From Diplonema papillatum (Eukaryota; Euglenozoa; Diplonemea; Diplonemida; Diplonemidae): a stretch of 64,000 nt of DNA. The DNA lies in contig JAPJBO010000712.1 in the NCBI GenBank assembly GCA_030068145.1, forward strand, positions 1 to 64,000, given 5' to 3'. Positions 1-64,000 of this stretch are shown piece by piece (positions within the stretch are counted from its first letter, which is position 1; each line of letters begins with the position of its first letter). The notes under the pieces were generated by a model. That model saw nothing but the letters and a program-made list of their open reading frames with translations. It was not told the origin of the DNA and searched no databases. The translations under genes and the position numbers were made by a program.

Positions 1-36
<36 letters not shown>
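1..36. repeat. (GA)n microsatellite
   Basis: The window opens in a GA dinucleotide run that directly abuts the A1 repeat of the first RT element. The same arrangement (GAGAG then TTTGAATAG) recurs before the other two element copies. Confidence 0.95.
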
Positions 37-40
<4 letters not shown>

Positions 41-2626
41 AATAGAGCATCTATTTGGTATCGGAAAGTAGGTGCGAGATCAGGCAAACCTTGTGCGCTA
101 GCTTCGTTTAACCGTGAATCTAATAATCAGGGCTTACCCCACATTCTCGCTTTCATTTTATTTCCATTCTCCCCAAGTAATAATGCCGATCCGCAAGGAT
201 AGCCGCACGCGCCGGGCCGCGCTGAACCGTCGACGGGTGATGGATCCTGACTGGGCGGCTGCTGAGGAAGCGGCGGACGGGGCCACGCGGGAGTGGCGCA
301 TGTGGAACCCGTGCGAGCCCGGGGAGACGATGCACGCCCCTCCTCTTGCGGGAAAGGAAGGAAGGACCGGTCGCTGCTGAGGACCGGCTTGGAACGGTCG
401 CTGGGGGCTGGCCCCCCCAGCCGACTCCGAACTTGAAGGACCTGGCGGGAGCATGACGACTGCTCTGCTCTCGTCGCCTGCTGACGATGGCGGAAAGCAG
501 GAAGACCCGGGAAGCGCACCGACCAATGCTCCCGGGCACCACCCAGCTCGCCCCTCCTTCTGCACAGTCGTTTCCCAACGCGACAGAAACCCTGCCCGAC
601 GCCGGCTTTTTGCCTCGGCAGGTCAGGTTGAAGTCGCGAAGGTCGAGACGCTCAGGGGGAGGCAGCTTTTCCTGCGGTCCACCCCCACTTCTACGACCCC
701 CCGACCGCATTCCCCTCGGCTACCTGCCACCGAGACGAGGGGCCTCACTCCGGGAATCGGTGCCCCGAGATCGACGAGGCCGCTCGACGTCACGGCTGTG
801 CCGCCGATCGATCTCCGCGGCCTCCGGAGCCTAGCTGCCCCGGGCCCGCTTGCACGCCTGCTCGACCTCCTGACGACGACACTCCTTCCGTCGGAAGTTG
901 TTGGAAGTGCCTGTCCTGCCGGGTCGGAAGAGCGACGCATTTGCCCGGCATGCGGTGACGCTGGAAGGTGTCGGGTTTGTGGAGCGGGTTCCTCGGTCGC
1001 AGCCGCTGAAGTGCGTCCTGCCGGCATTCGCCGTCGAGAAGGGCGAGCAGCACTCGCGCGCCATCGTCGACGGCCGCCCGCTGAACGAGCTGATGGAGCC
1101 CCCGCCGAAGTTCAGCCTCTTGCGTGTCGACGAGGTCATCAAGAAGATGATGTCGAAGTCACACGCAGTCGTAGTTGACCTGAAGTCCTACTTTTTCCAA
1201 TTCCCAGTAGGACGGTCGACGTCGGCATTCTTCGGGCTTCGAACGAAGAGGCGGACGGGGGCGTGGCCCTGTATCGGTGGCGCCGTCTGACGATGGGCTG
1301 GTCGTACTCGCCGGTGATTGCGCAGGACTCCGCACTCGTCGTCACGGAGCCTGCGAAGGACGACAGGGTCGTCTGGTACGACGACTGGCCCTCGTCGGTG
1401 ACTGTCCGGACGCGCTTCGCGCAGTGCGCGACCGAGTCCTGCGACGCGCCCGCCAGGTGCGCATGACGGTCAACGACGAAAGTCCGTCCTCGAGCCCAGC
1501 TCGACGCCGGTTGTCTTGGGGGTCGAGTTTGACCTCGCGGCGAAGAGGTACCGACTGAAGCAGGAGTGGGCGAGGAAGGCGCACCTCCTCTTTTGCTCGG
1601 TCGGTTCGATGCAGATGACTTTGCGTGGCGTTTGGAAGGTCGTCGGAACCGCCATTTGGGCATGGACGGTGTGGGGCACGCCACTCTGCAGAGTTAGCCC
1701 GGTGCTTGCGTGGATGGGGACCCTGGCGCACCAAGTCCTGACCGGTTCCCTGGGCTGGGAGTCGCTGGTCCGCGTGAGCGACGACGTTTTTCCGTTCCTT
1801 GCGGGAGTGAGACGGCGTCTGTCGGGCAATCGTGGGTCGTTTTCGACTCGAAGCAACGGGACACCCTCGTGGAGGCGTGGTCCGACGCCAGCATGCAGGG
1901 ATGGGCCTGGCTGGTGGGTTCCATGGCGATGTGGGGCCCATGGAGGGATGCACCGCAGCACATCTTCTTCGCCGAGCTTACGGCGGCCAAGTTTGCGGTT
2001 GCGTATGCGGCTTCGCGGTCTCCGCTGTCGACAATCAGAATATTTGTCGACAACTTGCCCGCCGTCAACTGCCTGAAGAACTGGAAGTCGAAGACCGAGC
2101 TCGGGAACCTCATCCTGTGCCAGGTGCGCGACGTCTTGGAGGAACACCAGTGTATCCTCGAGACTGTATGGGTCCCGACTGCTGAACAACTGGCAGACGT
2201 CTGGACACGAGATCCATACAGGCGGGGTATCCGGCCGCCCCGGACCCCGTTCTGTGTTGCATGAGGTTCCTTACCTCGAAAGTTTTGTATTTGCGCTCCT
2301 GATAGCGCTGTTTTTTTTTGCGAGACCCGGAGGCAGCGGGATCTCAGCTCATTGAGTTTCACGTCCAGGGATTTTTATTCCACATTCTCGCTTTCATTTC
2401 ACCAACCCTGGACCTTTATTATTCACCGTTTCTGCCAACGCGACCTTTTCCGAGTTTGAATAGAGTATCTATTTGGTATCGGAAAGTAGGTGCGAGATCA
2501 GGCAAACCTTGTGCGCTAGCTTCGTTTAACCGTGAATCTAATAATCAGGGCTTACCCCACATTCTCGCTTTCATTTCACCAACCCTGCGACCTTTATTAT
2601 TTCACCGTTTCTGCCAGCGCGACCTT

Positions 2627-2633
<7 letters not shown>
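37..2633 (+). mobile_element. Split-direct-repeat RT element, copy 1 (frame-disrupted)
   Basis: The element begins with repeat A1 (37 to about 160) and continues with the ORF region (183-2264). It ends with B1 (2379-2454), A2 (2455 to about 2575) and B2 (2557-2633). A and B overlap in the 19-base string CACATTCTCGCTTTCATTT. The order A1-ORFs-B1-A2-B2 is that of split direct repeats known from Ngaro/VIPER/PAT elements of the DIRS order. The junctions read CCGAG followed by TTTGAATAG, and GA-rich DNA flanks both ends. No tyrosine recombinase or integrase frame is visible. Assignment to the DIRS order is inferred from repeat topology and from the RT-RNase H arrangement. Confidence 0.75.
183..2264 (+). 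pseudogene. RT/RNase H gene of copy 1, broken by many single-base deletions
   Basis: The same leader ORF and RT-RNase H coding region as in copy 2 can be followed end to end, but the frame breaks repeatedly. Compared with copy 2, nearly all differences are single missing bases (near 391, 562, 589, 626, 646, 676, 709, 727, 836, 873, 1249, 1388, 1480 and others), often in short homopolymers, while substitutions are rare. The leader ORF (183-380), GGGAAAG heptamer (350-356) and following hairpin (367-387) are intact. A decayed gene normally gathers substitutions as well, so low-accuracy consensus at a contig end is as likely as true pseudogenisation. Confidence 0.8.
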
Positions 2634-2689
<56 letters not shown>

Positions 2690-2842
2690 AGAGAAGAAGA
2701 AAAAGAAGAAGAAGAAGAAGAAGAAGAAGAAGAAGAAGAAGAAGAAGAAGAAGAAGAAGAAGAAGAAGAAGAAGAAGAAGAAGAAGAAGAAGAAGAAGAA
2801 GAAGAAGAAGAAGAAGAAGAAGAAGAGAGAAGAGAGAGAGAG
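2631..2842. repeat. (GA)n / (GAA)n microsatellite
   Basis: About 210 bases of GA repeats grade into a long GAA/AAG run and back to GA, lying between the B2 repeat of copy 1 and the A1 repeat of copy 2. The long Glu-only or Lys-only frames it creates are not genes. Confidence 0.95.
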
Positions 2843-2987
2843 TTTGAATAGAGTATCTATTTGGTATCGGAAAGTAGGTGCGAGATCAGGCAAACCTTGT
2901 GCGCTAGCTTCGTTTAACCGTGAATCTAATAATCAGGGCTTACCCCACATTCTCGCTTTCATTTTATTCCATTCTCCCCAAGTAATA

Positions 2988-3185
2988 ATGCCGATCCGCA
3001 AGGATAGCCGCACGCGCCGGGCCGCGCTGAACCGTCGACGGGTGATGGATCCTGACTGGGCGGCTGCTGAGGAAGCGGCGGACGGGGCCACGCGGGAGTG
3101 GCGCATGTGGAACCCGTGCGAGCCCGGGGAGACGATGCACGCCCCTCCTCTTGCGGGAAAGGAAGGAAGGACCGGTCGCTGCTGA
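2988..3185 (+). CDS. Leader ORF (65 aa) of RT element copy 2, Gag-like position
   Basis: This small basic/acidic protein starts MPIRKDSRTRRAALNRR and is followed by an acidic helix-like stretch (DPDWAAAEEAADGATREW). The copy 3 version has the same length of 65 aa, with a substituted but gap-free sequence. That suggests it is translated and under constraint. The ATG at 2988 is chosen because the homologous ATGs at 183 and 5838 begin the same conserved block just after the A1 repeat. Its last codons overlap the RT frame, and the GGGAAAG heptamer sits in its reading phase. I recognise no domain. By position it would be the product made when no frameshift occurs. Confidence 0.6.
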   Translation: MPIRKDSRTRRAALNRRRVMDPDWAAAEEAADGATREWRMWNPCEPGETMHAPPLAGKEGRTGRC

Positions 3186-5089
3186 GGACCGGCTTGGAAC
3201 GGTCGCCTGGGGGCTGGTCCCCCCCAGCCGACTCCGAACTTGAAGGACCTGGCGGGAGCATGACGACTGCTCTGCTCTCGTCGCCTGCTGACGATGGCGG
3301 AAAGCAGGAAGACCCGGGAAGCGCACCGACCAATGCTCCCGGGCACCACCCAGCTCGCCCCTCCTTCTGCGACAGTCGTTTCCCAACGCGACAGAAACCC
3401 TTGCCCGACGCCGGCTTTTTGCCTCGGCAGGTCAGGGGGTTGAAGTCGCGAAGGTCGAGACTGCTCAGGGGAAGGCAGCTTTTCCTGCGGCTCCACCCCC
3501 ACTTCTACGACCCCCCGACCGCAGTTCCCCTCGGCTACCTGCCACCGGAGACGAGGGGCCTCACTCCGGGAATCGGTGCCCCGAGATCGACGAGGCCGCT
3601 CGACGTCACGGCTGTGCCGCCGATCGATCTCCGCGGCCTCCGGAGCCTAGCTGGCCCCGGGGCCCGCTTGCACGGCCTGCTCGACCTCCTGACGGACGGA
3701 CACTCCTTCCGTCGGAAGTTGTTGGAAGTGCCTGTCCTGCCGGGTCGGAAGAGCGACGCATTTGCCCGGCATGCGGTGACGCTGGAAGGTGTCGGGTTTG
3801 TGGAGCGGGTTCCTCGGTCGCAGCCGCTGAAGTGCGTCCTGCCGGCATTCGCCGTCGAGAAGGGCGAGCAGCACTCGCGCGCCATCGTCGACGGCCGCCC
3901 GCTGAACGAGCTGATGGAGCCCCCGCCGAAGTTCAGCCTCTTGCGTGTCGACGAGGTCATCAAGAAGATGATGTCGAAGTCACACGCAGTCGTAGTTGAC
4001 CTGAAGTCCTACTTTTTCCAATTCCCAGTAGGACGGTCGACGTCGGCATTCTTCGGGCTTCGAACGAAGAGGCCGGACGGGGGCGTGGCCCTGTATCGGT
4101 GGCGCCGTCTGACGATGGGCTGGTCGTACTCGCCGGTGATTGCGCAGGACTCCGCACTCGTCGTCACGGAGCCTGCGAAGGACGACAGGGTCGTCTGGTA
4201 CGACGACTGGGCCCTCGTCGGTGACTGTCCGGACGCGCTTCGCGCAGTGCGCGACCGAGTCCTGCGACGCGCCCGCCAGGTGCGCATGACGGTCAACGAC
4301 GAGAAGTCCGTCCTCGAGCCCAGCTCGACGCCGGTTGTCTTGGGGGTCGAGTTTGACCTCGCGGCGAAGAGGTACCGACTGAAGCAGGAGTGGGCGAGGA
4401 AGGCGCACCTCCTCTTTTGCTCGGTCGGTTCGATGCAGATGACTTTGCGTGGCGTTTGGAAGGTCGTCGGAACCGCCATTTGGGCATGGACGGTGTGGGG
4501 CACGCCACTCTGCAGAGTTAGCCCGGTGCTTGCGTGGATGGGGACCCTGGCGCACCAAGTCCTGACCGGTTCCCTGGGCTGGGAGTCGCTGGTCCGCGTG
4601 AGCGACGACGTTTTTCCGTTCCTTGCGGGAGTGAGACGGCGTCTGTCGGGCAACCGGTGGGTCGTTTTCGACTCGAAGCAACGGGACACCCTCGTGGAGG
4701 CGTGGTCCGACGCCAGCATGCAGGGATGGGCCTGGCTGGTGGGTTCCATGGCGATGTGGGGCCCATGGAGGGATGCACCGCAGCACATCTTCTTCGCCGA
4801 GCTTACGGCGGCCAAGTTTGCGGTTGCGTATGCGGCTTCGCGGTCTCCGCTGTCGACAATCAGAATATTTGTCGACAACTTGCCCGCCGTCAACTGCCTG
4901 AAGAACTGGAAGTCGAAGACCGAGCTCGGGAACCTCATCCTGTGCCAGGTCCGCGACGTCTTGGAGGAACACCAGTGTATCCTCGAGACTGTATGGGTCC
5001 CGACTGCTGAACAACTGGCAGACGTCTGGACACGAGATCCATACAGGCGGGGTATCCGGCCGCCCCGGACCCCGTTCTGTGTTGCATGA
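3098..5089 (+). CDS. Reverse transcriptase/RNase H polyprotein of RT element, copy 2
   Basis: The frame has 663 codons from the first ATG, but the natural product is probably a fusion made by a -1 shift at 3155-3161 from the leader ORF. The N-terminal ~200 residues are Arg/Pro-rich and unrecognised. The RT domain follows: a RAIVDGRPLN block, motif A with Asp301 (VVVDLKSYF), and a catalytic box WYDDW at 367-371 instead of the usual [FY]xDD. The RNase H domain shows four acidic positions: Asp538 (WSDAS), Glu568 (FFAELTAAK), Asp593 (IFVDNLPA) and Asp642 (EQLADVW). The RAIVDGRPLN style resembles DIRS/LTR-type polymerases rather than non-LTR ones. The protein would copy the element RNA and remove the RNA strand. 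The copy looks potentially active. Confidence 0.85.
   Translation: MAHVEPVRARGDDARPSSCGKGRKDRSLLRTGLERSPGGWSPPADSELEGPGGSMTTALLSSPADDGGKQEDPGSAPTNAPGHHPARPSFCDSRFPTRQKPLPDAGFLPRQVRGLKSRRSRLLRGRQLFLRLHPHFYDPPTAVPLGYLPPETRGLTPGIGAPRSTRPLDVTAVPPIDLRGLRSLAGPGARLHGLLDLLTDGHSFRRKLLEVPVLPGRKSDAFARHAVTLEGVGFVERVPRSQPLKCVLPAFAVEKGEQHSRAIVDGRPLNELMEPPPKFSLLRVDEVIKKMMSKSHAVVVDLKSYFFQFPVGRSTSAFFGLRTKRPDGGVALYRWRRLTMGWSYSPVIAQDSALVVTEPAKDDRVVWYDDWALVGDCPDALRAVRDRVLRRARQVRMTVNDEKSVLEPSSTPVVLGVEFDLAAKRYRLKQEWARKAHLLFCSVGSMQMTLRGVWKVVGTAIWAWTVWGTPLCRVSPVLAWMGTLAHQVLTGSLGWESLVRVSDDVFPFLAGVRRRLSGNRWVVFDSKQRDTLVEAWSDASMQGWAWLVGSMAMWGPWRDAPQHIFFAELTAAKFAVAYAASRSPLSTIRIFVDNLPAVNCLKNWKSKTELGNLILCQVRDVLEEHQCILETVWVPTAEQLADVWTRDPYRRGIRPPRTPFCVA
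3155..3192 (+). promoter_or_regulatory. Putative -1 ribosomal frameshift signal (copy 2)
   Basis: The heptamer GGGAAAG (3155-3161) is phased X_XXY_YYZ in the leader frame (codons GCG GGA AAG). After a 10-base spacer comes a hairpin with arms CCGGTC (3172-3177) and GACCGG (3187-3192) and a 9-base loop that contains the leader stop TGA (3183-3185). A one-base backward slip joins the leader to the RT frame. The same heptamer, spacing and arms occur in copy 3 although spacer and loop bases differ. Confidence 0.65.
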
Positions 5090-5453
5090 GGTTCCTTACC
5101 TCGAAAGTTTTGTATTTGCGCTCCTGATAGCGCTGTTTTCTTTTTGCGAGACCCGGAGGCAGCGGGATCTCAGCTCATTGAGTTTCACGTCCAGGGATTT
5201 TATTCCACATTCTCGCTTTCATTTCACCAACCCTGCGACCTTTATTATTTCACCGTTTCTGCCAGCGCGACCTTTTCCGAGTTTGAATAGAGTATCTATT
5301 TGGTATCGGAAAGTAGGTGCGAGATCAGGCAAACCTTGTGCGCTAGCTTCGTTTAACCGTGAATCTAATAATCAGGGCTTACCCCACATTCTCGCTTTCA
5401 TTTCACCAACCCTGCGACCTTTATTATTTCACCGTTTCTGCCAGCGCGACCTT

Positions 5454-5456
<3 letters not shown>

Positions 5457-5516
<60 letters not shown>
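5457..5516. repeat. (GA)n microsatellite
   Basis: A GA run follows directly from the CCGAG end of B2 of copy 2. Confidence 0.95.
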
Positions 5517-5517
<1 letters not shown>

Positions 5518-5671
5518 ACAAAACAAAAAGAGATTCCGTGTCGGGCCTTTGTCACGCCTTAGCAGTCCCCACGCCTTAGCAGTCCCAGGGCCCGGTCCCA
5601 CCCTCCTGTCATTTTTTCGTGTTCTCGTTGTCATCGCTATCGCGCTGACTTTCCGAGAGAGAGAGAGAGAG
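5517..5671. other. Spacer with short duplication and a second GA run
   Basis: This short non-coding spacer contains two adjacent copies of ACGCCTTAGCAGTCCC. It ends in GCGCTGACTTTCCGAG plus a GA run (5655-5671). The ending resembles a diverged B-repeat terminus (compare GCGCGACCTTTTCCGAG), so an older element end may lie here. Confidence 0.5.
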
Positions 5672-5837
5672 TTTGAATAGAGCATCTATTTGGTATCGGA
5701 AAGTAGGTGCGAGATCAGGCAAACCTTGTGCGCTAGCTTCGTTTAACCGTGAATCTAATAATCAGGGCTTACCCCACATTCTCGCTTTCATTTTTATTTC
5801 CATTCTCCTCCTAATCATACACTACCCTCCGGGAAAA

Positions 5838-6035
5838 ATGCCGGTACACACGGGTAGCACGCGCCGCCGGGCCGCACGGACCAGCCGTCGGCTGATGGAT
5901 CCTGACTGGGCGGCGGCTGAGGAAGCTGCCGACAAGGCCACCCGGGAGTGGCGGGTATGGAACCCTTGCGAGCCCGGGGAGTCGGCGGCCCCCCGTTCGC
6001 CGGCGGGAAAGGGGGAGAAAGCCGGTCGGAGCTGA
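5838..6035 (+). CDS. Leader ORF (65 aa) of RT element copy 3
   Basis: This is the homologue of the copy 2 leader, 65 aa with no length change. The central block MDPDWAAAEEAAD and the segment WNPCEPGE are retained while flanking residues differ. The retained length despite many base changes argues that it is translated. It ends TGA at 6033-6035, inside the loop of the frameshift hairpin. Confidence 0.6.
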   Translation: MPVHTGSTRRRAARTSRRLMDPDWAAAEEAADKATREWRVWNPCEPGESAAPRSPAGKGEKAGRS

Positions 6036-8056
6036 AGACCGGCATGGAACGGTCGTCTGGGGACTGGTCCCCCCTGGCCGACTGCAGACTTGAAGGACCT
6101 GGCGGGAGTACGACGGAGGCTCTACTCCCGCCTCCGGCTGGCAACGCCGCACAACGCGAAGACCCGGGAAGCGCTTCCACGAATGCACCCGGGCACTCGG
6201 AATTAGCTCATCCTACCCTTTGCGACAGCCGTTTCCCGACACGACAGAAACAACCCTTGCCCGACGCCGGCTTCTCGCCTCGGCAGGTCAGGGGGTTGAA
6301 GTCGCGAAGGTCCAGGTTGCTCAGGGGGAGGAGGCTTTTCCTCCGGCTCCACCCCCATTTCTACGACCCTCCTACCGCAGTTCCTCTCGGGTACCTCCCA
6401 CCAGAAACGAGAGGTCTCATTCCGGGCATCGGTGCCCCGAGATCTGCGAGGCCGCTAGACGTCACGGCAGTGCCGCCGATCGATCTCCGCAAGCTCCGGA
6501 GCCTCGCCGGCCCCGGGGCCCGCTTGCACGGCTTGCTTGACCTCCTAACGGACGGGCACTCCTTCCGACGGAAGTTGTTGGGCACTCCTCTCGTGCCGGG
6601 TCGGAAGAGCGACGCGTTTGCCCGCCATGCGCAGACGCTGGAAAGCGTTGGGTTTGTGGAGCGCGTCCCCCGTTCGGAGCCGCTGAAGTGCGTCCTTCCG
6701 GCTTTTGCTGTTGAAAAGGGCGAACAGCACTCGCGGGCCATCGTTGACGGCCGCCCGCTGAACGAGCTGATGGAGCCCCCGCCGAAGTTCAGCCTCTTGC
6801 GTGTCGACGAGGTCATCGCCAAGATGATGTCGAAGTCGTACGCAGTCGTCGTTGACCTGAAGTCCTACTTCTTCCAGTTCCCAGTAGGACGGTCGACGTC
6901 AGCTTTCTTCGGGCTCCGCACAAGGAAGCTCGACGGGGGCGTGGCTCTGTATAGGTGGCGCCGGCTGACGATGGGCTGGTCTTTCTCGCCCGTGATTGCG
7001 CAGGACTCGGCGCTTGTCATCACGGAGCCTGCCGGGGACGATAAGATAGTCTGGTACGACGACTGGGCCCTCGTTGAAGACTGTCCGGATGCGCTTCGCG
7101 CCGTGCGCGACCGAGTTTTGCGGCGTGCCCGCAAGGTGCGCATGACAGTCAACGACGAGAAGTCCGTCCTCGAGCCCAGCTCGAAACCAGTCGTCCTCGG
7201 GGTAGAATTCGACCTCGCGGCGAAGACGTACAGGCTGAAACAGGAGTGGGCGAGAAAAGCGCACCTGCTGTTTTGCTCAGCTGAGTCGGCACAGATGACC
7301 GTGCGCGGGATCTGGAAGGTCGTCGGGACCGCCATCTGGGCGTGGACGGTGTGGGGCACGCCGCTTTGCAGAGTGAGCCCGGTGCTTGCGTGGATGGGGA
7401 CACTGGCGCATCAGGTCCTAACAGGCACCCTGGGCTGGGAGTCGCTGGTTCGAGTGAGCGACGACGTCCTTCCTTTCCTTGCTGGGGTGAGGCGGCGTCT
7501 GTCGGGGAACCGGTGGGTCACGTTCGACATGCAGCAGCGGGATACCCTCGTCGAGGCATGGTCCGACGCCAGCATGCAGGGATGGGCCTGGCTAGTGGAT
7601 TCCATGGCAATGTGGGGACCGTGGAGAGATATCCCGCAGCATATCTTCTTTGCCGAATTAACGGCGGCAAAGTTTGCTATTGCGTACGCGGCTTCGCGCT
7701 CTCCGCTATCGACAATAAGAATCTTTGTCGACAACTTGCCCGCCGTGAACTGTCTGAGGAATTGGAAGTCGAAGACCCAACTCGGGAACTTCATCCTCTG
7801 CCAGGTCCGCGACGTGTTGGAAGTTCCTGCAACCGATTCAACGGACGCGCCGGCACGTCGAGCGGGTAGAACCCGTCGACGCAACAGTAGTCTCGAGCAG
7901 ACACTTCGACGCGTACACGGAGTCGGGCAAGCCCACCTCAGCGGCAGCTTGCTCCCCCCCCCGCCGGGACCTGGGGAGAGTGCGGACAGCGGGGGCTTCT
8001 CGATTTGGTATCGGAAAGTAGGTGCGAGATCAGGCAACTTTTTGTGCACTAATTGA
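5948..8056 (+). CDS. Reverse transcriptase/RNase H of copy 3, C-terminus replaced
   Basis: The frame has 702 codons from the first in-frame ATG and is probably entered by -1 frameshifting at 6005-6011. The RT is complete: RAIVDGRPLN, motif A VVVDLKSYFFQF and the catalytic WYDDW box. RNase H keeps the SDAS, FFAELTAAK and IFVDNLPAVN blocks. After CQVRDVLE the protein switches to a Thr/Arg/Pro-rich tail of about 70 residues unrelated to copies 1 and 2, so the final RNase H acidic block (EQLADVW) is missing. RNase H activity is therefore doubtful. The frame even reads into the A-type repeat at its end, which points to a recombined 3' end rather than an evolved tail. Confidence 0.75.
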   Translation: MAGMEPLRARGVGGPPFAGGKGGESRSELKTGMERSSGDWSPLADCRLEGPGGSTTEALLPPPAGNAAQREDPGSASTNAPGHSELAHPTLCDSRFPTRQKQPLPDAGFSPRQVRGLKSRRSRLLRGRRLFLRLHPHFYDPPTAVPLGYLPPETRGLIPGIGAPRSARPLDVTAVPPIDLRKLRSLAGPGARLHGLLDLLTDGHSFRRKLLGTPLVPGRKSDAFARHAQTLESVGFVERVPRSEPLKCVLPAFAVEKGEQHSRAIVDGRPLNELMEPPPKFSLLRVDEVIAKMMSKSYAVVVDLKSYFFQFPVGRSTSAFFGLRTRKLDGGVALYRWRRLTMGWSFSPVIAQDSALVITEPAGDDKIVWYDDWALVEDCPDALRAVRDRVLRRARKVRMTVNDEKSVLEPSSKPVVLGVEFDLAAKTYRLKQEWARKAHLLFCSAESAQMTVRGIWKVVGTAIWAWTVWGTPLCRVSPVLAWMGTLAHQVLTGTLGWESLVRVSDDVLPFLAGVRRRLSGNRWVTFDMQQRDTLVEAWSDASMQGWAWLVDSMAMWGPWRDIPQHIFFAELTAAKFAIAYAASRSPLSTIRIFVDNLPAVNCLRNWKSKTQLGNFILCQVRDVLEVPATDSTDAPARRAGRTRRRNSSLEQTLRRVHGVGQAHLSGSLLPPPPGPGESADSGGFSIWYRKVGARSGNFLCTN
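6005..6042 (+). promoter_or_regulatory. Putative -1 ribosomal frameshift signal (copy 3)
   Basis: GGGAAAG (6005-6011) lies in the same phase as in copy 2. A 10-base spacer of different sequence follows, then arms CCGGTC (6022-6027) and GACCGG (6037-6042) around a 9-base loop of different sequence. Confidence 0.65.
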
Positions 8057-8180
8057 ACATTTCCCGAGACTAGAGATGATAATAGCTCTGACGAGCCAAT
8101 CCCACTTTTTCGGGTCCGGGGGCACTTTTTTGTAGTGGTTTTTGGTATAGGGTCTCCATAGGTTTCTCCCCCTGGAAATT
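8057..8180. other. Unassigned spacer
   Basis: Non-coding DNA between the end of RT copy 3 and the tRNA-like piece. I see no feature in it. Confidence 0.5.
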
Positions 8181-8245
8181 GGCACCGTGATGGCAGAGTG
8201 ACCAGGAGTCCGGGAGGCCCGGGTTTGAACCCGGCCCCTAACTTG
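8181..8245 (+). mobile_element. tRNA-like / SINE-like fragment with A and B boxes
   Basis: An RNA polymerase III A-box-like string TGGCAGAGTGA (8191-8201) is followed 31 bases later by a B-box-like GGTTTGAACCC (8222-8232) inside a CCGGG/CCCGG stem-loop that resembles a T-arm. The A-to-B spacing is shorter than in a functional tRNA and no acceptor stem closes around it. A tRNA pseudogene or SINE head is more likely than a tRNA. Confidence 0.4.
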
Positions 8246-8249
8246 CCAC

Positions 8250-8362
8250 TACACGCCGCATCACTCGAACTTCGCTTCACCGGACCGAACCTTGCTTCAC
8301 CAGCTTAGCAACGCCCGAACTTAGCATTACTCGAACTTACGCTTCACCAGAACGTTACTGTT
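8250..8362 (-). repeat. Degenerate inverted relative of the 62-bp minisatellite
   Basis: Several imperfect units such as CTTCACCAG, CCCGAACTTAG and ACTCGAACTTA are the reverse complement of subunits of the array at 15068-15740 (TAAGTTCGAGTGATG, CTAAGTTCGGGCGAAG, AAGTTCTGGTGAAG). The two arrays therefore face each other across about 6.7 kb. Confidence 0.7.
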
Positions 8363-8629
8363 TCCCGAACTTTAACCGTTAACTGCTGCCTCCAGTCTCG
8401 CCGTGCGCACATTGATTTTCGGGGAAGCCATTATTATCGTCAGATTTCCGGAAAATCGCGTTTCAGACAAAAACGCATTGTTGGCGGGACATCAAGGTAA
8501 ACGTGCAAAAGAAGGGTATTGGGACGCTGCTGCTTCAGCTTCGTCTGGGGCATCGCGTTCTGATGCCTCTTCTGTTCCCCATTGCTGGCCCGTGGAGAGG
8601 GTCCCGCTTGTAGCACTCACAGCAACATT
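8363..8629. other. No recognisable feature
   Basis: A 112-codon plus-strand frame runs through here (8403-8741) but its end overlaps the antisense of the 18S fragment, so it is very unlikely to be a gene. Confidence 0.5.
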
Positions 8630-8782
8630 GTTACGACTTTTGCTTCCTCTAGCTGAGAAACATTGCTTGAATTTGGGCGCTGAACTTGTTGTCAAGAACG
8701 AGCTTCCCTCTCCCAAGCTCTATCCCACAGCCAATCGGTAGCAACGACGGGCGGTGTGTACAAATGGCAGGGACGTAATCAG
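8630..8782 (-). rRNA. 18S rRNA 3'-end fragment (degenerate, pseudogene)
   Basis: Read on the minus strand, this matches the universally conserved 3' end of eukaryotic small-subunit rRNA. The sequence around the decoding region is present (plus strand CGACGGGCGGTGTGTACAAA and GGCAGGGACGTAATCA). After a divergent V9-like stretch comes the terminal stem (plus strand TTGTTACGACTTTTGCTTCC). Single-base differences in the conserved core, for example GTAGCAACG where GTAGTAGCG is usual, and the isolated context show it is a dispersed fragment and not an active gene. The conserved cores are eukaryotic rather than bacterial in type. Confidence 0.85.
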
Positions 8783-9279
8783 AAATTGAAAATGGGGGGG
8801 GAAATTCGATTCTGGAGCCCGGCACTGGGCACATGGTTTAAGGGACAGGTCTTGGCCCATCCCTCTATATTACTCCCTTTTCAAAAAGATTAGGCAAAAG
8901 TCACCTAAATCGTTAGGGCACGATAATCCCCTGAATTGGCGCACTTCAACCGAATATTACAATTGAAGTCATGTGCGGGAATTATCATGACGCTCCGGAG
9001 CATGGGAGCCAGCAGCACGTTGCGGAGTCGATGCAGCCGTTTTCCGTTGTAAAACGTTGAGGACTCACAATGCCGTGTCGCATCCATCCGGGGCGGTTCC
9101 AGCATCGAAGGCAGACGGACCGGCCACCGAGGCGCTGGATCAAAAGTGTTCGGCCCCCACTTCCGTTTGTCGTCATTAGTCGCCTTTCTTGCCGGTCCCG
9201 CGCCTTCCTGTCCGCTTTTACTGAACCTGGTGGCCAACCAGGAATTCTTGTCGCAATCTTGGCACACTCCGGAGCAACC
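8783..9279. other. No recognisable feature
   Basis: Open frames on both strands are short or low in recognisable motifs. Weak non-LTR RT resemblance may begin near 9280 on the plus strand. Confidence 0.4.
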
Positions 9280-9900
9280 AAAACGGTCTCCGGGTAAGGC
9301 GGGACCGTGTCGCCCATACTCGCCCTGACGTGTATGCTCGATACGAATGACCCAACAAGGCACAACGCTGGCACGGTATCTTCGTGTTGGTGGTAGATGT
9401 CGTCCCCCGGCACGTGATAGAGGGAAAGCATGGGGTTGCCTACGAAGCGGCCGGGAAAAATTGGACGACGACGGACCTGGACTTTGCGGACGATCTTGCG
9501 CTGATAAGCTCGACGGCAGGGAGCTGAGGTTGATGCTTGCCTTGGGACGCTGGCACCGTATCTCTTCGTGCTGGTGGTAGATGTCGTCCCCCGGCACGTG
9601 ATAGAGGGCAAGCATGGGGTCGTCTACGAAGCGGCCGGGAGAAATTGGACGACGACAGACCTTTGCGGACGATCTTGCGCTGATAAGCTCGACGGCAGGG
9701 AGCTGAGGTTGATGCTTGCCTTGGCACGCTGGCACCGTATCTCTTCGTGCTGGTGGTAGATGTCGTCCCCCGGCACGTGATGGAGGGCAAGCATGGGGTT
9801 GCCTACGAAGCGGCCGGGCAAAAATGGACGACGACGGACCTGGACTTTGCGGACGATCTTGCGATACAAGAGATACGGTGCCAGCATGATTTACAGCCGG
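9280..9900 (+). pseudogene. Degenerate non-LTR reverse transcriptase with its catalytic segment triplicated
   Basis: Near 9298 the plus strand can be read as a damaged GxxxGDTVSPILA-type block. Downstream, the catalytic motif DLDFADDLALISST is encoded near 9475. A ~180-bp block beginning GGTGGTAGATGTCGTCCCCC then repeats at about 9391, 9575 and 9754, each copy carrying YEAAG and WTTTDL text before a complete or shortened FADDL motif. Stops and frame changes interrupt it. It is therefore a dead retrotransposon fragment that later expanded locally. Confidence 0.6.
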
Positions 9901-10191
9901 GGAAGACGGAGCAGTTGCGGGTTTCTCAGCCTCAGATGCCACGCTAAGCGTGACAGGGGTCGACAGCGTCTTCTCGAGAAGATACATGGATCCGCAGACA
10001 TACGTCAATCGACTGTTTCTGCGGATGCATGGTGACGACTAATGCGCCGCCGACGTGACGACCTGGAAGCTCCCGACATGTGCATAGTGTGTGTGAGGGC
10101 AAGATCGGCAGCCCCTCGGTGGCAGCGGTAAAACACGTCGGAATCGAGGCAGAGTGCGCTCTTCGACGTGTGCCACCATGGTCCACGAAGG
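9901..10191. other. No recognisable feature
   Basis: About 290 bases with no gene or repeat that I can identify. Confidence 0.5.
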
Positions 10192-10382
10192 GCGAGTCTG
10201 GGGCAAGTGAGGCGAGTCGAAGAGCGAGTCTGGGCAAGTGAGGCGAGTCGAAGGGCGAGTCTGGGGCAAGTGAGGCGAGTCGAAGGGCGAGTCTGGGGCA
10301 AGTGAGGCGAGTCGAAGGGCGAGTCTGGGGCAAGTGAGGCGAGTCGAAGGGCGAGTTGGGCGAGTGTGGGGCGAGTCTGGGG
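10192..10382. repeat. 32-bp minisatellite
   Basis: Five tandem copies of a ~32-bp unit (GCGAGTCTGGGGCAAGTGAG plus GCGAGTCGAAGG) start at 10192, 10224, 10255, 10287 and 10319, followed by a decayed copy. The Pro/Ser/Leu repeats translated from the minus strand are a by-product. Confidence 0.9.
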
Positions 10383-10538
10383 GCTCGAGGAAGTCGTCGT
10401 AGTAGTCTTCTCGAGACACCCAGGTGGCAATGTAATGAGGAACTGCTAGGGGTGCATAGACACTCGGACAGTATTGACTGGGGCAACGGCTCAGATTGGC
10501 AGGACACTGCAAGCGGGGTGCGGAGCCCATCAGTGACC

Positions 10539-10650
10539 GAGGACGCGTGTGGAGATACAACCGCACAACTCGCGGGGAAGACCGAGGCACGAGGAGCTAT
10601 CCACCGAGGACGCGTGTGGAGATACAACCGCACAACTCGTGGGGAAGACC
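10539..10650. repeat. 67-bp direct duplication
   Basis: A segment beginning GAGGACGCGTGTGGAGATAC occurs at 10539 and again at 10606 with almost no change. Part of its tail (ACGAGGAGCTATCCACCGAG) appears a third time near 10999. Confidence 0.85.
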
Positions 10651-11964
10651 GATCGTGCTCATCTAGCCATGCGTCTTGCTCCTATTCCCTCAGTAAACTG
10701 CAGAAACTGTGGGTCGCGCTCAAGCGGCTTGAGCCGGTCCGTCCCTATCTCTTGAAACTGCATCGAAGTGCCTGCCGCTGTTTATCACAGTGAATCACGG
10801 TCCACCCCGGTCTATCAGGTCCATCTCTAGTCCCTAGAGCTGCATCGAATTGCCCGGTGCTGTATTCTTCGGTCTATCACGGGGGGCTCAAACCTGGGGC
10901 TGGCAGTCTTCGTAGCGTAATTTATTCCCGGCAGCAAGCGTCGTTGCATTTAGAGACGTGTCTTTACCCTGTAGATGGCAGCGAAGTGTGATGTCCCAAC
11001 GAGGAGCTATCCACCGAGACGCGGAGGATGCGGGATATCAATGCCCGAAAGAAGCTGGAGCAGCTGGTGTGTAAGGCATGTCTTCACAGGAACTGTGTCC
11101 TTCACCTCCTCGGTGACGCATCTCCTTCCGAAAATGCTCGAGAATATCCATACCCAAGCGGACGGATCCGAAAACGTTACCCACCTCTGCGACGATTGCA
11201 ATCCGTCCTCGGTAAGGGCGGCCTTTCTTATTTTTCTTCTTCATTTTCTTCGCGTTTTCGCGGTTTGGGTGATCTTTTCACCGCGCAACTTCATGTCCGG
11301 CCTTTGCAGAGCCTTTCGCATGGTATCGCGGTTTTTGCACAGGTGCTGCAGCAGCGTCCGGAAAGCGCCGGTGGCTGTTCCCAGGCAAACTCCAACCGTC
11401 GATCGGTGGGACAATACGCTTTCAGATACGCCTCCACGTCTATGTATTGCTGTTGTCTCGTCGTGCAGCAAACAGCGCAGCCGTTTGTCTTGCGTAAGCC
11501 GCATTCCAAGAGACTTCCCTCGACGTCAGTAGTGTCCCCAAGCAGCTTGCGTCGCCGGATACCAGTACACCGGTTGCAGGCTTGGGCTCTGCCGTGTGTT
11601 CACGCTCCGTTACTAGGCGGCTGTTCTGTTTTCTTTCCTGCGCGGAGTGATAGGCTTGGGCATAGCGCGCCGACCTCTCTAACAGCCGGGGTGGGTGAGG
11701 ATTTCATTCGAGAAGCTTGCTTTACTCACCAAATTCTTCGCCCGCTCTCACCCCATCTTCGGTGACTACTACTCGCCGGGCAATGCCGGAGGTGATCGGG
11801 TGTCGCTGTCGGTCGCTAGCAGCAAGAGAGACGAAACGAGAGCGAACGGGAGTGCGAAGGCTTTCAGCGTGTGCCTGTTGCGACGGACGCAGCACGCAAA
11901 AGGAGGGGCGAATCAAAACCTTGCAAGTCTTATACCTCCGGCAGCGGGAGAGGCGGGGGATGCA
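10651..11964. other. 1.3 kb without a recognisable gene
   Basis: Two imperfect copies of a CTGCATCGAA-containing segment lie near 10750-10900. Overlapping plus-strand frames of 185 and 245 codons (from 10975 and 11028) and minus-strand frames compete without any motif I know, and I would not call them genes. Confidence 0.5.
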
Positions 11965-12165
11965 AGAAAACGAGCTTGGAATGGCTAATGTGCTCAACAC
12001 CGCAATAGTCCTGCCAGCACTAGGTGTTTCGGTCTTTTAAGCCACGGACACGTAAGGCGGACCATCAACAGCGAGTGTCTGCACACAGGACAGCGGTGTG
12101 AGCCTGGTTTGTTCAGGCGGCTGTTCGTAGCTCGTCACAGCCACGACCACCCATGCTGCGAGAGC
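11965..12165 (+). repeat. Diverged stray copy of an array-unit segment
   Basis: It contains TATGTGCTCAACACCGCA-like, TTTCGGTCNTTTAAGCCACG-like and GCGGCTGTTCGTA-like blocks in the same order as array unit positions such as 39830-39960, with many substitutions and an insertion of about 35 bases. It therefore predates the homogenised array. Confidence 0.7.
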
Positions 12166-12737
12166 ACAGGCAAAAGGAGGGAAGACAAGGGGAACGATCA
12201 ACAGAAAGAGCTTTCGCTCCATCGTTGCTTCGCGACGTTGGTGATTTCTGGTTCTGACGCACACAGGATCCCGACTGATATTCACCTTGTAAAAAGGCAG
12301 ACAAGCTTATTTCCGTAAGTCCCCTGGACGGGTATTTTCATCTTGCCCCTACGCAATGTACGTGATAGGTTTACCCTGGATGGTGTGATTCCTCTTCGTT
12401 CTTTCTTGCAGTCATCTCACCAAGAAGTATCTCGCAGACTTTACGTCAGCGAACACAAGGCGCAGACAGACCAGTAAGCAGAATACCTTTTCGCGATACA
12501 ACTCCGCTGTGCCGCGCGCATAGTGGAGCCACACTCTCAGAAGCTGCAGAGCTTTGGCCGGTCGTTCAAGTCTAGGCTTCGAAGGGCCAGGATTCTTGAG
12601 GCCATTGGTCCTCTGACGGCCAGCCTCTTCCTCCTAGATGTCTGGTTTGCAGTCTTTTGGGATCAGGTGCCCACTTCTTGACCCTACGGGCCAGGTTGTC
12701 GAAGGCCAGTCGTTCGCGTACAGGTCACTACTGATCA
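12166..12737. other. No recognisable feature
   Basis: Non-coding DNA between the stray unit segment and the sulfurtransferase tail fragments. Confidence 0.5.
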
Positions 12738-12944
12738 TGCTAAGCGCACAGGAGTGCAGCACAATCAGTCGGAATTGCTGTGGTGTGCATGAAAAAAGGC
12801 TTTTCGCTATTATCGTCTTCGACAAATCGGGCCAGGACCCCGCGTACAGTTTTGGTTTTTCTGCAGACCAACTTGTTGAAAGGCGGCTGCAGTGACGAAG
12901 CAGGAGTGCGGCATAATCAATTAGGGTTTTTGGTGAAGTCTTTC
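12738..12944 (-). pseudogene. Short degenerate 3'-end fragments of the sulfurtransferase gene
   Basis: Two imperfect repeats of the gene's last codons and 3' flank are visible. One shows ATTATCGTCTTCGACAAATC followed by a GGACCCCGCGTACAG-type string near 12810-12850. A 3'-flank block (GCATAATCAATTAGGGTTTT) follows near 12910. They continue into the longer truncated copy. Confidence 0.7.
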
Positions 12945-13354
12945 GCTTACATCGTCTTCGACCATTCGGACCAGGACCCCACGTACAGCTTTGGTCTCGG
13001 AAGGCCTGCTTGCTCACTGCTTGCTCAAAGGCGGCTGCCGTGACGCAAGCCGTCACGCCGGAGCCGCAGTACACGACGGCTTCCTTCGCGTCGCCGAGCG
13101 ACTTCTCGCACACCTCCCGCAGCTTTTCGTCCGGCAGCGGCAGCTTGTCGGCGCCGAAGTTCGCGGAGAACGGGTGGCTGCGCGCCGCCGGAATGTGGCC
13201 GGGCCGCTTGTCGGGCCAGACGGGCTCCGACACGCTGCTGAAGCGCGCCTGCGACCGGCAGTCGAGGAGGGCTGTGTTGGATGGAGTCTCCGCCAGGGCA
13301 GGAACCTTGCATCCGGGTCACAGTCTGTTAGAATCAGGAGTTGGTCAACTGCTG
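12945..13354 (-). pseudogene. Truncated sulfurtransferase copy (C-terminal half)
   Basis: This duplicates about 390 bp of the intact gene's 3' half, including the CGSGVTAC active-site loop and the C-terminal GSWSEW end. An insertion of about 13 bp (a duplicated CTTGCTCA-type string near 13015) breaks the frame just downstream of the active site. Homology ends near 13354. Identity to the intact gene is very high inside the block, so the duplication is recent or has been converted. There is no N-terminal rhodanese domain. Confidence 0.85.
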
Positions 13355-13399
13355 TGACGAAGCAGGAGTGCAGCAATATCAATCACGTTCGCCGCGGCG

Positions 13400-13510
13400 T
13401 GCTTGAAAAAATTCAGCTTCGATTACATCGTCTTTGACCATTCGGACCAGGACCCCACGTACAGTTTTGGTTTCTGCGGACCAACTTGTTGAAAGGCAGC
13501 TGCAGTGACG
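13400..13510 (-). pseudogene. Third 3'-end fragment of the sulfurtransferase gene
   Basis: The last ~17 codons plus 3' flank of the gene are repeated once more (block GACCATTCGGACCAGGACCC near 13436), next to a diverged CTGCGGACCAACTTGTTGAA string that also occurs in the fragment near 12860. Confidence 0.75.
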
Positions 13511-13558
13511 AAGCAGGTTGCGGCATAATCAGCTAGGGTTTTCGGAGAAGTCTTTCGC

Positions 13559-14425
13559 TTACATCGTCTTCGACCATTCGGACCAGGACCCCACGTACAG
13601 CTTTGGTCTCGGAAGGCCTGCTTGCTCAAAGGCAGCTGCCGTGACGCAAGCCGTCACGCCGGAGCCGCAGTACACGACGGCTTCCTTCGCGTCGCCGAGC
13701 GACTTCTCGCACACCTCCCGCAGCTTTTCGTCCGGCAGCGGCAGCTTGTCGGCGCCGAAGTTCGCGGAGAACGGGTGGCTGCGCGCCGCCGGAATGTGGC
13801 CGGGCCGCTTGTCGGGCCAGACGGGCTCCGACACGCTGCTGAAGCGCGCCTGCGACCGGCAGTCGAGGAGGGCTGTGTTGGATGGAGTCTCCGCCAAGGC
13901 GGCGACTTGCGCCCGAGTCACGGTCTGTTCGGACCAGGTGTTGGTCAGTTGCTGCCGGAATGCTGCAAAGGCGTGTTCCGGGAGGACCGACGCGGGGATG
14001 TACGACGGCGTGCCTTCTTCTGTGACACCGCCGGCACCCTTGAATTGCGCGAGGGATCCCTCCATCACAAAGACCTGCGAAAATCCGCTTGTCTTCAGCA
14101 TCCACCAGAGCCGGCAGGCGCAGCTGGCGCCGCTGACGTCGTCGTACGTCACGATCGTGTCCTTGGGCTGCAGGTCGTTCTTGAACAGCCACGCCGCGAA
14201 GTCGTCGAACGCGGGCAGCGGGTGGCGGCCGGTGGCGTCGGTCACTTGGCCGCACTCGCTTTCGAGGTCGAAGAACCGCGCCTTGACCACGCGGCTCGAC
14301 TCGAAGCTCTGCAGCCCGCGCGACGGGTCATCCAGCGACCAGCGGGCGTCCACAAACTTGGCCGCGCCCTCCGACTGCAGCTTCACAGCTTCCGCAAGCT
14401 TCAGGTACACCCGCCGCGTGGCCAT
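13559..14425 (-). CDS. 3-mercaptopyruvate sulfurtransferase (two-domain rhodanese family)
   Basis: The 288-aa protein has the normal length for the family. Residues 1 to ~140 form the inactive N-terminal rhodanese domain (FVDARWSLDD, ARFFDLE, LPAFDDFAAWL). Residues ~160-288 form the catalytic domain with loop CGSGVTAC at 253-260, Cys253 being the persulfide-forming cysteine. CGSGV is typical of mercaptopyruvate-specific enzymes, while thiosulfate rhodaneses have CRKGV. The C-terminus YVGSWSEW is also typical. The enzyme transfers sulfur from 3-mercaptopyruvate to thiols or cyanide, giving pyruvate. No targeting peptide is evident. The frame is uninterrupted, so there are no introns in the coding sequence. 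The ATG at 14425 lies immediately before the conserved domain. Three truncated tails follow downstream in the same orientation. Confidence 0.93.
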   Translation of the reverse strand: MATRRVYLKLAEAVKLQSEGAAKFVDARWSLDDPSRGLQSFESSRVVKARFFDLESECGQVTDATGRHPLPAFDDFAAWLFKNDLQPKDTIVTYDDVSGASCACRLWWMLKTSGFSQVFVMEGSLAQFKGAGGVTEEGTPSYIPASVLPEHAFAAFRQQLTNTWSEQTVTRAQVAALAETPSNTALLDCRSQARFSSVSEPVWPDKRPGHIPAARSHPFSANFGADKLPLPDEKLREVCEKSLGDAKEAVVYCGSGVTACVTAAAFEQAGLPRPKLYVGSWSEWSKTM

Positions 14426-14438
14426 TGTCGCTTTACTT

Positions 14439-14454
14439 TTTTTAGTGTGTAAGT
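14439..14454 (-). promoter_or_regulatory. Upstream box shared with the haloperoxidase genes
   Basis: On the gene strand the sequence is ACTTACACACTAAAAA, ending about 14 bases before the sulfurtransferase ATG. The haloperoxidase genes carry ACTTACACTCTAAAAA about 240 bases before their ATG (33096-33111 in the first unit). Fifteen of sixteen bases agree. The function is unknown; a core-promoter or 5'-leader element is an inference. Confidence 0.35.
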
Positions 14455-14489
14455 CCGCTTAGGGGTCCGGAGTTCCAAAGTATTTCTCT

Positions 14490-14625
14490 GAAGATTTTCG
14501 TGTTTTCCGGCGAAACGCGCTACGTCACTTGCCTGTGTTGAGGGCGTTCTTGCTTTTCGATTGGGTTGCTCAGAGAATTAGGTTGCATACATTCACTGCT
14601 TATCTGCTGCGTGGTTCTGAGCTCT
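14490..14625 (-). mobile_element. 3'-tail fragment related to non-LTR element B
   Basis: The plus-strand text CGTGTTTTCCGGCGAAACGC, then TTGCCTGTG, GGCGTTC and TTATCTGCTGCG, parallels the 3' end of element B at 26765-26870 (GTGTTTCCGGCGATATTCGC, TTGCCTGTGACGGCGTTC, GATCTGCTGCG). It is a short diverged 3' end and no coding part is attached. Confidence 0.5.
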
Positions 14626-15067
14626 GTTATGATAATGATGGGGCCGGGTGGGATGATACTCAGGGTTTCCTCTCAGCAGTCCTGATTCAGGCTGCGAAAG
14701 CTTGACTGCCTCCCATTTATTCAGCCACTGACATTCTGAATTGAAGTTGTTCCAGTCGCGGACCTGCATGCAACGACACTCATCCACTCAACCAGCTTTT
14801 TCGAGTTGAAGTTCTTCTTCGTCACGGCTTAGTTCAGTGCGAATCGCACCGTGAGCCTAATCACCAGGTTGGTGCGGCTCGGAGCGCACCCGAGGGAGGC
14901 TCCTGGCCGAGCAACAGGTTGTAGCACAACCGGTGCGCATCAGCTCTGTATCGCCGTCGCCGCACACCGCACTGCCCAGGCGCACGTCGCTGAAGTTCGC
15001 GTCGAGTACAGAGTAGAGTACGTGCGCTCGGCTATAGACCGGCACGGGACTGGAGGCAGCAGTTAAA
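14626..15067. other. No recognisable feature
   Basis: A 71-codon frame with an antisense 62-codon frame shows no motif. I see nothing else. Confidence 0.5.
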
Positions 15068-15740
15068 GTTCGGGTGTAGCTCAGTTCGGACGAGTTCGGG
15101 CGAACAAAGTTCGGTCGATGCTAAGTTCTGGTGAAGCAAAGTTCTGTCGATGCTAAGTTCTGGTGATGCAAAGTTCGGACGACTAAGTTCGAGTGATGCT
15201 AAGTTCGGGCGAAGCTAAGTTCTGGTGAAGTAAAGTTCGGACGACTAAGTTCGAGTGATGTTAAGTTCGGGCGAAGCTAAGTTCTGGTGAAGTAAAGTTC
15301 GGACGACTAAGTTCGAGTGATGCTAAGTTCGGGCGAAGCTAAGTTCTGGTGAAGTAAAGTTCGGACGACTAAGTTCGAGTGATGCTAAGTTCGGGCGAAG
15401 CTAAGTTCTGGTGAAGTAAAGTTCGGACGACTAAGTTCGAGTGATGTTAAGTTCGGGCGAAGCTAAGTTCTGGTGAAGTAAAGTTCGGACGACTAAGTTC
15501 GAGTGATGTTAAGTTCGGGCGAAGCTAAGTTCTGGTGAAGTAAAGTTCGGACGACTAAGTTCGAGTGATGTTAAGTTCGGGCGAAGCTAAGTTCTGGTGA
15601 AGTAAAGTTCGGACGACTAAGTTCGAGTGATGTTAAGTTCGGGCGAAGCTAAGTTCTGGTGAAGTAAAGTTCGGACGACTAAGTTCGAGTGATGTTAAGT
15701 TCGGGCGAAGCTAAGTTCTGGTGAAGCAAAGCAAAGTTCG
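15068..15740. repeat. 62-bp minisatellite built of ~15-bp subrepeats
   Basis: Nine regular 62-bp copies begin GACTAAGTTCGAGTGATG at 15181, 15243, 15305, 15367, 15429, 15491, 15553, 15615 and 15677, preceded by decayed copies from 15068. Each unit consists of four variants of an AAGTTCNNNNGANN motif (TAAGTTCGAGTGATG, TAAGTTCGGGCGAAG, TAAGTTCTGGTGAAG, TAAAGTTCGGACGAC), so the array grew first by 15-mers and then by 62-mers. Confidence 0.95.
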
Positions 15741-16001
15741 GGGTGATGGCACTCCGTTGTGTGTGATTCTGGTTGGCCTTTCTGAACTGACGCGCACACT
15801 GCGTAGTCCCGCCCAGTTTGAACCGTGTGCCCTTGTGATGCGATGGGTAGCAGTTGCTTCAGCTTAGTGTGAATTTGATCGGAGAAGGACTTTACAAAGA
15901 CCAGCCAACGCCGCGTTGATCATTGATCACCATGTTTCAAATTCCCGATTGCGCGTAAGTGTCGGTGGTACAAAGGTGCAGTTGCCCGCATCCAACCAAT
16001 A
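15741..16001. other. No recognisable feature
   Basis: Spacer. A consensus-like GTAAGT at 15955 follows a short ATG frame (15932), but no matching acceptor or continuation could be supported. Confidence 0.4.
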
Positions 16002-16544
16002 GCTGCGCCTCCTACTGTGACGCCAGCTACGACTATTCCATCGACTGTTGCACCAGCTACCAGTGCACCACCAACAGCTGCATCTCCTGTGGCACCAGCT
16101 ACAAATATTCCATCGACTGTTGCACCAGCTACCAGTGCACCACCAACAGCTGCGCCTCCTACTGTGGCGCCAGCTACGACTATTCCATCGACTGTTGCGC
16201 CAGCTACCAATTCACCGTCAACAGCCGCACCTCCTACTGTGGCGCCAGCTACAGATATTCCGTCGACTGTTGCACCAGCTACCAATGCACCAGCAATCAG
16301 CTCGCATCGGGGAGGTGACGCTGCCCACCCTGACAAGGTGTCCTGCTGCCCCGTACGATTGTGCTCTCGTGCTGCGATAAGTACGTCTGTGTTTTCGTGC
16401 GGCGATTCGGTTCGACCTTTCTGGACTGGGGCGCAGACTGAGTTGACCCGCCCAATTTGGACTTGCGCTGAGGTGGTGAGAATGCGACTGAAAGAGCAAG
16501 CAAGTGTTTCCATCGCACTATCGTCGGCGGCATTCAAGCGATGA
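16002..16544 (+). pseudogene. Pro/Thr-repeat (mucin-like) reading frame, no start codon
   Basis: Four tandem 75-bp units (one shortened by a codon) encode a 25-residue repeat of the form APPTVAPATTIPSTVAPAT followed by NSPSTA-like text, from 16002 to about 16300. The frame is open from 15927 to the stop at 16542-16544 but has no ATG, only a GTG at 16017. After the repeat it continues into Cys- and Arg-rich text with no recognisable domain. Pro/Thr-repeat stretches are common in cell-surface or wall proteins, so this may be one exon or a remnant of such a gene. The antisense Val-Ala-Gly-Ala-Thr frame is its shadow. Expression is unproven. Confidence 0.35.
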
Positions 16545-16787
16545 ATGTGTCACGAGAATGAGTGGAAGAGAAGGCACGCGATGAAGCCAGGACCTGCATA
16601 TGTTCCGCTTGGCTTCGTCCAAAGGGATGACAATGAGCCGCCGAAAGAGCAAGCACGGCGGTCGTGTAGAGATAATCGTACCTTACTGGTCTGTGGGTGA
16701 AATTGTGTGAAAACTTCACTGGGTTGTAAGTTTTTCTTGTTACGGTGTCTCGGGGGCCTTGTTTGACGGTCCCTCGGGTTGTGGGAA
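16545..16787. other. No recognisable feature
   Basis: Spacer before the dispersed-repeat cluster. Confidence 0.5.
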
Positions 16788-17210
16788 AGCCTCTCGGCAG
16801 GAAAAAAGGCTCCACGCCGCTCCGGACTCCCTCGGGACAGCTTTTTTGGTGTTAACAATGCATTGTTGGTACTAGAAATTAGTAGTTGGCAGCGTACTAC
16901 ATGAAACTTCCCAAAGCAGGTGAGTTCCGCTAGTGCGCACAAACAAAAGAAAGCGGCACACTATTTTTGCCAGCCTCTCGGCAGGAGAAAAGACTCCACG
17001 CCGCTCCGGACTCCCTCGGGACAGCCTTTTTTTTTAGAGTTAAAGTTCGCTTGAAATTCCGGGGTTTTAGGGTCTCCGTGTGACCGTTCATGAATGGGTT
17101 CTCTTAGAGCAAGAAAGGGCTACGTGGTTACGGGTTGTACATTTAGTGCACGCTTTCGTTATGGGTTATGGCTAGCCATGTCCTTTTTTGTGTTAACAAT
17201 GCATTGTTGG
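16788..17210. repeat. Cluster of dispersed repeats
   Basis: A CTCTCGGCAGGA-to-GGGACAGC block (~50 bp) occurs at 16791 and 16974. A ~95-bp block beginning TTAGTAGTTGGCAGCG is at about 16878 and again at about 18519. A ~150-bp block beginning GAGTTAAAGTTCGCTTGAAA is at 17037 and, inside the TIR element, at 17333. The palindromic AACAATGCATTGTT occurs near 16855 and 17196. Confidence 0.85.
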
Positions 17211-17212
17211 TA

Positions 17213-18509
17213 AAGGGGGGGGTCGAATAATAACAGTTATTTGACACACGTCTGGTTGTATAAAAACACTACCACTATTTTTTGATTGATTTGATCCTGC
17301 TACTGTTCGGCTACCCGGAACTTTTTTTATTAGAGTTAAAGTTCGCTTGAAATACCGGGGTTTTAGGGTCTCCGTGTGACCGTTCATGAATGGGTTCTCT
17401 TAGAGCAAGAAAGGGCTTTTTGGTTACGGTTTGTATATTTAGTGCATGCTTTCGGTATGGGTTATGGCTAGCCATATCCGGGACTGTTTGTGACCGACAC
17501 CAAGTGCATTCCTTCGTGGAGTGTAATCTTGGGCCCCCCACGTTCTACAAGTTGAGCAGGGGTTGCCTTGTAGCCCGTACCGGTCTGTTGTCCGCGTTTT
17601 TATGTATTTTCTCGTAGAGTAGTGCTTGGGTTTCGCGACACTTGCGGTGCTTCACGTGGTGCGGGTTGCTTCCGCCCTAATATAAGGTTTTTTTTGGGTA
17701 GATTTGCTGGGTAAAACTGTTCGTTGCTCGCCACAGTTAAGGCACTCTGGGCACACTGGGTACCCGTGGTTAGTGAGGTTATTCGTCTGATGTAGTCGTC
17801 GTTGCTGTGCGTCGTTTACAGTGCTTCTTTTTACACCAGGGCTTATGGTGGCGTAGACTTTTGAAGCGTGGTTTCCCCACGGTTCGTCCGTCGCTGTGGC
17901 AGTAGGGACATCTATCTCGTTTCTGGGTGGTGCTTCGCAGCGTTGTTTCTGCGTTTGTGGTTTAGAGGTTCCTGTTTGTGACTTAGTTCTGGGTGGTTTC
18001 TTCTTGCAGTAACGTAGGTGCGTCCGTAATCCTTGTTTTCCCTTCAGTTTGAGGCCGGTTGTTGTTGTGCGTGTGTGGCAGTGGGGACATCGTAAGTCGT
18101 CTTCACTGCTGGTCTCTGTTTCCGCGGTGGTACTGGAGGTCTGTGACGTGCCTGGTGTTGTGGGTGTTCGTGTGGGGGGTGTGCTGTCGTGTCGTTGTGT
18201 GGGTGTGTCGGTAGATGTCTCGTCTCCGCGCATAGCTCTAAGTATGCTTTGAGTCGAGTCCGGCTCTTGTGTTGTGGTTCTGGGCGTGGCAGGCTTTGGG
18301 GGTACATAGTGGTTGTGGTATGATGGGTCAATGGGTGGAGGGACACCTGTCTGTGGGTTGTCTTTGAGCTGGTAGACGCAGAGGTATACTTCGTTGTCGG
18401 TGTAGTTTTGCGTCGAAGTGGAGTGCGTCTGTAGTCCGTCGAAGCGAGTCCAACGTTGGTTAGCGACAAATCGAATAATAACACAGTGGTATTATTCGAC
18501 CCCCCCCTG
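17213..18509. mobile_element. ~1.3 kb DNA element with ~20-bp terminal inverted repeats
   Basis: The left end reads AAGGGGGGGGTCGAATAATA. The right end, reverse complemented, reads CAGGGGGGGGTCGAATAATA. Both are flanked by TA (17211-17212 and 18510-18511). The related empty site is in the window: GTTGGTACTAGAAATTAG near 16866, against GTTGGTA-element-TACTAAAATTAG here. A TA duplication, TIRs starting CAGGG and a 1.3 kb length resemble Tc1/mariner, but no transposase is recognisable. A 3-bp GTA duplication with one extra A at the left end fits almost as well. The interior holds a dispersed ~150-bp repeat and a damaged zinc-finger gene, so this is a non-autonomous or composite element. Confidence 0.7.
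17652..18233 (-). pseudogene. Zinc-finger protein fragment with two tandem CCHC fingers, frameshifted
   Basis: The open frame has 193 codons. After a Thr/Pro/Ser-rich N-terminus comes a finger CPHCH...LRTHLRYC (18007-18092) with C-x2-C and H-x3-C spacing. A second, similar finger (CPYCH...LRHHKPWC) is encoded at 17833-17912 in another frame, so a small indel separates them. Both are followed by a Lys-rich patch (CKKK). Such fingers are common at the N-termini of retrotransposon and transposase proteins and presumably bind nucleic acid. No polymerase or transposase domain follows. The piece is nested inside the TIR element. Confidence 0.5.
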
Positions 18510-18511
18510 TA

Positions 18512-18876
18512 CTAAAATTAGTAGTTGGCAGCGTACTACATGAAACTTCCCAAAGCAGGTGAGTTCCGCTAGTGCGCACAAACAAAAGAAAGCGCCGCAC
18601 TATTTTTTTTTTTTTTCCAGCCTCGAGGTTTAGGTACCAGGGAAAGCCTGGTGCACGGGAGCCAAGCTTCACGTGTTCGGCGGTACTGCAGAGCCACGGG
18701 CCTACGGGTCAAGTGGCTACCGATTTCCCAAACTAAACGTGGCGCACCTTCGGGCTTGGCGCTTGCGCTGAACATAAGCTCGTCGAGACGTCAGCCACAG
18801 GGCAGAGCGGACGGGGTTGTGGCACTGTGCTGCCTCCGACTCAAGCCTTGCAAGCTGTGGTTGACCGTCACCTTTC
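18512..18876. other. Dispersed-repeat copy, T-run and spacer
   Basis: Positions 18512-18600 repeat the TTAGTAGTTGGCAGCG block seen at 16878. A T-run follows at 18602-18616. The rest, to the first array segment, has no recognisable feature. Confidence 0.6.
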
Positions 18877-19849
18877 TTTTCAAAACCACTTGCTGTTCCG
18901 GTGCGAATGTTCTTGCACCGCCGCGTGTGTTGAAACGTTAAGTCATCATACTCATCGCGGGCGGCCATGTCGCAGACGCATTGCTGGTCAACCTGTCAGC
19001 CACCAACAGCGGGTTGGTGTAGTTGACCCTGTGGTGCAGGTGGTAGCCGTGGTGGGCAGCATTCCTCCAAGCAAACTTGTTGTGAGCACCTTCGGTGCGT
19101 CTTGGGGAGTCGAGCTGAGGAATATGTTGTTGGGCGACAAGCCCTGAGTATTCGAGTCCACTTGCTCCAGGGCAAGGTTGGAAGGGGACGATTCAGAAAC
19201 TTAAGGATTCGGAATTGGCGAATAACGCAGACAAATTCCTCCTCCTCCCGCAGTCCCGAACTCGCTCCCCTCGATCGATTTTGCGTTAATCGCCCCGATG
19301 GCTTCACGTTTCTCACCGATGAAGAGAGTAAAGGTAAACGAGAACCCCCCGCTATCGCCGCGCAGGTTCAGCCTGTGCTTCCCACAGGAGTTCCTGTGAG
19401 TCTCGCACAGAGCGCTAGCGTCTTCGTCCGACGCCCCTTCGACGCTTGCACTCCCTGCACTTCACCTTCTGGTGGGCCGCGCAGACTCGTCTGTCTTTGG
19501 TGTGCTTTGGCGCCCGCCTCGACGTGCGCCAGTCCTGCTGGCGGGAAGTGACCCACTTACGTAGTGAACCCTTACGTAGAACCAGGATTCTACGTAAGGG
19601 TTCAATGCAGTAACCCCGAATTCACCGCCCAAAGTGTCGATTTCCCCCCAATGCCTCCAATCATTCGCGTTACCTGGCGTAACTTCTGTTTTGGTTCCAG
19701 CTATCCTGAGGGAAACTTCGAGCCAAAAGGTCGGGTCACTACGCTGCAATGCCGTGTAACATACCGTACGATGGGTGACCAGTTTTGTGCGTGTCGCGCC
19801 GGCTCCCCCTTCACCAGTTTCATTAAAAAGGGAAAGCACACGTCCACTG
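18877..19849. repeat. Partial array unit 0a (right-hand ~0.97 kb only)
   Basis: It begins TTTTCAAAACCACTTGCTG and runs to GTCCACTG followed by seven T, matching full-unit positions such as 40375-41342 almost perfectly (one visible change gives GGGAAG instead of GAGAAG near 19545). A 17-bp-stem hairpin TGAACCCTTACGTAGAA with its complement lies at 19565-19604. No peroxidase gene is present. The segment includes a 149-codon plus-strand frame (19102-19551) with no recognisable domain. Confidence 0.9.
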
Positions 19850-19856
19850 TTTTTTT

Positions 19857-19978
19857 GTGTTTCGACGATCCGAATGGACGTACAGATTGGTGTCTTTCGA
19901 CCTTTTGAATGCTTGTGAAGTTCAGCTTAGTGCGTGCTTGTGGTGATCGGTGGGGTTCCCAAAAGAAAATGTTTCGTG
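19857..19978 (-). other. 3' untranslated region of element A
   Basis: 122 bases lie between the ORF2 stop and the poly(A)/T-tract. The terminal string GAAACAC before the A-run is shared with element B. Confidence 0.7.
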
Positions 19979-22900
19979 TTATCGTATCTTCGAGCTTGAC
20001 TTGATCTCGTGCATTAGCCAAGTGGCCCATTCTGTTGCTTTCCCGCTGGGCTCCTGATAGCGGACTCGCGCGCAAACAGACAGTATGACTGCTGTGTTGC
20101 GGGCTGCAAATTCATCCAATACTTGTCTGTACGTTACCTCCCTCTGTCCAAAGATGCGCGTGAGGTTGGCTTCGGGTCCGTAGCATAGAATATGTCGTTC
20201 ATCGCCAGCCGTCAGGACATGATCTGCACTTCCTCGGTGGTAGCAGCCTTCTACGGCGCACTCGTTGCGGGTTTTGAACGGCATGATGGCTCTACGGGTG
20301 AGTGCTTGGAGGAGGTCCGTAGCTCCATGCAGGTTCCGCAGCGTCCGCAGGGCTTGTGCGCTGAGGCAGCGAGGTGGTACGTCGGTAGATAGTCGATTAC
20401 GGACCGCGGTGTCGCGACTGTCGGTACGGTTTCTCCTCGCGAAGAGTCCGTTTTCTTCGAGTTGCACCAGGTCACCATTGTTGTCTTCGGTATCGTCTTC
20501 TTGCCACCGTTGGCACAGCCTGGCAACGTTGGCCTTGCGGTAGCACCATTCGACGTTGAATGTGCTGCTTTTTTGGTAAGCGGCGTTTGCTGCGACGTCT
20601 GCCGCGTTGATGTCGGCATTGTCGCTGTGTCCCCTGGCCCACTGCACATCTGGGAGAGTACACAGCACCATGGCGACCGGGTCCCCTTTGCGGGGGTTCC
20701 TTAACCGGGCGATGGCGCTCATGCTGTCGCTTCGCGGCTTGGCCATCGCGTGGGGCTTGACTTCCTTCAGTGCAGTCGCTAGAACCATCATCGCACACAA
20801 TTCTGCTTGTGTGCTCGAGCTGATCCTCCCATGGATCTTCGCACCGTAGGCCCTGCCGTTGACGCAAATTCCGACAGCGCCTCTGCCTTCTTTTTCCAGG
20901 TAGCTCCCGTCGGTTGCTACTCTGACGACATCGCCGCTTGCTTCAGCTTCTCTGAGCGCCCTCTCGGTCCATGTTATGACGTAGGGCTTTCGCACCCTCC
21001 GCGGTGGGCGCAGCTCGAATCCGGTTGCTGGGATTCTGCCTTCCGTCAGGTCGGGGTGGGCGGCCAGGTAAGCCCTTACCTTTTGCTGTTCAGAGAAATC
21101 CTTTATCGGTGTCATTCCGTATCCAAAGGAGCAGGCCGGATATCCTGAGATTCCATTGCTTCCATGGTGTCTTGGGATGAGTTTTGTGTAAGCGGCTTGC
21201 AACTTGGGGTGCGTCGGGTCGAAGCACTTCGAGACTGCCTGTATGGCGAGCGTTGGCAGCGCATAGCTTCTGTAGAGCTCACTCTTGCCTCGAGTGGAGC
21301 AGTAGTAAGACTGCGAGATCATTGCACAGACTCTGCTGAAGCGTTCGACTCTTTTCCGATTACGTGCACAGGATGCGTGGTCGTTGTCTCCGTGTAGGCA
21401 TCCCCCGAGAAGTCTAGTGGACAGCCGCGTCGTCACCGTGCCAAGACCGGGAATCGGTATCTTGCTGACCCTCGAAGCGACCACCACTAGCTTTCTTCGG
21501 GCCAACTTAAAGCCCCTGCTTGTCATCCAGTCGTTGAGCACCTGTACTTGAACCGGGACCGATTTGACCGCTGCGAGAGATGTAAGGTCGTCAACGTAGG
21601 CTTTGCACTGTGTGAGGTCTGGCGGGTCCGCTGTGTAATACAGGTAGAGTATCACGCTCAGTGGGGAACCCTGCAGCAGTCCTCTCCTCAGCGCCATAGG
21701 CGGGGTAAAACCTTCGTTAGTGGTCAGCGTATACCACTGCGACTCTAACACTGCCTCGATCGATCTCGCCCACTCGTCTCCGAAGTCGTTGCGTATTTTT
21801 TCCAGTAGCTTGTCGTGTGGTACTGTGTCGTAGGCTGCTTCGATGTCAGCGATGACAACTGCTGGGTCCTCTTCGTCGCCGCCGTCCATCCATTCTTGCG
21901 CCCGCTGGAGGATCTCGAGGGTGGCATGCTGCCGCTGGCATCCGTATTGGAAGTCTTTGGCTTTAATCCGCTCAATGCAGAGGTCTCGGATCTTGAGGTA
22001 GACGCAGACGTGGAGGAATTTTAGCATCAGTGGCATGATGGCAATTGGTCGGTAGGCGTTCGGGGAGGTTTTTGGGATGCCGGGTTTCGAGATGAGAAAA
22101 ATCCATGACAGCGCATGTTCGTGCGGGATTCCGGCTTCCAGCCACTCGTTAAAAGTGTCAGCTACAGTCGTAATTTCTTTTGGGCGGAGTGTGGATAAGA
22201 ACGTTGCCGACAGGTCGGTCGTCCTAGCCTTCTTCTTCACGAATGGAATCGCTGTCTCTACGTCTTCCGGCGACAGTTTGTGGTGTCTCTCGGTCTCCTC
22301 TTTTTTTTCCATCGGTCTAGGGGCTCGCGTTGCTACCGCGTCGTATCTGCTCTGGAACCGGTCAACTACGGCGGCGACATTCAGGACTCTCGGGGGCTCG
22401 TACGGTCGTCGTTGTTGGAGGGCGTGGTTGCTGGTTTCGCCCCTGGTGGCGTAGGCGATTCGTTTCCGAATGTCGCTGACCTGGCGGTTCATCTCCTTCT
22501 TGTCGGCTTCGTCGGTGGCATTGCGTCGCTTCAACATCCTCGTATTTAACGCTCGCTGGAGTCGCGCAATCTTCGTCGTGCGGTATCGGGGCGGCCGGTA
22601 TGCGATTGGGCTTAGCATTGTTGCCATGAGGCCATCGAAGTCGTCTGCGGTTGGTCGGTCGTTTTTGGGGTATCTCATGGGCGGGATGATCTTTACGATC
22701 GTGTGGTCGTATTCAAGGCTGATCGCTGCATGGTCACTGCCTCCGGTGAACCGGGCTGATTCGAAGGTGCAGCTTGTGTTGCGGGGAACAAAGACTCTGT
22801 CCAGCGATGTATCTGCGTTGCTCCTGTGGTATGTAGTGCGTCCTCGCACCAGTTCGTCCCCTGCGTTGCGTCTGACGATTCCCTCGACTGTTGGTGTGGT

Positions 22901-23782
22901 GTTGCCGTTGAAGTCGCCGGTAACTACGTATTCTCCCACGCAGCGCCTCATGGTGTTGACGATCCAGCTGCCGAGTGCCTCCGCCTCTGCCCTTGGGGTG
23001 TTGTTCACCACATACACTGAGATCACCCGCAGGACGTGTTCCCCGATTTTAAGATCGGCAAAGCAGCACGAGCGGTGGGACCCAGTCCGCAGTACTTGCA
23101 TCGTAGAGTCAGTTCGAATCAGAATGCTGCTGCGTGCGATCCGCTTCTGTCCATTCGTCTCTGTTGCTGTGACTAGCGGGTTCCAGCCCTTGAGGAGCGC
23201 CACGTCTTCAAATACGCGGGGATCCCTTCCAATCTCACTCGCTGTGAGGATGTGTGTTCTGGGTAGGAGGTCGAAGTAGGCTACCAGGCTTTTCTTGCAG
23301 CAGGAGTTGCAGCTAGCGATGCGCACTTTGCTTTGGCCGGCGTTGTTACGACGATGGTCTGCGATGATACGATGGTTTTCGGGGTTGTTTTGGGTGCCTC
23401 CACGGGGGAAGGTAGGTGGGAACATGGTGAGCTGAACTGTTGATTGGTTGGTTGAGGAGTTGGGCTGCTGTAGCGCTACTCGCGGCTCGGTGGTAGGCAG
23501 GTGTAGTGCCCCCGACACGGTGCTGAGTGGTGCATCTGGTAGGATCGGTGGATGATAAGTTGAGGTAGGGATGATCAAGTTGGGAAGGCGGGCGTCGCTC
23601 CGTGCAGTGATGGGTGTTGGCAGGAGGGGCACAGATGATGATGCGAGGGCTGGGTTTGGGAAGAGGGGAGGCCCAGCTGATGTCGTGGGCGCGTTAACTT
23701 GAATTGGCGGTGGTTGTGGTTGTGGTTGATTGTCGATAGGGCTGCAGTTGGTCGTCTGCGACACAGGGCTTGACGTCGTCAC
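19979..23782 (-). CDS. ORF2 of non-LTR element A: endonuclease, reverse transcriptase, RNase H
   Basis: 1267 codons with no stop. The first ~130 residues are Pro/Thr/Ser-rich. An apurinic-endonuclease-type domain follows (SCNSC start, catalytic SEIG, GDFN at 289-292, SLDRVFV, SDH at 349-351). The RT shows FLISKPG, YRPIAI, motif A ADIEAAYD with Asp646, LLQGSPLS and catalytic YVDD at 729-732. RNase H has ATDGSY (Asp958), STQAELCA, an SDSMSAI Asp and the INAADVAA Asp. A C-terminal knuckle C-x4-C...DHVL is near residue 1190. It would nick target DNA and prime cDNA synthesis from the nick. All catalytic residues are present, so the copy could be active if ORF1 is whole. Confidence 0.95.
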   Translation of the reverse strand: MTTSSPVSQTTNCSPIDNQPQPQPPPIQVNAPTTSAGPPLFPNPALASSSVPLLPTPITARSDARLPNLIIPTSTYHPPILPDAPLSTVSGALHLPTTEPRVALQQPNSSTNQSTVQLTMFPPTFPRGGTQNNPENHRIIADHRRNNAGQSKVRIASCNSCCKKSLVAYFDLLPRTHILTASEIGRDPRVFEDVALLKGWNPLVTATETNGQKRIARSSILIRTDSTMQVLRTGSHRSCCFADLKIGEHVLRVISVYVVNNTPRAEAEALGSWIVNTMRRCVGEYVVTGDFNGNTTPTVEGIVRRNAGDELVRGRTTYHRSNADTSLDRVFVPRNTSCTFESARFTGGSDHAAISLEYDHTIVKIIPPMRYPKNDRPTADDFDGLMATMLSPIAYRPPRYRTTKIARLQRALNTRMLKRRNATDEADKKEMNRQVSDIRKRIAYATRGETSNHALQQRRPYEPPRVLNVAAVVDRFQSRYDAVATRAPRPMEKKEETERHHKLSPEDVETAIPFVKKKARTTDLSATFLSTLRPKEITTVADTFNEWLEAGIPHEHALSWIFLISKPGIPKTSPNAYRPIAIMPLMLKFLHVCVYLKIRDLCIERIKAKDFQYGCQRQHATLEILQRAQEWMDGGDEEDPAVVIADIEAAYDTVPHDKLLEKIRNDFGDEWARSIEAVLESQWYTLTTNEGFTPPMALRRGLLQGSPLSVILYLYYTADPPDLTQCKAYVDDLTSLAAVKSVPVQVQVLNDWMTSRGFKLARRKLVVVASRVSKIPIPGLGTVTTRLSTRLLGGCLHGDNDHASCARNRKRVERFSRVCAMISQSYYCSTRGKSELYRSYALPTLAIQAVSKCFDPTHPKLQAAYTKLIPRHHGSNGISGYPACSFGYGMTPIKDFSEQQKVRAYLAAHPDLTEGRIPATGFELRPPRRVRKPYVITWTERALREAEASGDVVRVATDGSYLEKEGRGAVGICVNGRAYGAKIHGRISSSTQAELCAMMVLATALKEVKPHAMAKPRSDSMSAIARLRNPRKGDPVAMVLCTLPDVQWARGHSDNADINAADVAANAAYQKSSTFNVEWCYRKANVARLCQRWQEDDTEDNNGDLVQLEENGLFARRNRTDSRDTAVRNRLSTDVPPRCLSAQALRTLRNLHGATDLLQALTRRAIMPFKTRNECAVEGCYHRGSADHVLTAGDERHILCYGPEANLTRIFGQREVTYRQVLDEFAARNTAVILSVCARVRYQEPSGKATEWATWLMHEIKSSSKIR

Positions 23783-23800
23783 TGCTTCGGTAGGTTGATA

Positions 23801-24541
23801 TTACAGCCTGGGTGGGGTTCTCGGTGGTGGTGTCCATCCGGCTTCGCCGGGAGCTGCTCGTTTTGTTCCACGCCTTTCTTCGTCATGTTTGTCCTGAGAC
23901 ACTTCCCCCTCTTCGATCTGCGGCGGACCGTCGTCTTCTTCGTCATTGTTCTGCTCCTCTGTGTTGGTTACGTGCGTCGCTTGCTGTTGGTTGCCGTCGT
24001 CTTCTTCTGCAATTCCGCTTTCGTCGTCACTGGTGTCCTCCGCCAAATTAGGTTGGGCGTCCTCGGTGTCCGGCTTCATGAGGTGGCCGATCTGCCCAAA
24101 CCGCAGCACGTTCCCGAAAGGGGTTGCAAACGGGATCCTGGCGAGATCTGCTTCGTCCACAGGGTCGAGACCCTCCACGACATATGCAACGAAGCCCGGC
24201 CGCAGTCCGAACACCGGATACACCCGCACTTGTTGACCAATCTGGGGGCGTATTGCTGCTGTGGCTAGCGCCCCGGAGATCGCCAGCGTGTGGAAAGTCC
24301 TGTCACAGCCGGTCAAGCCGAATTTTCCTTTCGATCTCTCCACGAACTGTTGTCGTTGATCTTCACTTCGGGCTTTGGTGACGATGTATCTGTCGCCGTA
24401 TTTCAGGGCCATTCCCGACGGGTCTAACAGCTCTGCCAGGTCCGTCCACTTGCCTTCAGTGTCAGGGCGCACCTTTATAAGGTATTCGTTTGCGCCTGTG
24501 CGCAGGACGCGGGCGTCCATCCTGGTGTCGAGGGCCCGCAT
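23801..24541 (-). CDS. ORF1 of non-LTR element A (RNA-binding-type position), possibly 5'-truncated
   Basis: 247 codons from the ATG at 24541, ending 18 bases before the ORF2 start. The first ~150 residues look globular (YLIKVRPDTEGKWTDL, KYGDRYIVTKAR, RVYPVFGLRPGFVAYVVEGL). They are followed by a long acidic region (DTEDAQPNLAEDTSDDE, EEQNNDEEDDG) and a basic Pro-rich end. I recognise no known ORF1 fold. The ATG coincides with the element/array junction to within a few bases, and the frame stays open into array DNA, so the true 5' end of the gene may be lost. By position it should be the nucleic-acid-binding partner of ORF2. Confidence 0.65.
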   Translation of the reverse strand: MRALDTRMDARVLRTGANEYLIKVRPDTEGKWTDLAELLDPSGMALKYGDRYIVTKARSEDQRQQFVERSKGKFGLTGCDRTFHTLAISGALATAAIRPQIGQQVRVYPVFGLRPGFVAYVVEGLDPVDEADLARIPFATPFGNVLRFGQIGHLMKPDTEDAQPNLAEDTSDDESGIAEEDDGNQQQATHVTNTEEQNNDEEDDGPPQIEEGEVSQDKHDEERRGTKRAAPGEAGWTPPPRTPPRL

Positions 24542-24922
24542 CAGTACGCAGAGAACTTGGGAAATAGTCCCACACCGCAAACGGTCTCCATTTTTACTTC
24601 CCTGGCTGAACTGAATTCTAAGCTCGACTTCCTTTGCTGCGCTTCGGGGGGTCGTTGGCGGCGTCGGGGTCTCGCGCTGCTTCAGGCGTCTCCGGAGAGT
24701 GGCGAGGCCTGGTTCGGCGCTTCGTGCGACCCCTCTTCTTCTCGCTGGTGAACGTTCCTTCAGCCTTGCCTGCAGCGGCGCGCGCGTCTTCGGTCTCAGT
24801 GGTGGCGAGACCTTTCAGCGCCACTTTGCCGCCAGCGGCGGTCTCAGTGCCGCCGCGGTCGATCGTGCTTTCCGAGCCTACCGCTTCCTTCGTGGCGCGT
24901 CGGGGGTCGATGGCACCCCGAA

Positions 24923-25118
24923 CGCTACCGGCCGTAGGATGGTATGTGGGTGTCTACCACCACACACACAGTCCTAGTGTATGTATACAGCGTACTGTGC
25001 AGAGGACCTGATATACCTTACTACGCTGTGGTGGATGCACCCACTAGTGTATGTATACATCCACTAGGACTGTGTGTGTGGTGGTAGACACCCACATACC
25101 ATCCTACAGCCGGTAGCG
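24923..25118. repeat. 196-bp near-perfect inverted repeat (unit 0b)
   Basis: 57-base arms (24923-24979 and 25062-25118) are complementary with a single mismatch, and the ~80-base centre contains two GTGTATGTATACA-type strings. The transcript of either strand would fold into a long hairpin. Five identical or near-identical copies lie in the following units. Confidence 0.95.
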
Positions 25119-25575
25119 GAGGTACCGGCTACTACGCGGAGTGCGGGGGAGGGCCTTCTCCAGCGCCAGCAGTTTTGTTCTCGGCCTCGGCTCTGCATCG
25201 GGTGTCTGCGGCGGCGGGGAGATTGCGAGAACGTGCTTGGGATGGGTATGTGCTCAACACCGCACTGGTCCCGTCCGCGCCGTGTTTCGGTCCTTTAAGC
25301 CACGGACACATCAGGCGGAGTCTGGTTTGTCAAGCGGCTGTTCGTAAGCTCGCCACAGCCAGGACCGCCCGTGCTACGGCGGCGGGGAGGGGGCGAGGAC
25401 GCGCGTTTTCGTCTCTCCTGCTGGTCTCATCGCGCTCTGGTTGCTGTCGTAGCATCCGGCGGTGGTGGTGCCCACGTTCGCAGCACTGCCCTGCCGTCGT
25501 CGACTCAGGCAGGTCCGGTAGCCTCTCCGTTCTCCGCACGTTGGCATGTCGTGCGGCAGGCAGCCCGATATTGTT

Positions 25576-25734
25576 TGCCCTCAGGGGACTAGTCCCCGTT
25601 GGGCGCATTTCATTGGGAAGTACTGGGAAATGCAACTTTTTTTGCAAATTCTTACCAGGAATTGCAATGAATGCAAAACAGCGACTCGTCCCCTAAGGGC
25701 ACATTTCACATTGGGACTGGTCCCCTGAGTGGCA
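25576..25734. mobile_element. Small MITE-like element with ~21-bp terminal inverted repeats (unit 0b)
   Basis: The left end is TGCCCTCAGGGGACTAGTCC. The reverse complement of the right end is TGCCACTCAGGGGACCAGTC. The ends agree apart from a one-base gap and a T/C change. The 159-bp interior is non-coding. I cannot define a target duplication because only fixed copies are seen. Confidence 0.5.
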
Positions 25735-26764
25735 CTTTTCCTTAGATATTATCAGCCACCTTTACCTTCGATGCGTCTTCTCAAAACCACTTGCTGTTCC
25801 GGTGCGAATGTTCTTGCACCGCCGCGTGTGTTGAAACGTTAAGTCATCATACTCATCGCGGGCGGCCATGTCGCAGACGCATTGCTGGTCAACCTGTCAG
25901 CCACCAACAGCGGGTTGGTGTAGTTGACCCTGTGGTGCAGGTGGTAGCCGTGGTGGGCAGCATTCCTCCAAGCAAACTTGTTGTGAGCACCTTCGGTGCG
26001 TCTTGGGGAGTCGAGCTGAGGAATATGTTGTTGGGCGACAAGCCCTGAGTATTCGAGTCCACTTGCTCCAGGGCAAGGTTGGAAGGGGACGATTCAGAAA
26101 CTTAAGGATTCGGAATTGGCGAATAACGCAGACAAATTCCTCCTCCTCCCGCAGTCCCGAACTCGCTCCCCTCGATCGATTTTGCGTTAATCGCCCCGAT
26201 GGCTTCACGTTTCTCACCGATGAAGAGAGTAAAGGTAAACGAGAACCCCCCGCTATCGCCGCGCAGGTTCAGCCTGTGCTTCCCACAGGAGTTCCTGTGA
26301 GTCTCGCACAGAGCGCTAGCGTCTTCGTCCGACGCCCCTTCGACGCTTGCACTCCCTGCACTTCACCTTCTGGTGGGCCGCGCAGACTCGTCTGTCTTTG
26401 GTGTGCTTTGGCGCCCGCCTCGACGTGCGCCAGTCCTGCTGGCGAGAAGTGACCCACTTACGTAGTGAACCCTTACGTAGAACCAGGATTCTACGTAAGG
26501 GTTCAATGCAGTAACCCCGAATTCACCGCCCAAAGTGTCGATTTCCCCCCAATGCCTCCAATCATTCGCGTTACCTGGCGTAACTTCTGTTTTGGTTCCA
26601 GCTATCCTGAGGGAAACTTCGAGCCAAAACGTCGGGTCACTACGCTGCAATGCCGTGTAACATACCGTACGATGGGTGACCAGTTTTGTGCGTGTCGCGC
26701 CGGCTCCCCCTTCACCGGTTTCATTAAAAAGGGAAAGCACACGTCCACTGTTTTTTTTTTTTTT

Positions 26765-29044
26765 GTGTTTCCGGCGATATTCGCTCAGTCAGTTGCCTGT
26801 GACGGCGTTCATTGAGTTGTTTGAATTAGTTCACTTACAGTAGCTGCTGATCTGCTGCGATGGTCTGCGGTTTCCAAAGCGGAGCGATGGCGGAGCTGCG
26901 GACGAGTGCGGGGGAGGCTGATTTGATCCATGGTTTGCGCGAACTTCTGTTGAATAAGGATGATGCAGGTTGGGAGGTGTGCTGATTCCTGAGGGAGTTG
27001 AGGGAATGGTGATTGGGTCGGAGCGTATGGGGCTAAGAAACGGTTGCTTGGCCAGGAGAGGGGTTTGAAAGCGGGGGGTTTATCTGCTGCTGATCTGCTG
27101 CGGTGGACTGCGAGTGACAGAGCGTAGCGATGGCGGAGCTGAGGGGATGTTTGCAGGCTGGTGCACGGGAGAGTTGGTGATGATGATGTGCAGGATGTCC
27201 GCTGATAGCGGGGAGTTTCGAGGACTCGGAGGATTCTTGACGCGCAAGGGTGTTGGGGGAAGTTGGGTACCGCGAGAGTAGTACTTCTTGGGGTGTTGGT
27301 ATTGCTTGGCCGGGGTGTTGGGAACGAACGCGGTGTGTCTACTGCTTCATCATGTTGTTGCCGGTTGAGGGGTTGCTGCCGCTGTCTTCACTTCTTGCCC
27401 ACTGCGTGTAGGGCCCATGTTGCCCATTCAGCGCACTTGTCCTCCGGTAGCTGACTGCGAACGCGTAGAGCTACACTTCGGATCACCGCGCGGTTTCCCT
27501 TCGCGAAGGCATCCAGAACCTGCATTCGGGAGGGTGTTTTGCCCCCGAACTCTGGCCTTAGATCCGCCTCCGGTCGGAACCAACTGAGGTGCGCTGCGTC
27601 GTCCGCCGTCAAAACGTGATGGGAGGTGGCCTTTTCATTGCACCCTCGTAGGCCGCATATCTCCGTTGTGCCGTCTTGTAATACCGAGCGCCTCACTAGC
27701 GCCTGCAGCAGATCCACTGCTCCACTGACCTTCCGGAGCTGGTGCAGCGTCTTGCCGTTGATGCTGCTCCGTGGTGCGTTTAGCCGCTCTCGGAGTCTGC
27801 TGTTCCTCTGATGATCGAGGGCTTTTCGGACAAATCTGCCGATCTCCTCCATCTGCACTAGACCAGCAGCATCTTGGGCGCATACATACTGAAGGCCTGC
27901 GTCTCGGTAGACCCACTCCACATCAAAGACGCTTCGACCGTTCAGGGCTCTTCCTGCTGCCTCGTCCGCTGCATTAATATAGCGGTTGGCTGCGTGTCCC
28001 TTTGCCCATTCTATTGCCGGCGCTGTTGGGAACACTCTTGACAGCGGGTCTGTGGCACTCTTCTTTCCTGTAACTCTGGCTATTGCGCTTTGACTATCAC
28101 AGTATCGGCGGTCTGGCCGTGTGTTAGCCACTATTTTCAGCGCTGCCTCTGCTGCCAGTATTGCACACACTTCTGCTTGCGTGCTCGACGTAACCGTTCC
28201 GTTAATCCGGGCGCCAAAGGATTGATCGTTCACCGTAACCCCTATCGCGCCTTTGGAGTGCTCCTCTATAAAGCTGCCGTCAGTGGCCAAGACTATTTCA
28301 GTGCCAGGTTGGATGCTTCGAAGCGCCTTAACGACTGACTTGACGATGGCTGGCTGTTGCAGCTTCCGTACTTTTCGGTAGCAGATGTCGGCCGTGGTCG
28401 GAAGTCGCGTATGATCCAGTTCCGTTGTATTGAGCAACGTGGCAGATGCGGCTCTCCATCTTTGAATTTCAGCGTACTCAGTCACTGGGCTTAGGCCGAA
28501 TCCTAAATTGCTGGCTGTGAAGTCCTTTAGCCCCATTCCTCGTCTGTGTTTCGGTATCAAGTCGCTATACGCCGCCTTCAGTTTTGGATGTCTTGGGTCA
28601 AAGCAACGCGATACGGAATGGCTCGCCAGCACCGGCAGGACGAAACTTCGATACAATTCCGCCTTACCCCGGGTCGAACACTGATATGACTGCCTCACCA
28701 GCTTGCACAACCTCGAGAACCTTTCCATCTTCTTTGCATTGTTTTGGCAGCCCGTCGGATCCTGTGCGTGTAAACACCCGCCGAGAAGTTTTGCCCTGGT
28801 GGCGGTCTTGAGTATTCCGACGCCGGGGACGTTGATGGTGCTTTCGACTGGCGCAACTACTATTAACTTTCTTTTTGCTACTCTGAGTCCCTTGTCTCGC
28901 ATCCACTCGACTACCCCTTGAACGTGTTGCGCCACTTTACTCATTTTGGTGTGAGACGTTGTATCGTCTACGTACGATTTGCTATGCGGCACCCGGTCCG
29001 GCCTTGGTGGGTCTGACGTGTAGAGGAGGAATAGGGTGACGCTC
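26765..29044 (-). mobile_element. Non-LTR retrotransposon B, copy 1 (5'-truncated) at the unit T-tract
   Basis: The 3' end (GGAAACAC plus A-run) joins the array T-tract at 26751-26764. The 5' end stops in the RT just before its catalytic box and meets another T-tract (29045-29064), then CATTGGAAGC of the next unit. The element therefore sits inside the unit's own T-tract with T on both sides. The 3' untranslated region (26765-27387) contains two GCTGATCTGCTGCG-containing segments. Truncation at the 5' end is typical of target-primed reverse transcription. Confidence 0.9.
27388..29044 (-). pseudogene. ORF2 remnant of element B: end of RT, RNase H, C-terminal Cys/His knuckle
   Basis: The frame is open and begins inside the RT at SVTLFLLYTSD, just before the catalytic YVDD. 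Next come the RT thumb region (ELYRSFVLPVLASHSVSRCF), RNase H (ATDGSF Asp, STQAEVCA Glu, CDSQSAI Asp, GHAANRYINAADEA) and a knuckle CGLRGC...HHVL. It is clearly related to ORF2 of element A but distinct from it along its length. Endonuclease and most RT motifs are missing, so it cannot be active. Upstream codons translated from the T-tract (Lys run) are not part of it. Confidence 0.9.
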
Positions 29045-29064
29045 TTTTTTTTTTTTTTTTTTTT
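29045..29064. repeat. T-tract, 20 nt
   Basis: This is the right half of the unit T-tract after insertion of element B. The left half is 26751-26764. Confidence 0.9.
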
Positions 29065-29450
29065 CATTGGAAGCAAATCGCAACGTGGCGAAAGAGAGGG
29101 AAGCAGGAGGACAAGAGCTCACCACCCCGACCGTTCCTTCTAGAAGAGAGGTGTGCGTTTTTGTTTGAGGGACAGCGCAGCGTGTGTGCCAAAGACACAC
29201 GCTCGATTTCCCGTGGTCAAGGAAGGTTGGATTCGCAAATTCGGCTGGAAAGCTGTGCATTCGGCTGCAACGTGGAGTGGATTGACTTCGAAACTCTGTA
29301 GGGCTCACCAGGTCTGTGCGGGAGCCAATTTGAGAGAACCTACGCACGAGAGCGTCTCAAAAACAAAAACTCAGGTGTTGCGTATGAATCTTCATTGCAA
29401 GCTGAGAATTTGTCGATACACAAACCCAACCTCCGGACCAAAAAAACATC

Positions 29451-30071
29451 ATGGGGACCGCCACTCATTCTCTTTCTAATTTAGTTCCTGCGTGTCGGCG
29501 GACGTTGGCAACGGCCGTGGTGGCAGGGTGCAGAGGACTGAAGATATCACGTGCTGAACACCGTGGGCTAGCCTTGAAGGCCAGATCTGAGTGGATAACT
29601 CCGCAAATGATCTACGGCGGCTGGCCAAACTTGTTCGTGCGAACAAACCTGAATCAACCCGGTCCATCCAATCCGGATAGACCGTCATTCCAGGATAGGG
29701 GTAGGCCGGCTTCGGAACCCGTCCAGGTTCAGGTTCAGGTTCTACCGCTGCCAGCGTTACTTTTTAGCGGCAACAACTCGTGTGTTCAGTTGCTGTTCAG
29801 CTTCGGCGGACCAGCCCACGCTGTGCTTGCACGCGAATTTATCCAGAAAGCTGTCCGCAAAAGAAATGTGAAAACGGGAAAAATTGAGATTCCTAAGTCC
29901 CGTGTCATCGGTAGCAAAAATGCCGTTTTGTTTGTTCCGCATGAATCTACACCCGGGAGAGCCCTGGCAGTCGCGAGGAAAAAAGACACGGAGACGCGAG
30001 TCATCGCAAGGGAAACTCCACAGCAGAAACTCGAAACTCTGTTTCTCTACCGACGACGAAGGTGCACTTAA
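29451..30071 (+). other. 206-codon open frame in the unit spacer, unproven
   Basis: It starts MGTATHSLSNLV and is open on the plus strand. Its second half is Lys/Arg-rich (FIQKAVRKRNVKTGKIEI). A 152-codon frame runs antisense to it (29757-30215), and I recognise no domain in either. The frame is identical in units 2-5 (35269, 41777, 48282, 57111), but array homogenisation explains that without selection, so it is recorded only as an open frame. Confidence 0.2.
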
Positions 30072-30720
30072 GTCTCGAGTACGCTTCGGAAATTCCGGGC
30101 GCGGTGTTGGGAGGAAAAAGGGGGGGGGTGTGGGGTTTTCAAATGAGGTCTCGTATACCGACCTAAACACCTCGTTGCTATCCAGTGGCTGGGAAAGCTC
30201 AACGAACGCGTACATTATTTACCATCCTGCGACGTTGAAACTGAAAGCAGCTTCGGTGTCAAAAAACGGAAGGTTTTGAGTGTCAAAACAGGCTGTTGGC
30301 CCGATTACTGCGCCGCGATCATGCTGGTTGTGCCTTACGCTGTTTGTTTCTCGTAAGTGCCACGGGGTGTTGAAGGTCGTGAAAAGGCCAACTATTTGCT
30401 TGTACGAATGCGAGAGCGCGGCTGCAGAGCAGAGCAACAGTAAACCAGGCGTGTTTTGGGTTTTCGTTCGCTTTCAGTTTTTTGTTTGTGTTTCCGGGTT
30501 CTTTTCTATTGGGGCGAAGTAGCATCCTCGAAGGCAATGGAAACGCCTCTAATGTTGCACAGCAGGTTTCGGGGCCGGTGTGACTCTAGTGCGGTGGGTA
30601 GAGCTCAGCCCGACTGCCATTGACTGGCGCCACCTATGCACTGCCACTCGCCGCTGGCGAAATTGCGAGCTCAGCGTAATACGGGGTCCAGCTGGTCATC
30701 AAGAAATTGCTTCTGGGACG

Positions 30721-30949
30721 ATGCCGCATGGGCCCATCACGACAGCGGACCTAAAGACGGCACTAACAAAGATGAAGAAAGCGTCGACCTGGGCTCTATG
30801 GGTGGCGCGTATACGAATTGCAGCAACTGCCGCCACAGGTTCTAGAACTCACGGCGGACGCAATGAACAGCGTGGAACGTGAAGGGGAGTGGCCAGCCCC
30901 GCTGATGCACGCAAACATCCACCTGCTTCCCAAACCGGAGGATAGAGGA
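30721..30949 (+). pseudogene. Relic of a non-LTR reverse transcriptase (unit 1)
   Basis: After MPHGPITTADLKTALTKMKK a one-base frame change leads to ELQQLPPQVLELTADAMNSV and then EGEWPAPLMHANIHLLPKPE. This is the finger-subdomain text that precedes the polymerase palm in many non-LTR RTs. Nothing recognisable follows. It is a separate, older lineage from elements A-C and is now a fixed part of the array unit. Confidence 0.7.
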
Positions 30950-31231
30950 TCCTGGGCCCAAAGTACCCGTGTTTTGGCTCAGAATTTTCTGGAGCTGAAG
31001 AAGTGTCGGTTGCACATATTGTCACCGGGCCTATTTCAGAGTCACTTTCCTTCGTCAGGCGAGGAGGGAATCCTGGTTTAACGTTTGGACAGAACACTGC
31101 CTCTCATAGGTGGGGAAGGGCAAACTCATTTCCTAGTAAAAGATAGCATGGTAAAAGGGGACCTAACGATCTGGTCAATGAGTCATCATGGGCAAAACAA
31201 AAAAAAAGGTTGCGGGAGTCCACGCAACGGT

Positions 31232-32854
31232 CTAGTTCCTTCTCCCGTGACTTTTGCCGGATCCTTTGCTGTGCTTCTGTCCTTTGTTCTTGCCTTTGCC
31301 CTTGCCTTTGTTATTGCCTTTGTCATTTTCTTTGCCTTTGCCTTTGCCTTTGCCATTGTCGTCGCCATCGTTGCACGGCGCGTCGTTGTAGAATGAGGGG
31401 ATTGGGAGGGGGGTCGCTGGGGGTCGAAGAGCCGCGGTTCCGTTCATCAAAGACGAGAAGTAGTCGAAGGCTAGATCTCCGAAGCGACCACAGCTGTCGG
31501 CGGCTGCGTCGATCGAGGCTTGGAAGTGAACGCCGCCCCACACCCTGCTGTCCCCGCAATCCTGCGCGAATTCAGTCCAAGTCGGGAACACAATCGTCGT
31601 GTCCGCAGCAGGCAGGATGCCAGGTTCCGACAGCGAGCTACCAGCCGCCCACTCCACTGGATAGTTCAAAACATCGTTTCCAAAGTACTTCCTCAACGAC
31701 TGAGCATGCGCGAAGCAGAAGCAGGTCGACGCCGACGGGTACTCAGGGTGGTCTGCCTCTTCAAACAACGACTTCCAGTCCGTCGCCTTCATGTCAACAG
31801 TACCCTGTCCTGGTCCACCCCACCCACTTACGAGATCGTCCCCGTAGACGTGCTTGATCGCGCTGAAAGGCCGCACTGCGTCCCACCGCCGCTTCTCGTT
31901 CCACACGAAGATCCCCGCGTCAAAAGCTGCCATGTTCGACAAGAAGTCCAGTTGCACGAACTGCAGCGTGTTGAGACCGCCGGAGAGAGTCTTGAATACG
32001 GCTGAAAAGCCAAGGCCCCTCACCTTGTTGTCAAACAGCTCGGCCTTGAGCTTCTGTTCTTCAGTGAGGCCGGCAGACGCTGCCAGGACTTCGTCGACCT
32101 GCTTCTTGTACAGCGCTTTGTTCTTCACGTTGCTGTTGACCGGCGGCGGGACCTGCCAAGCGTTCGGGTTGCTGTACGCGTACGGTTCCGTGATGCCCCA
32201 CTGCGGTGTGACGAACTGCTGGATCTTGTACAGTCCCAACCCTTTTCTCTGCATGTCGGGCTGCCATTTCGATGGGTTGTTCAGTGCGTAGGCCGTGTTC
32301 ACCGGAGCGTACCCAGTCGTGTCCATGAAGGGTTCGAAGTGGCGTTCCCGCATGAAATCCCCGGCAGAGTTCATCCCGTCGTACCGACGGCCTTCCGCAA
32401 CCTTCGTGCCGGCAATCGTCCCAATGCCAGCAGCCGTCGTCGGAACGTCCATATCCGCCGACAGCACGTCGATTCCGATGCTGTCCAGGAACGCATCGAT
32501 CTCAGCCAAGCGCCCAGGGAAGAACTCCCGCAGTATCGGGCGCGCCGCGTACATAACAGCAACGTTCACGGATCTGATGGTGCGGTCTTCTACCGGCCTT
32601 CTGTCGAAGCGGGAGTACACTCCGACGGCTGTCTCATCGTATGGTGCCGTCGCATCGAACCACGCATTGGTCAGCATCGTCGTGAGCCGCAGCACCAACG
32701 GCGCATCGCCGAAACCGGATGAAATGTCTTGCTGTGTCCAAGGTAGCAGAGCCGGAAACAAGGCTTCTATGAGTACGTTTCCGCTGTCGAAATCGAACGC
32801 GTCGCAGCCGACGGCCAGCGTGAGAAGGACGAGTGGGATACGACACATCGTCAT
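31232..32854 (-). CDS. Vanadium-dependent haloperoxidase-like protein (unit 1)
   Basis: 540 aa, PAP2/vanadium-haloperoxidase superfamily. A hydrophobic N-terminus (PLVLLTLAVG) ending CDA-F looks like a signal peptide, so the protein is probably secreted. Vanadate-site residues by spacing to fungal chloroperoxidase are Lys321 and Arg328 (EKRRWDAVRP), Ser374 with Ala375 and Ser376 (EYPSAS), and Arg437 and His443 (SRVWGGVH). The usual Gly-His after the serine is Ala-Ser, so the acid-base histidine is replaced. From about residue 494 the tail is Lys/Gly-rich (GKGKGKGK). Haloperoxidases oxidise halides with peroxide; the substrate here is unknown. The ATG at 32854 is chosen because it starts the signal peptide and because the upstream frame open in units 2-5 is broken here. 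Thr replaces Ala in LLPW(T/A)QQD relative to the other copies. Confidence 0.9.
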   Translation of the reverse strand: MTMCRIPLVLLTLAVGCDAFDFDSGNVLIEALFPALLPWTQQDISSGFGDAPLVLRLTTMLTNAWFDATAPYDETAVGVYSRFDRRPVEDRTIRSVNVAVMYAARPILREFFPGRLAEIDAFLDSIGIDVLSADMDVPTTAAGIGTIAGTKVAEGRRYDGMNSAGDFMRERHFEPFMDTTGYAPVNTAYALNNPSKWQPDMQRKGLGLYKIQQFVTPQWGITEPYAYSNPNAWQVPPPVNSNVKNKALYKKQVDEVLAASAGLTEEQKLKAELFDNKVRGLGFSAVFKTLSGGLNTLQFVQLDFLSNMAAFDAGIFVWNEKRRWDAVRPFSAIKHVYGDDLVSGWGGPGQGTVDMKATDWKSLFEEADHPEYPSASTCFCFAHAQSLRKYFGNDVLNYPVEWAAGSSLSEPGILPAADTTIVFPTWTEFAQDCGDSRVWGGVHFQASIDAAADSCGRFGDLAFDYFSSLMNGTAALRPPATPLPIPSFYNDAPCNDGDDNGKGKGKGKENDKGNNKGKGKGKNKGQKHSKGSGKSHGRRN

Positions 32855-33095
32855 TTTACTTTTTGTTGGTGGGCTTGTTTGCTTGAAGGAGACCTGATCG
32901 TGTTGCAGAAAGAAGGTGAGCAGGAAGCTCCAATGAAATGAGGAGATTTGTGGATTCGGTTCAACGCTCGAGTTTTATGGCAACTAAACGCCAAAACCTT
33001 CGTGAGCTGAGTGATTCTCGTTTGGGTCCAGGCGCATTGGCCAAAACATAAGAAACCAGACCCGGCGTTCGGCGTCGGCCTATTTTTAGCCTTTA

Positions 33096-33111
33096 TTTTT
33101 AGAGTGTAAGT
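33096..33111 (-). promoter_or_regulatory. ACTTACACTCTAAAAA box upstream of the haloperoxidase
   Basis: On the gene strand it lies about 240 bases before the ATG and is continued by TAAAGGCTAAAAATAGG. It matches the box next to the sulfurtransferase start at 15 of 16 bases. Present in every peroxidase unit (for example 38912-38927). Confidence 0.35.
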
Positions 33112-33354
33112 TTTTGAGGGGTGGTTGTTTTTCGTCATGGCCAGACCATCTGTACGCAGAGAACTTGGGAAATAGTCCCACACCGCAAACGGTCTCCATT
33201 TTTACTTCCCTGGCTGAACTGAATTCTAAGCTCGAAAACGTACACATCGGCATATTCGGGCTCAAAGGGCCACACCTGGTCCCTTGGACGGGTAGTCACT
33301 TCGGATGGCGTGGCGAACATGATTCCCCAAGCCAAGCGAAGACTTTGGCCGAAG

Positions 33355-33600
33355 CTAGCTGCCGCTGTTGAAAGTGTCTTCCTTGGTGGGCGCCGGCCAG
33401 CTGCTTCCTTTGCTGCGCTTCGGGGGGTCGTTGGCGGCGTCGGGGTCTCGCGCTGCTTCAGGCGTCTCCGGAGAGTGGCGAGGCCTGGTTCGGCGCTTCG
33501 TGCGACCCCTCTTCTTCTCGCTGGTGAACGTTCCTTCAGCCTTGCCTGCAGCGGCGCGCGCGTCTTCGGTCTCAGTGGTGGCGAGACCTTTCAGCGCCAC
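33355..33600 (-). other. Basic low-complexity open frame upstream of the haloperoxidase
   Basis: 81 codons from a GTG, with the open frame extending further upstream in most units. It is rich in Lys, Arg, Thr, Glu and Pro (EKKRGRTKRRTRPRHSPETPE) and has no known domain. In this unit a one-base loss near 33661 breaks the upstream extension. Counterparts are at 39171, 45679, 52184 and 61013, and in altered form at 24618. It could be a piece of an old retrotransposon ORF1 or simply GC-rich DNA. Confidence 0.2.
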
Positions 33601-33697
33601 TTTGCCGCCAGCGGCGGTCTCAGTGCCGCCGCGGTCGATCGTGCTTTCCGAGCCTGCCGCTCCTTCGTGGCGCGTCGGGGGTCGATGGCACCCCCAA

Positions 33698-33893
33698 CGC
33701 TACCGGCCGTAGGATGGTATGTGGGTGTCTACCACCACACACACAGTCCTAGTGTATGTATACAGCGTACTGTGCAGAGGACCTGATATACCTTACTACG
33801 CTGTGGTGGATGCACCCACTAGTGTATGTATACATCCACTAGGACTGTGTGTGTGGTGGTAGACACCCACATACCATCCTACAGCCGGTAGCG
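33698..33893. repeat. 196-bp near-perfect inverted repeat (unit 1)
   Basis: Same arms and centre as the copy at 24923, with a single mismatch between the 57-base arms. Confidence 0.95.
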
Positions 33894-34350
33894 GAGGTAC
33901 CGGCTACTACGCGGAGTGCGGGGGGGGGCCTTCTCCAGCGCCAGCAGTTTTGTTCTCGGCCTCGGCTCTGCATCGGGTGTCTGCGGCGGCGGGGAGATTG
34001 CGAGAACGTGCTTGGGATGGGTATGTGCTCAACACCGCACTGGTCCCGTCCGCGCCGTGTTTCGGTCCTTTAAGCCACGGACACATCAGGCGGAGTCTGG
34101 TTTGTCAAGCGGCTGTTCGTAAGCTCGCCACAGCCAGGACCGCCCGTGCTACGGCGGCGGGGAGGGGGCGAGGACGCGCGTTTTCGTCTCTCCTGCTGGT
34201 CTCATCGCGCTCTGGTTGCTGTCGTAGCATCCGGCGGTGGTGGTGCCCACGTTCGCAGCACTGCCCTGCCGTCGTCGACTCAGGCAGGTCCGGTAGCCTC
34301 TCCGTTCTCCGCACGTTGGCATGTCGTGCGGCAGGCAGCCCGATATTGTT

Positions 34351-34505
34351 TGCCCTCAGGGGACTAGTCCCCGTTGGGCGCATTTCATTGGGAAGTACTG
34401 GGAAATGCAACTTTTTTTGCAAATTCTTACCAGGAATTGCAATGCAAAACAGCGACTCGTCCCCTAAGGGCACATTTCACATTGGGACTGGTCCCCTGAG
34501 TGGCA
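34351..34505. mobile_element. MITE-like element (unit 1)
   Basis: 155 bp, shorter by the GAAT tetranucleotide than the copies in units 0b and 2-4. The ends are as in the unit 0b copy. Confidence 0.5.
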
Positions 34506-34852
34506 CTTTTCCTTAGATATTATAAGCCACCTTTACCTTCGATGCGTCTTTTCAAAACCACTTGCTGTTCCTCCTTACGTAGAACCAGGATTCTACGTAA
34601 GGGTTCAATGCAGTAACCCCGAATTCACCGCCCAAAGTGTCGATTTCCCCCCAATGCCTCCAATCATTCGCGTTACCTGGCGTAACTTCTGTTTTGGTTC
34701 CAGCTATCCTGAGGGAAACTTCGAGCCAAAACGTCGGGTCACTACGCTGCAATGCCGTGTAACATACCGTACGATGGGTGACCAGTTTTGTGCGTGTCGC
34801 GCCGGCTCCCCCTTCACCAGTTTCATTAAAAAGGGAAAGCACACGTCCACTG

Positions 34853-34882
34853 TTTTCTTTTTTTTTTTTTTTTTTTTTTTTT
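34853..34882. repeat. T-tract, 30 nt with one C
   Basis: Boundary between units 1 and 2 with no retrotransposon insertion. Confidence 0.95.
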
Positions 34883-36538
34883 CATTGGAAGCAAATCGCA
34901 ACGTGGCGAAAGAGAGGGAAGCAGGAGGACAAGAGCTCACCACCCCGACCGTTCCTTCTAGAAGAGAGGTGTGCGTTTTTGTTTGAGGGACAGCGCAGCG
35001 TGTGTGCCAAAGACACACGCTCGATTTCCCGTGGTCAAGGAAGGTTGGATTCGCAAATTCGGCTGGAAAGCTGTGCATTCGGCTGCAACGTGGAGTGGAT
35101 TGACTTCGAAACTCTGTAGGGCTCACCAGGTCTGTGCGGGAGCCAATTTGAGAGAACCTACGCACGAGAGCGTCTCAAAAACAAAAACTCAGGTGTTGCG
35201 TATGAATCTTCATTGCAAGCTGAGAATTTGTCGATACACAAACCCAACCTCCGGACCAAAAAAACATCATGGGGACCGCCACTCATTCTCTTTCTAATTT
35301 AGTTCCTGCGTGTCGGCGGACGTTGGCAACGGCCGTGGTGGCAGGGTGCAGAGGACTGAAGATATCACGTGCTGAACACCGTGGGCTAGCCTTGAAGGCC
35401 AGATCTGAGTGGATAACTCCGCAAATGATCTACGGCGGCTGGCCAAACTTGTTCGTGCGAACAAACCTGAATCAACCCGGTCCATCCAATCCGGATAGAC
35501 CGTCATTCCAGGATAGGGGTAGGCCGGCTTCGGAACCCGTCCAGGTTCAGGTTCAGGTTCTACCGCTGCCAGCGTTACTTTTTAGCGGCAACAACTCGTG
35601 TGTTCAGTTGCTGTTCAGCTTCGGCGGACCAGCCCACGCTGTGCTTGCACGCGAATTTATCCAGAAAGCTGTCCGCAAAAGAAATGTGAAAACGGGAAAA
35701 ATTGAGATTCCTAAGTCCCGTGTCATCGGTAGCAAAAATGCCGTTTTGTTTGTTCCGCATGAATCTACACCCGGGAGAGCCCTGGCAGTCGCGAGGAAAA
35801 AAGACACGGAGACGCGAGTCATCGCAAGGGAAACTCCACAGCAGAAACTCGAAACTCTGTTTCTCTACCGACGACGAAGGTGCACTTAAGTCTCGAGTAC
35901 GCTTCGGAAATTCCGGGCGCGGTGTTGGGAGGAAAAAGGGGGGGGGTGTGGGGTTTTCAAATGAGGTCTCGTATACCGACCTAAACACCTCGTTGCTATC
36001 CAGTGGCTGGGAAAGCTCAACGAACGCGTACATTATTTACCATCCTGCGACGTTGAAACTGAAAGCAGCTTCGGTGTCAAAAAACGGAAGGTTTTGAGTG
36101 TCAAAACAGGCTGTTGGCCCGATTACTGCGCCGCGATCATGCTGGTTGTGCCTTACGCTGTTTGTTTCTCGTAAGTGCCACGGGGTGTTGAAGGTCGTGA
36201 AAAGGCCAACTATTTGCTTGTACGAATGCGAGAGCGCGGCTGCAGAGCAGAGCAACAGTAAACCAGGCGTGTTTTGGGTTTTCGTTCGCTTTCAGTTTTT
36301 TGTTTGTGTTTCCGGGTTCTTTTCTATTGGGGCGAAGTAGCATCCTCGAAGGCAATGGAAACGCCTCTAATGTTGCACAGCAGGTTTCGGGGCCGGTGTG
36401 ACTCTAGTGCGGTGGGTAGAGCTCAGCCCGACTGCCATTGACTGGCGCCACCTATGCACTGCCACTCGCCGCTGGCGAAATTGCGAGCTCAGCGTAATAC
36501 GGGGTCCAGCTGGTCATCAAGAAATTGCTTCTGGGACG

Positions 36539-36767
36539 ATGCCGCATGGGCCCATCACGACAGCGGACCTAAAGACGGCACTAACAAAGATGAAGAAAGC
36601 GTCGACCTGGGCTCTATGGGTGGCGCGTATACGAATTGCAGCAACTGCCGCCACAGGTTCTAGAACTCACGGCGGACGCAATGAACAGCGTGGAACGTGA
36701 AGGGGAGTGGCCAGCCCCGCTGATGCACGCAAACATCCACCTGCTTCCCAAACCGGAGGATAGAGGA
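36539..36767 (+). pseudogene. Non-LTR RT relic (unit 2)
   Basis: Same sequence and same frame break as the relic in unit 1. Confidence 0.7.
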
Positions 36768-37049
36768 TCCTGGGCCCAAAGTACCCGTGTTTTGGCTCAG
36801 AATTTTCTGGAGCTGAAGAAGTGTCGGTTGCACATATTGTCACCGGGCCTATTTCAGAGTCACTTTCCTTCGTCAGGCGAGGAGGGAATCCTGGTTTAAC
36901 GTTTGGACAGAACACTGCCTCTCATAGGTGGGGAAGGGCAAACTCATTTCCTAGTAAAAGATAGCATGGTAAAAGGGGACCTAACGATCTGGTCAATGAG
37001 TCATCATGGGCAAAACAAAAAAAAAGGTTGCGGGAGTCCACGCAACGGT

Positions 37050-38672
37050 CTAGTTCCTTCTCCCGTGACTTTTGCCGGATCCTTTGCTGTGCTTCTGTCC
37101 TTTGTTCTTGCCTTTGCCCTTGCCTTTGTTATTGCCTTTGTCATTTTCTTTGCCTTTGCCTTTGCCTTTGCCATTGTCGTCGCCATCGTTGCACGGCGCG
37201 TCGTTGTAGAATGAGGGGATTGGGAGGGGGGTCGCTGGGGGTCGAAGAGCCGCGGTTCCGTTCATCAAAGACGAGAAGTAGTCGAAGGCTAGATCTCCGA
37301 AGCGACCACAGCTGTCGGCGGCTGCGTCGATCGAGGCTTGGAAGTGAACGCCGCCCCACACCCTGCTGTCCCCGCAATCCTGCGCGAATTCAGTCCAAGT
37401 CGGGAACACAATCGTCGTGTCCGCAGCAGGCAGGATGCCAGGTTCCGACAGCGAGCTACCAGCCGCCCACTCCACTGGATAGTTCAAAACATCGTTTCCA
37501 AAGTACTTCCTCAACGACTGAGCATGCGCGAAGCAGAAGCAGGTCGACGCCGACGGGTACTCAGGGTGGTCTGCCTCTTCAAACAACGACTTCCAGTCCG
37601 TCGCCTTCATGTCAACAGTACCCTGTCCTGGTCCACCCCACCCACTTACGAGATCGTCCCCGTAGACGTGCTTGATCGCGCTGAAAGGCCGCACTGCGTC
37701 CCACCGCCGCTTCTCGTTCCACACGAAGATCCCCGCGTCAAAAGCTGCCATGTTCGACAAGAAGTCCAGTTGCACGAACTGCAGCGTGTTGAGACCGCCG
37801 GAGAGAGTCTTGAATACGGCTGAAAAGCCAAGGCCCCTCACCTTGTTGTCAAACAGCTCGGCCTTGAGCTTCTGTTCTTCAGTGAGGCCGGCAGACGCTG
37901 CCAGGACTTCGTCGACCTGCTTCTTGTACAGCGCTTTGTTCTTCACGTTGCTGTTGACCGGCGGCGGGACCTGCCAAGCGTTCGGGTTGCTGTACGCGTA
38001 CGGTTCCGTGATGCCCCACTGCGGTGTGACGAACTGCTGGATCTTGTACAGTCCCAACCCTTTTCTCTGCATGTCGGGCTGCCATTTCGATGGGTTGTTC
38101 AGTGCGTAGGCCGTGTTCACCGGAGCGTACCCAGTCGTGTCCATGAAGGGTTCGAAGTGGCGTTCCCGCATGAAATCCCCGGCAGAGTTCATCCCGTCGT
38201 ACCGACGGCCTTCCGCAACCTTCGTGCCGGCAATCGTCCCAATGCCAGCAGCCGTCGTCGGAACGTCCATATCCGCCGACAGCACGTCGATTCCGATGCT
38301 GTCCAGGAACGCATCGATCTCAGCCAAGCGCCCAGGGAAGAACTCCCGCAGTATCGGGCGCGCCGCGTACATAACAGCAACGTTCACGGATCTGATGGTG
38401 CGGTCTTCTACCGGCCTTCTGTCGAAGCGGGAGTACACTCCGACGGCTGTCTCATCGTATGGTGCCGTCGCATCGAACCACGCATTGGTCAGCATCGTCG
38501 TGAGCCGCAGCACCAACGGCGCATCGCCGAAACCGGATGAAATGTCTTGCTGTGCCCAAGGTAGCAGAGCCGGAAACAAGGCTTCTATGAGTACGTTTCC
38601 GCTGTCGAAATCGAACGCGTCGCAGCCGACGGCCAGCGTGAGAAGGACGAGTGGGATACGACACATCGTCAT
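37050..38672 (-). CDS. Vanadium-dependent haloperoxidase-like protein (unit 2)
   Basis: 540 aa, same protein as in unit 1 except Ala in LLPWAQQD. All active-site positions are as in unit 1. In this and later units the frame stays open for another 109 codons upstream (to an ATG at 38999). That extension crosses the upstream region, lacks any domain and would bury the signal peptide, so the start at 38672 is preferred. Confidence 0.9.
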   Translation of the reverse strand: MTMCRIPLVLLTLAVGCDAFDFDSGNVLIEALFPALLPWAQQDISSGFGDAPLVLRLTTMLTNAWFDATAPYDETAVGVYSRFDRRPVEDRTIRSVNVAVMYAARPILREFFPGRLAEIDAFLDSIGIDVLSADMDVPTTAAGIGTIAGTKVAEGRRYDGMNSAGDFMRERHFEPFMDTTGYAPVNTAYALNNPSKWQPDMQRKGLGLYKIQQFVTPQWGITEPYAYSNPNAWQVPPPVNSNVKNKALYKKQVDEVLAASAGLTEEQKLKAELFDNKVRGLGFSAVFKTLSGGLNTLQFVQLDFLSNMAAFDAGIFVWNEKRRWDAVRPFSAIKHVYGDDLVSGWGGPGQGTVDMKATDWKSLFEEADHPEYPSASTCFCFAHAQSLRKYFGNDVLNYPVEWAAGSSLSEPGILPAADTTIVFPTWTEFAQDCGDSRVWGGVHFQASIDAAADSCGRFGDLAFDYFSSLMNGTAALRPPATPLPIPSFYNDAPCNDGDDNGKGKGKGKENDKGNNKGKGKGKNKGQKHSKGSGKSHGRRN

Positions 38673-39514
38673 TTTACTTTTTGTTGGTGGGCTTGTTTGC
38701 TTGAAAAAGACCTGATCGTGTTGCAGAAAGAAGGTGCAGGAAGCTCCAATGAAATGAGGAGATTTGTGGATTCGGTTCAACGCTCGAGTTTTATGGCAAC
38801 TAAACGCCAAAACCTTCGTGAGCTGAGTGATTCTCGTTTGGGTCCAGGCGCATTGGCCAAAACATAAGAAACCAGACCCGGCGTTCGGCGTCGGCCTATT
38901 TTTAGCCTTTATTTTTAGAGTGTAAGTTTTTGAGGGGTGGTTGTTTTTCATCATGACCAGACCATCTGTACGCAGAGAACTTGGGAAATAGTCCCACACC
39001 GCAAACGGTCTCCATTTTTACTTCCCTGGCTGAACTGAATTCTAAGCTCGAAAACGTACACATCGGCATATTCGGGCTCAAAGGGCCGCACCTGGTCCCT
39101 TGGACGGGTAGTCACTTCGGATGGCGTGGCGAACATGATTCCCCAAGCCAAGCGAAGACTTTGGCCGAAGCTAGCTGCCGCTGTTGAAAGTGTCTTCCTT
39201 GGTGGGCGCCGGCCAGCTGCTTCCTTTGCTGCGCTTCGGGGGGTCGTTGGCGGCGTCGGGGTCTCGCGCTGCTTCAGGCGTCTCCGGAGAGTGGCGAGGC
39301 CTGGTTCGGCGCTTCGTGCGACCCCTCTTCTTCTCGCTGGTGAACGTTCCTTCAGCCTTGCCTGCAGCGGCGCGCGCGTCTTCGGTCTCAGTGGTGGCGA
39401 GACCTTTCAGCGCCACTTTGCCGCCAGCGGCGGTCTCAGTGCCGCCGCGGTCGATCGTGCTTTCCGAGCCTGCCGCTTCCTTCGTGGCGCGTCGGGGGTC
39501 GATGGCACCCCCAA

Positions 39515-39710
39515 CGCTACCGGCCGTAGGATGGTATGTGGGTGTCTACCACCACACACACAGTCCTAGTGTATGTATACAGCGTACTGTGCAGAGGACC
39601 TGATATACCTTACTACGCTGTGGTGGATGCACCCACTAGTGTATGTATACATCCACTAGGACTGTGTGTGTGGTGGTAGACACCCACATACCATCCTACA
39701 GCCGGTAGCG
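39515..39710. repeat. 196-bp near-perfect inverted repeat (unit 2)
   Basis: Same as the copy in unit 1. Confidence 0.95.
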
Positions 39711-40167
39711 GAGGTACCGGCTACTACGCGGAGTGCGGGGGGGGGCCTTCTCCAGCGCCAGCAGTTTTGTTCTCGGCCTCGGCTCTGCATCGGGTGTCTG
39801 CGGCGGCGGGGAGATTGCGAGAACGTGCTTGGGATGGGTATGTGCTCAACACCGCACTGGTCCCGTCCGCGCCGTGTTTCGGTCCTTTAAGCCACGGACA
39901 CATCAGGCGGAGTCTGGTTTGTCAAGCGGCTGTTCGTAAGCTCGCCACAGCCAGGACCGCCCGTGCTACGGCGGCGGGGAGGGGGCGAGGACGCGCGTTT
40001 TCGTCTCTCCTGCTGGTCTCATCGCGCTCTGGTTGCTGTCGTAGCATCCGGCGGTGGTGGTGCCCACGTTCGCAGCACTGCCCTGCCGTCGTCGACTCAG
40101 GCAGGTCCGGTAGCCTCTCCGTTCTCCGCACGTTGGCATGTCGTGCGGCAGGCAGCCCGATATTGTT

Positions 40168-40326
40168 TGCCCTCAGGGGACTAGTCCCCGTTGGGCGCAT
40201 TTCATTGGGAAGTACTGGGAAATGCAACTTTTTTTGCAAATTCTTACCAGGAATTGCAATGAATGCAAAACAGCGACTCGTCCCCTAAGGGCACATTTCA
40301 CATTGGGACTGGTCCCCTGAGTGGCA
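40168..40326. mobile_element. MITE-like element (unit 2)
   Basis: 159-bp form with the GAAT tetranucleotide. Confidence 0.5.
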
Positions 40327-40374
40327 CTTTTCCTTAGATATTATCAGCCACCTTTACCTTCGATGCGTCTTCTC

Positions 40375-41341
40375 AAAACCACTTGCTGTTCCGGTGCGAA
40401 TGTTCTTGCACCGCCGCGTGTGTTGAAACGTTAAGTCATCATACTCATCGCGGGCGGCCATGTCGCAGACGCATTGCTGGTCAACCTGTCAGCCACCAAC
40501 AGCGGGTTGGTGTAGTTGACCCTGTGGTGCAGGTGGTAGCCGTGGTGGGCAGCATTCCTCCAAGCAAACTTGTTGTGAGCACCTTCGGTGCGTCTTGGGG
40601 AGTCGAGCTGAGGAATATGTTGTTGGGCGACAAGCCCTGAGTATTCGAGTCCACTTGCTCCAGGGCAAGGTTGGAAGGGGACGATTCAGAAACTTAAGGA
40701 TTCGGAATTGGCGAATAACGCAGACAAATTCCTCCTCCTCCCGCAGTCCCGAACTCGCTCCCCTCGATCGATTTTGCGTTAATCGCCCCGATGGCTTCAC
40801 GTTTCTCACCGATGAAGAGAGTAAAGGTAAACGAGAACCCCCCGCTATCGCCGCGCAGGTTCAGCCTGTGCTTCCCACAGGAGTTCCTGTGAGTCTCGCA
40901 CAGAGCGCTAGCGTCTTCGTCCGACGCCCCTTCGACGCTTGCACTCCCTGCACTTCACCTTCTGGTGGGCCGCGCAGACTCGTCTGTCTTTGGTGTGCTT
41001 TGGCGCCCGCCTCGACGTGCGCCAGTCCTGCTGGCGAGAAGTGACCCACTTACGTAGTGAACCCTTACGTAGAACCAGGATTCTACGTAAGGGTTCAATG
41101 CAGTAACCCCGAATTCACCGCCCAAAGTGTCGATTTCCCCCCAATGCCTCCAATCATTCGCGTTACCTGGCGTAACTTCTGTTTTGGTTCCAGCTATCCT
41201 GAGGGAAACTTCGAGCCAAAACGTCGGGTCACTACGCTGCAATGCCGTGTAACATACCGTACGATGGGTGACCAGTTTTGTGCGTGTCGCGCCGGCTCCC
41301 CCTTCACCAGTTTCATTAAAAAGGGAAAGCACACGTCCACT

Positions 41342-41342
<1 letters not shown>
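40375..41342. other. Right-hand segment of the unit, function unknown
   Basis: About 0.97 kb from TCAAAACCACTTGCTG to the T-tract. Its first ~0.67 kb is absent from unit 1, and the same left boundary starts partial unit 0a, so the edge is a repeated breakpoint. Plus-strand frames of 85 and 149 codons (40383-40640, 40595-41044) have no recognised domain. A pyrimidine-rich CCTCCTCCTCCCGCAG near 40731 resembles a 3' splice site but no gene model can be built. Confidence 0.5.

Positions 41343-41390
<48 letters not shown>
41343..41390. repeat. T-tract, 48 nt uninterrupted
   Basis: Empty (uninserted) version of the site occupied by elements A, B and C elsewhere. Confidence 0.97.
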
Positions 41391-43046
41391 CATTGGAAGC
41401 AAATCGCAACGTGGCGAAAGAGAGGGAAGCAGGAGGACAAGAGCTCACCACCCCGACCGTTCCTTCTAGAAGAGAGGTGTGCGTTTTTGTTTGAGGGACA
41501 GCGCAGCGTGTGTGCCAAAGACACACGCTCGATTTCCCGTGGTCAAGGAAGGTTGGATTCGCAAATTCGGCTGGAAAGCTGTGCATTCGGCTGCAACGTG
41601 GAGTGGATTGACTTCGAAACTCTGTAGGGCTCACCAGGTCTGTGCGGGAGCCAATTTGAGAGAACCTACGCACGAGAGCGTCTCAAAAACAAAAACTCAG
41701 GTGTTGCGTATGAATCTTCATTGCAAGCTGAGAATTTGTCGATACACAAACCCAACCTCCGGACCAAAAAAACATCATGGGGACCGCCACTCATTCTCTT
41801 TCTAATTTAGTTCCTGCGTGTCGGCGGACGTTGGCAACGGCCGTGGTGGCAGGGTGCAGAGGACTGAAGATATCACGTGCTGAACACCGTGGGCTAGCCT
41901 TGAAGGCCAGATCTGAGTGGATAACTCCGCAAATGATCTACGGCGGCTGGCCAAACTTGTTCGTGCGAACAAACCTGAATCAACCCGGTCCATCCAATCC
42001 GGATAGACCGTCATTCCAGGATAGGGGTAGGCCGGCTTCGGAACCCGTCCAGGTTCAGGTTCAGGTTCTACCGCTGCCAGCGTTACTTTTTAGCGGCAAC
42101 AACTCGTGTGTTCAGTTGCTGTTCAGCTTCGGCGGACCAGCCCACGCTGTGCTTGCACGCGAATTTATCCAGAAAGCTGTCCGCAAAAGAAATGTGAAAA
42201 CGGGAAAAATTGAGATTCCTAAGTCCCGTGTCATCGGTAGCAAAAATGCCGTTTTGTTTGTTCCGCATGAATCTACACCCGGGAGAGCCCTGGCAGTCGC
42301 GAGGAAAAAAGACACGGAGACGCGAGTCATCGCAAGGGAAACTCCACAGCAGAAACTCGAAACTCTGTTTCTCTACCGACGACGAAGGTGCACTTAAGTC
42401 TCGAGTACGCTTCGGAAATTCCGGGCGCGGTGTTGGGAGGAAAAAGGGGGGGGGTGTGGGGTTTTCAAATGAGGTCTCGTATACCGACCTAAACACCTCG
42501 TTGCTATCCAGTGGCTGGGAAAGCTCAACGAACGCGTACATTATTTACCATCCTGCGACGTTGAAACTGAAAGCAGCTTCGGTGTCAAAAAACGGAAGGT
42601 TTTGAGTGTCAAAACAGGCTGTTGGCCCGATTACTGCGCCGCGATCATGCTGGTTGTGCCTTACGCTGTTTGTTTCTCGTAAGTGCCACGGGGTGTTGAA
42701 GGTCGTGAAAAGGCCAACTATTTGCTTGTACGAATGCGAGAGCGCGGCTGCAGAGCAGAGCAACAGTAAACCAGGCGTGTTTTGGGTTTTCGTTCGCTTT
42801 CAGTTTTTTGTTTGTGTTTCCGGGTTCTTTTCTATTGGGGCGAAGTAGCATCCTCGAAGGCAATGGAAACGCCTCTAATGTTGCACAGCAGGTTTCGGGG
42901 CCGGTGTGACTCTAGTGCGGTGGGTAGAGCTCAGCCCGACTGCCATTGACTGGCGCCACCTATGCACTGCCACTCGCCGCTGGCGAAATTGCGAGCTCAG
43001 CGTAATACGGGGTCCAGCTGGTCATCAAGAAATTGCTTCTGGGACG

Positions 43047-43275
43047 ATGCCGCATGGGCCCATCACGACAGCGGACCTAAAGACGGCACTAACAAAGATG
43101 AAGAAAGCGTCGACCTGGGCTCTATGGGTGGCGCGTATACGAATTGCAGCAACTGCCGCCACAGGTTCTAGAACTCACGGCGGACGCAATGAACAGCGTG
43201 GAACGTGAAGGGGAGTGGCCAGCCCCGCTGATGCACGCAAACATCCACCTGCTTCCCAAACCGGAGGATAGAGGA
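43047..43275 (+). pseudogene. Non-LTR RT relic (unit 3)
   Basis: Same sequence and frame break as in unit 1. Confidence 0.7.
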
Positions 43276-43557
43276 TCCTGGGCCCAAAGTACCCGTGTTT
43301 TGGCTCAGAATTTTCTGGAGCTGAAGAAGTGTCGGTTGCACATATTGTCACCGGGCCTATTTCAGAGTCACTTTCCTTCGTCAGGCGAGGAGGGAATCCT
43401 GGTTTAACGTTTGGACAGAACACTGCCTCTCATAGGTGGGGAAGGGCAAACTCATTTCCTAGTAAAAGATAGCATGGTAAAAGGGGACCTAACGATCTGG
43501 TCAATGAGTCATCATGGGCAAAACAAAAAAAAAGGTTGCGGGAGTCCACGCAACGGT

Positions 43558-45180
43558 CTAGTTCCTTCTCCCGTGACTTTTGCCGGATCCTTTGCTGTGC
43601 TTCTGTCCTTTGTTCTTGCCTTTGCCCTTGCCTTTGTTATTGCCTTTGTCATTTTCTTTGCCTTTGCCTTTGCCTTTGCCATTGTCGTCGCCATCGTTGC
43701 ACGGCGCGTCGTTGTAGAATGAGGGGATTGGGAGGGGGGTCGCTGGGGGTCGAAGAGCCGCGGTTCCGTTCATCAAAGACGAGAAGTAGTCGAAGGCTAG
43801 ATCTCCGAAGCGACCACAGCTGTCGGCGGCTGCGTCGATCGAGGCTTGGAAGTGAACGCCGCCCCACACCCTGCTGTCCCCGCAATCCTGCGCGAATTCA
43901 GTCCAAGTCGGGAACACAATCGTCGTGTCCGCAGCAGGCAGGATGCCAGGTTCCGACAGCGAGCTACCAGCCGCCCACTCCACTGGATAGTTCAAAACAT
44001 CGTTTCCAAAGTACTTCCTCAACGACTGAGCATGCGCGAAGCAGAAGCAGGTCGACGCCGACGGGTACTCAGGGTGGTCTGCCTCTTCAAACAACGACTT
44101 CCAGTCCGTCGCCTTCATGTCAACAGTACCCTGTCCTGGTCCACCCCACCCACTTACGAGATCGTCCCCGTAGACGTGCTTGATCGCGCTGAAAGGCCGC
44201 ACTGCGTCCCACCGCCGCTTCTCGTTCCACACGAAGATCCCCGCGTCAAAAGCTGCCATGTTCGACAAGAAGTCCAGTTGCACGAACTGCAGCGTGTTGA
44301 GACCGCCGGAGAGAGTCTTGAATACGGCTGAAAAGCCAAGGCCCCTCACCTTGTTGTCAAACAGCTCGGCCTTGAGCTTCTGTTCTTCAGTGAGGCCGGC
44401 AGACGCTGCCAGGACTTCGTCGACCTGCTTCTTGTACAGCGCTTTGTTCTTCACGTTGCTGTTGACCGGCGGCGGGACCTGCCAAGCGTTCGGGTTGCTG
44501 TACGCGTACGGTTCCGTGATGCCCCACTGCGGTGTGACGAACTGCTGGATCTTGTACAGTCCCAACCCTTTTCTCTGCATGTCGGGCTGCCATTTCGATG
44601 GGTTGTTCAGTGCGTAGGCCGTGTTCACCGGAGCGTACCCAGTCGTGTCCATGAAGGGTTCGAAGTGGCGTTCCCGCATGAAATCCCCGGCAGAGTTCAT
44701 CCCGTCGTACCGACGGCCTTCCGCAACCTTCGTGCCGGCAATCGTCCCAATGCCAGCAGCCGTCGTCGGAACGTCCATATCCGCCGACAGCACGTCGATT
44801 CCGATGCTGTCCAGGAACGCATCGATCTCAGCCAAGCGCCCAGGGAAGAACTCCCGCAGTATCGGGCGCGCCGCGTACATAACAGCAACGTTCACGGATC
44901 TGATGGTGCGGTCTTCTACCGGCCTTCTGTCGAAGCGGGAGTACACTCCGACGGCCGTCTCATCGTATGGTGCCGTCGCATCGAACCACGCATTGGTCAG
45001 CATCGTCGTGAGCCGCAGCACCAACGGCGCATCGCCGAAACCGGATGAAATGTCTTGCTGTGCCCAAGGTAGCAGAGCCGGAAACAAGGCTTCTATGAGT
45101 ACGTTTCCGCTGTCGAAATCGAACGCGTCGCAGCCGACGGCCAGCGTGAGAAGGACGAGTGGGATACGACACATCGTCAT
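43558..45180 (-). CDS. Vanadium-dependent haloperoxidase-like protein (unit 3)
   Basis: 540 aa, protein identical to the unit 2 copy. One synonymous base difference is visible (near 44955). The upstream frame is open to 45507 as in unit 2. Confidence 0.9.
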   Translation of the reverse strand: MTMCRIPLVLLTLAVGCDAFDFDSGNVLIEALFPALLPWAQQDISSGFGDAPLVLRLTTMLTNAWFDATAPYDETAVGVYSRFDRRPVEDRTIRSVNVAVMYAARPILREFFPGRLAEIDAFLDSIGIDVLSADMDVPTTAAGIGTIAGTKVAEGRRYDGMNSAGDFMRERHFEPFMDTTGYAPVNTAYALNNPSKWQPDMQRKGLGLYKIQQFVTPQWGITEPYAYSNPNAWQVPPPVNSNVKNKALYKKQVDEVLAASAGLTEEQKLKAELFDNKVRGLGFSAVFKTLSGGLNTLQFVQLDFLSNMAAFDAGIFVWNEKRRWDAVRPFSAIKHVYGDDLVSGWGGPGQGTVDMKATDWKSLFEEADHPEYPSASTCFCFAHAQSLRKYFGNDVLNYPVEWAAGSSLSEPGILPAADTTIVFPTWTEFAQDCGDSRVWGGVHFQASIDAAADSCGRFGDLAFDYFSSLMNGTAALRPPATPLPIPSFYNDAPCNDGDDNGKGKGKGKENDKGNNKGKGKGKNKGQKHSKGSGKSHGRRN

Positions 45181-46022
45181 TTTACTTTTTGTTGGTGGGC
45201 TTGTTTGCTTGAAAAAGACCTGATCGTGTTGCAGAAAGAAGGTGCAGGAAGCTCCAATGAAATGAGGAGATTTGTGGATTCGGTTCAACGCTCGAGTTTT
45301 ATGGCAACTAAACGCCAAAACCTTCGTGAGCTGAGTGATTCTCGTTTGGGTCCAGGCGCATTGGCCAAAACATAAGAAACCAGACCCGGCGTTCGGCGTC
45401 GGCCTATTTTTAGCCTTTATTTTTAGAGTGTAAGTTTTTGAGGGGTGGTTGTTTTTCATCATGACCAGACCATCTGTACGCAGAGAACTTGGGAAATAGT
45501 CCCACACCGCAAACGGTCTCCATTTTTACTTCCCTGGCTGAACTGAATTCTAAGCTCGAAAACGTACACATCGGCATATTCGGGCTCAAAGGGCCGCACC
45601 TGGTCCCTTGGACGGGTAGTCACTTCGGATGGCGTGGCGAACATGATTCCCCAAGCCAAGCGAAGACTTTGGCCGAAGCTAGCTGCCGCTGTTGAAAGTG
45701 TCTTCCTTGGTGGGCGCCGGCCAGCTGCTTCCTTTGCTGCGCTTCGGGGGGTCGTTGGCGGCGTCGGGGTCTCGCGCTGCTTCAGGCGTCTCCGGAGAGT
45801 GGCGAGGCCTGGTTCGGCGCTTCGTGCGACCCCTCTTCTTCTCGCTGGTGAACGTTCCTTCAGCCTTGCCTGCAGCGGCGCGCGCGTCTTCGGTCTCAGT
45901 GGTGGCGAGACCTTTCAGCGCCACTTTGCCGCCAGCGGCGGTCTCAGTGCCGCCGCGGTCGATCGTGCTTTCCGAGCCTGCCGCTCCCTTCGTGGCGCGT
46001 CGGGGGTCGATGGCACCCCCAA

Positions 46023-46218
46023 CGCTACCGGCCGTAGGATGGTATGTGGGTGTCTACCACCACACACACAGTCCTAGTGTATGTATACAGCGTACTGTGC
46101 AGAGGACCTGATATACCTTACTACGCTGTGGTGGATGCACCCACTAGTGTATGTATACATCCACTAGGACTGTGTGTGTGGTGGTAGACACCCACATACC
46201 ATCCTACAGCCGGTAGCG
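46023..46218. repeat. 196-bp near-perfect inverted repeat (unit 3)
   Basis: Same as the copy in unit 1. Confidence 0.95.
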
Positions 46219-46675
46219 GAGGTACCGGCTACTACGCGGAGTGCGGGGGGGGGCCTTCTCCAGCGCCAGCAGTTTTGTTCTCGGCCTCGGCTCTGCATCG
46301 GGTGTCTGCGGCGGCGGGGAGATTGCGAGAACGTGCTTGGGATGGGTATGTGCTCAACACCGCACTGGTCCCGTCCGCGCCGTGTTTCGGTCCTTTAAGC
46401 CACGGACACATCAGGCGGAGTCTGGTTTGTCAAGCGGCTGTTCGTAAGCTCGCCACAGCCAGGACCGCCCGTGCTACGGCGGCGGGGAGGGGGCGAGGAC
46501 GCGCGTTTTCGTCTCTCCTGCTGGTCTCATCGCGCTCTGGTTGCTGTCGTAGCATCCGGCGGTGGTGGTGCCCACGTTCGCAGCACTGCCCTGCCGTCGT
46601 CGACTCAGGCAGGTCCGGTAGCCTCTCCGTTCTCCGCACGTTGGCATGTCGTGCGGCAGGCAGCCCGATATTGTT

Positions 46676-46834
46676 TGCCCTCAGGGGACTAGTCCCCGTT
46701 GGGCGCATTTCATTGGGAAGTACTGGGAAATGCAACTTTTTTTGCAAATTCTTACCAGGAATTGCAATGAATGCAAAACAGCGACTCGTCCCCTAAGGGC
46801 ACATTTCACATTGGGACTGGTCCCCTGAGTGGCA
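46676..46834. mobile_element. MITE-like element (unit 3)
   Basis: 159-bp form. Confidence 0.5.
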
Positions 46835-47849
46835 CTTTTCCTTAGATATTATCAGCCACCTTTACCTTCGATGCGTCTTCTCAAAACCACTTGCTGTTCC
46901 GGTGCGAATGTTCTTGCACCGCCGCGTGTGTTGAAACGTTAAGTCATCATACTCATCGCGGGCGGCCATGTCGCAGACGCATTGCTGGTCAACCTGTCAG
47001 CCACCAACAGCGGGTTGGTGTAGTTGACCCTGTGGTGCAGGTGGTAGCCGTGGTGGGCAGCATTCCTCCAAGCAAACTTGTTGTGAGCACCTTCGGTGCG
47101 TCTTGGGGAGTCGAGCTGAGGAATATGTTGTTGGGCGACAAGCCCTGAGTATTCGAGTCCACTTGCTCCAGGGCAAGGTTGGAAGGGGACGATTCAGAAA
47201 CTTAAGGATTCGGAATTGGCGAATAACGCAGACAAATTCCTCCTCCTCCCGCAGTCCCGAACTCGCTCCCCTCGATCGATTTTGCGTTAATCGCCCCGAT
47301 GGCTTCACGTTTCTCACCGATGAAGAGAGTAAAGGTAAACGAGAACCCCCCGCTATCGCCGCGCAGGTTCAGCCTGTGCTTCCCACAGGAGTTCCTGTGA
47401 GTCTCGCACAGAGCGCTAGCGTCTTCGTCCGACGCCCCTTCGACGCTTGCACTCCCTGCACTTCACCTTCTGGTGGGCCGCGCAGACTCGTCTGTCTTTG
47501 GTGTGCTTTGGCGCCCGCCTCGACGTGCGCCAGTCCTGCTGGCGAGAAGTGACCCACTTACGTAGTGAACCCTTACGTAGAACCAGGATTCTACGTAAGG
47601 GTTCAATGCAGTAACCCCGAATTCACCGCCCAAAGTGTCGATTTCCCCCCAATGCCTCCAATCATTCGCGTTACCTGGCGTAACTTCTGTTTTGGTTCCA
47701 GCTATCCTGAGGGAAACTTCGAGCCAAAACGTCGGGTCACTACGCTGCAATGCCGTGTAACATACCGTACGATGGGTGACCAGTTTTGTGCGTGTCGCGC
47801 CGGCTCCCCCTTCACCAGTTTCATTAAAAAGGGAAAGCACACGTCCACT

Positions 47850-47850
<1 letters not shown>

Positions 47851-47895
<45 letters not shown>
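47851..47895. repeat. T-tract, 45 nt uninterrupted
   Basis: Empty site between units 3 and 4. Confidence 0.97.
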
Positions 47896-49551
47896 CATTG
47901 GAAGCAAATCGCAACGTGGCGAAAGAGAGGGAAGCAGGAGGACAAGAGCTCACCACCCCGACCGTTCCTTCTAGAAGAGAGGTGTGCGTTTTTGTTTGAG
48001 GGACAGCGCAGCGTGTGTGCCAAAGACACACGCTCGATTTCCCGTGGTCAAGGAAGGTTGGATTCGCAAATTCGGCTGGAAAGCTGTGCATTCGGCTGCA
48101 ACGTGGAGTGGATTGACTTCGAAACTCTGTAGGGCTCACCAGGTCTGTGCGGGAGCCAATTTGAGAGAACCTACGCACGAGAGCGTCTCAAAAACAAAAA
48201 CTCAGGTGTTGCGTATGAATCTTCATTGCAAGCTGAGAATTTGTCGATACACAAACCCAACCTCCGGACCAAAAAAACATCATGGGGACCGCCACTCATT
48301 CTCTTTCTAATTTAGTTCCTGCGTGTCGGCGGACGTTGGCAACGGCCGTGGTGGCAGGGTGCAGAGGACTGAAGATATCACGTGCTGAACACCGTGGGCT
48401 AGCCTTGAAGGCCAGATCTGAGTGGATAACTCCGCAAATGATCTACGGCGGCTGGCCAAACTTGTTCGTGCGAACAAACCTGAATCAACCCGGTCCATCC
48501 AATCCGGATAGACCGTCATTCCAGGATAGGGGTAGGCCGGCTTCGGAACCCGTCCAGGTTCAGGTTCAGGTTCTACCGCTGCCAGCGTTACTTTTTAGCG
48601 GCAACAACTCGTGTGTTCAGTTGCTGTTCAGCTTCGGCGGACCAGCCCACGCTGTGCTTGCACGCGAATTTATCCAGAAAGCTGTCCGCAAAAGAAATGT
48701 GAAAACGGGAAAAATTGAGATTCCTAAGTCCCGTGTCATCGGTAGCAAAAATGCCGTTTTGTTTGTTCCGCATGAATCTACACCCGGGAGAGCCCTGGCA
48801 GTCGCGAGGAAAAAAGACACGGAGACGCGAGTCATCGCAAGGGAAACTCCACAGCAGAAACTCGAAACTCTGTTTCTCTACCGACGACGAAGGTGCACTT
48901 AAGTCTCGAGTACGCTTCGGAAATTCCGGGCGCGGTGTTGGGAGGAAAAAGGGGGGGGGTGTGGGGTTTTCAAATGAGGTCTCGTATACCGACCTAAACA
49001 CCTCGTTGCTATCCAGTGGCTGGGAAAGCTCAACGAACGCGTACATTATTTACCATCCTGCGACGTTGAAACTGAAAGCAGCTTCGGTGTCAAAAAACGG
49101 AAGGTTTTGAGTGTCAAAACAGGCTGTTGGCCCGATTACTGCGCCGCGATCATGCTGGTTGTGCCTTACGCTGTTTGTTTCTCGTAAGTGCCACGGGGTG
49201 TTGAAGGTCGTGAAAAGGCCAACTATTTGCTTGTACGAATGCGAGAGCGCGGCTGCAGAGCAGAGCAACAGTAAACCAGGCGTGTTTTGGGTTTTCGTTC
49301 GCTTTCAGTTTTTTGTTTGTGTTTCCGGGTTCTTTTCTATTGGGGCGAAGTAGCATCCTCGAAGGCAATGGAAACGCCTCTAATGTTGCACAGCAGGTTT
49401 CGGGGCCGGTGTGACTCTAGTGCGGTGGGTAGAGCTCAGCCCGACTGCCATTGACTGGCGCCACCTATGCACTGCCACTCGCCGCTGGCGAAATTGCGAG
49501 CTCAGCGTAATACGGGGTCCAGCTGGTCATCAAGAAATTGCTTCTGGGACG

Positions 49552-49780
49552 ATGCCGCATGGGCCCATCACGACAGCGGACCTAAAGACGGCACTAACAA
49601 AGATGAAGAAAGCGTCGACCTGGGCTCTATGGGTGGCGCGTATACGAATTGCAGCAACTGCCGCCACAGGTTCTAGAACTCACGGCGGACGCAATGAACA
49701 GCGTGGAACGTGAAGGGGAGTGGCCAGCCCCGCTGATGCACGCAAACATCCACCTGCTTCCCAAACCGGAGGATAGAGGA
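49552..49780 (+). pseudogene. Non-LTR RT relic (unit 4)
   Basis: Same sequence and frame break as in unit 1. Confidence 0.7.
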
Positions 49781-50062
49781 TCCTGGGCCCAAAGTACCCG
49801 TGTTTTGGCTCAGAATTTTCTGGAGCTGAAGAAGTGTCGGTTGCACATATTGTCACCGGGCCTATTTCAGAGTCACTTTCCTTCGTCAGGCGAGGAGGGA
49901 ATCCTGGTTTAACGTTTGGACAGAACACTGCCTCTCATAGGTGGGGAAGGGCAAACTCATTTCCTAGTAAAAGATAGCATGGTAAAAGGGGACCTAACGA
50001 TCTGGTCAATGAGTCATCATGGGCAAAACAAAAAAAAAGGTTGCGGGAGTCCACGCAACGGT

Positions 50063-51685
50063 CTAGTTCCTTCTCCCGTGACTTTTGCCGGATCCTTTGC
50101 TGTGCTTCTGTCCTTTGTTCTTGCCTTTGCCCTTGCCTTTGTTATTGCCTTTGTCATTTTCTTTGCCTTTGCCTTTGCCTTTGCCATTGTCGTCGCCATC
50201 GTTGCACGGCGCGTCGTTGTAGAATGAGGGGATTGGGAGGGGGGTCGCTGGGGGTCGAAGAGCCGCGGTTCCGTTCATCAAAGACGAGAAGTAGTCGAAG
50301 GCTAGATCTCCGAAGCGACCACAGCTGTCGGCGGCTGCGTCGATCGAGGCTTGGAAGTGAACGCCGCCCCACACCCTGCTGTCCCCGCAATCCTGCGCGA
50401 ATTCAGTCCAAGTCGGGAACACAATCGTCGTGTCCGCAGCAGGCAGGATGCCAGGTTCCGACAGCGAGCTACCAGCCGCCCACTCCACTGGATAGTTCAA
50501 AACATCGTTTCCAAAGTACTTCCTCAACGACTGAGCATGCGCGAAGCAGAAGCAGGTCGACGCCGACGGGTACTCAGGGTGGTCTGCCTCTTCAAACAAC
50601 GACTTCCAGTCCGTCGCCTTCATGTCAACAGTACCCTGTCCTGGTCCACCCCACCCACTTACGAGATCGTCCCCGTAGACGTGCTTGATCGCGCTGAAAG
50701 GCCGCACTGCGTCCCACCGCCGCTTCTCGTTCCACACGAAGATCCCCGCGTCAAAAGCTGCCATGTTCGACAAGAAGTCCAGTTGCACGAACTGCAGCGT
50801 GTTGAGACCGCCGGAGAGAGTCTTGAATACGGCTGAAAAGCCAAGGCCCCTCACCTTGTTGTCAAACAGCTCGGCCTTGAGCTTCTGTTCTTCAGTGAGG
50901 CCGGCAGACGCTGCCAGGACTTCGTCGACCTGCTTCTTGTACAGCGCTTTGTTCTTCACGTTGCTGTTGACCGGCGGCGGGACCTGCCAAGCGTTCGGGT
51001 TGCTGTACGCGTACGGTTCCGTGATGCCCCACTGCGGTGTGACGAACTGCTGGATCTTGTACAGTCCCAACCCTTTTCTCTGCATGTCGGGCTGCCATTT
51101 CGATGGGTTGTTCAGTGCGTAGGCCGTGTTCACCGGAGCGTACCCAGTCGTGTCCATGAAGGGTTCGAAGTGGCGTTCCCGCATGAAATCCCCGGCAGAG
51201 TTCATCCCGTCGTACCGACGGCCTTCCGCAACCTTCGTGCCGGCAATCGTCCCAATGCCAGCAGCCGTCGTCGGAACGTCCATATCCGCCGACAGCACGT
51301 CGATTCCGATGCTGTCCAGGAACGCATCGATCTCAGCCAAGCGCCCAGGGAAGAACTCCCGCAGTATCGGGCGCGCCGCGTACATAACAGCAACGTTCAC
51401 GGATCTGATGGTGCGGTCTTCTACCGGCCTTCTGTCGAAGCGGGAGTACACTCCGACGGCTGTCTCATCGTATGGTGCCGTCGCATCGAACCACGCATTG
51501 GTCAGCATCGTCGTGAGCCGCAGCACCAACGGCGCATCGCCGAAACCGGATGAAATGTCTTGCTGTGCCCAAGGTAGCAGAGCCGGAAACAAGGCTTCTA
51601 TGAGTACGTTTCCGCTGTCGAAATCGAACGCGTCGCAGCCGACGGCCAGCGTGAGAAGGACGAGTGGGATACGACACATCGTCAT
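50063..51685 (-). CDS. Vanadium-dependent haloperoxidase-like protein (unit 4)
   Basis: 540 aa, protein identical to the unit 2 and 3 copies. The upstream frame is open to 52012. Confidence 0.9.
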   Translation of the reverse strand: MTMCRIPLVLLTLAVGCDAFDFDSGNVLIEALFPALLPWAQQDISSGFGDAPLVLRLTTMLTNAWFDATAPYDETAVGVYSRFDRRPVEDRTIRSVNVAVMYAARPILREFFPGRLAEIDAFLDSIGIDVLSADMDVPTTAAGIGTIAGTKVAEGRRYDGMNSAGDFMRERHFEPFMDTTGYAPVNTAYALNNPSKWQPDMQRKGLGLYKIQQFVTPQWGITEPYAYSNPNAWQVPPPVNSNVKNKALYKKQVDEVLAASAGLTEEQKLKAELFDNKVRGLGFSAVFKTLSGGLNTLQFVQLDFLSNMAAFDAGIFVWNEKRRWDAVRPFSAIKHVYGDDLVSGWGGPGQGTVDMKATDWKSLFEEADHPEYPSASTCFCFAHAQSLRKYFGNDVLNYPVEWAAGSSLSEPGILPAADTTIVFPTWTEFAQDCGDSRVWGGVHFQASIDAAADSCGRFGDLAFDYFSSLMNGTAALRPPATPLPIPSFYNDAPCNDGDDNGKGKGKGKENDKGNNKGKGKGKNKGQKHSKGSGKSHGRRN

Positions 51686-52527
51686 TTTACTTTTTGTTGG
51701 TGGGCTTGTTTGCTTGAAAAAGACCTGATCGTGTTGCAGAAAGAAGGTGCAGGAAGCTCCAATGAAATGAGGAGATTTGTGGATTCGGTTCAACGCTCGA
51801 GTTTTATGGCAACTAAACGCCAAAACCTTCGTGAGCTGAGTGATTCTCGTTTGGGTCCAGGCGCATTGGCCAAAACATAAGAAACCAGACCCGGCGTTCG
51901 GCGTCGGCCTATTTTTAGCCTTTATTTTTAGAGTGTAAGTTTTTGAGGGGTGGTTGTTTTTCATCATGACCAGACCATCTGTACGCAGAGAACTTGGGAA
52001 ATAGTCCCACACCGCAAACGGTCTCCATTTTTACTTCCCTGGCTGAACTGAATTCTAAGCTCGAAAACGTACACATCGGCATATTCGGGCTCAAAGGGCC
52101 GCACCTGGTCCCTTGGACGGGTAGTCACTTCGGATGGCGTGGCGAACATGATTCCCCAAGCCAAGCGAAGACTTTGGCCGAAGCTAGCTGCCGCTGTTGA
52201 AAGTGTCTTCCTTGGTGGGCGCCGGCCAGCTGCTTCCTTTGCTGCGCTTCGGGGGGTCGTTGGCGGCGTCGGGGTCTCGCGCTGCTTCAGGCGTCTCCGG
52301 AGAGTGGCGAGGCCTGGTTCGGCGCTTCGTGCGACCCCTCTTCTTCTCGCTGGTGAACGTTCCTTCAGCCTTGCCTGCAGCGGCGCGCGCGTCTTCGGTC
52401 TCAGTGGTGGCGAGACCTTTCAGCGCCACTTTGCCGCCAGCGGCGGTCTCAGTGCCGCCGCGGTCGATCGTGCTTTCCGAGCCTGCCGCTCCCTTCGTGG
52501 CGCGTCGGGGGTCGATGGCACCCCCAA

Positions 52528-52723
52528 CGCTACCGGCCGTAGGATGGTATGTGGGTGTCTACCACCACACACACAGTCCTAGTGTATGTATACAGCGTAC
52601 TGTGCAGAGGACCTGATATACCTTACTACGCTGTGGTGGATGCACCCACTAGTGTATGTATACATCCACTAGGACTGTGTGTGTGGTGGTAGACACCCAC
52701 ATACCATCCTACAGCCGGTAGCG
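52528..52723. repeat. 196-bp near-perfect inverted repeat (unit 4)
   Basis: Same as the copy in unit 1. Confidence 0.95.
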
Positions 52724-53180
52724 GAGGTACCGGCTACTACGCGGAGTGCGGGGGGGGGCCTTCTCCAGCGCCAGCAGTTTTGTTCTCGGCCTCGGCTCTG
52801 CATCGGGTGTCTGCGGCGGCGGGGAGATTGCGAGAACGTGCTTGGGATGGGTATGTGCTCAACACCGCACTGGTCCCGTCCGCGCCGTGTTTCGGTCCTT
52901 TAAGCCACGGACACATCAGGCGGAGTCTGGTTTGTCAAGCGGCTGTTCGTAAGCTCGCCACAGCCAGGACCGCCCGTGCTACGGCGGCGGGGAGGGGGCG
53001 AGGACGCGCGTTTTCGTCTCTCCTGCTGGTCTCATCGCGCTCTGGTTGCTGTCGTAGCATCCGGCGGTGGTGGTGCCCACGTTCGCAGCACTGCCCTGCC
53101 GTCGTCGACTCAGGCAGGTCCGGTAGCCTCTCCGTTCTCCGCACGTTGGCATGTCGTGCGGCAGGCAGCCCGATATTGTT

Positions 53181-53339
53181 TGCCCTCAGGGGACTAGTCC
53201 CCGTTGGGCGCATTTCATTGGGAAGTACTGGGAAATGCAACTTTTTTTGCAAATTCTTACCAGGAATTGCAATGAATGCAAAACAGCGACTCGTCCCCTA
53301 AGGGCACATTTCACATTGGGACTGGTCCCCTGAGTGGCA
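53181..53339. mobile_element. MITE-like element (unit 4)
   Basis: 159-bp form. Confidence 0.5.
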
Positions 53340-54369
53340 CTTTTCCTTAGATATTATCAGCCACCTTTACCTTCGATGCGTCTTCTCAAAACCACTTGCT
53401 GTTCCGGTGCGAATGTTCTTGCACCGCCGCGTGTGTTGAAACGTTAAGTCATCATACTCATCGCGGGCGGCCATGTCGCAGACGCATTGCTGGTCAACCT
53501 GTCAGCCACCAACAGCGGGTTGGTGTAGTTGACCCTGTGGTGCAGGTGGTAGCCGTGGTGGGCAGCATTCCTCCAAGCAAACTTGTTGTGAGCACCTTCG
53601 GTGCGTCTTGGGGAGTCGAGCTGAGGAATATGTTGTTGGGCGACAAGCCCTGAGTATTCGAGTCCACTTGCTCCAGGGCAAGGTTGGAAGGGGACGATTC
53701 AGAAACTTAAGGATTCGGAATTGGCGAATAACGCAGACAAATTCCTCCTCCTCCCGCAGTCCCGAACTCGCTCCCCTCGATCGATTTTGCGTTAATCGCC
53801 CCGATGGCTTCACGTTTCTCACCGATGAAGAGAGTAAAGGTAAACGAGAACCCCCCGCTATCGCCGCGCAGGTTCAGCCTGTGCTTCCCACAGGAGTTCC
53901 TGTGAGTCTCGCACAGAGCGCTAGCGTCTTCGTCCGACGCCCCTTCGACGCTTGCACTCCCTGCACTTCACCTTCTGGTGGGCCGCGCAGACTCGTCTGT
54001 CTTTGGTGTGCTTTGGCGCCCGCCTCGACGTGCGCCAGTCCTGCTGGCGAGAAGTGACCCACTTACGTAGTGAACCCTTACGTAGAACCAGGATTCTACG
54101 TAAGGGTTCAATGCAGTAACCCCGAATTCACCGCCCAAAGTGTCGATTTCCCCCCAATGCCTCCAATCATTCGCGTTACCTGGCGTAACTTCTGTTTTGG
54201 TTCCAGCTATCCTGAGGGAAACTTCGAGCCAAAACGTCGGGTCACTACGCTGCAATGCCGTGTAACATACCGTACGATGGGTGACCAGTTTTGTGCGTGT
54301 CGCGCCGGCTCCCCCTTCACCGGTTTCATTAAAAAGGGAAAGCACACGTCCACTGTTTTTTTTTTTTTT

Positions 54370-56704
54370 GTGTTTCCGGCGATATTCGCTCAGTCAGTTG
54401 CCTGTGACGGCGTTCATTGAGTTGTTTGAATTAGTTCACTTACAGTAGCTGCTGATCTGCTGCGATGGTCTGCGGTTTCCAAAGCGGAGCGATGGCGGAG
54501 CTGCGGACGAGTGCGGGGGAGGCTGATTTGATCCATGGTTTGCGCGAACTTCTGTTGAATAAGGATGATGCAGGTTGGGAGGTGTGCTGATTCCTGAGGG
54601 AGTTGAGGGAATGGTGATTGGGTCGGAGCGTATGGGGCTAAGAAACGGTTGCTTGGCCAGGAGAGGGGTTTGAAAGCGGGGGGTTTATCTGCTGCTGATC
54701 TGCTGCGGTGGACTGCGAGTGACAGAGCGTAGCGATGGCGGAGCTGAGGGGATGTTTGCAGGCTGGTGCACGGGAGAGTTGGTGATGATGATGTGCAGGA
54801 TGTCCGCTGATAGCGGGGAGTTTCGAGGACTCGGAGGATTCTTGACGCGCAAGGGTGTTGGGGGAAGTTGGGTACCGCGAGAGTAGTACTTCTTGGGGTG
54901 TTGGTATTGCTTGGCCGGGGTGTTGGGAACGAACGCGGTGTGTCTACTGCTTCATCATGTTGTTGCCGGTTGAGGGGTTGCTGCCGCTGTCTTCACTTCT
55001 TGCCCACTGCGTGTAGGGCCCATGTTGCCCATTCAGCGCACTTGTCCTCCGGTAGCTGACTGCGAACGCGTAGAGCTACACTTCGGATCACCGCGCGGTT
55101 TCCCTTCGCGAAGGCATCCAGAACCTGCATTCGGGAGGGTGTTTTGCCCCCGAACTCTGGCCTTAGATCCGCCTCCGGTCGGAACCAACTGAGGTGCGCT
55201 GCGTCGTCCGCCGTCAAAACGTGATGGGAGGTGGCCTTTTCATTGCACCCTCGTAGGCCGCATATCTCCGTTGTGCCGTCTTGTAATACCGAGCGCCTCA
55301 CTAGCGCCTGCAGCAGATCCACTGCTCCACTGACCTTCCGGAGCTGGTGCAGCGTCTTGCCGTTGATGCTGCTCCGTGGTGCGTTTAGCCGCTCTCGGAG
55401 TCTGCTGTTCCTCTGATGATCGAGGGCTTTTCGGACAAATCTGCCGATCTCCTCCATCTGCACTAGACCAGCAGCATCTTGGGCGCATACATACTGAAGG
55501 CCTGCGTCTCGGTAGACCCACTCCACATCAAAGACGCTTCGACCGTTCAGGGCTCTTCCTGCTGCCTCGTCCGCTGCATTAATATAGCGGTTGGCTGCGT
55601 GTCCCTTTGCCCATTCTATTGCCGGCGCTGTTGGGAACACTCTTGACAGCGGGTCTGTGGCACTCTTCTTTCCTGTAACTCTGGCTATTGCGCTTTGACT
55701 ATCACAGTATCGGCGGTCTGGCCGTGTGTTAGCCACTATTTTCAGCGCTGCCTCTGCTGCCAGTATTGCACACACTTCTGCTTGCGTGCTCGACGTAACC
55801 GTTCCGTTAATCCGGGCGCCAAAGGATTGATCGTTCACCGTAACCCCTATCGCGCCTTTGGAGTGCTCCTCTATAAAGCTGCCGTCAGTGGCCAAGACTA
55901 TTTCAGTGCCAGGTTGGATGCTTCGAAGCGCCTTAACGACTGACTTGACGATGGCTGGCTGTTGCAGCTTCCGTACTTTTCGGTAGCAGATGTCGGCCGT
56001 GGTCGGAAGTCGCGTATGATCCAGTTCCGTTGTATTGAGCAACGTGGCAGATGCGGCTCTCCATCTTTGAATTTCAGCGTACTCAGTCACTGGGCTTAGG
56101 CCGAATCCTAAATTGCTGGCTGTGAAGTCCTTTAGCCCCATTCCTCGTCTGTGTTTCGGTATCAAGTCGCTATACGCCGCCTTCAGTTTTGGATGTCTTG
56201 GGTCAAAGCAACGCGATACGGAATGGCTCGCCAGCACCGGCAGGACGAAACTTCGATACAATTCCGCCTTACCCCGGGTCGAACACTGATATGACTGCCT
56301 CACCAGCTTGCACAACCTCGAGAACCTTTCCATCTTCTTTGCATTGTTTTGGCAGCCCGTCGGATCCTGTGCGTGTAAACACCCGCCGAGAAGTTTTGCC
56401 CTGGTGGCGGTCTTGAGTATTCCGACGCCGGGGACGTTGATGGTGCTTTCGACTGGCGCAACTACTATTAACTTTCTTTTTGCTACTCTGAGTCCCTTGT
56501 CTCGCATCCACTCGACTACCCCTTGAACGTGTTGCGCCACTTTACTCATTTTGGTGTGAGACGTTGTATCGTCTACGTACGATTTGCTATGCGGCACCCG
56601 GTCCGGCCTTGGTGGGTCTGACGTGTAGAGGAGGAATAGGGTGACGCTCGGAGTGTCAGAATAGGGTTGATTTCTTTTGTTTCTCTACGGCTTGTTTGGG
56701 TTCG
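54370..56704 (-). mobile_element. Non-LTR retrotransposon B, copy 2 at the unit T-tract
   Basis: Same insertion as copy 1, with T-tracts 54356-54369 and 56705-56724 on the two sides. At the 5' end it has about 55 extra bases (56650-56704) beyond the RT text shared with copy 1. That extra piece contains an in-frame stop and is not RT-coding. The 3' untranslated region is 54370-54992. Confidence 0.9.
54993..56649 (-). pseudogene. ORF2 remnant of element B, copy 2
   Basis: The translated sequence is the same as in copy 1 over the shared length (end of RT with YVDD, RNase H, C-terminal knuckle). It is 5'-truncated at the same codon region. The lack of differences from copy 1, 27.6 kb away, argues for duplication of the inserted copy rather than two independent insertions. 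Confidence 0.9.
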
Positions 56705-58380
56705 TTTTTTTTTTTTTTTTTTTTCATTGGAAGCAAATCGCAACGTGGCGAAAGAGAGGGAAGCAGGAGGACAAGAGCTCACCACCCCGACCGTTCCTTC
56801 TAGAAGAGAGGTGTGCGTTTTTGTTTGAGGGACAGCGCAGCGTGTGTGCCAAAGACACACGCTCGATTTCCCGTGGTCAAGGAAGGTTGGATTCGCAAAT
56901 TCGGCTGGAAAGCTGTGCATTCGGCTGCAACGTGGAGTGGATTGACTTCGAAACTCTGTAGGGCTCACCAGGTCTGTGCGGGAGCCAATTTGAGAGAACC
57001 TACGCACGAGAGCGTCTCAAAAACAAAAACTCAGGTGTTGCGTATGAATCTTCATTGCAAGCTGAGAATTTGTCGATACACAAACCCAACCTCCGGACCA
57101 AAAAAACATCATGGGGACCGCCACTCATTCTCTTTCTAATTTAGTTCCTGCGTGTCGGCGGACGTTGGCAACGGCCGTGGTGGCAGGGTGCAGAGGACTG
57201 AAGATATCACGTGCTGAACACCGTGGGCTAGCCTTGAAGGCCAGATCTGAGTGGATAACTCCGCAAATGATCTACGGCGGCTGGCCAAACTTGTTCGTGC
57301 GAACAAACCTGAATCAACCCGGTCCATCCAATCCGGATAGACCGTCATTCCAGGATAGGGGTAGGCCGGCTTCGGAACCCGTCCAGGTTCAGGTTCAGGT
57401 TCTACCGCTGCCAGCGTTACTTTTTAGCGGCAACAACTCGTGTGTTCAGTTGCTGTTCAGCTTCGGCGGACCAGCCCACGCTGTGCTTGCACGCGAATTT
57501 ATCCAGAAAGCTGTCCGCAAAAGAAATGTGAAAACGGGAAAAATTGAGATTCCTAAGTCCCGTGTCATCGGTAGCAAAAATGCCGTTTTGTTTGTTCCGC
57601 ATGAATCTACACCCGGGAGAGCCCTGGCAGTCGCGAGGAAAAAAGACACGGAGACGCGAGTCATCGCAAGGGAAACTCCACAGCAGAAACTCGAAACTCT
57701 GTTTCTCTACCGACGACGAAGGTGCACTTAAGTCTCGAGTACGCTTCGGAAATTCCGGGCGCGGTGTTGGGAGGAAAAAGGGGGGGGGTGTGGGGTTTTC
57801 AAATGAGGTCTCGTATACCGACCTAAACACCTCGTTGCTATCCAGTGGCTGGGAAAGCTCAACGAACGCGTACATTATTTACCATCCTGCGACGTTGAAA
57901 CTGAAAGCAGCTTCGGTGTCAAAAAACGGAAGGTTTTGAGTGTCAAAACAGGCTGTTGGCCCGATTACTGCGCCGCGATCATGCTGGTTGTGCCTTACGC
58001 TGTTTGTTTCTCGTAAGTGCCACGGGGTGTTGAAGGTCGTGAAAAGGCCAACTATTTGCTTGTACGAATGCGAGAGCGCGGCTGCAGAGCAGAGCAACAG
58101 TAAACCAGGCGTGTTTTGGGTTTTCGTTCGCTTTCAGTTTTTTGTTTGTGTTTCCGGGTTCTTTTCTATTGGGGCGAAGTAGCATCCTCGAAGGCAATGG
58201 AAACGCCTCTAATGTTGCACAGCAGGTTTCGGGGCCGGTGTGACTCTAGTGCGGTGGGTAGAGCTCAGCCCGACTGCCATTGACTGGCGCCACCTATGCA
58301 CTGCCACTCGCCGCTGGCGAAATTGCGAGCTCAGCGTAATACGGGGTCCAGCTGGTCATCAAGAAATTGCTTCTGGGACG

Positions 58381-58609
58381 ATGCCGCATGGGCCCATCAC
58401 GACAGCGGACCTAAAGACGGCACTAACAAAGATGAAGAAAGCGTCGACCTGGGCTCTATGGGTGGCGCGTATACGAATTGCAGCAACTGCCGCCACAGGT
58501 TCTAGAACTCACGGCGGACGCAATGAACAGCGTGGAACGTGAAGGGGAGTGGCCAGCCCCGCTGATGCACGCAAACATCCACCTGCTTCCCAAACCGGAG
58601 GATAGAGGA
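58381..58609 (+). pseudogene. Non-LTR RT relic (unit 5)
   Basis: Same sequence and frame break as in unit 1. Confidence 0.7.
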
Positions 58610-58891
58610 TCCTGGGCCCAAAGTACCCGTGTTTTGGCTCAGAATTTTCTGGAGCTGAAGAAGTGTCGGTTGCACATATTGTCACCGGGCCTATTTCAGA
58701 GTCACTTTCCTTCGTCAGGCGAGGAGGGAATCCTGGTTTAACGTTTGGACAGAACACTGCCTCTCATAGGTGGGGAAGGGCAAACTCATTTCCTAGTAAA
58801 AGATAGCATGGTAAAAGGGGACCTAACGATCTGGTCAATGAGTCATCATGGGCAAAACAAAAAAAAAGGTTGCGGGAGTCCACGCAACGGT

Positions 58892-60514
58892 CTAGTTCCT
58901 TCTCCCGTGACTTTTGCCGGATCCTTTGCTGTGCTTCTGTCCTTTGTTCTTGCCTTTGCCCTTGCCTTTGTTATTGCCTTTGTCATTTTCTTTGCCTTTG
59001 CCTTTGCCTTTGCCATTGTCGTCGCCATCGTTGCACGGCGCGTCGTTGTAGAATGAGGGGATTGGGAGGGGGGTCGCTGGGGGTCGAAGAGCCGCGGTTC
59101 CGTTCATCAAAGACGAGAAGTAGTCGAAGGCTAGATCTCCGAAGCGACCACAGCTGTCGGCGGCTGCGTCGATCGAGGCTTGGAAGTGAACGCCGCCCCA
59201 CACCCTGCTGTCCCCGCAATCCTGCGCGAATTCAGTCCAAGTCGGGAACACAATCGTCGTGTCCGCAGCAGGCAGGATGCCAGGTTCCGACAGCGAGCTA
59301 CCAGCCGCCCACTCCACTGGATAGTTCAAAACATCGTTTCCAAAGTACTTCCTCAACGACTGAGCATGCGCGAAGCAGAAGCAGGTCGACGCCGACGGGT
59401 ACTCAGGGTGGTCTGCCTCTTCAAACAACGACTTCCAGTCCGTCGCCTTCATGTCAACAGTACCCTGTCCTGGTCCACCCCACCCACTTACGAGATCGTC
59501 CCCGTAGACGTGCTTGATCGCGCTGAAAGGCCGCACTGCGTCCCACCGCCGCTTCTCGTTCCACACGAAGATCCCCGCGTCAAAAGCTGCCATGTTCGAC
59601 AAGAAGTCCAGTTGCACGAACTGCAGCGTGTTGAGACCGCCGGAGAGAGTCTTGAATACGGCTGAAAAGCCAAGGCCCCTCACCTTGTTGTCAAACAGCT
59701 CGGCCTTGAGCTTCTGTTCTTCAGTGAGGCCGGCAGACGCTGCCAGGACTTCGTCGACCTGCTTCTTGTACAGCGCTTTGTTCTTCACGTTGCTGTTGAC
59801 CGGCGGCGGGACCTGCCAAGCGTTCGGGTTGCTGTACGCGTACGGTTCCGTGATGCCCCACTGCGGTGTGACGAACTGCTGGATCTTGTACAGTCCCAAC
59901 CCTTTTCTCTGCATGTCGGGCTGCCATTTCGATGGGTTGTTCAGTGCGTAGGCCGTGTTCACCGGAGCGTACCCAGTCGTGTCCATGAAGGGTTCGAAGT
60001 GGCGTTCCCGCATGAAATCCCCGGCAGAGTTCATCCCGTCGTACCGACGGCCTTCCGCAACCTTCGTGCCGGCAATCGTCCCAATGCCAGCAGCCGTCGT
60101 CGGAACGTCCATATCCGCCGACAGCACGTCGATTCCGATGCTGTCCAGGAACGCATCGATCTCAGCCAAGCGCCCAGGGAAGAACTCCCGCAGTATCGGG
60201 CGCGCCGCGTACATAACAGCAACGTTCACGGATCTGATGGTGCGGTCTTCTACCGGCCTTCTGTCGAAGCGGGAGTACACTCCGACGGCTGTCTCATCGT
60301 ATGGTGCCGTCGCATCGAACCACGCATTGGTCAGCATCGTCGTGAGCCGCAGCACCAACGGCGCATCGCCGAAACCGGATGAAATGTCTTGCTGTGCCCA
60401 AGGTAGCAGAGCCGGAAACAAGGCTTCTATGAGTACGTTTCCGCTGTCGAAATCGAACGCGTCGCAGCCGACGGCCAGCGTGAGAAGGACGAGTGGGATA
60501 CGACACATCGTCAT
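58892..60514 (-). CDS. Vanadium-dependent haloperoxidase-like protein (unit 5)
   Basis: 540 aa, protein identical to units 2-4. The upstream frame is open to 60841. Confidence 0.9.
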   Translation of the reverse strand: MTMCRIPLVLLTLAVGCDAFDFDSGNVLIEALFPALLPWAQQDISSGFGDAPLVLRLTTMLTNAWFDATAPYDETAVGVYSRFDRRPVEDRTIRSVNVAVMYAARPILREFFPGRLAEIDAFLDSIGIDVLSADMDVPTTAAGIGTIAGTKVAEGRRYDGMNSAGDFMRERHFEPFMDTTGYAPVNTAYALNNPSKWQPDMQRKGLGLYKIQQFVTPQWGITEPYAYSNPNAWQVPPPVNSNVKNKALYKKQVDEVLAASAGLTEEQKLKAELFDNKVRGLGFSAVFKTLSGGLNTLQFVQLDFLSNMAAFDAGIFVWNEKRRWDAVRPFSAIKHVYGDDLVSGWGGPGQGTVDMKATDWKSLFEEADHPEYPSASTCFCFAHAQSLRKYFGNDVLNYPVEWAAGSSLSEPGILPAADTTIVFPTWTEFAQDCGDSRVWGGVHFQASIDAAADSCGRFGDLAFDYFSSLMNGTAALRPPATPLPIPSFYNDAPCNDGDDNGKGKGKGKENDKGNNKGKGKGKNKGQKHSKGSGKSHGRRN

Positions 60515-61356
60515 TTTACTTTTTGTTGGTGGGCTTGTTTGCTTGAAAAAGACCTGATCGTGTTGCAGAAAGAAGGTGCAGGAAGCTCCAATGAAATGAG
60601 GAGATTTGTGGATTCGGTTCAACGCTCGAGTTTTATGGCAACTAAACGCCAAAACCTTCGTGAGCTGAGTGATTCTCGTTTGGGTCCAGGCGCATTGGCC
60701 AAAACATAAGAAACCAGACCCGGCGTTCGGCGTCGGCCTATTTTTAGCCTTTATTTTTAGAGTGTAAGTTTTTGAGGGGTGGTTGTTTTTCATCATGACC
60801 AGACCATCTGTACGCAGAGAACTTGGGAAATAGTCCCACACCGCAAACGGTCTCCATTTTTACTTCCCTGGCTGAACTGAATTCTAAGCTCGAAAACGTA
60901 CACATCGGCATATTCGGGCTCAAAGGGCCGCACCTGGTCCCTTGGACGGGTAGTCACTTCGGATGGCGTGGCGAACATGATTCCCCAAGCCAAGCGAAGA
61001 CTTTGGCCGAAGCTAGCTGCCGCTGTTGAAAGTGTCTTCCTTGGTGGGCGCCGGCCAGCTGCTTCCTTTGCTGCGCTTCGGGGGGTCGTTGGCGGCGTCG
61101 GGGTCTCGCGCTGCTTCAGGCGTCTCCGGAGAGTGGCGAGGCCTGGTTCGGCGCTTCGTGCGACCCCTCTTCTTCTCGCTGGTGAACGTTCCTTCAGCCT
61201 TGCCTGCAGCGGCGCGCGCGTCTTCGGTCTCAGTGGTGGCGAGACCTTTCAGCGCCACTTTGCCGCCAGCGGCGGTCTCAGTGCCGCCGCGGTCGATCGT
61301 GCTTTCCGAGCCTGCCGCTCCCTTCGTGGCGCGTCGGGGGTCGATGGCACCCCCAA

Positions 61357-61552
61357 CGCTACCGGCCGTAGGATGGTATGTGGGTGTCTACCACCACACA
61401 CACAGTCCTAGTGTATGTATACAGCGTACTGTGCAGAGGACCTGATATACCTTACTACGCTGTGGTGGATGCACCCACTAGTGTATGTATACATCCACTA
61501 GGACTGTGTGTGTGGTGGTAGACACCCACATACCATCCTACAGCCGGTAGCG
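61357..61552. repeat. 196-bp near-perfect inverted repeat (unit 5)
   Basis: Same as the copy in unit 1. Confidence 0.95.
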
Positions 61553-62009
61553 GAGGTACCGGCTACTACGCGGAGTGCGGGGGGGGGCCTTCTCCAGCGC
61601 CAGCAGTTTTGTTCTCGGCCTCGGCTCTGCATCGGGTGTCTGCGGCGGCGGGGAGATTGCGAGAACGTGCTTGGGATGGGTATGTGCTCAACACCGCACT
61701 GGTCCCGTCCGCGCCGTGTTTCGGTCCTTTAAGCCACGGACACATCAGGCGGAGTCTGGTTTGTCAAGCGGCTGTTCGTAAGCTCGCCACAGCCAGGACC
61801 GCCCGTGCTACGGCGGCGGGGAGGGGGCGAGGACGCGCGTTTTCGTCTCTCCTGCTGGTCTCATCGCGCTCTGGTTGCTGTCGTAGCATCCGGCGGTGGT
61901 GGTGCCCACGTTCGCAGCACTGCCCTGCCGTCGTCGACTCAGGCAGGTCCGGTAGCCTCTCCGTTCTCCGCACGTTGGCATGTCGTGCGGCAGGCAGCCC
62001 GATATTGTT

Positions 62010-62164
62010 TGCCCTCAGGGGACTAGTCCCCGTTGGGCGCATTTCATTGGGAAGTACTGGGAAATGCAACTTTTTTTGCAAATTCTTACCAGGAATTGCA
62101 ATGCAAAACAGCGACTCGTCCCCTAAGGGCACATTTCACATTGGGACTGGTCCCCTGAGTGGCA
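62010..62164. mobile_element. MITE-like element (unit 5)
   Basis: 155-bp form without GAAT, as in unit 1. Confidence 0.5.
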
Positions 62165-63193
62165 CTTTTCCTTAGATATTATCAGCCACCTTTACCTTCG
62201 ATGCGTCTTTTCAAAACCACTTGCTGTTCCGGTGCGAATGTTCTTGCACCGCCGCGTGTGTTGAAACGTTAAGTCATCATACTCATCGCGGGCGGCCATG
62301 TCGCAGACGCATTGCTGGTCAACCTGTCAGCCACCAACAGCGGGTTGGTGTAGTTGACCCTGTGGTGCAGGTGGTAGCCGTGGTGGGCAGCATTCCTCCA
62401 AGCAAACTTGTTGTGAGCACCTTCGGTGCGTCTTGGGGAGTCGAGCTGAGGAATATGTTGTTGGGCGACAAGCCCTGAGTATTCGAGTCCACTTGCTCCA
62501 GGGCAAGGTTGGAAGGGGACGATTCAGAAACTTAAGGATTCGGAATTGGCGAATAACGCAGACAAATTCCTCCTCCTCCCGCAGTCCCGAACTCGCTCCC
62601 CTCGATCGATTTTGCGTTAATCGCCCCGATGGCTTCACGTTTCTCACCGATGAAGAGAGTAAAGGTAAACGAGAACCCCCCGCTATCGCCGCGCAGGTTC
62701 AGCCTGTGCTTCCCACAGGAGTTCCTGTGAGTCTCGCACAGAGCGCTAGCGTCTTCGTCCGACGCCCCTTCGACGCTTGCACTCCCTGCACTTCACCTTC
62801 TGGTGGGCCGCGCAGACTCGTCTGTCTTTGGTGTGCTTTGGCGCCCGCCTCGACGTGCGCCAGTCCTGCTGGCGAGAAGTGACCCACTTACGTAGTGAAC
62901 CCTTACGTAGAACCAGGATTCTACGTAAGGGTTCAATGCAGTAACCCCGAATTCACCGCCCAAAGTGTCGATTTCCCCCCAATGCCTCCAATCATTCGCG
63001 TTACCTGGCGTAACTTCTGTTTTGGTTCCAGCTATCCTGAGGGAAACTTCGAGCCAAAACGTCGGGTCACTACGCTGCAATGCCGTGTAACATACCGTAC
63101 GATGGGTGACCAGTTTTGTGCGTGTCGCGCCGGCTCCCCCTTCACCAGTTTCATTAAAAAGGGAAAGCACACGTCCACTGTTTTTTTTTTTTT

Positions 63194-64000
63194 CCTGTTG
63201 ACAACTTGTGTCAGACTAGCCCACCCGGGGGTGGTTGATTCCTTCAGGCAGAGTCTCCCCGTCATGAGCTTTGTTTGGGTCCAAGATGATGGGCGCCCTT
63301 CGGCTATTTATTTCTCTTTCCCTCTTTCTCATACTTTTCATTTTATTGGGTTGCGTCTTCCCTCACTCTTAGCGTCTTAAAAGGTCCTTTTGATGCCGAA
63401 ACCAAATGGAAATAATATAAAGGAAAAGAAAAAACCCTCCCTCCGCCTGTCCCTCCCTCTCATCGCAGGTAATTCAAGATGGCAGCGGTCCAGCGGTTGG
63501 TTAGCGGATCGTCGTATGTCGATTTAACACGCTCAGCAACGAACTTCAGCGCCGGCGGCCTTCGTAGAGCGAAATCCTCCATCACGTCTTTTACGCTGGG
63601 CAGTCCTTGCGGGTAGGCCTCCAGAGCGCTCGAGGCTGCGTTGTGGACCGGGTCATCTTCGAGAAGGACGTGCTGAGCAGTCGCCGCGTGCTGGCAAAGC
63701 CTGCATGAAACCCGGGTCCTGTTCGGCATCACGGCCCGGCGAACGATTGCCTGGAACAGGTCCACTGCCCCAGGGACACGCTCAAGCGCCTGGAGAGTCG
63801 CCCCTTTGGTTGCGGTGTGGGACGCGACCTCACGAATCTTCTTCAGCACCCCTCTCGACTCCATGTACGCGGCGGCCCTTTTCACAAAGCCAACCGGGGT
63901 GTCCAGCTGCGGGAGCGCTTCCCGCTCGTGCACGCATAGCGTCGGTATGCCGCCTTCCCGGTATACCAGCTCCACGTCCAAGAGGGGGTCCCTCGTCAGC
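63194..64000 (-). mobile_element. Non-LTR retrotransposon C, 3' part, at the unit T-tract (continues beyond the window)
   Basis: The 3' end (…CAACAGG plus A-run) joins the T-tract at 63181-63193, the same junction used by A and B. The 3' untranslated region (63194-63459) is unrelated to those of A and B. Confidence 0.85.
63460..64000 (-). CDS. ORF2 C-terminus of element C (partial)
   Basis: The frame is open from the window end to TGA at 63460-63462. It aligns by eye with the C-termini of elements A and B: LLDVELVYREGG (A: FNVEWCYRKAN; B: FDVEWVYRDAG), then VPGAVDLFQAIVRRAVMPNR and a knuckle C-x2-C...QHVLLEDD. The divergence is large, so this is a third lineage. The RNase H, RT and endonuclease parts would lie outside the window. 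No stop interrupts the visible part. Confidence 0.85.
   Translation of the reverse strand, partial: LTRDPLLDVELVYREGGIPTLCVHEREALPQLDTPVGFVKRAAAYMESRGVLKKIREVASHTATKGATLQALERVPGAVDLFQAIVRRAVMPNRTRVSCRLCQHAATAQHVLLEDDPVHNAASSALEAYPQGLPSVKDVMEDFALRRPPALKFVAERVKSTYDDPLTNRWTAAILNYLR

Follow-up and report, generated by a model that had tools for sequence, protein, structure and literature searches.

A candidate -1 frameshift site between a Gag-like leader and reverse transcriptase in a retrotransposon family resembling the DIRS order

Elements in the window and their relatives

The window is the whole stretch of 64,000 nucleotides analysed here and belongs to contig C712. Within it lie two internally deleted retroelements, copy A (2988-5089) and copy B (5838-7831), together with a decayed copy of A. 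Table 1 presents an overview of their features. In both A and B, a leader open reading frame (ORF) is overlapped by a second ORF in the -1 frame, which is open over 672 codons in A (3071-5086) and over 711 codons in B (5921-8053). The reverse transcriptase (RT) of these elements matches Pfam RVT_1 above the curated cut-off (E=2.7e-10). RNase H was assigned by motif only, as Pfam gave no match, and a Pfam profile search for a methyltransferase found none in A or B. Copy A carries split direct repeats in the order A1...B1-A2-B2, an arrangement expected of the DIRS order and given for PAT, Ngaro and VIPER elements in excerpts of two sources (PMC6681497, PMC4157794). Every one of 64 outer 5' flanks, a set in which some copies are counted twice, ends in GAG; 45 of these flanks consist wholly of GA repeat across 14 nt, 5 consist of GAA repeat and a few are not repetitive. 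Both A and B look like members of a DIRS-order (tyrosine-recombinase) retrotransposon family.

Table 1. Features of copies A and B and of the decayed copy, in window coordinates
Feature	Position	Strand	Remark
Decayed A copy	183-2264	+	Carries the cassette at 350-387; indels disrupt the RT frame
A1, 5' split direct repeat, copy A	2840-2964	+	125 identical bases with 5279-5403
Leader ORF, copy A	2988-3185	+	65 aa plus TGA; C-terminal remnant of Gag
-1 frame ORF, copy A	3071-5089	+	Linker, reverse transcriptase, RNase H
Heptamer GGGAAAG, copy A	3155-3161	+	Candidate slippery G_GGA_AAG; read from sequence
Spacer, copy A	3162-3171	+	10 nt, or 6 nt in an extended fold of A
Hairpin 1, copy A	3172-3192	+	Common to A and B only
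CTGA, copy A	3182-3185	+	Leader stop overlaps RT-frame CTG; D has ATGA here
Post-stop conserved stretch	3186-3258	+	Nucleotide-level conservation
Possible hairpin 2	3203-3231	+	17 nt past stop; drawn from fold of A
First post-stop RT-frame ATG, copy A	3260-3262	+	74 nt past leader stop; ACG in B
B1 repeat	5205-5281	+	77 identical bases with 5384-5460
A2 repeat	5279-5403	+	Identical to A1
B2 repeat	5384-5460	+	Ends element at GA tract
Leader ORF, copy B	5838-6035	+	65 aa plus TGA
-1 frame RT ORF, copy B	5921-7831	+	3' part replaced by unrelated sequence
Heptamer, spacer and hairpin 1, copy B	6005-6042	+	Read directly
RT-frame ATG, copy B	6044-6046	+	8 nt past leader stop, GGCATGG context; TTG in A

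Further copies were sought in the genome (271 Mb, 2910 contigs). For the RT of A, 67 matches were scored among 2713 candidates and are 99-100% identical, the B query returned B along with classes at 96% and 88%, and 239 matches fit the leader pattern when up to 3 mismatches are allowed. The first-pass annotation had described a cassette in two diverged copies; both cassettes are present as described, and they really represent two families with many copies each. Scans of viral, genome-contig and phage collections, which reach close relatives only, found no relatives encoding the RT. Three other groups in the genome were tried as junction comparisons and set aside. The E family (L008, L049; 31% in the RT) has its own ATG and no leader, the G family (C286) forms one frame that is stop-free over the 631 nt read, and the F-family Gag loci end or break off ahead of a junction.

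A full-length relative within the same genome, termed D, is represented by loci L009, L014 and L015, with locus L061 extending L009. Its Gag comprises 257 aa (C76:439110-439880). The top profile match of this protein is DUF5997 (E=0.0047), followed by a putative C2HC finger of the zf-C2HC_2 type (E=0.0086), both below cut-off. The C-terminal part of D Gag resembles the leader of A and B, with 51% over 43 aa in the case of B. Judged by this resemblance, the leader of 65 aa represents the C-terminal end of an ancestral Gag that is seen whole in D.

In addition, D holds a 350-codon open frame resembling a tyrosine recombinase (...RRGAATAL...GHRKKSVFRYY), in which an R...GHR...Y motif was recognized by eye. 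Of the 49 best full-length genome matches, 47 keep this frame intact, at 98-100% identity. Profile matches are weak (PHROG integrase, E=0.0091; Pfam Phage_integrase, E=0.24), and an NCBIfam profile search gave no match. The structure model is of low confidence (pLDDT 37). A search of the PDB retrieved no recombinase and a single match to a glycosyl hydrolase (E=1.5). This recombinase-like ORF is absent from A and B. Since A and B align together across the place that it occupies in D, they share the deletion.

The leader/RT junction

At the overlap of the two ORFs in copy A, the heptamer GGGAAAG is followed by the spacer and by hairpin 1, whose arms CCGGTC (3172-3177) and GACCGG (3187-3192) enclose a loop of 9 nt (3178-3186) in which the leader stop TGA lies (3183-3185). 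These elements had been annotated at 3155-3192 and agree letter for letter. Because the leader codons read GCG GGA AAG, the heptamer stands in X_XXY_YYZ phase in the upstream frame, within the overlap with a -1 ORF, as is expected of a -1 frameshift cassette. The second cassette, in copy B (heptamer 6005-6011, spacer 6012-6021, arms 6022-6027 and 6037-6042, loop 6028-6036), has the same heptamer, spacing and arms, also as annotated. By hand count, spacer and loop differ between A and B at 10/19 sites and heptamer and arms at 0/19, a comparison that carries no P value because the sites were chosen post hoc. In 300 mononucleotide shuffles, the 2.1-kb A element yields on average 0.053 instances of an NNNWWWN heptamer followed at 5-12 nt by a perfect 6-bp stem; by arithmetic from this rate, the chance of a cassette in the right phase inside the 115-nt overlap is ~0.001. 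A scan of both strands of the whole window for heptamer and stem returned 18 matches. Three belong to the cassette, and the remaining 15 come from 3 sites that recur in a tandem array. Since A and B share ancestry, the cassette counts once.

All 5 lineages read retain GGGAAAG in X_XXY_YYZ phase. It is unbroken in 36 A (decayed copy included) and 33 B full-length matches, some counted twice, in 2/2 copies of B' (L069, L070), in 8 D copies (L009, L014, L015, L062, L063, L064, L066, L068) and in the variants L065 and L067/C669. A broken heptamer beside intact frames, which the first-pass annotation had named as evidence against its reading, was looked for in all junctions read, and none was found. 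The 36 A and 33 B young copies have no change inside 3155-3192 or 6005-6042, an invariance that is not counted as evidence because the copies were chosen by RT score and the window copies are counted again as loci. In D, Gag ends in TCG GGA AAG GGG GGC AAG GGC GGC CGG GGC CGC AAA TGA, with an identical heptamer in identical phase in the Gag/RT overlap. GGA makes up 41/220 Gly codons and AAG 72/86 Lys codons, and if synonymous sites were saturated, chance identity of the heptamer would be ~0.05 (arithmetic). At the dS of 0.4-0.5 found here (RT 0.40-0.53), most synonymous sites are left unchanged, so heptamer conservation does not demonstrably exceed coding expectation at this divergence, and the proposed selection on it is not borne out. 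A G in the last position of a heptamer performs poorly on eukaryotic ribosomes. According to excerpts of one study (PMC5009743), G_GGA_AAC is among the shiftiest heptamers on mammalian ribosomes, and G_GGA_AAG is highly shift-prone in E. coli and is the shift site of a halophilic-archaea virus.

The RNA structures near the stop depend on the length folded. In 46-nt stretches, hairpin 1 reaches -14.0 kcal/mol in A (z -1.54; 14/200 shuffles as good) and -14.4 kcal/mol in B (z -3.30; 2/200 shuffles as good). Folds of 84 nt give z -1.15 (A) and -0.56 (B), and in folds of 121 nt (z +0.33 and +0.25, respectively) hairpin 1 is replaced by other minimum-energy folds. The spacer is 10 nt to the hairpin 1 core and 6 or 9 nt to extended stems. 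D-type relatives do not have the CCGGTC/GACCGG arms. Their alternative hairpin, GCGGC/GCCGC, is weak (-7.9 in D; -4.8 in C669, where one pair is broken and 4 bp are left), and the fold of D is not better than its shuffles (z +0.98/-0.41). An RNAalifold consensus of four families lacks both hairpin 1 and the outer part of hairpin 2 and has no covariation support (covariation term +0.19; 1/27 pairs doubly changed). A stable structure 5-9 nt downstream and conserved in relatives, a further expectation for a frameshift cassette, was not found in these families. With the arms absent from D-type relatives and gone from both the 121-nt folds and the consensus, the earlier claim of selection for the stem is not supported. 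Possible hairpin 2 pairs in 87.5% of pair cells across A, B, D and C669, compared with 27.5-70% when slid by 1 to 3 columns. Across these four there is no double compensatory change, and a letter-shuffle control was not significant (129/500 shuffles at least as high).

Start codons near the stop bring in coupled termination-reinitiation, a somewhat unlikely route but a serious rival to frameshifting, by which ribosomes that have finished the leader or Gag would remain on the RNA and resume translation in the RT frame with the help of downstream RNA structure. Restart could take place at AUGA in D, at the overlapping CUG, or at nearby AUGs 8 nt past the stop in B and 74 nt past it in A. An NUG overlapping the stop is indeed homologously placed: D, L065 and C669 have AUGA, in which an RT-frame AUG overlaps the Gag stop, and A and B have CUGA. 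Also consistent with reinitiation are the RT-frame ATG of B, its distance of 8 nt and its GGCATGG context, along with the keeping of possible hairpin 2 in four lineages inside the nucleotide-conserved stretch. SART1 of the silkworm provides a precedent that combines an overlapping stop-start with downstream structure, according to excerpts of PMC5972666. The present family resembles SART1 in the stop that overlaps a start (AUGA in D) and in the possible downstream structure, but it differs in the CUGA of A and B and in its long overlap with a slippery heptamer in phase. That heptamer would be left unexplained by reinitiation. Moreover, neither A nor B has an AUG at the stop, the later ATG of each is missing in the other, and hairpin 2 is without covariation support. 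Copy B has a further RT-frame ATG at 5957, inside the leader overlap; the NUG at the stop aside, no RT-frame ATG is homologous in position between any two families. A frameshift cassette would be expected to precede an ORF with no start codon of its own, which is not the case in A, B or D. The separate RT start codon that was to speak against a frameshift has therefore been found in part, as RT-frame ATGs near the stop in all three elements.

Constraint on the reading frames and access to the RT

In the leader frame, dN/dS is 0.15 for codons 19-48, 0.81 for codons 49-65 and 0.44 for the whole leader. For the RT, 447 codons align in A, B and D, and the first 430 of them give a dN/dS of 0.10 for A-B (dS 0.489), 0.11 for A-D (dS 0.404) and 0.08 for B-D (dS 0.533). 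On these ratios, the leader core and the RT are under purifying selection. In the stretch just past the stop, the RT frame has 1 synonymous change against 7 non-synonymous ones; the corresponding counts are 3 and 6 for the leader frame, and 4 and 4 for the third. From these per-frame counts, which go against the first-pass reading, the stretch is conserved as nucleotides rather than as RT-frame codons. Between A and B, constraint on the RT frame becomes detectable only from position 3260 onward (dN/dS 0.38), and codon-phase counts across the junction favour no frame, the RT frame included.

In D, the -1 frame is open for at least 891 codons, through the recombinase-like frame and into an RT close to those of A and B. 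Across 332 recombinase codons, no stop interrupts the -1 frame, compared with 8 in the +1 frame, the latter number as expected. Synonymous permutation (20,000) predicts 3.8 stops on average for the -1 frame with P(0)=0.013, and codon-usage sampling predicts a mean of 8.3 with 0/5000 samples stop-free. The stop-free frame implies that the RT frame is kept open from the Gag stop or earlier, and an RT start solely downstream of the recombinase is therefore disfavoured. This bears on the possibility of leader-independent RT expression, starting at an AUG of the RT itself or coming from a separate transcript (leaky scanning, internal promoter), with the cassette as a chance leftover of Gag. The RT-frame ATGs of A (3260) and B (5957, 6044) could serve such a start, and the late onset of detectable A/B RT-frame constraint agrees with it. 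Nevertheless, independent expression is improbable given that an open -1 frame over all 332 recombinase codons would be needless if the RT started downstream, and given that the leader is retained with a constrained core. Splicing could also join the frames by removing the leader stop or, in D, the recombinase. Nothing specific points to it in a host that is a eukaryote by SSU rRNA match and may have introns; it would need no open -1 frame through the recombinase gene and is highly improbable.

Layout and phase of the cassette, heptamer retention, constraint on leader and RT, and a -1 frame that stays open throughout the recombinase ORF are plain in the sequences. Coupling of Gag or the leader to the RT is well supported. 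As its mechanism, -1 frameshifting is favoured, though not strongly, because the heptamer is the sole candidate signal that is unchanged at the homologous place in all families read; the chance that it is correct appears to be about even. In this favoured reading, A and B are recombinase-less, Gag-truncated members of a DIRS-order retrotransposon family, in which ribosomes translate the Gag remnant. Some of these ribosomes would slip by -1 on G_GGA_AAG ahead of the stop, enter the RT/RNase H frame and thereby yield a leader-RT fusion. In D, the same shift would make a Gag-Pol protein, reading straight through the nested recombinase gene of the other frame. Slippage itself, its efficiency and its stimulation by hairpin 1 are inferred. 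The frameshift fusion proposed at first pass gains from the constrained leader, the RT in the -1 frame, the heptamer in D and the open -1 frame, but it has to contend with the RT-frame ATGs. Like the Gag-Pol -1 signals of retroviruses and LTR elements (G_GGA_AAC type), the junction combines an in-phase heptamer, a short spacer, a hairpin in A and B, and a -1 overlap.

Relation to DIRS-order elements

The family resembles VIPER-like, Ngaro and PAT elements of the DIRS order in its split direct repeats, its RT/RNase H, a recombinase-like ORF and, as in some members of the order, a Gag that may contain a zinc finger. It differs from them in D, where the whole recombinase ORF, its catalytic end included, sits inside the open RT frame, and in A and B, from which the recombinase and the greater part of Gag are missing. 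That recombinase and RT ORFs can overlap in the DIRS order is known; excerpts of PMC6681497 describe them as 'frequently extensively overlapped'. Excerpts of PMC3266345 place the catalytic part of DIRS1-like recombinases in a non-overlapping 3' end and describe Ngaro and Viper as usually without ORF overlaps. The nesting in D is compared here with these general descriptions of the order. Within the limits of the literature searched, no report was found that describes DIRS-order Pol expression as ribosomal frameshifting.

A tentative and rather doubtful proposal may be made for the family as a whole. A single -1 frameshift where Gag ends would produce a Gag-Pol that reads through a whole, separately translated tyrosine recombinase gene. 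From such elements a long-lived recombinase-less lineage, left with only the frameshift site, a Gag stub and an RT, would have arisen and would rely on full-length elements for recombinase. The basis for a long-lived lineage is the deletion shared by A and B together with their RT dS of 0.49 and dN/dS of 0.10, which amounts to purifying selection on the RT in elements that lost their recombinase. If the proposal is true, this lineage could present the same split direct repeats to the recombinase of full-length elements. With two deleted lineages and one full-length lineage, the family forms a compact natural experiment. Since the lineages share the heptamer and differ in start codons and hairpins, frameshifting and reinitiation can be tested directly against each other. 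As for the history of the families, the lower RT dS of A-D relative to A-B hints at exchange between them.

Divergence and relatives of the elements

A and B, the internally deleted, recombinase-less DIRS-order-like copies in the window, share both their deletion and the leader (a 65-aa Gag remnant before RT), yet the RT of A (window 3098-5086) is nearer to that of D, the full-length relative at L061, with a dS of 0.40 for A-D and 0.49 for A-B. Given this discordance in the sequences, exchange between families is likely. At L008 and L049, a GA/TC tract separates A or B copies from head-to-head members of a distant RT family (~31% identity), which has its own ATG and lacks both the leader and the heptamer GGGAAAG, the candidate -1 frameshift site. 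Further recombinase families (31-32% identity) occur at L071 and in contigs of the genome that hold frames of 521 and 801 codons. Among these families, the single stretch read, in contig C286, has a stop-free frame, so Gag and recombinase may be fused there as one ORF.

Insertion sites

By flank counts, GA or GAA repeats are the usual surroundings of the elements generally, and the final GAG belongs both to the end of the element and to the target, which is what insertion of a circle by a recombinase should leave.

Tandem array and other features of the window

The window's tandem repeats have a unit of ~5.8-8.8 kb, and four of them carry a 655-codon open frame. In a domain scan of the copy at 37053-39017, vanadium chloroperoxidase domains were matched (VCPO_2nd, E=1.9e-45; DUF6851, E=2.1e-39). 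The repeats look like a haloperoxidase gene array that was amplified recently. The 1273-codon frame, with its RVT_1 match, is a further retrotransposon.

Coordinates of features in the window and at fetched loci
Feature	Location	Strand	Remark
655-codon open frame	window 37053-39017	minus	ORF in tandem repeat
655-codon open frame	window 43561-45525	minus	ORF in tandem repeat
655-codon open frame	window 50066-52030	minus	ORF in tandem repeat
655-codon open frame	window 58895-60859	minus	ORF in tandem repeat
Shorter copy in tandem array	window 31235-32974		
GA/GAA-repeat surroundings of elements	window 2640-2841		
GA/GAA-repeat surroundings of elements	window 5460-5515		
GA/GAA-repeat surroundings of elements	L002 3865-4152		
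Distant RT family member	L008 3804-4989		
Distant RT family member	L049 1136-1	minus	
1273-codon open frame	window 19982-23800	minus	RVT_1 match; RNase H match weak, below cut-off
Fragment with match to 3' end of eukaryotic SSU rRNA	window 8604-8756	minus	match of 75.7 bits
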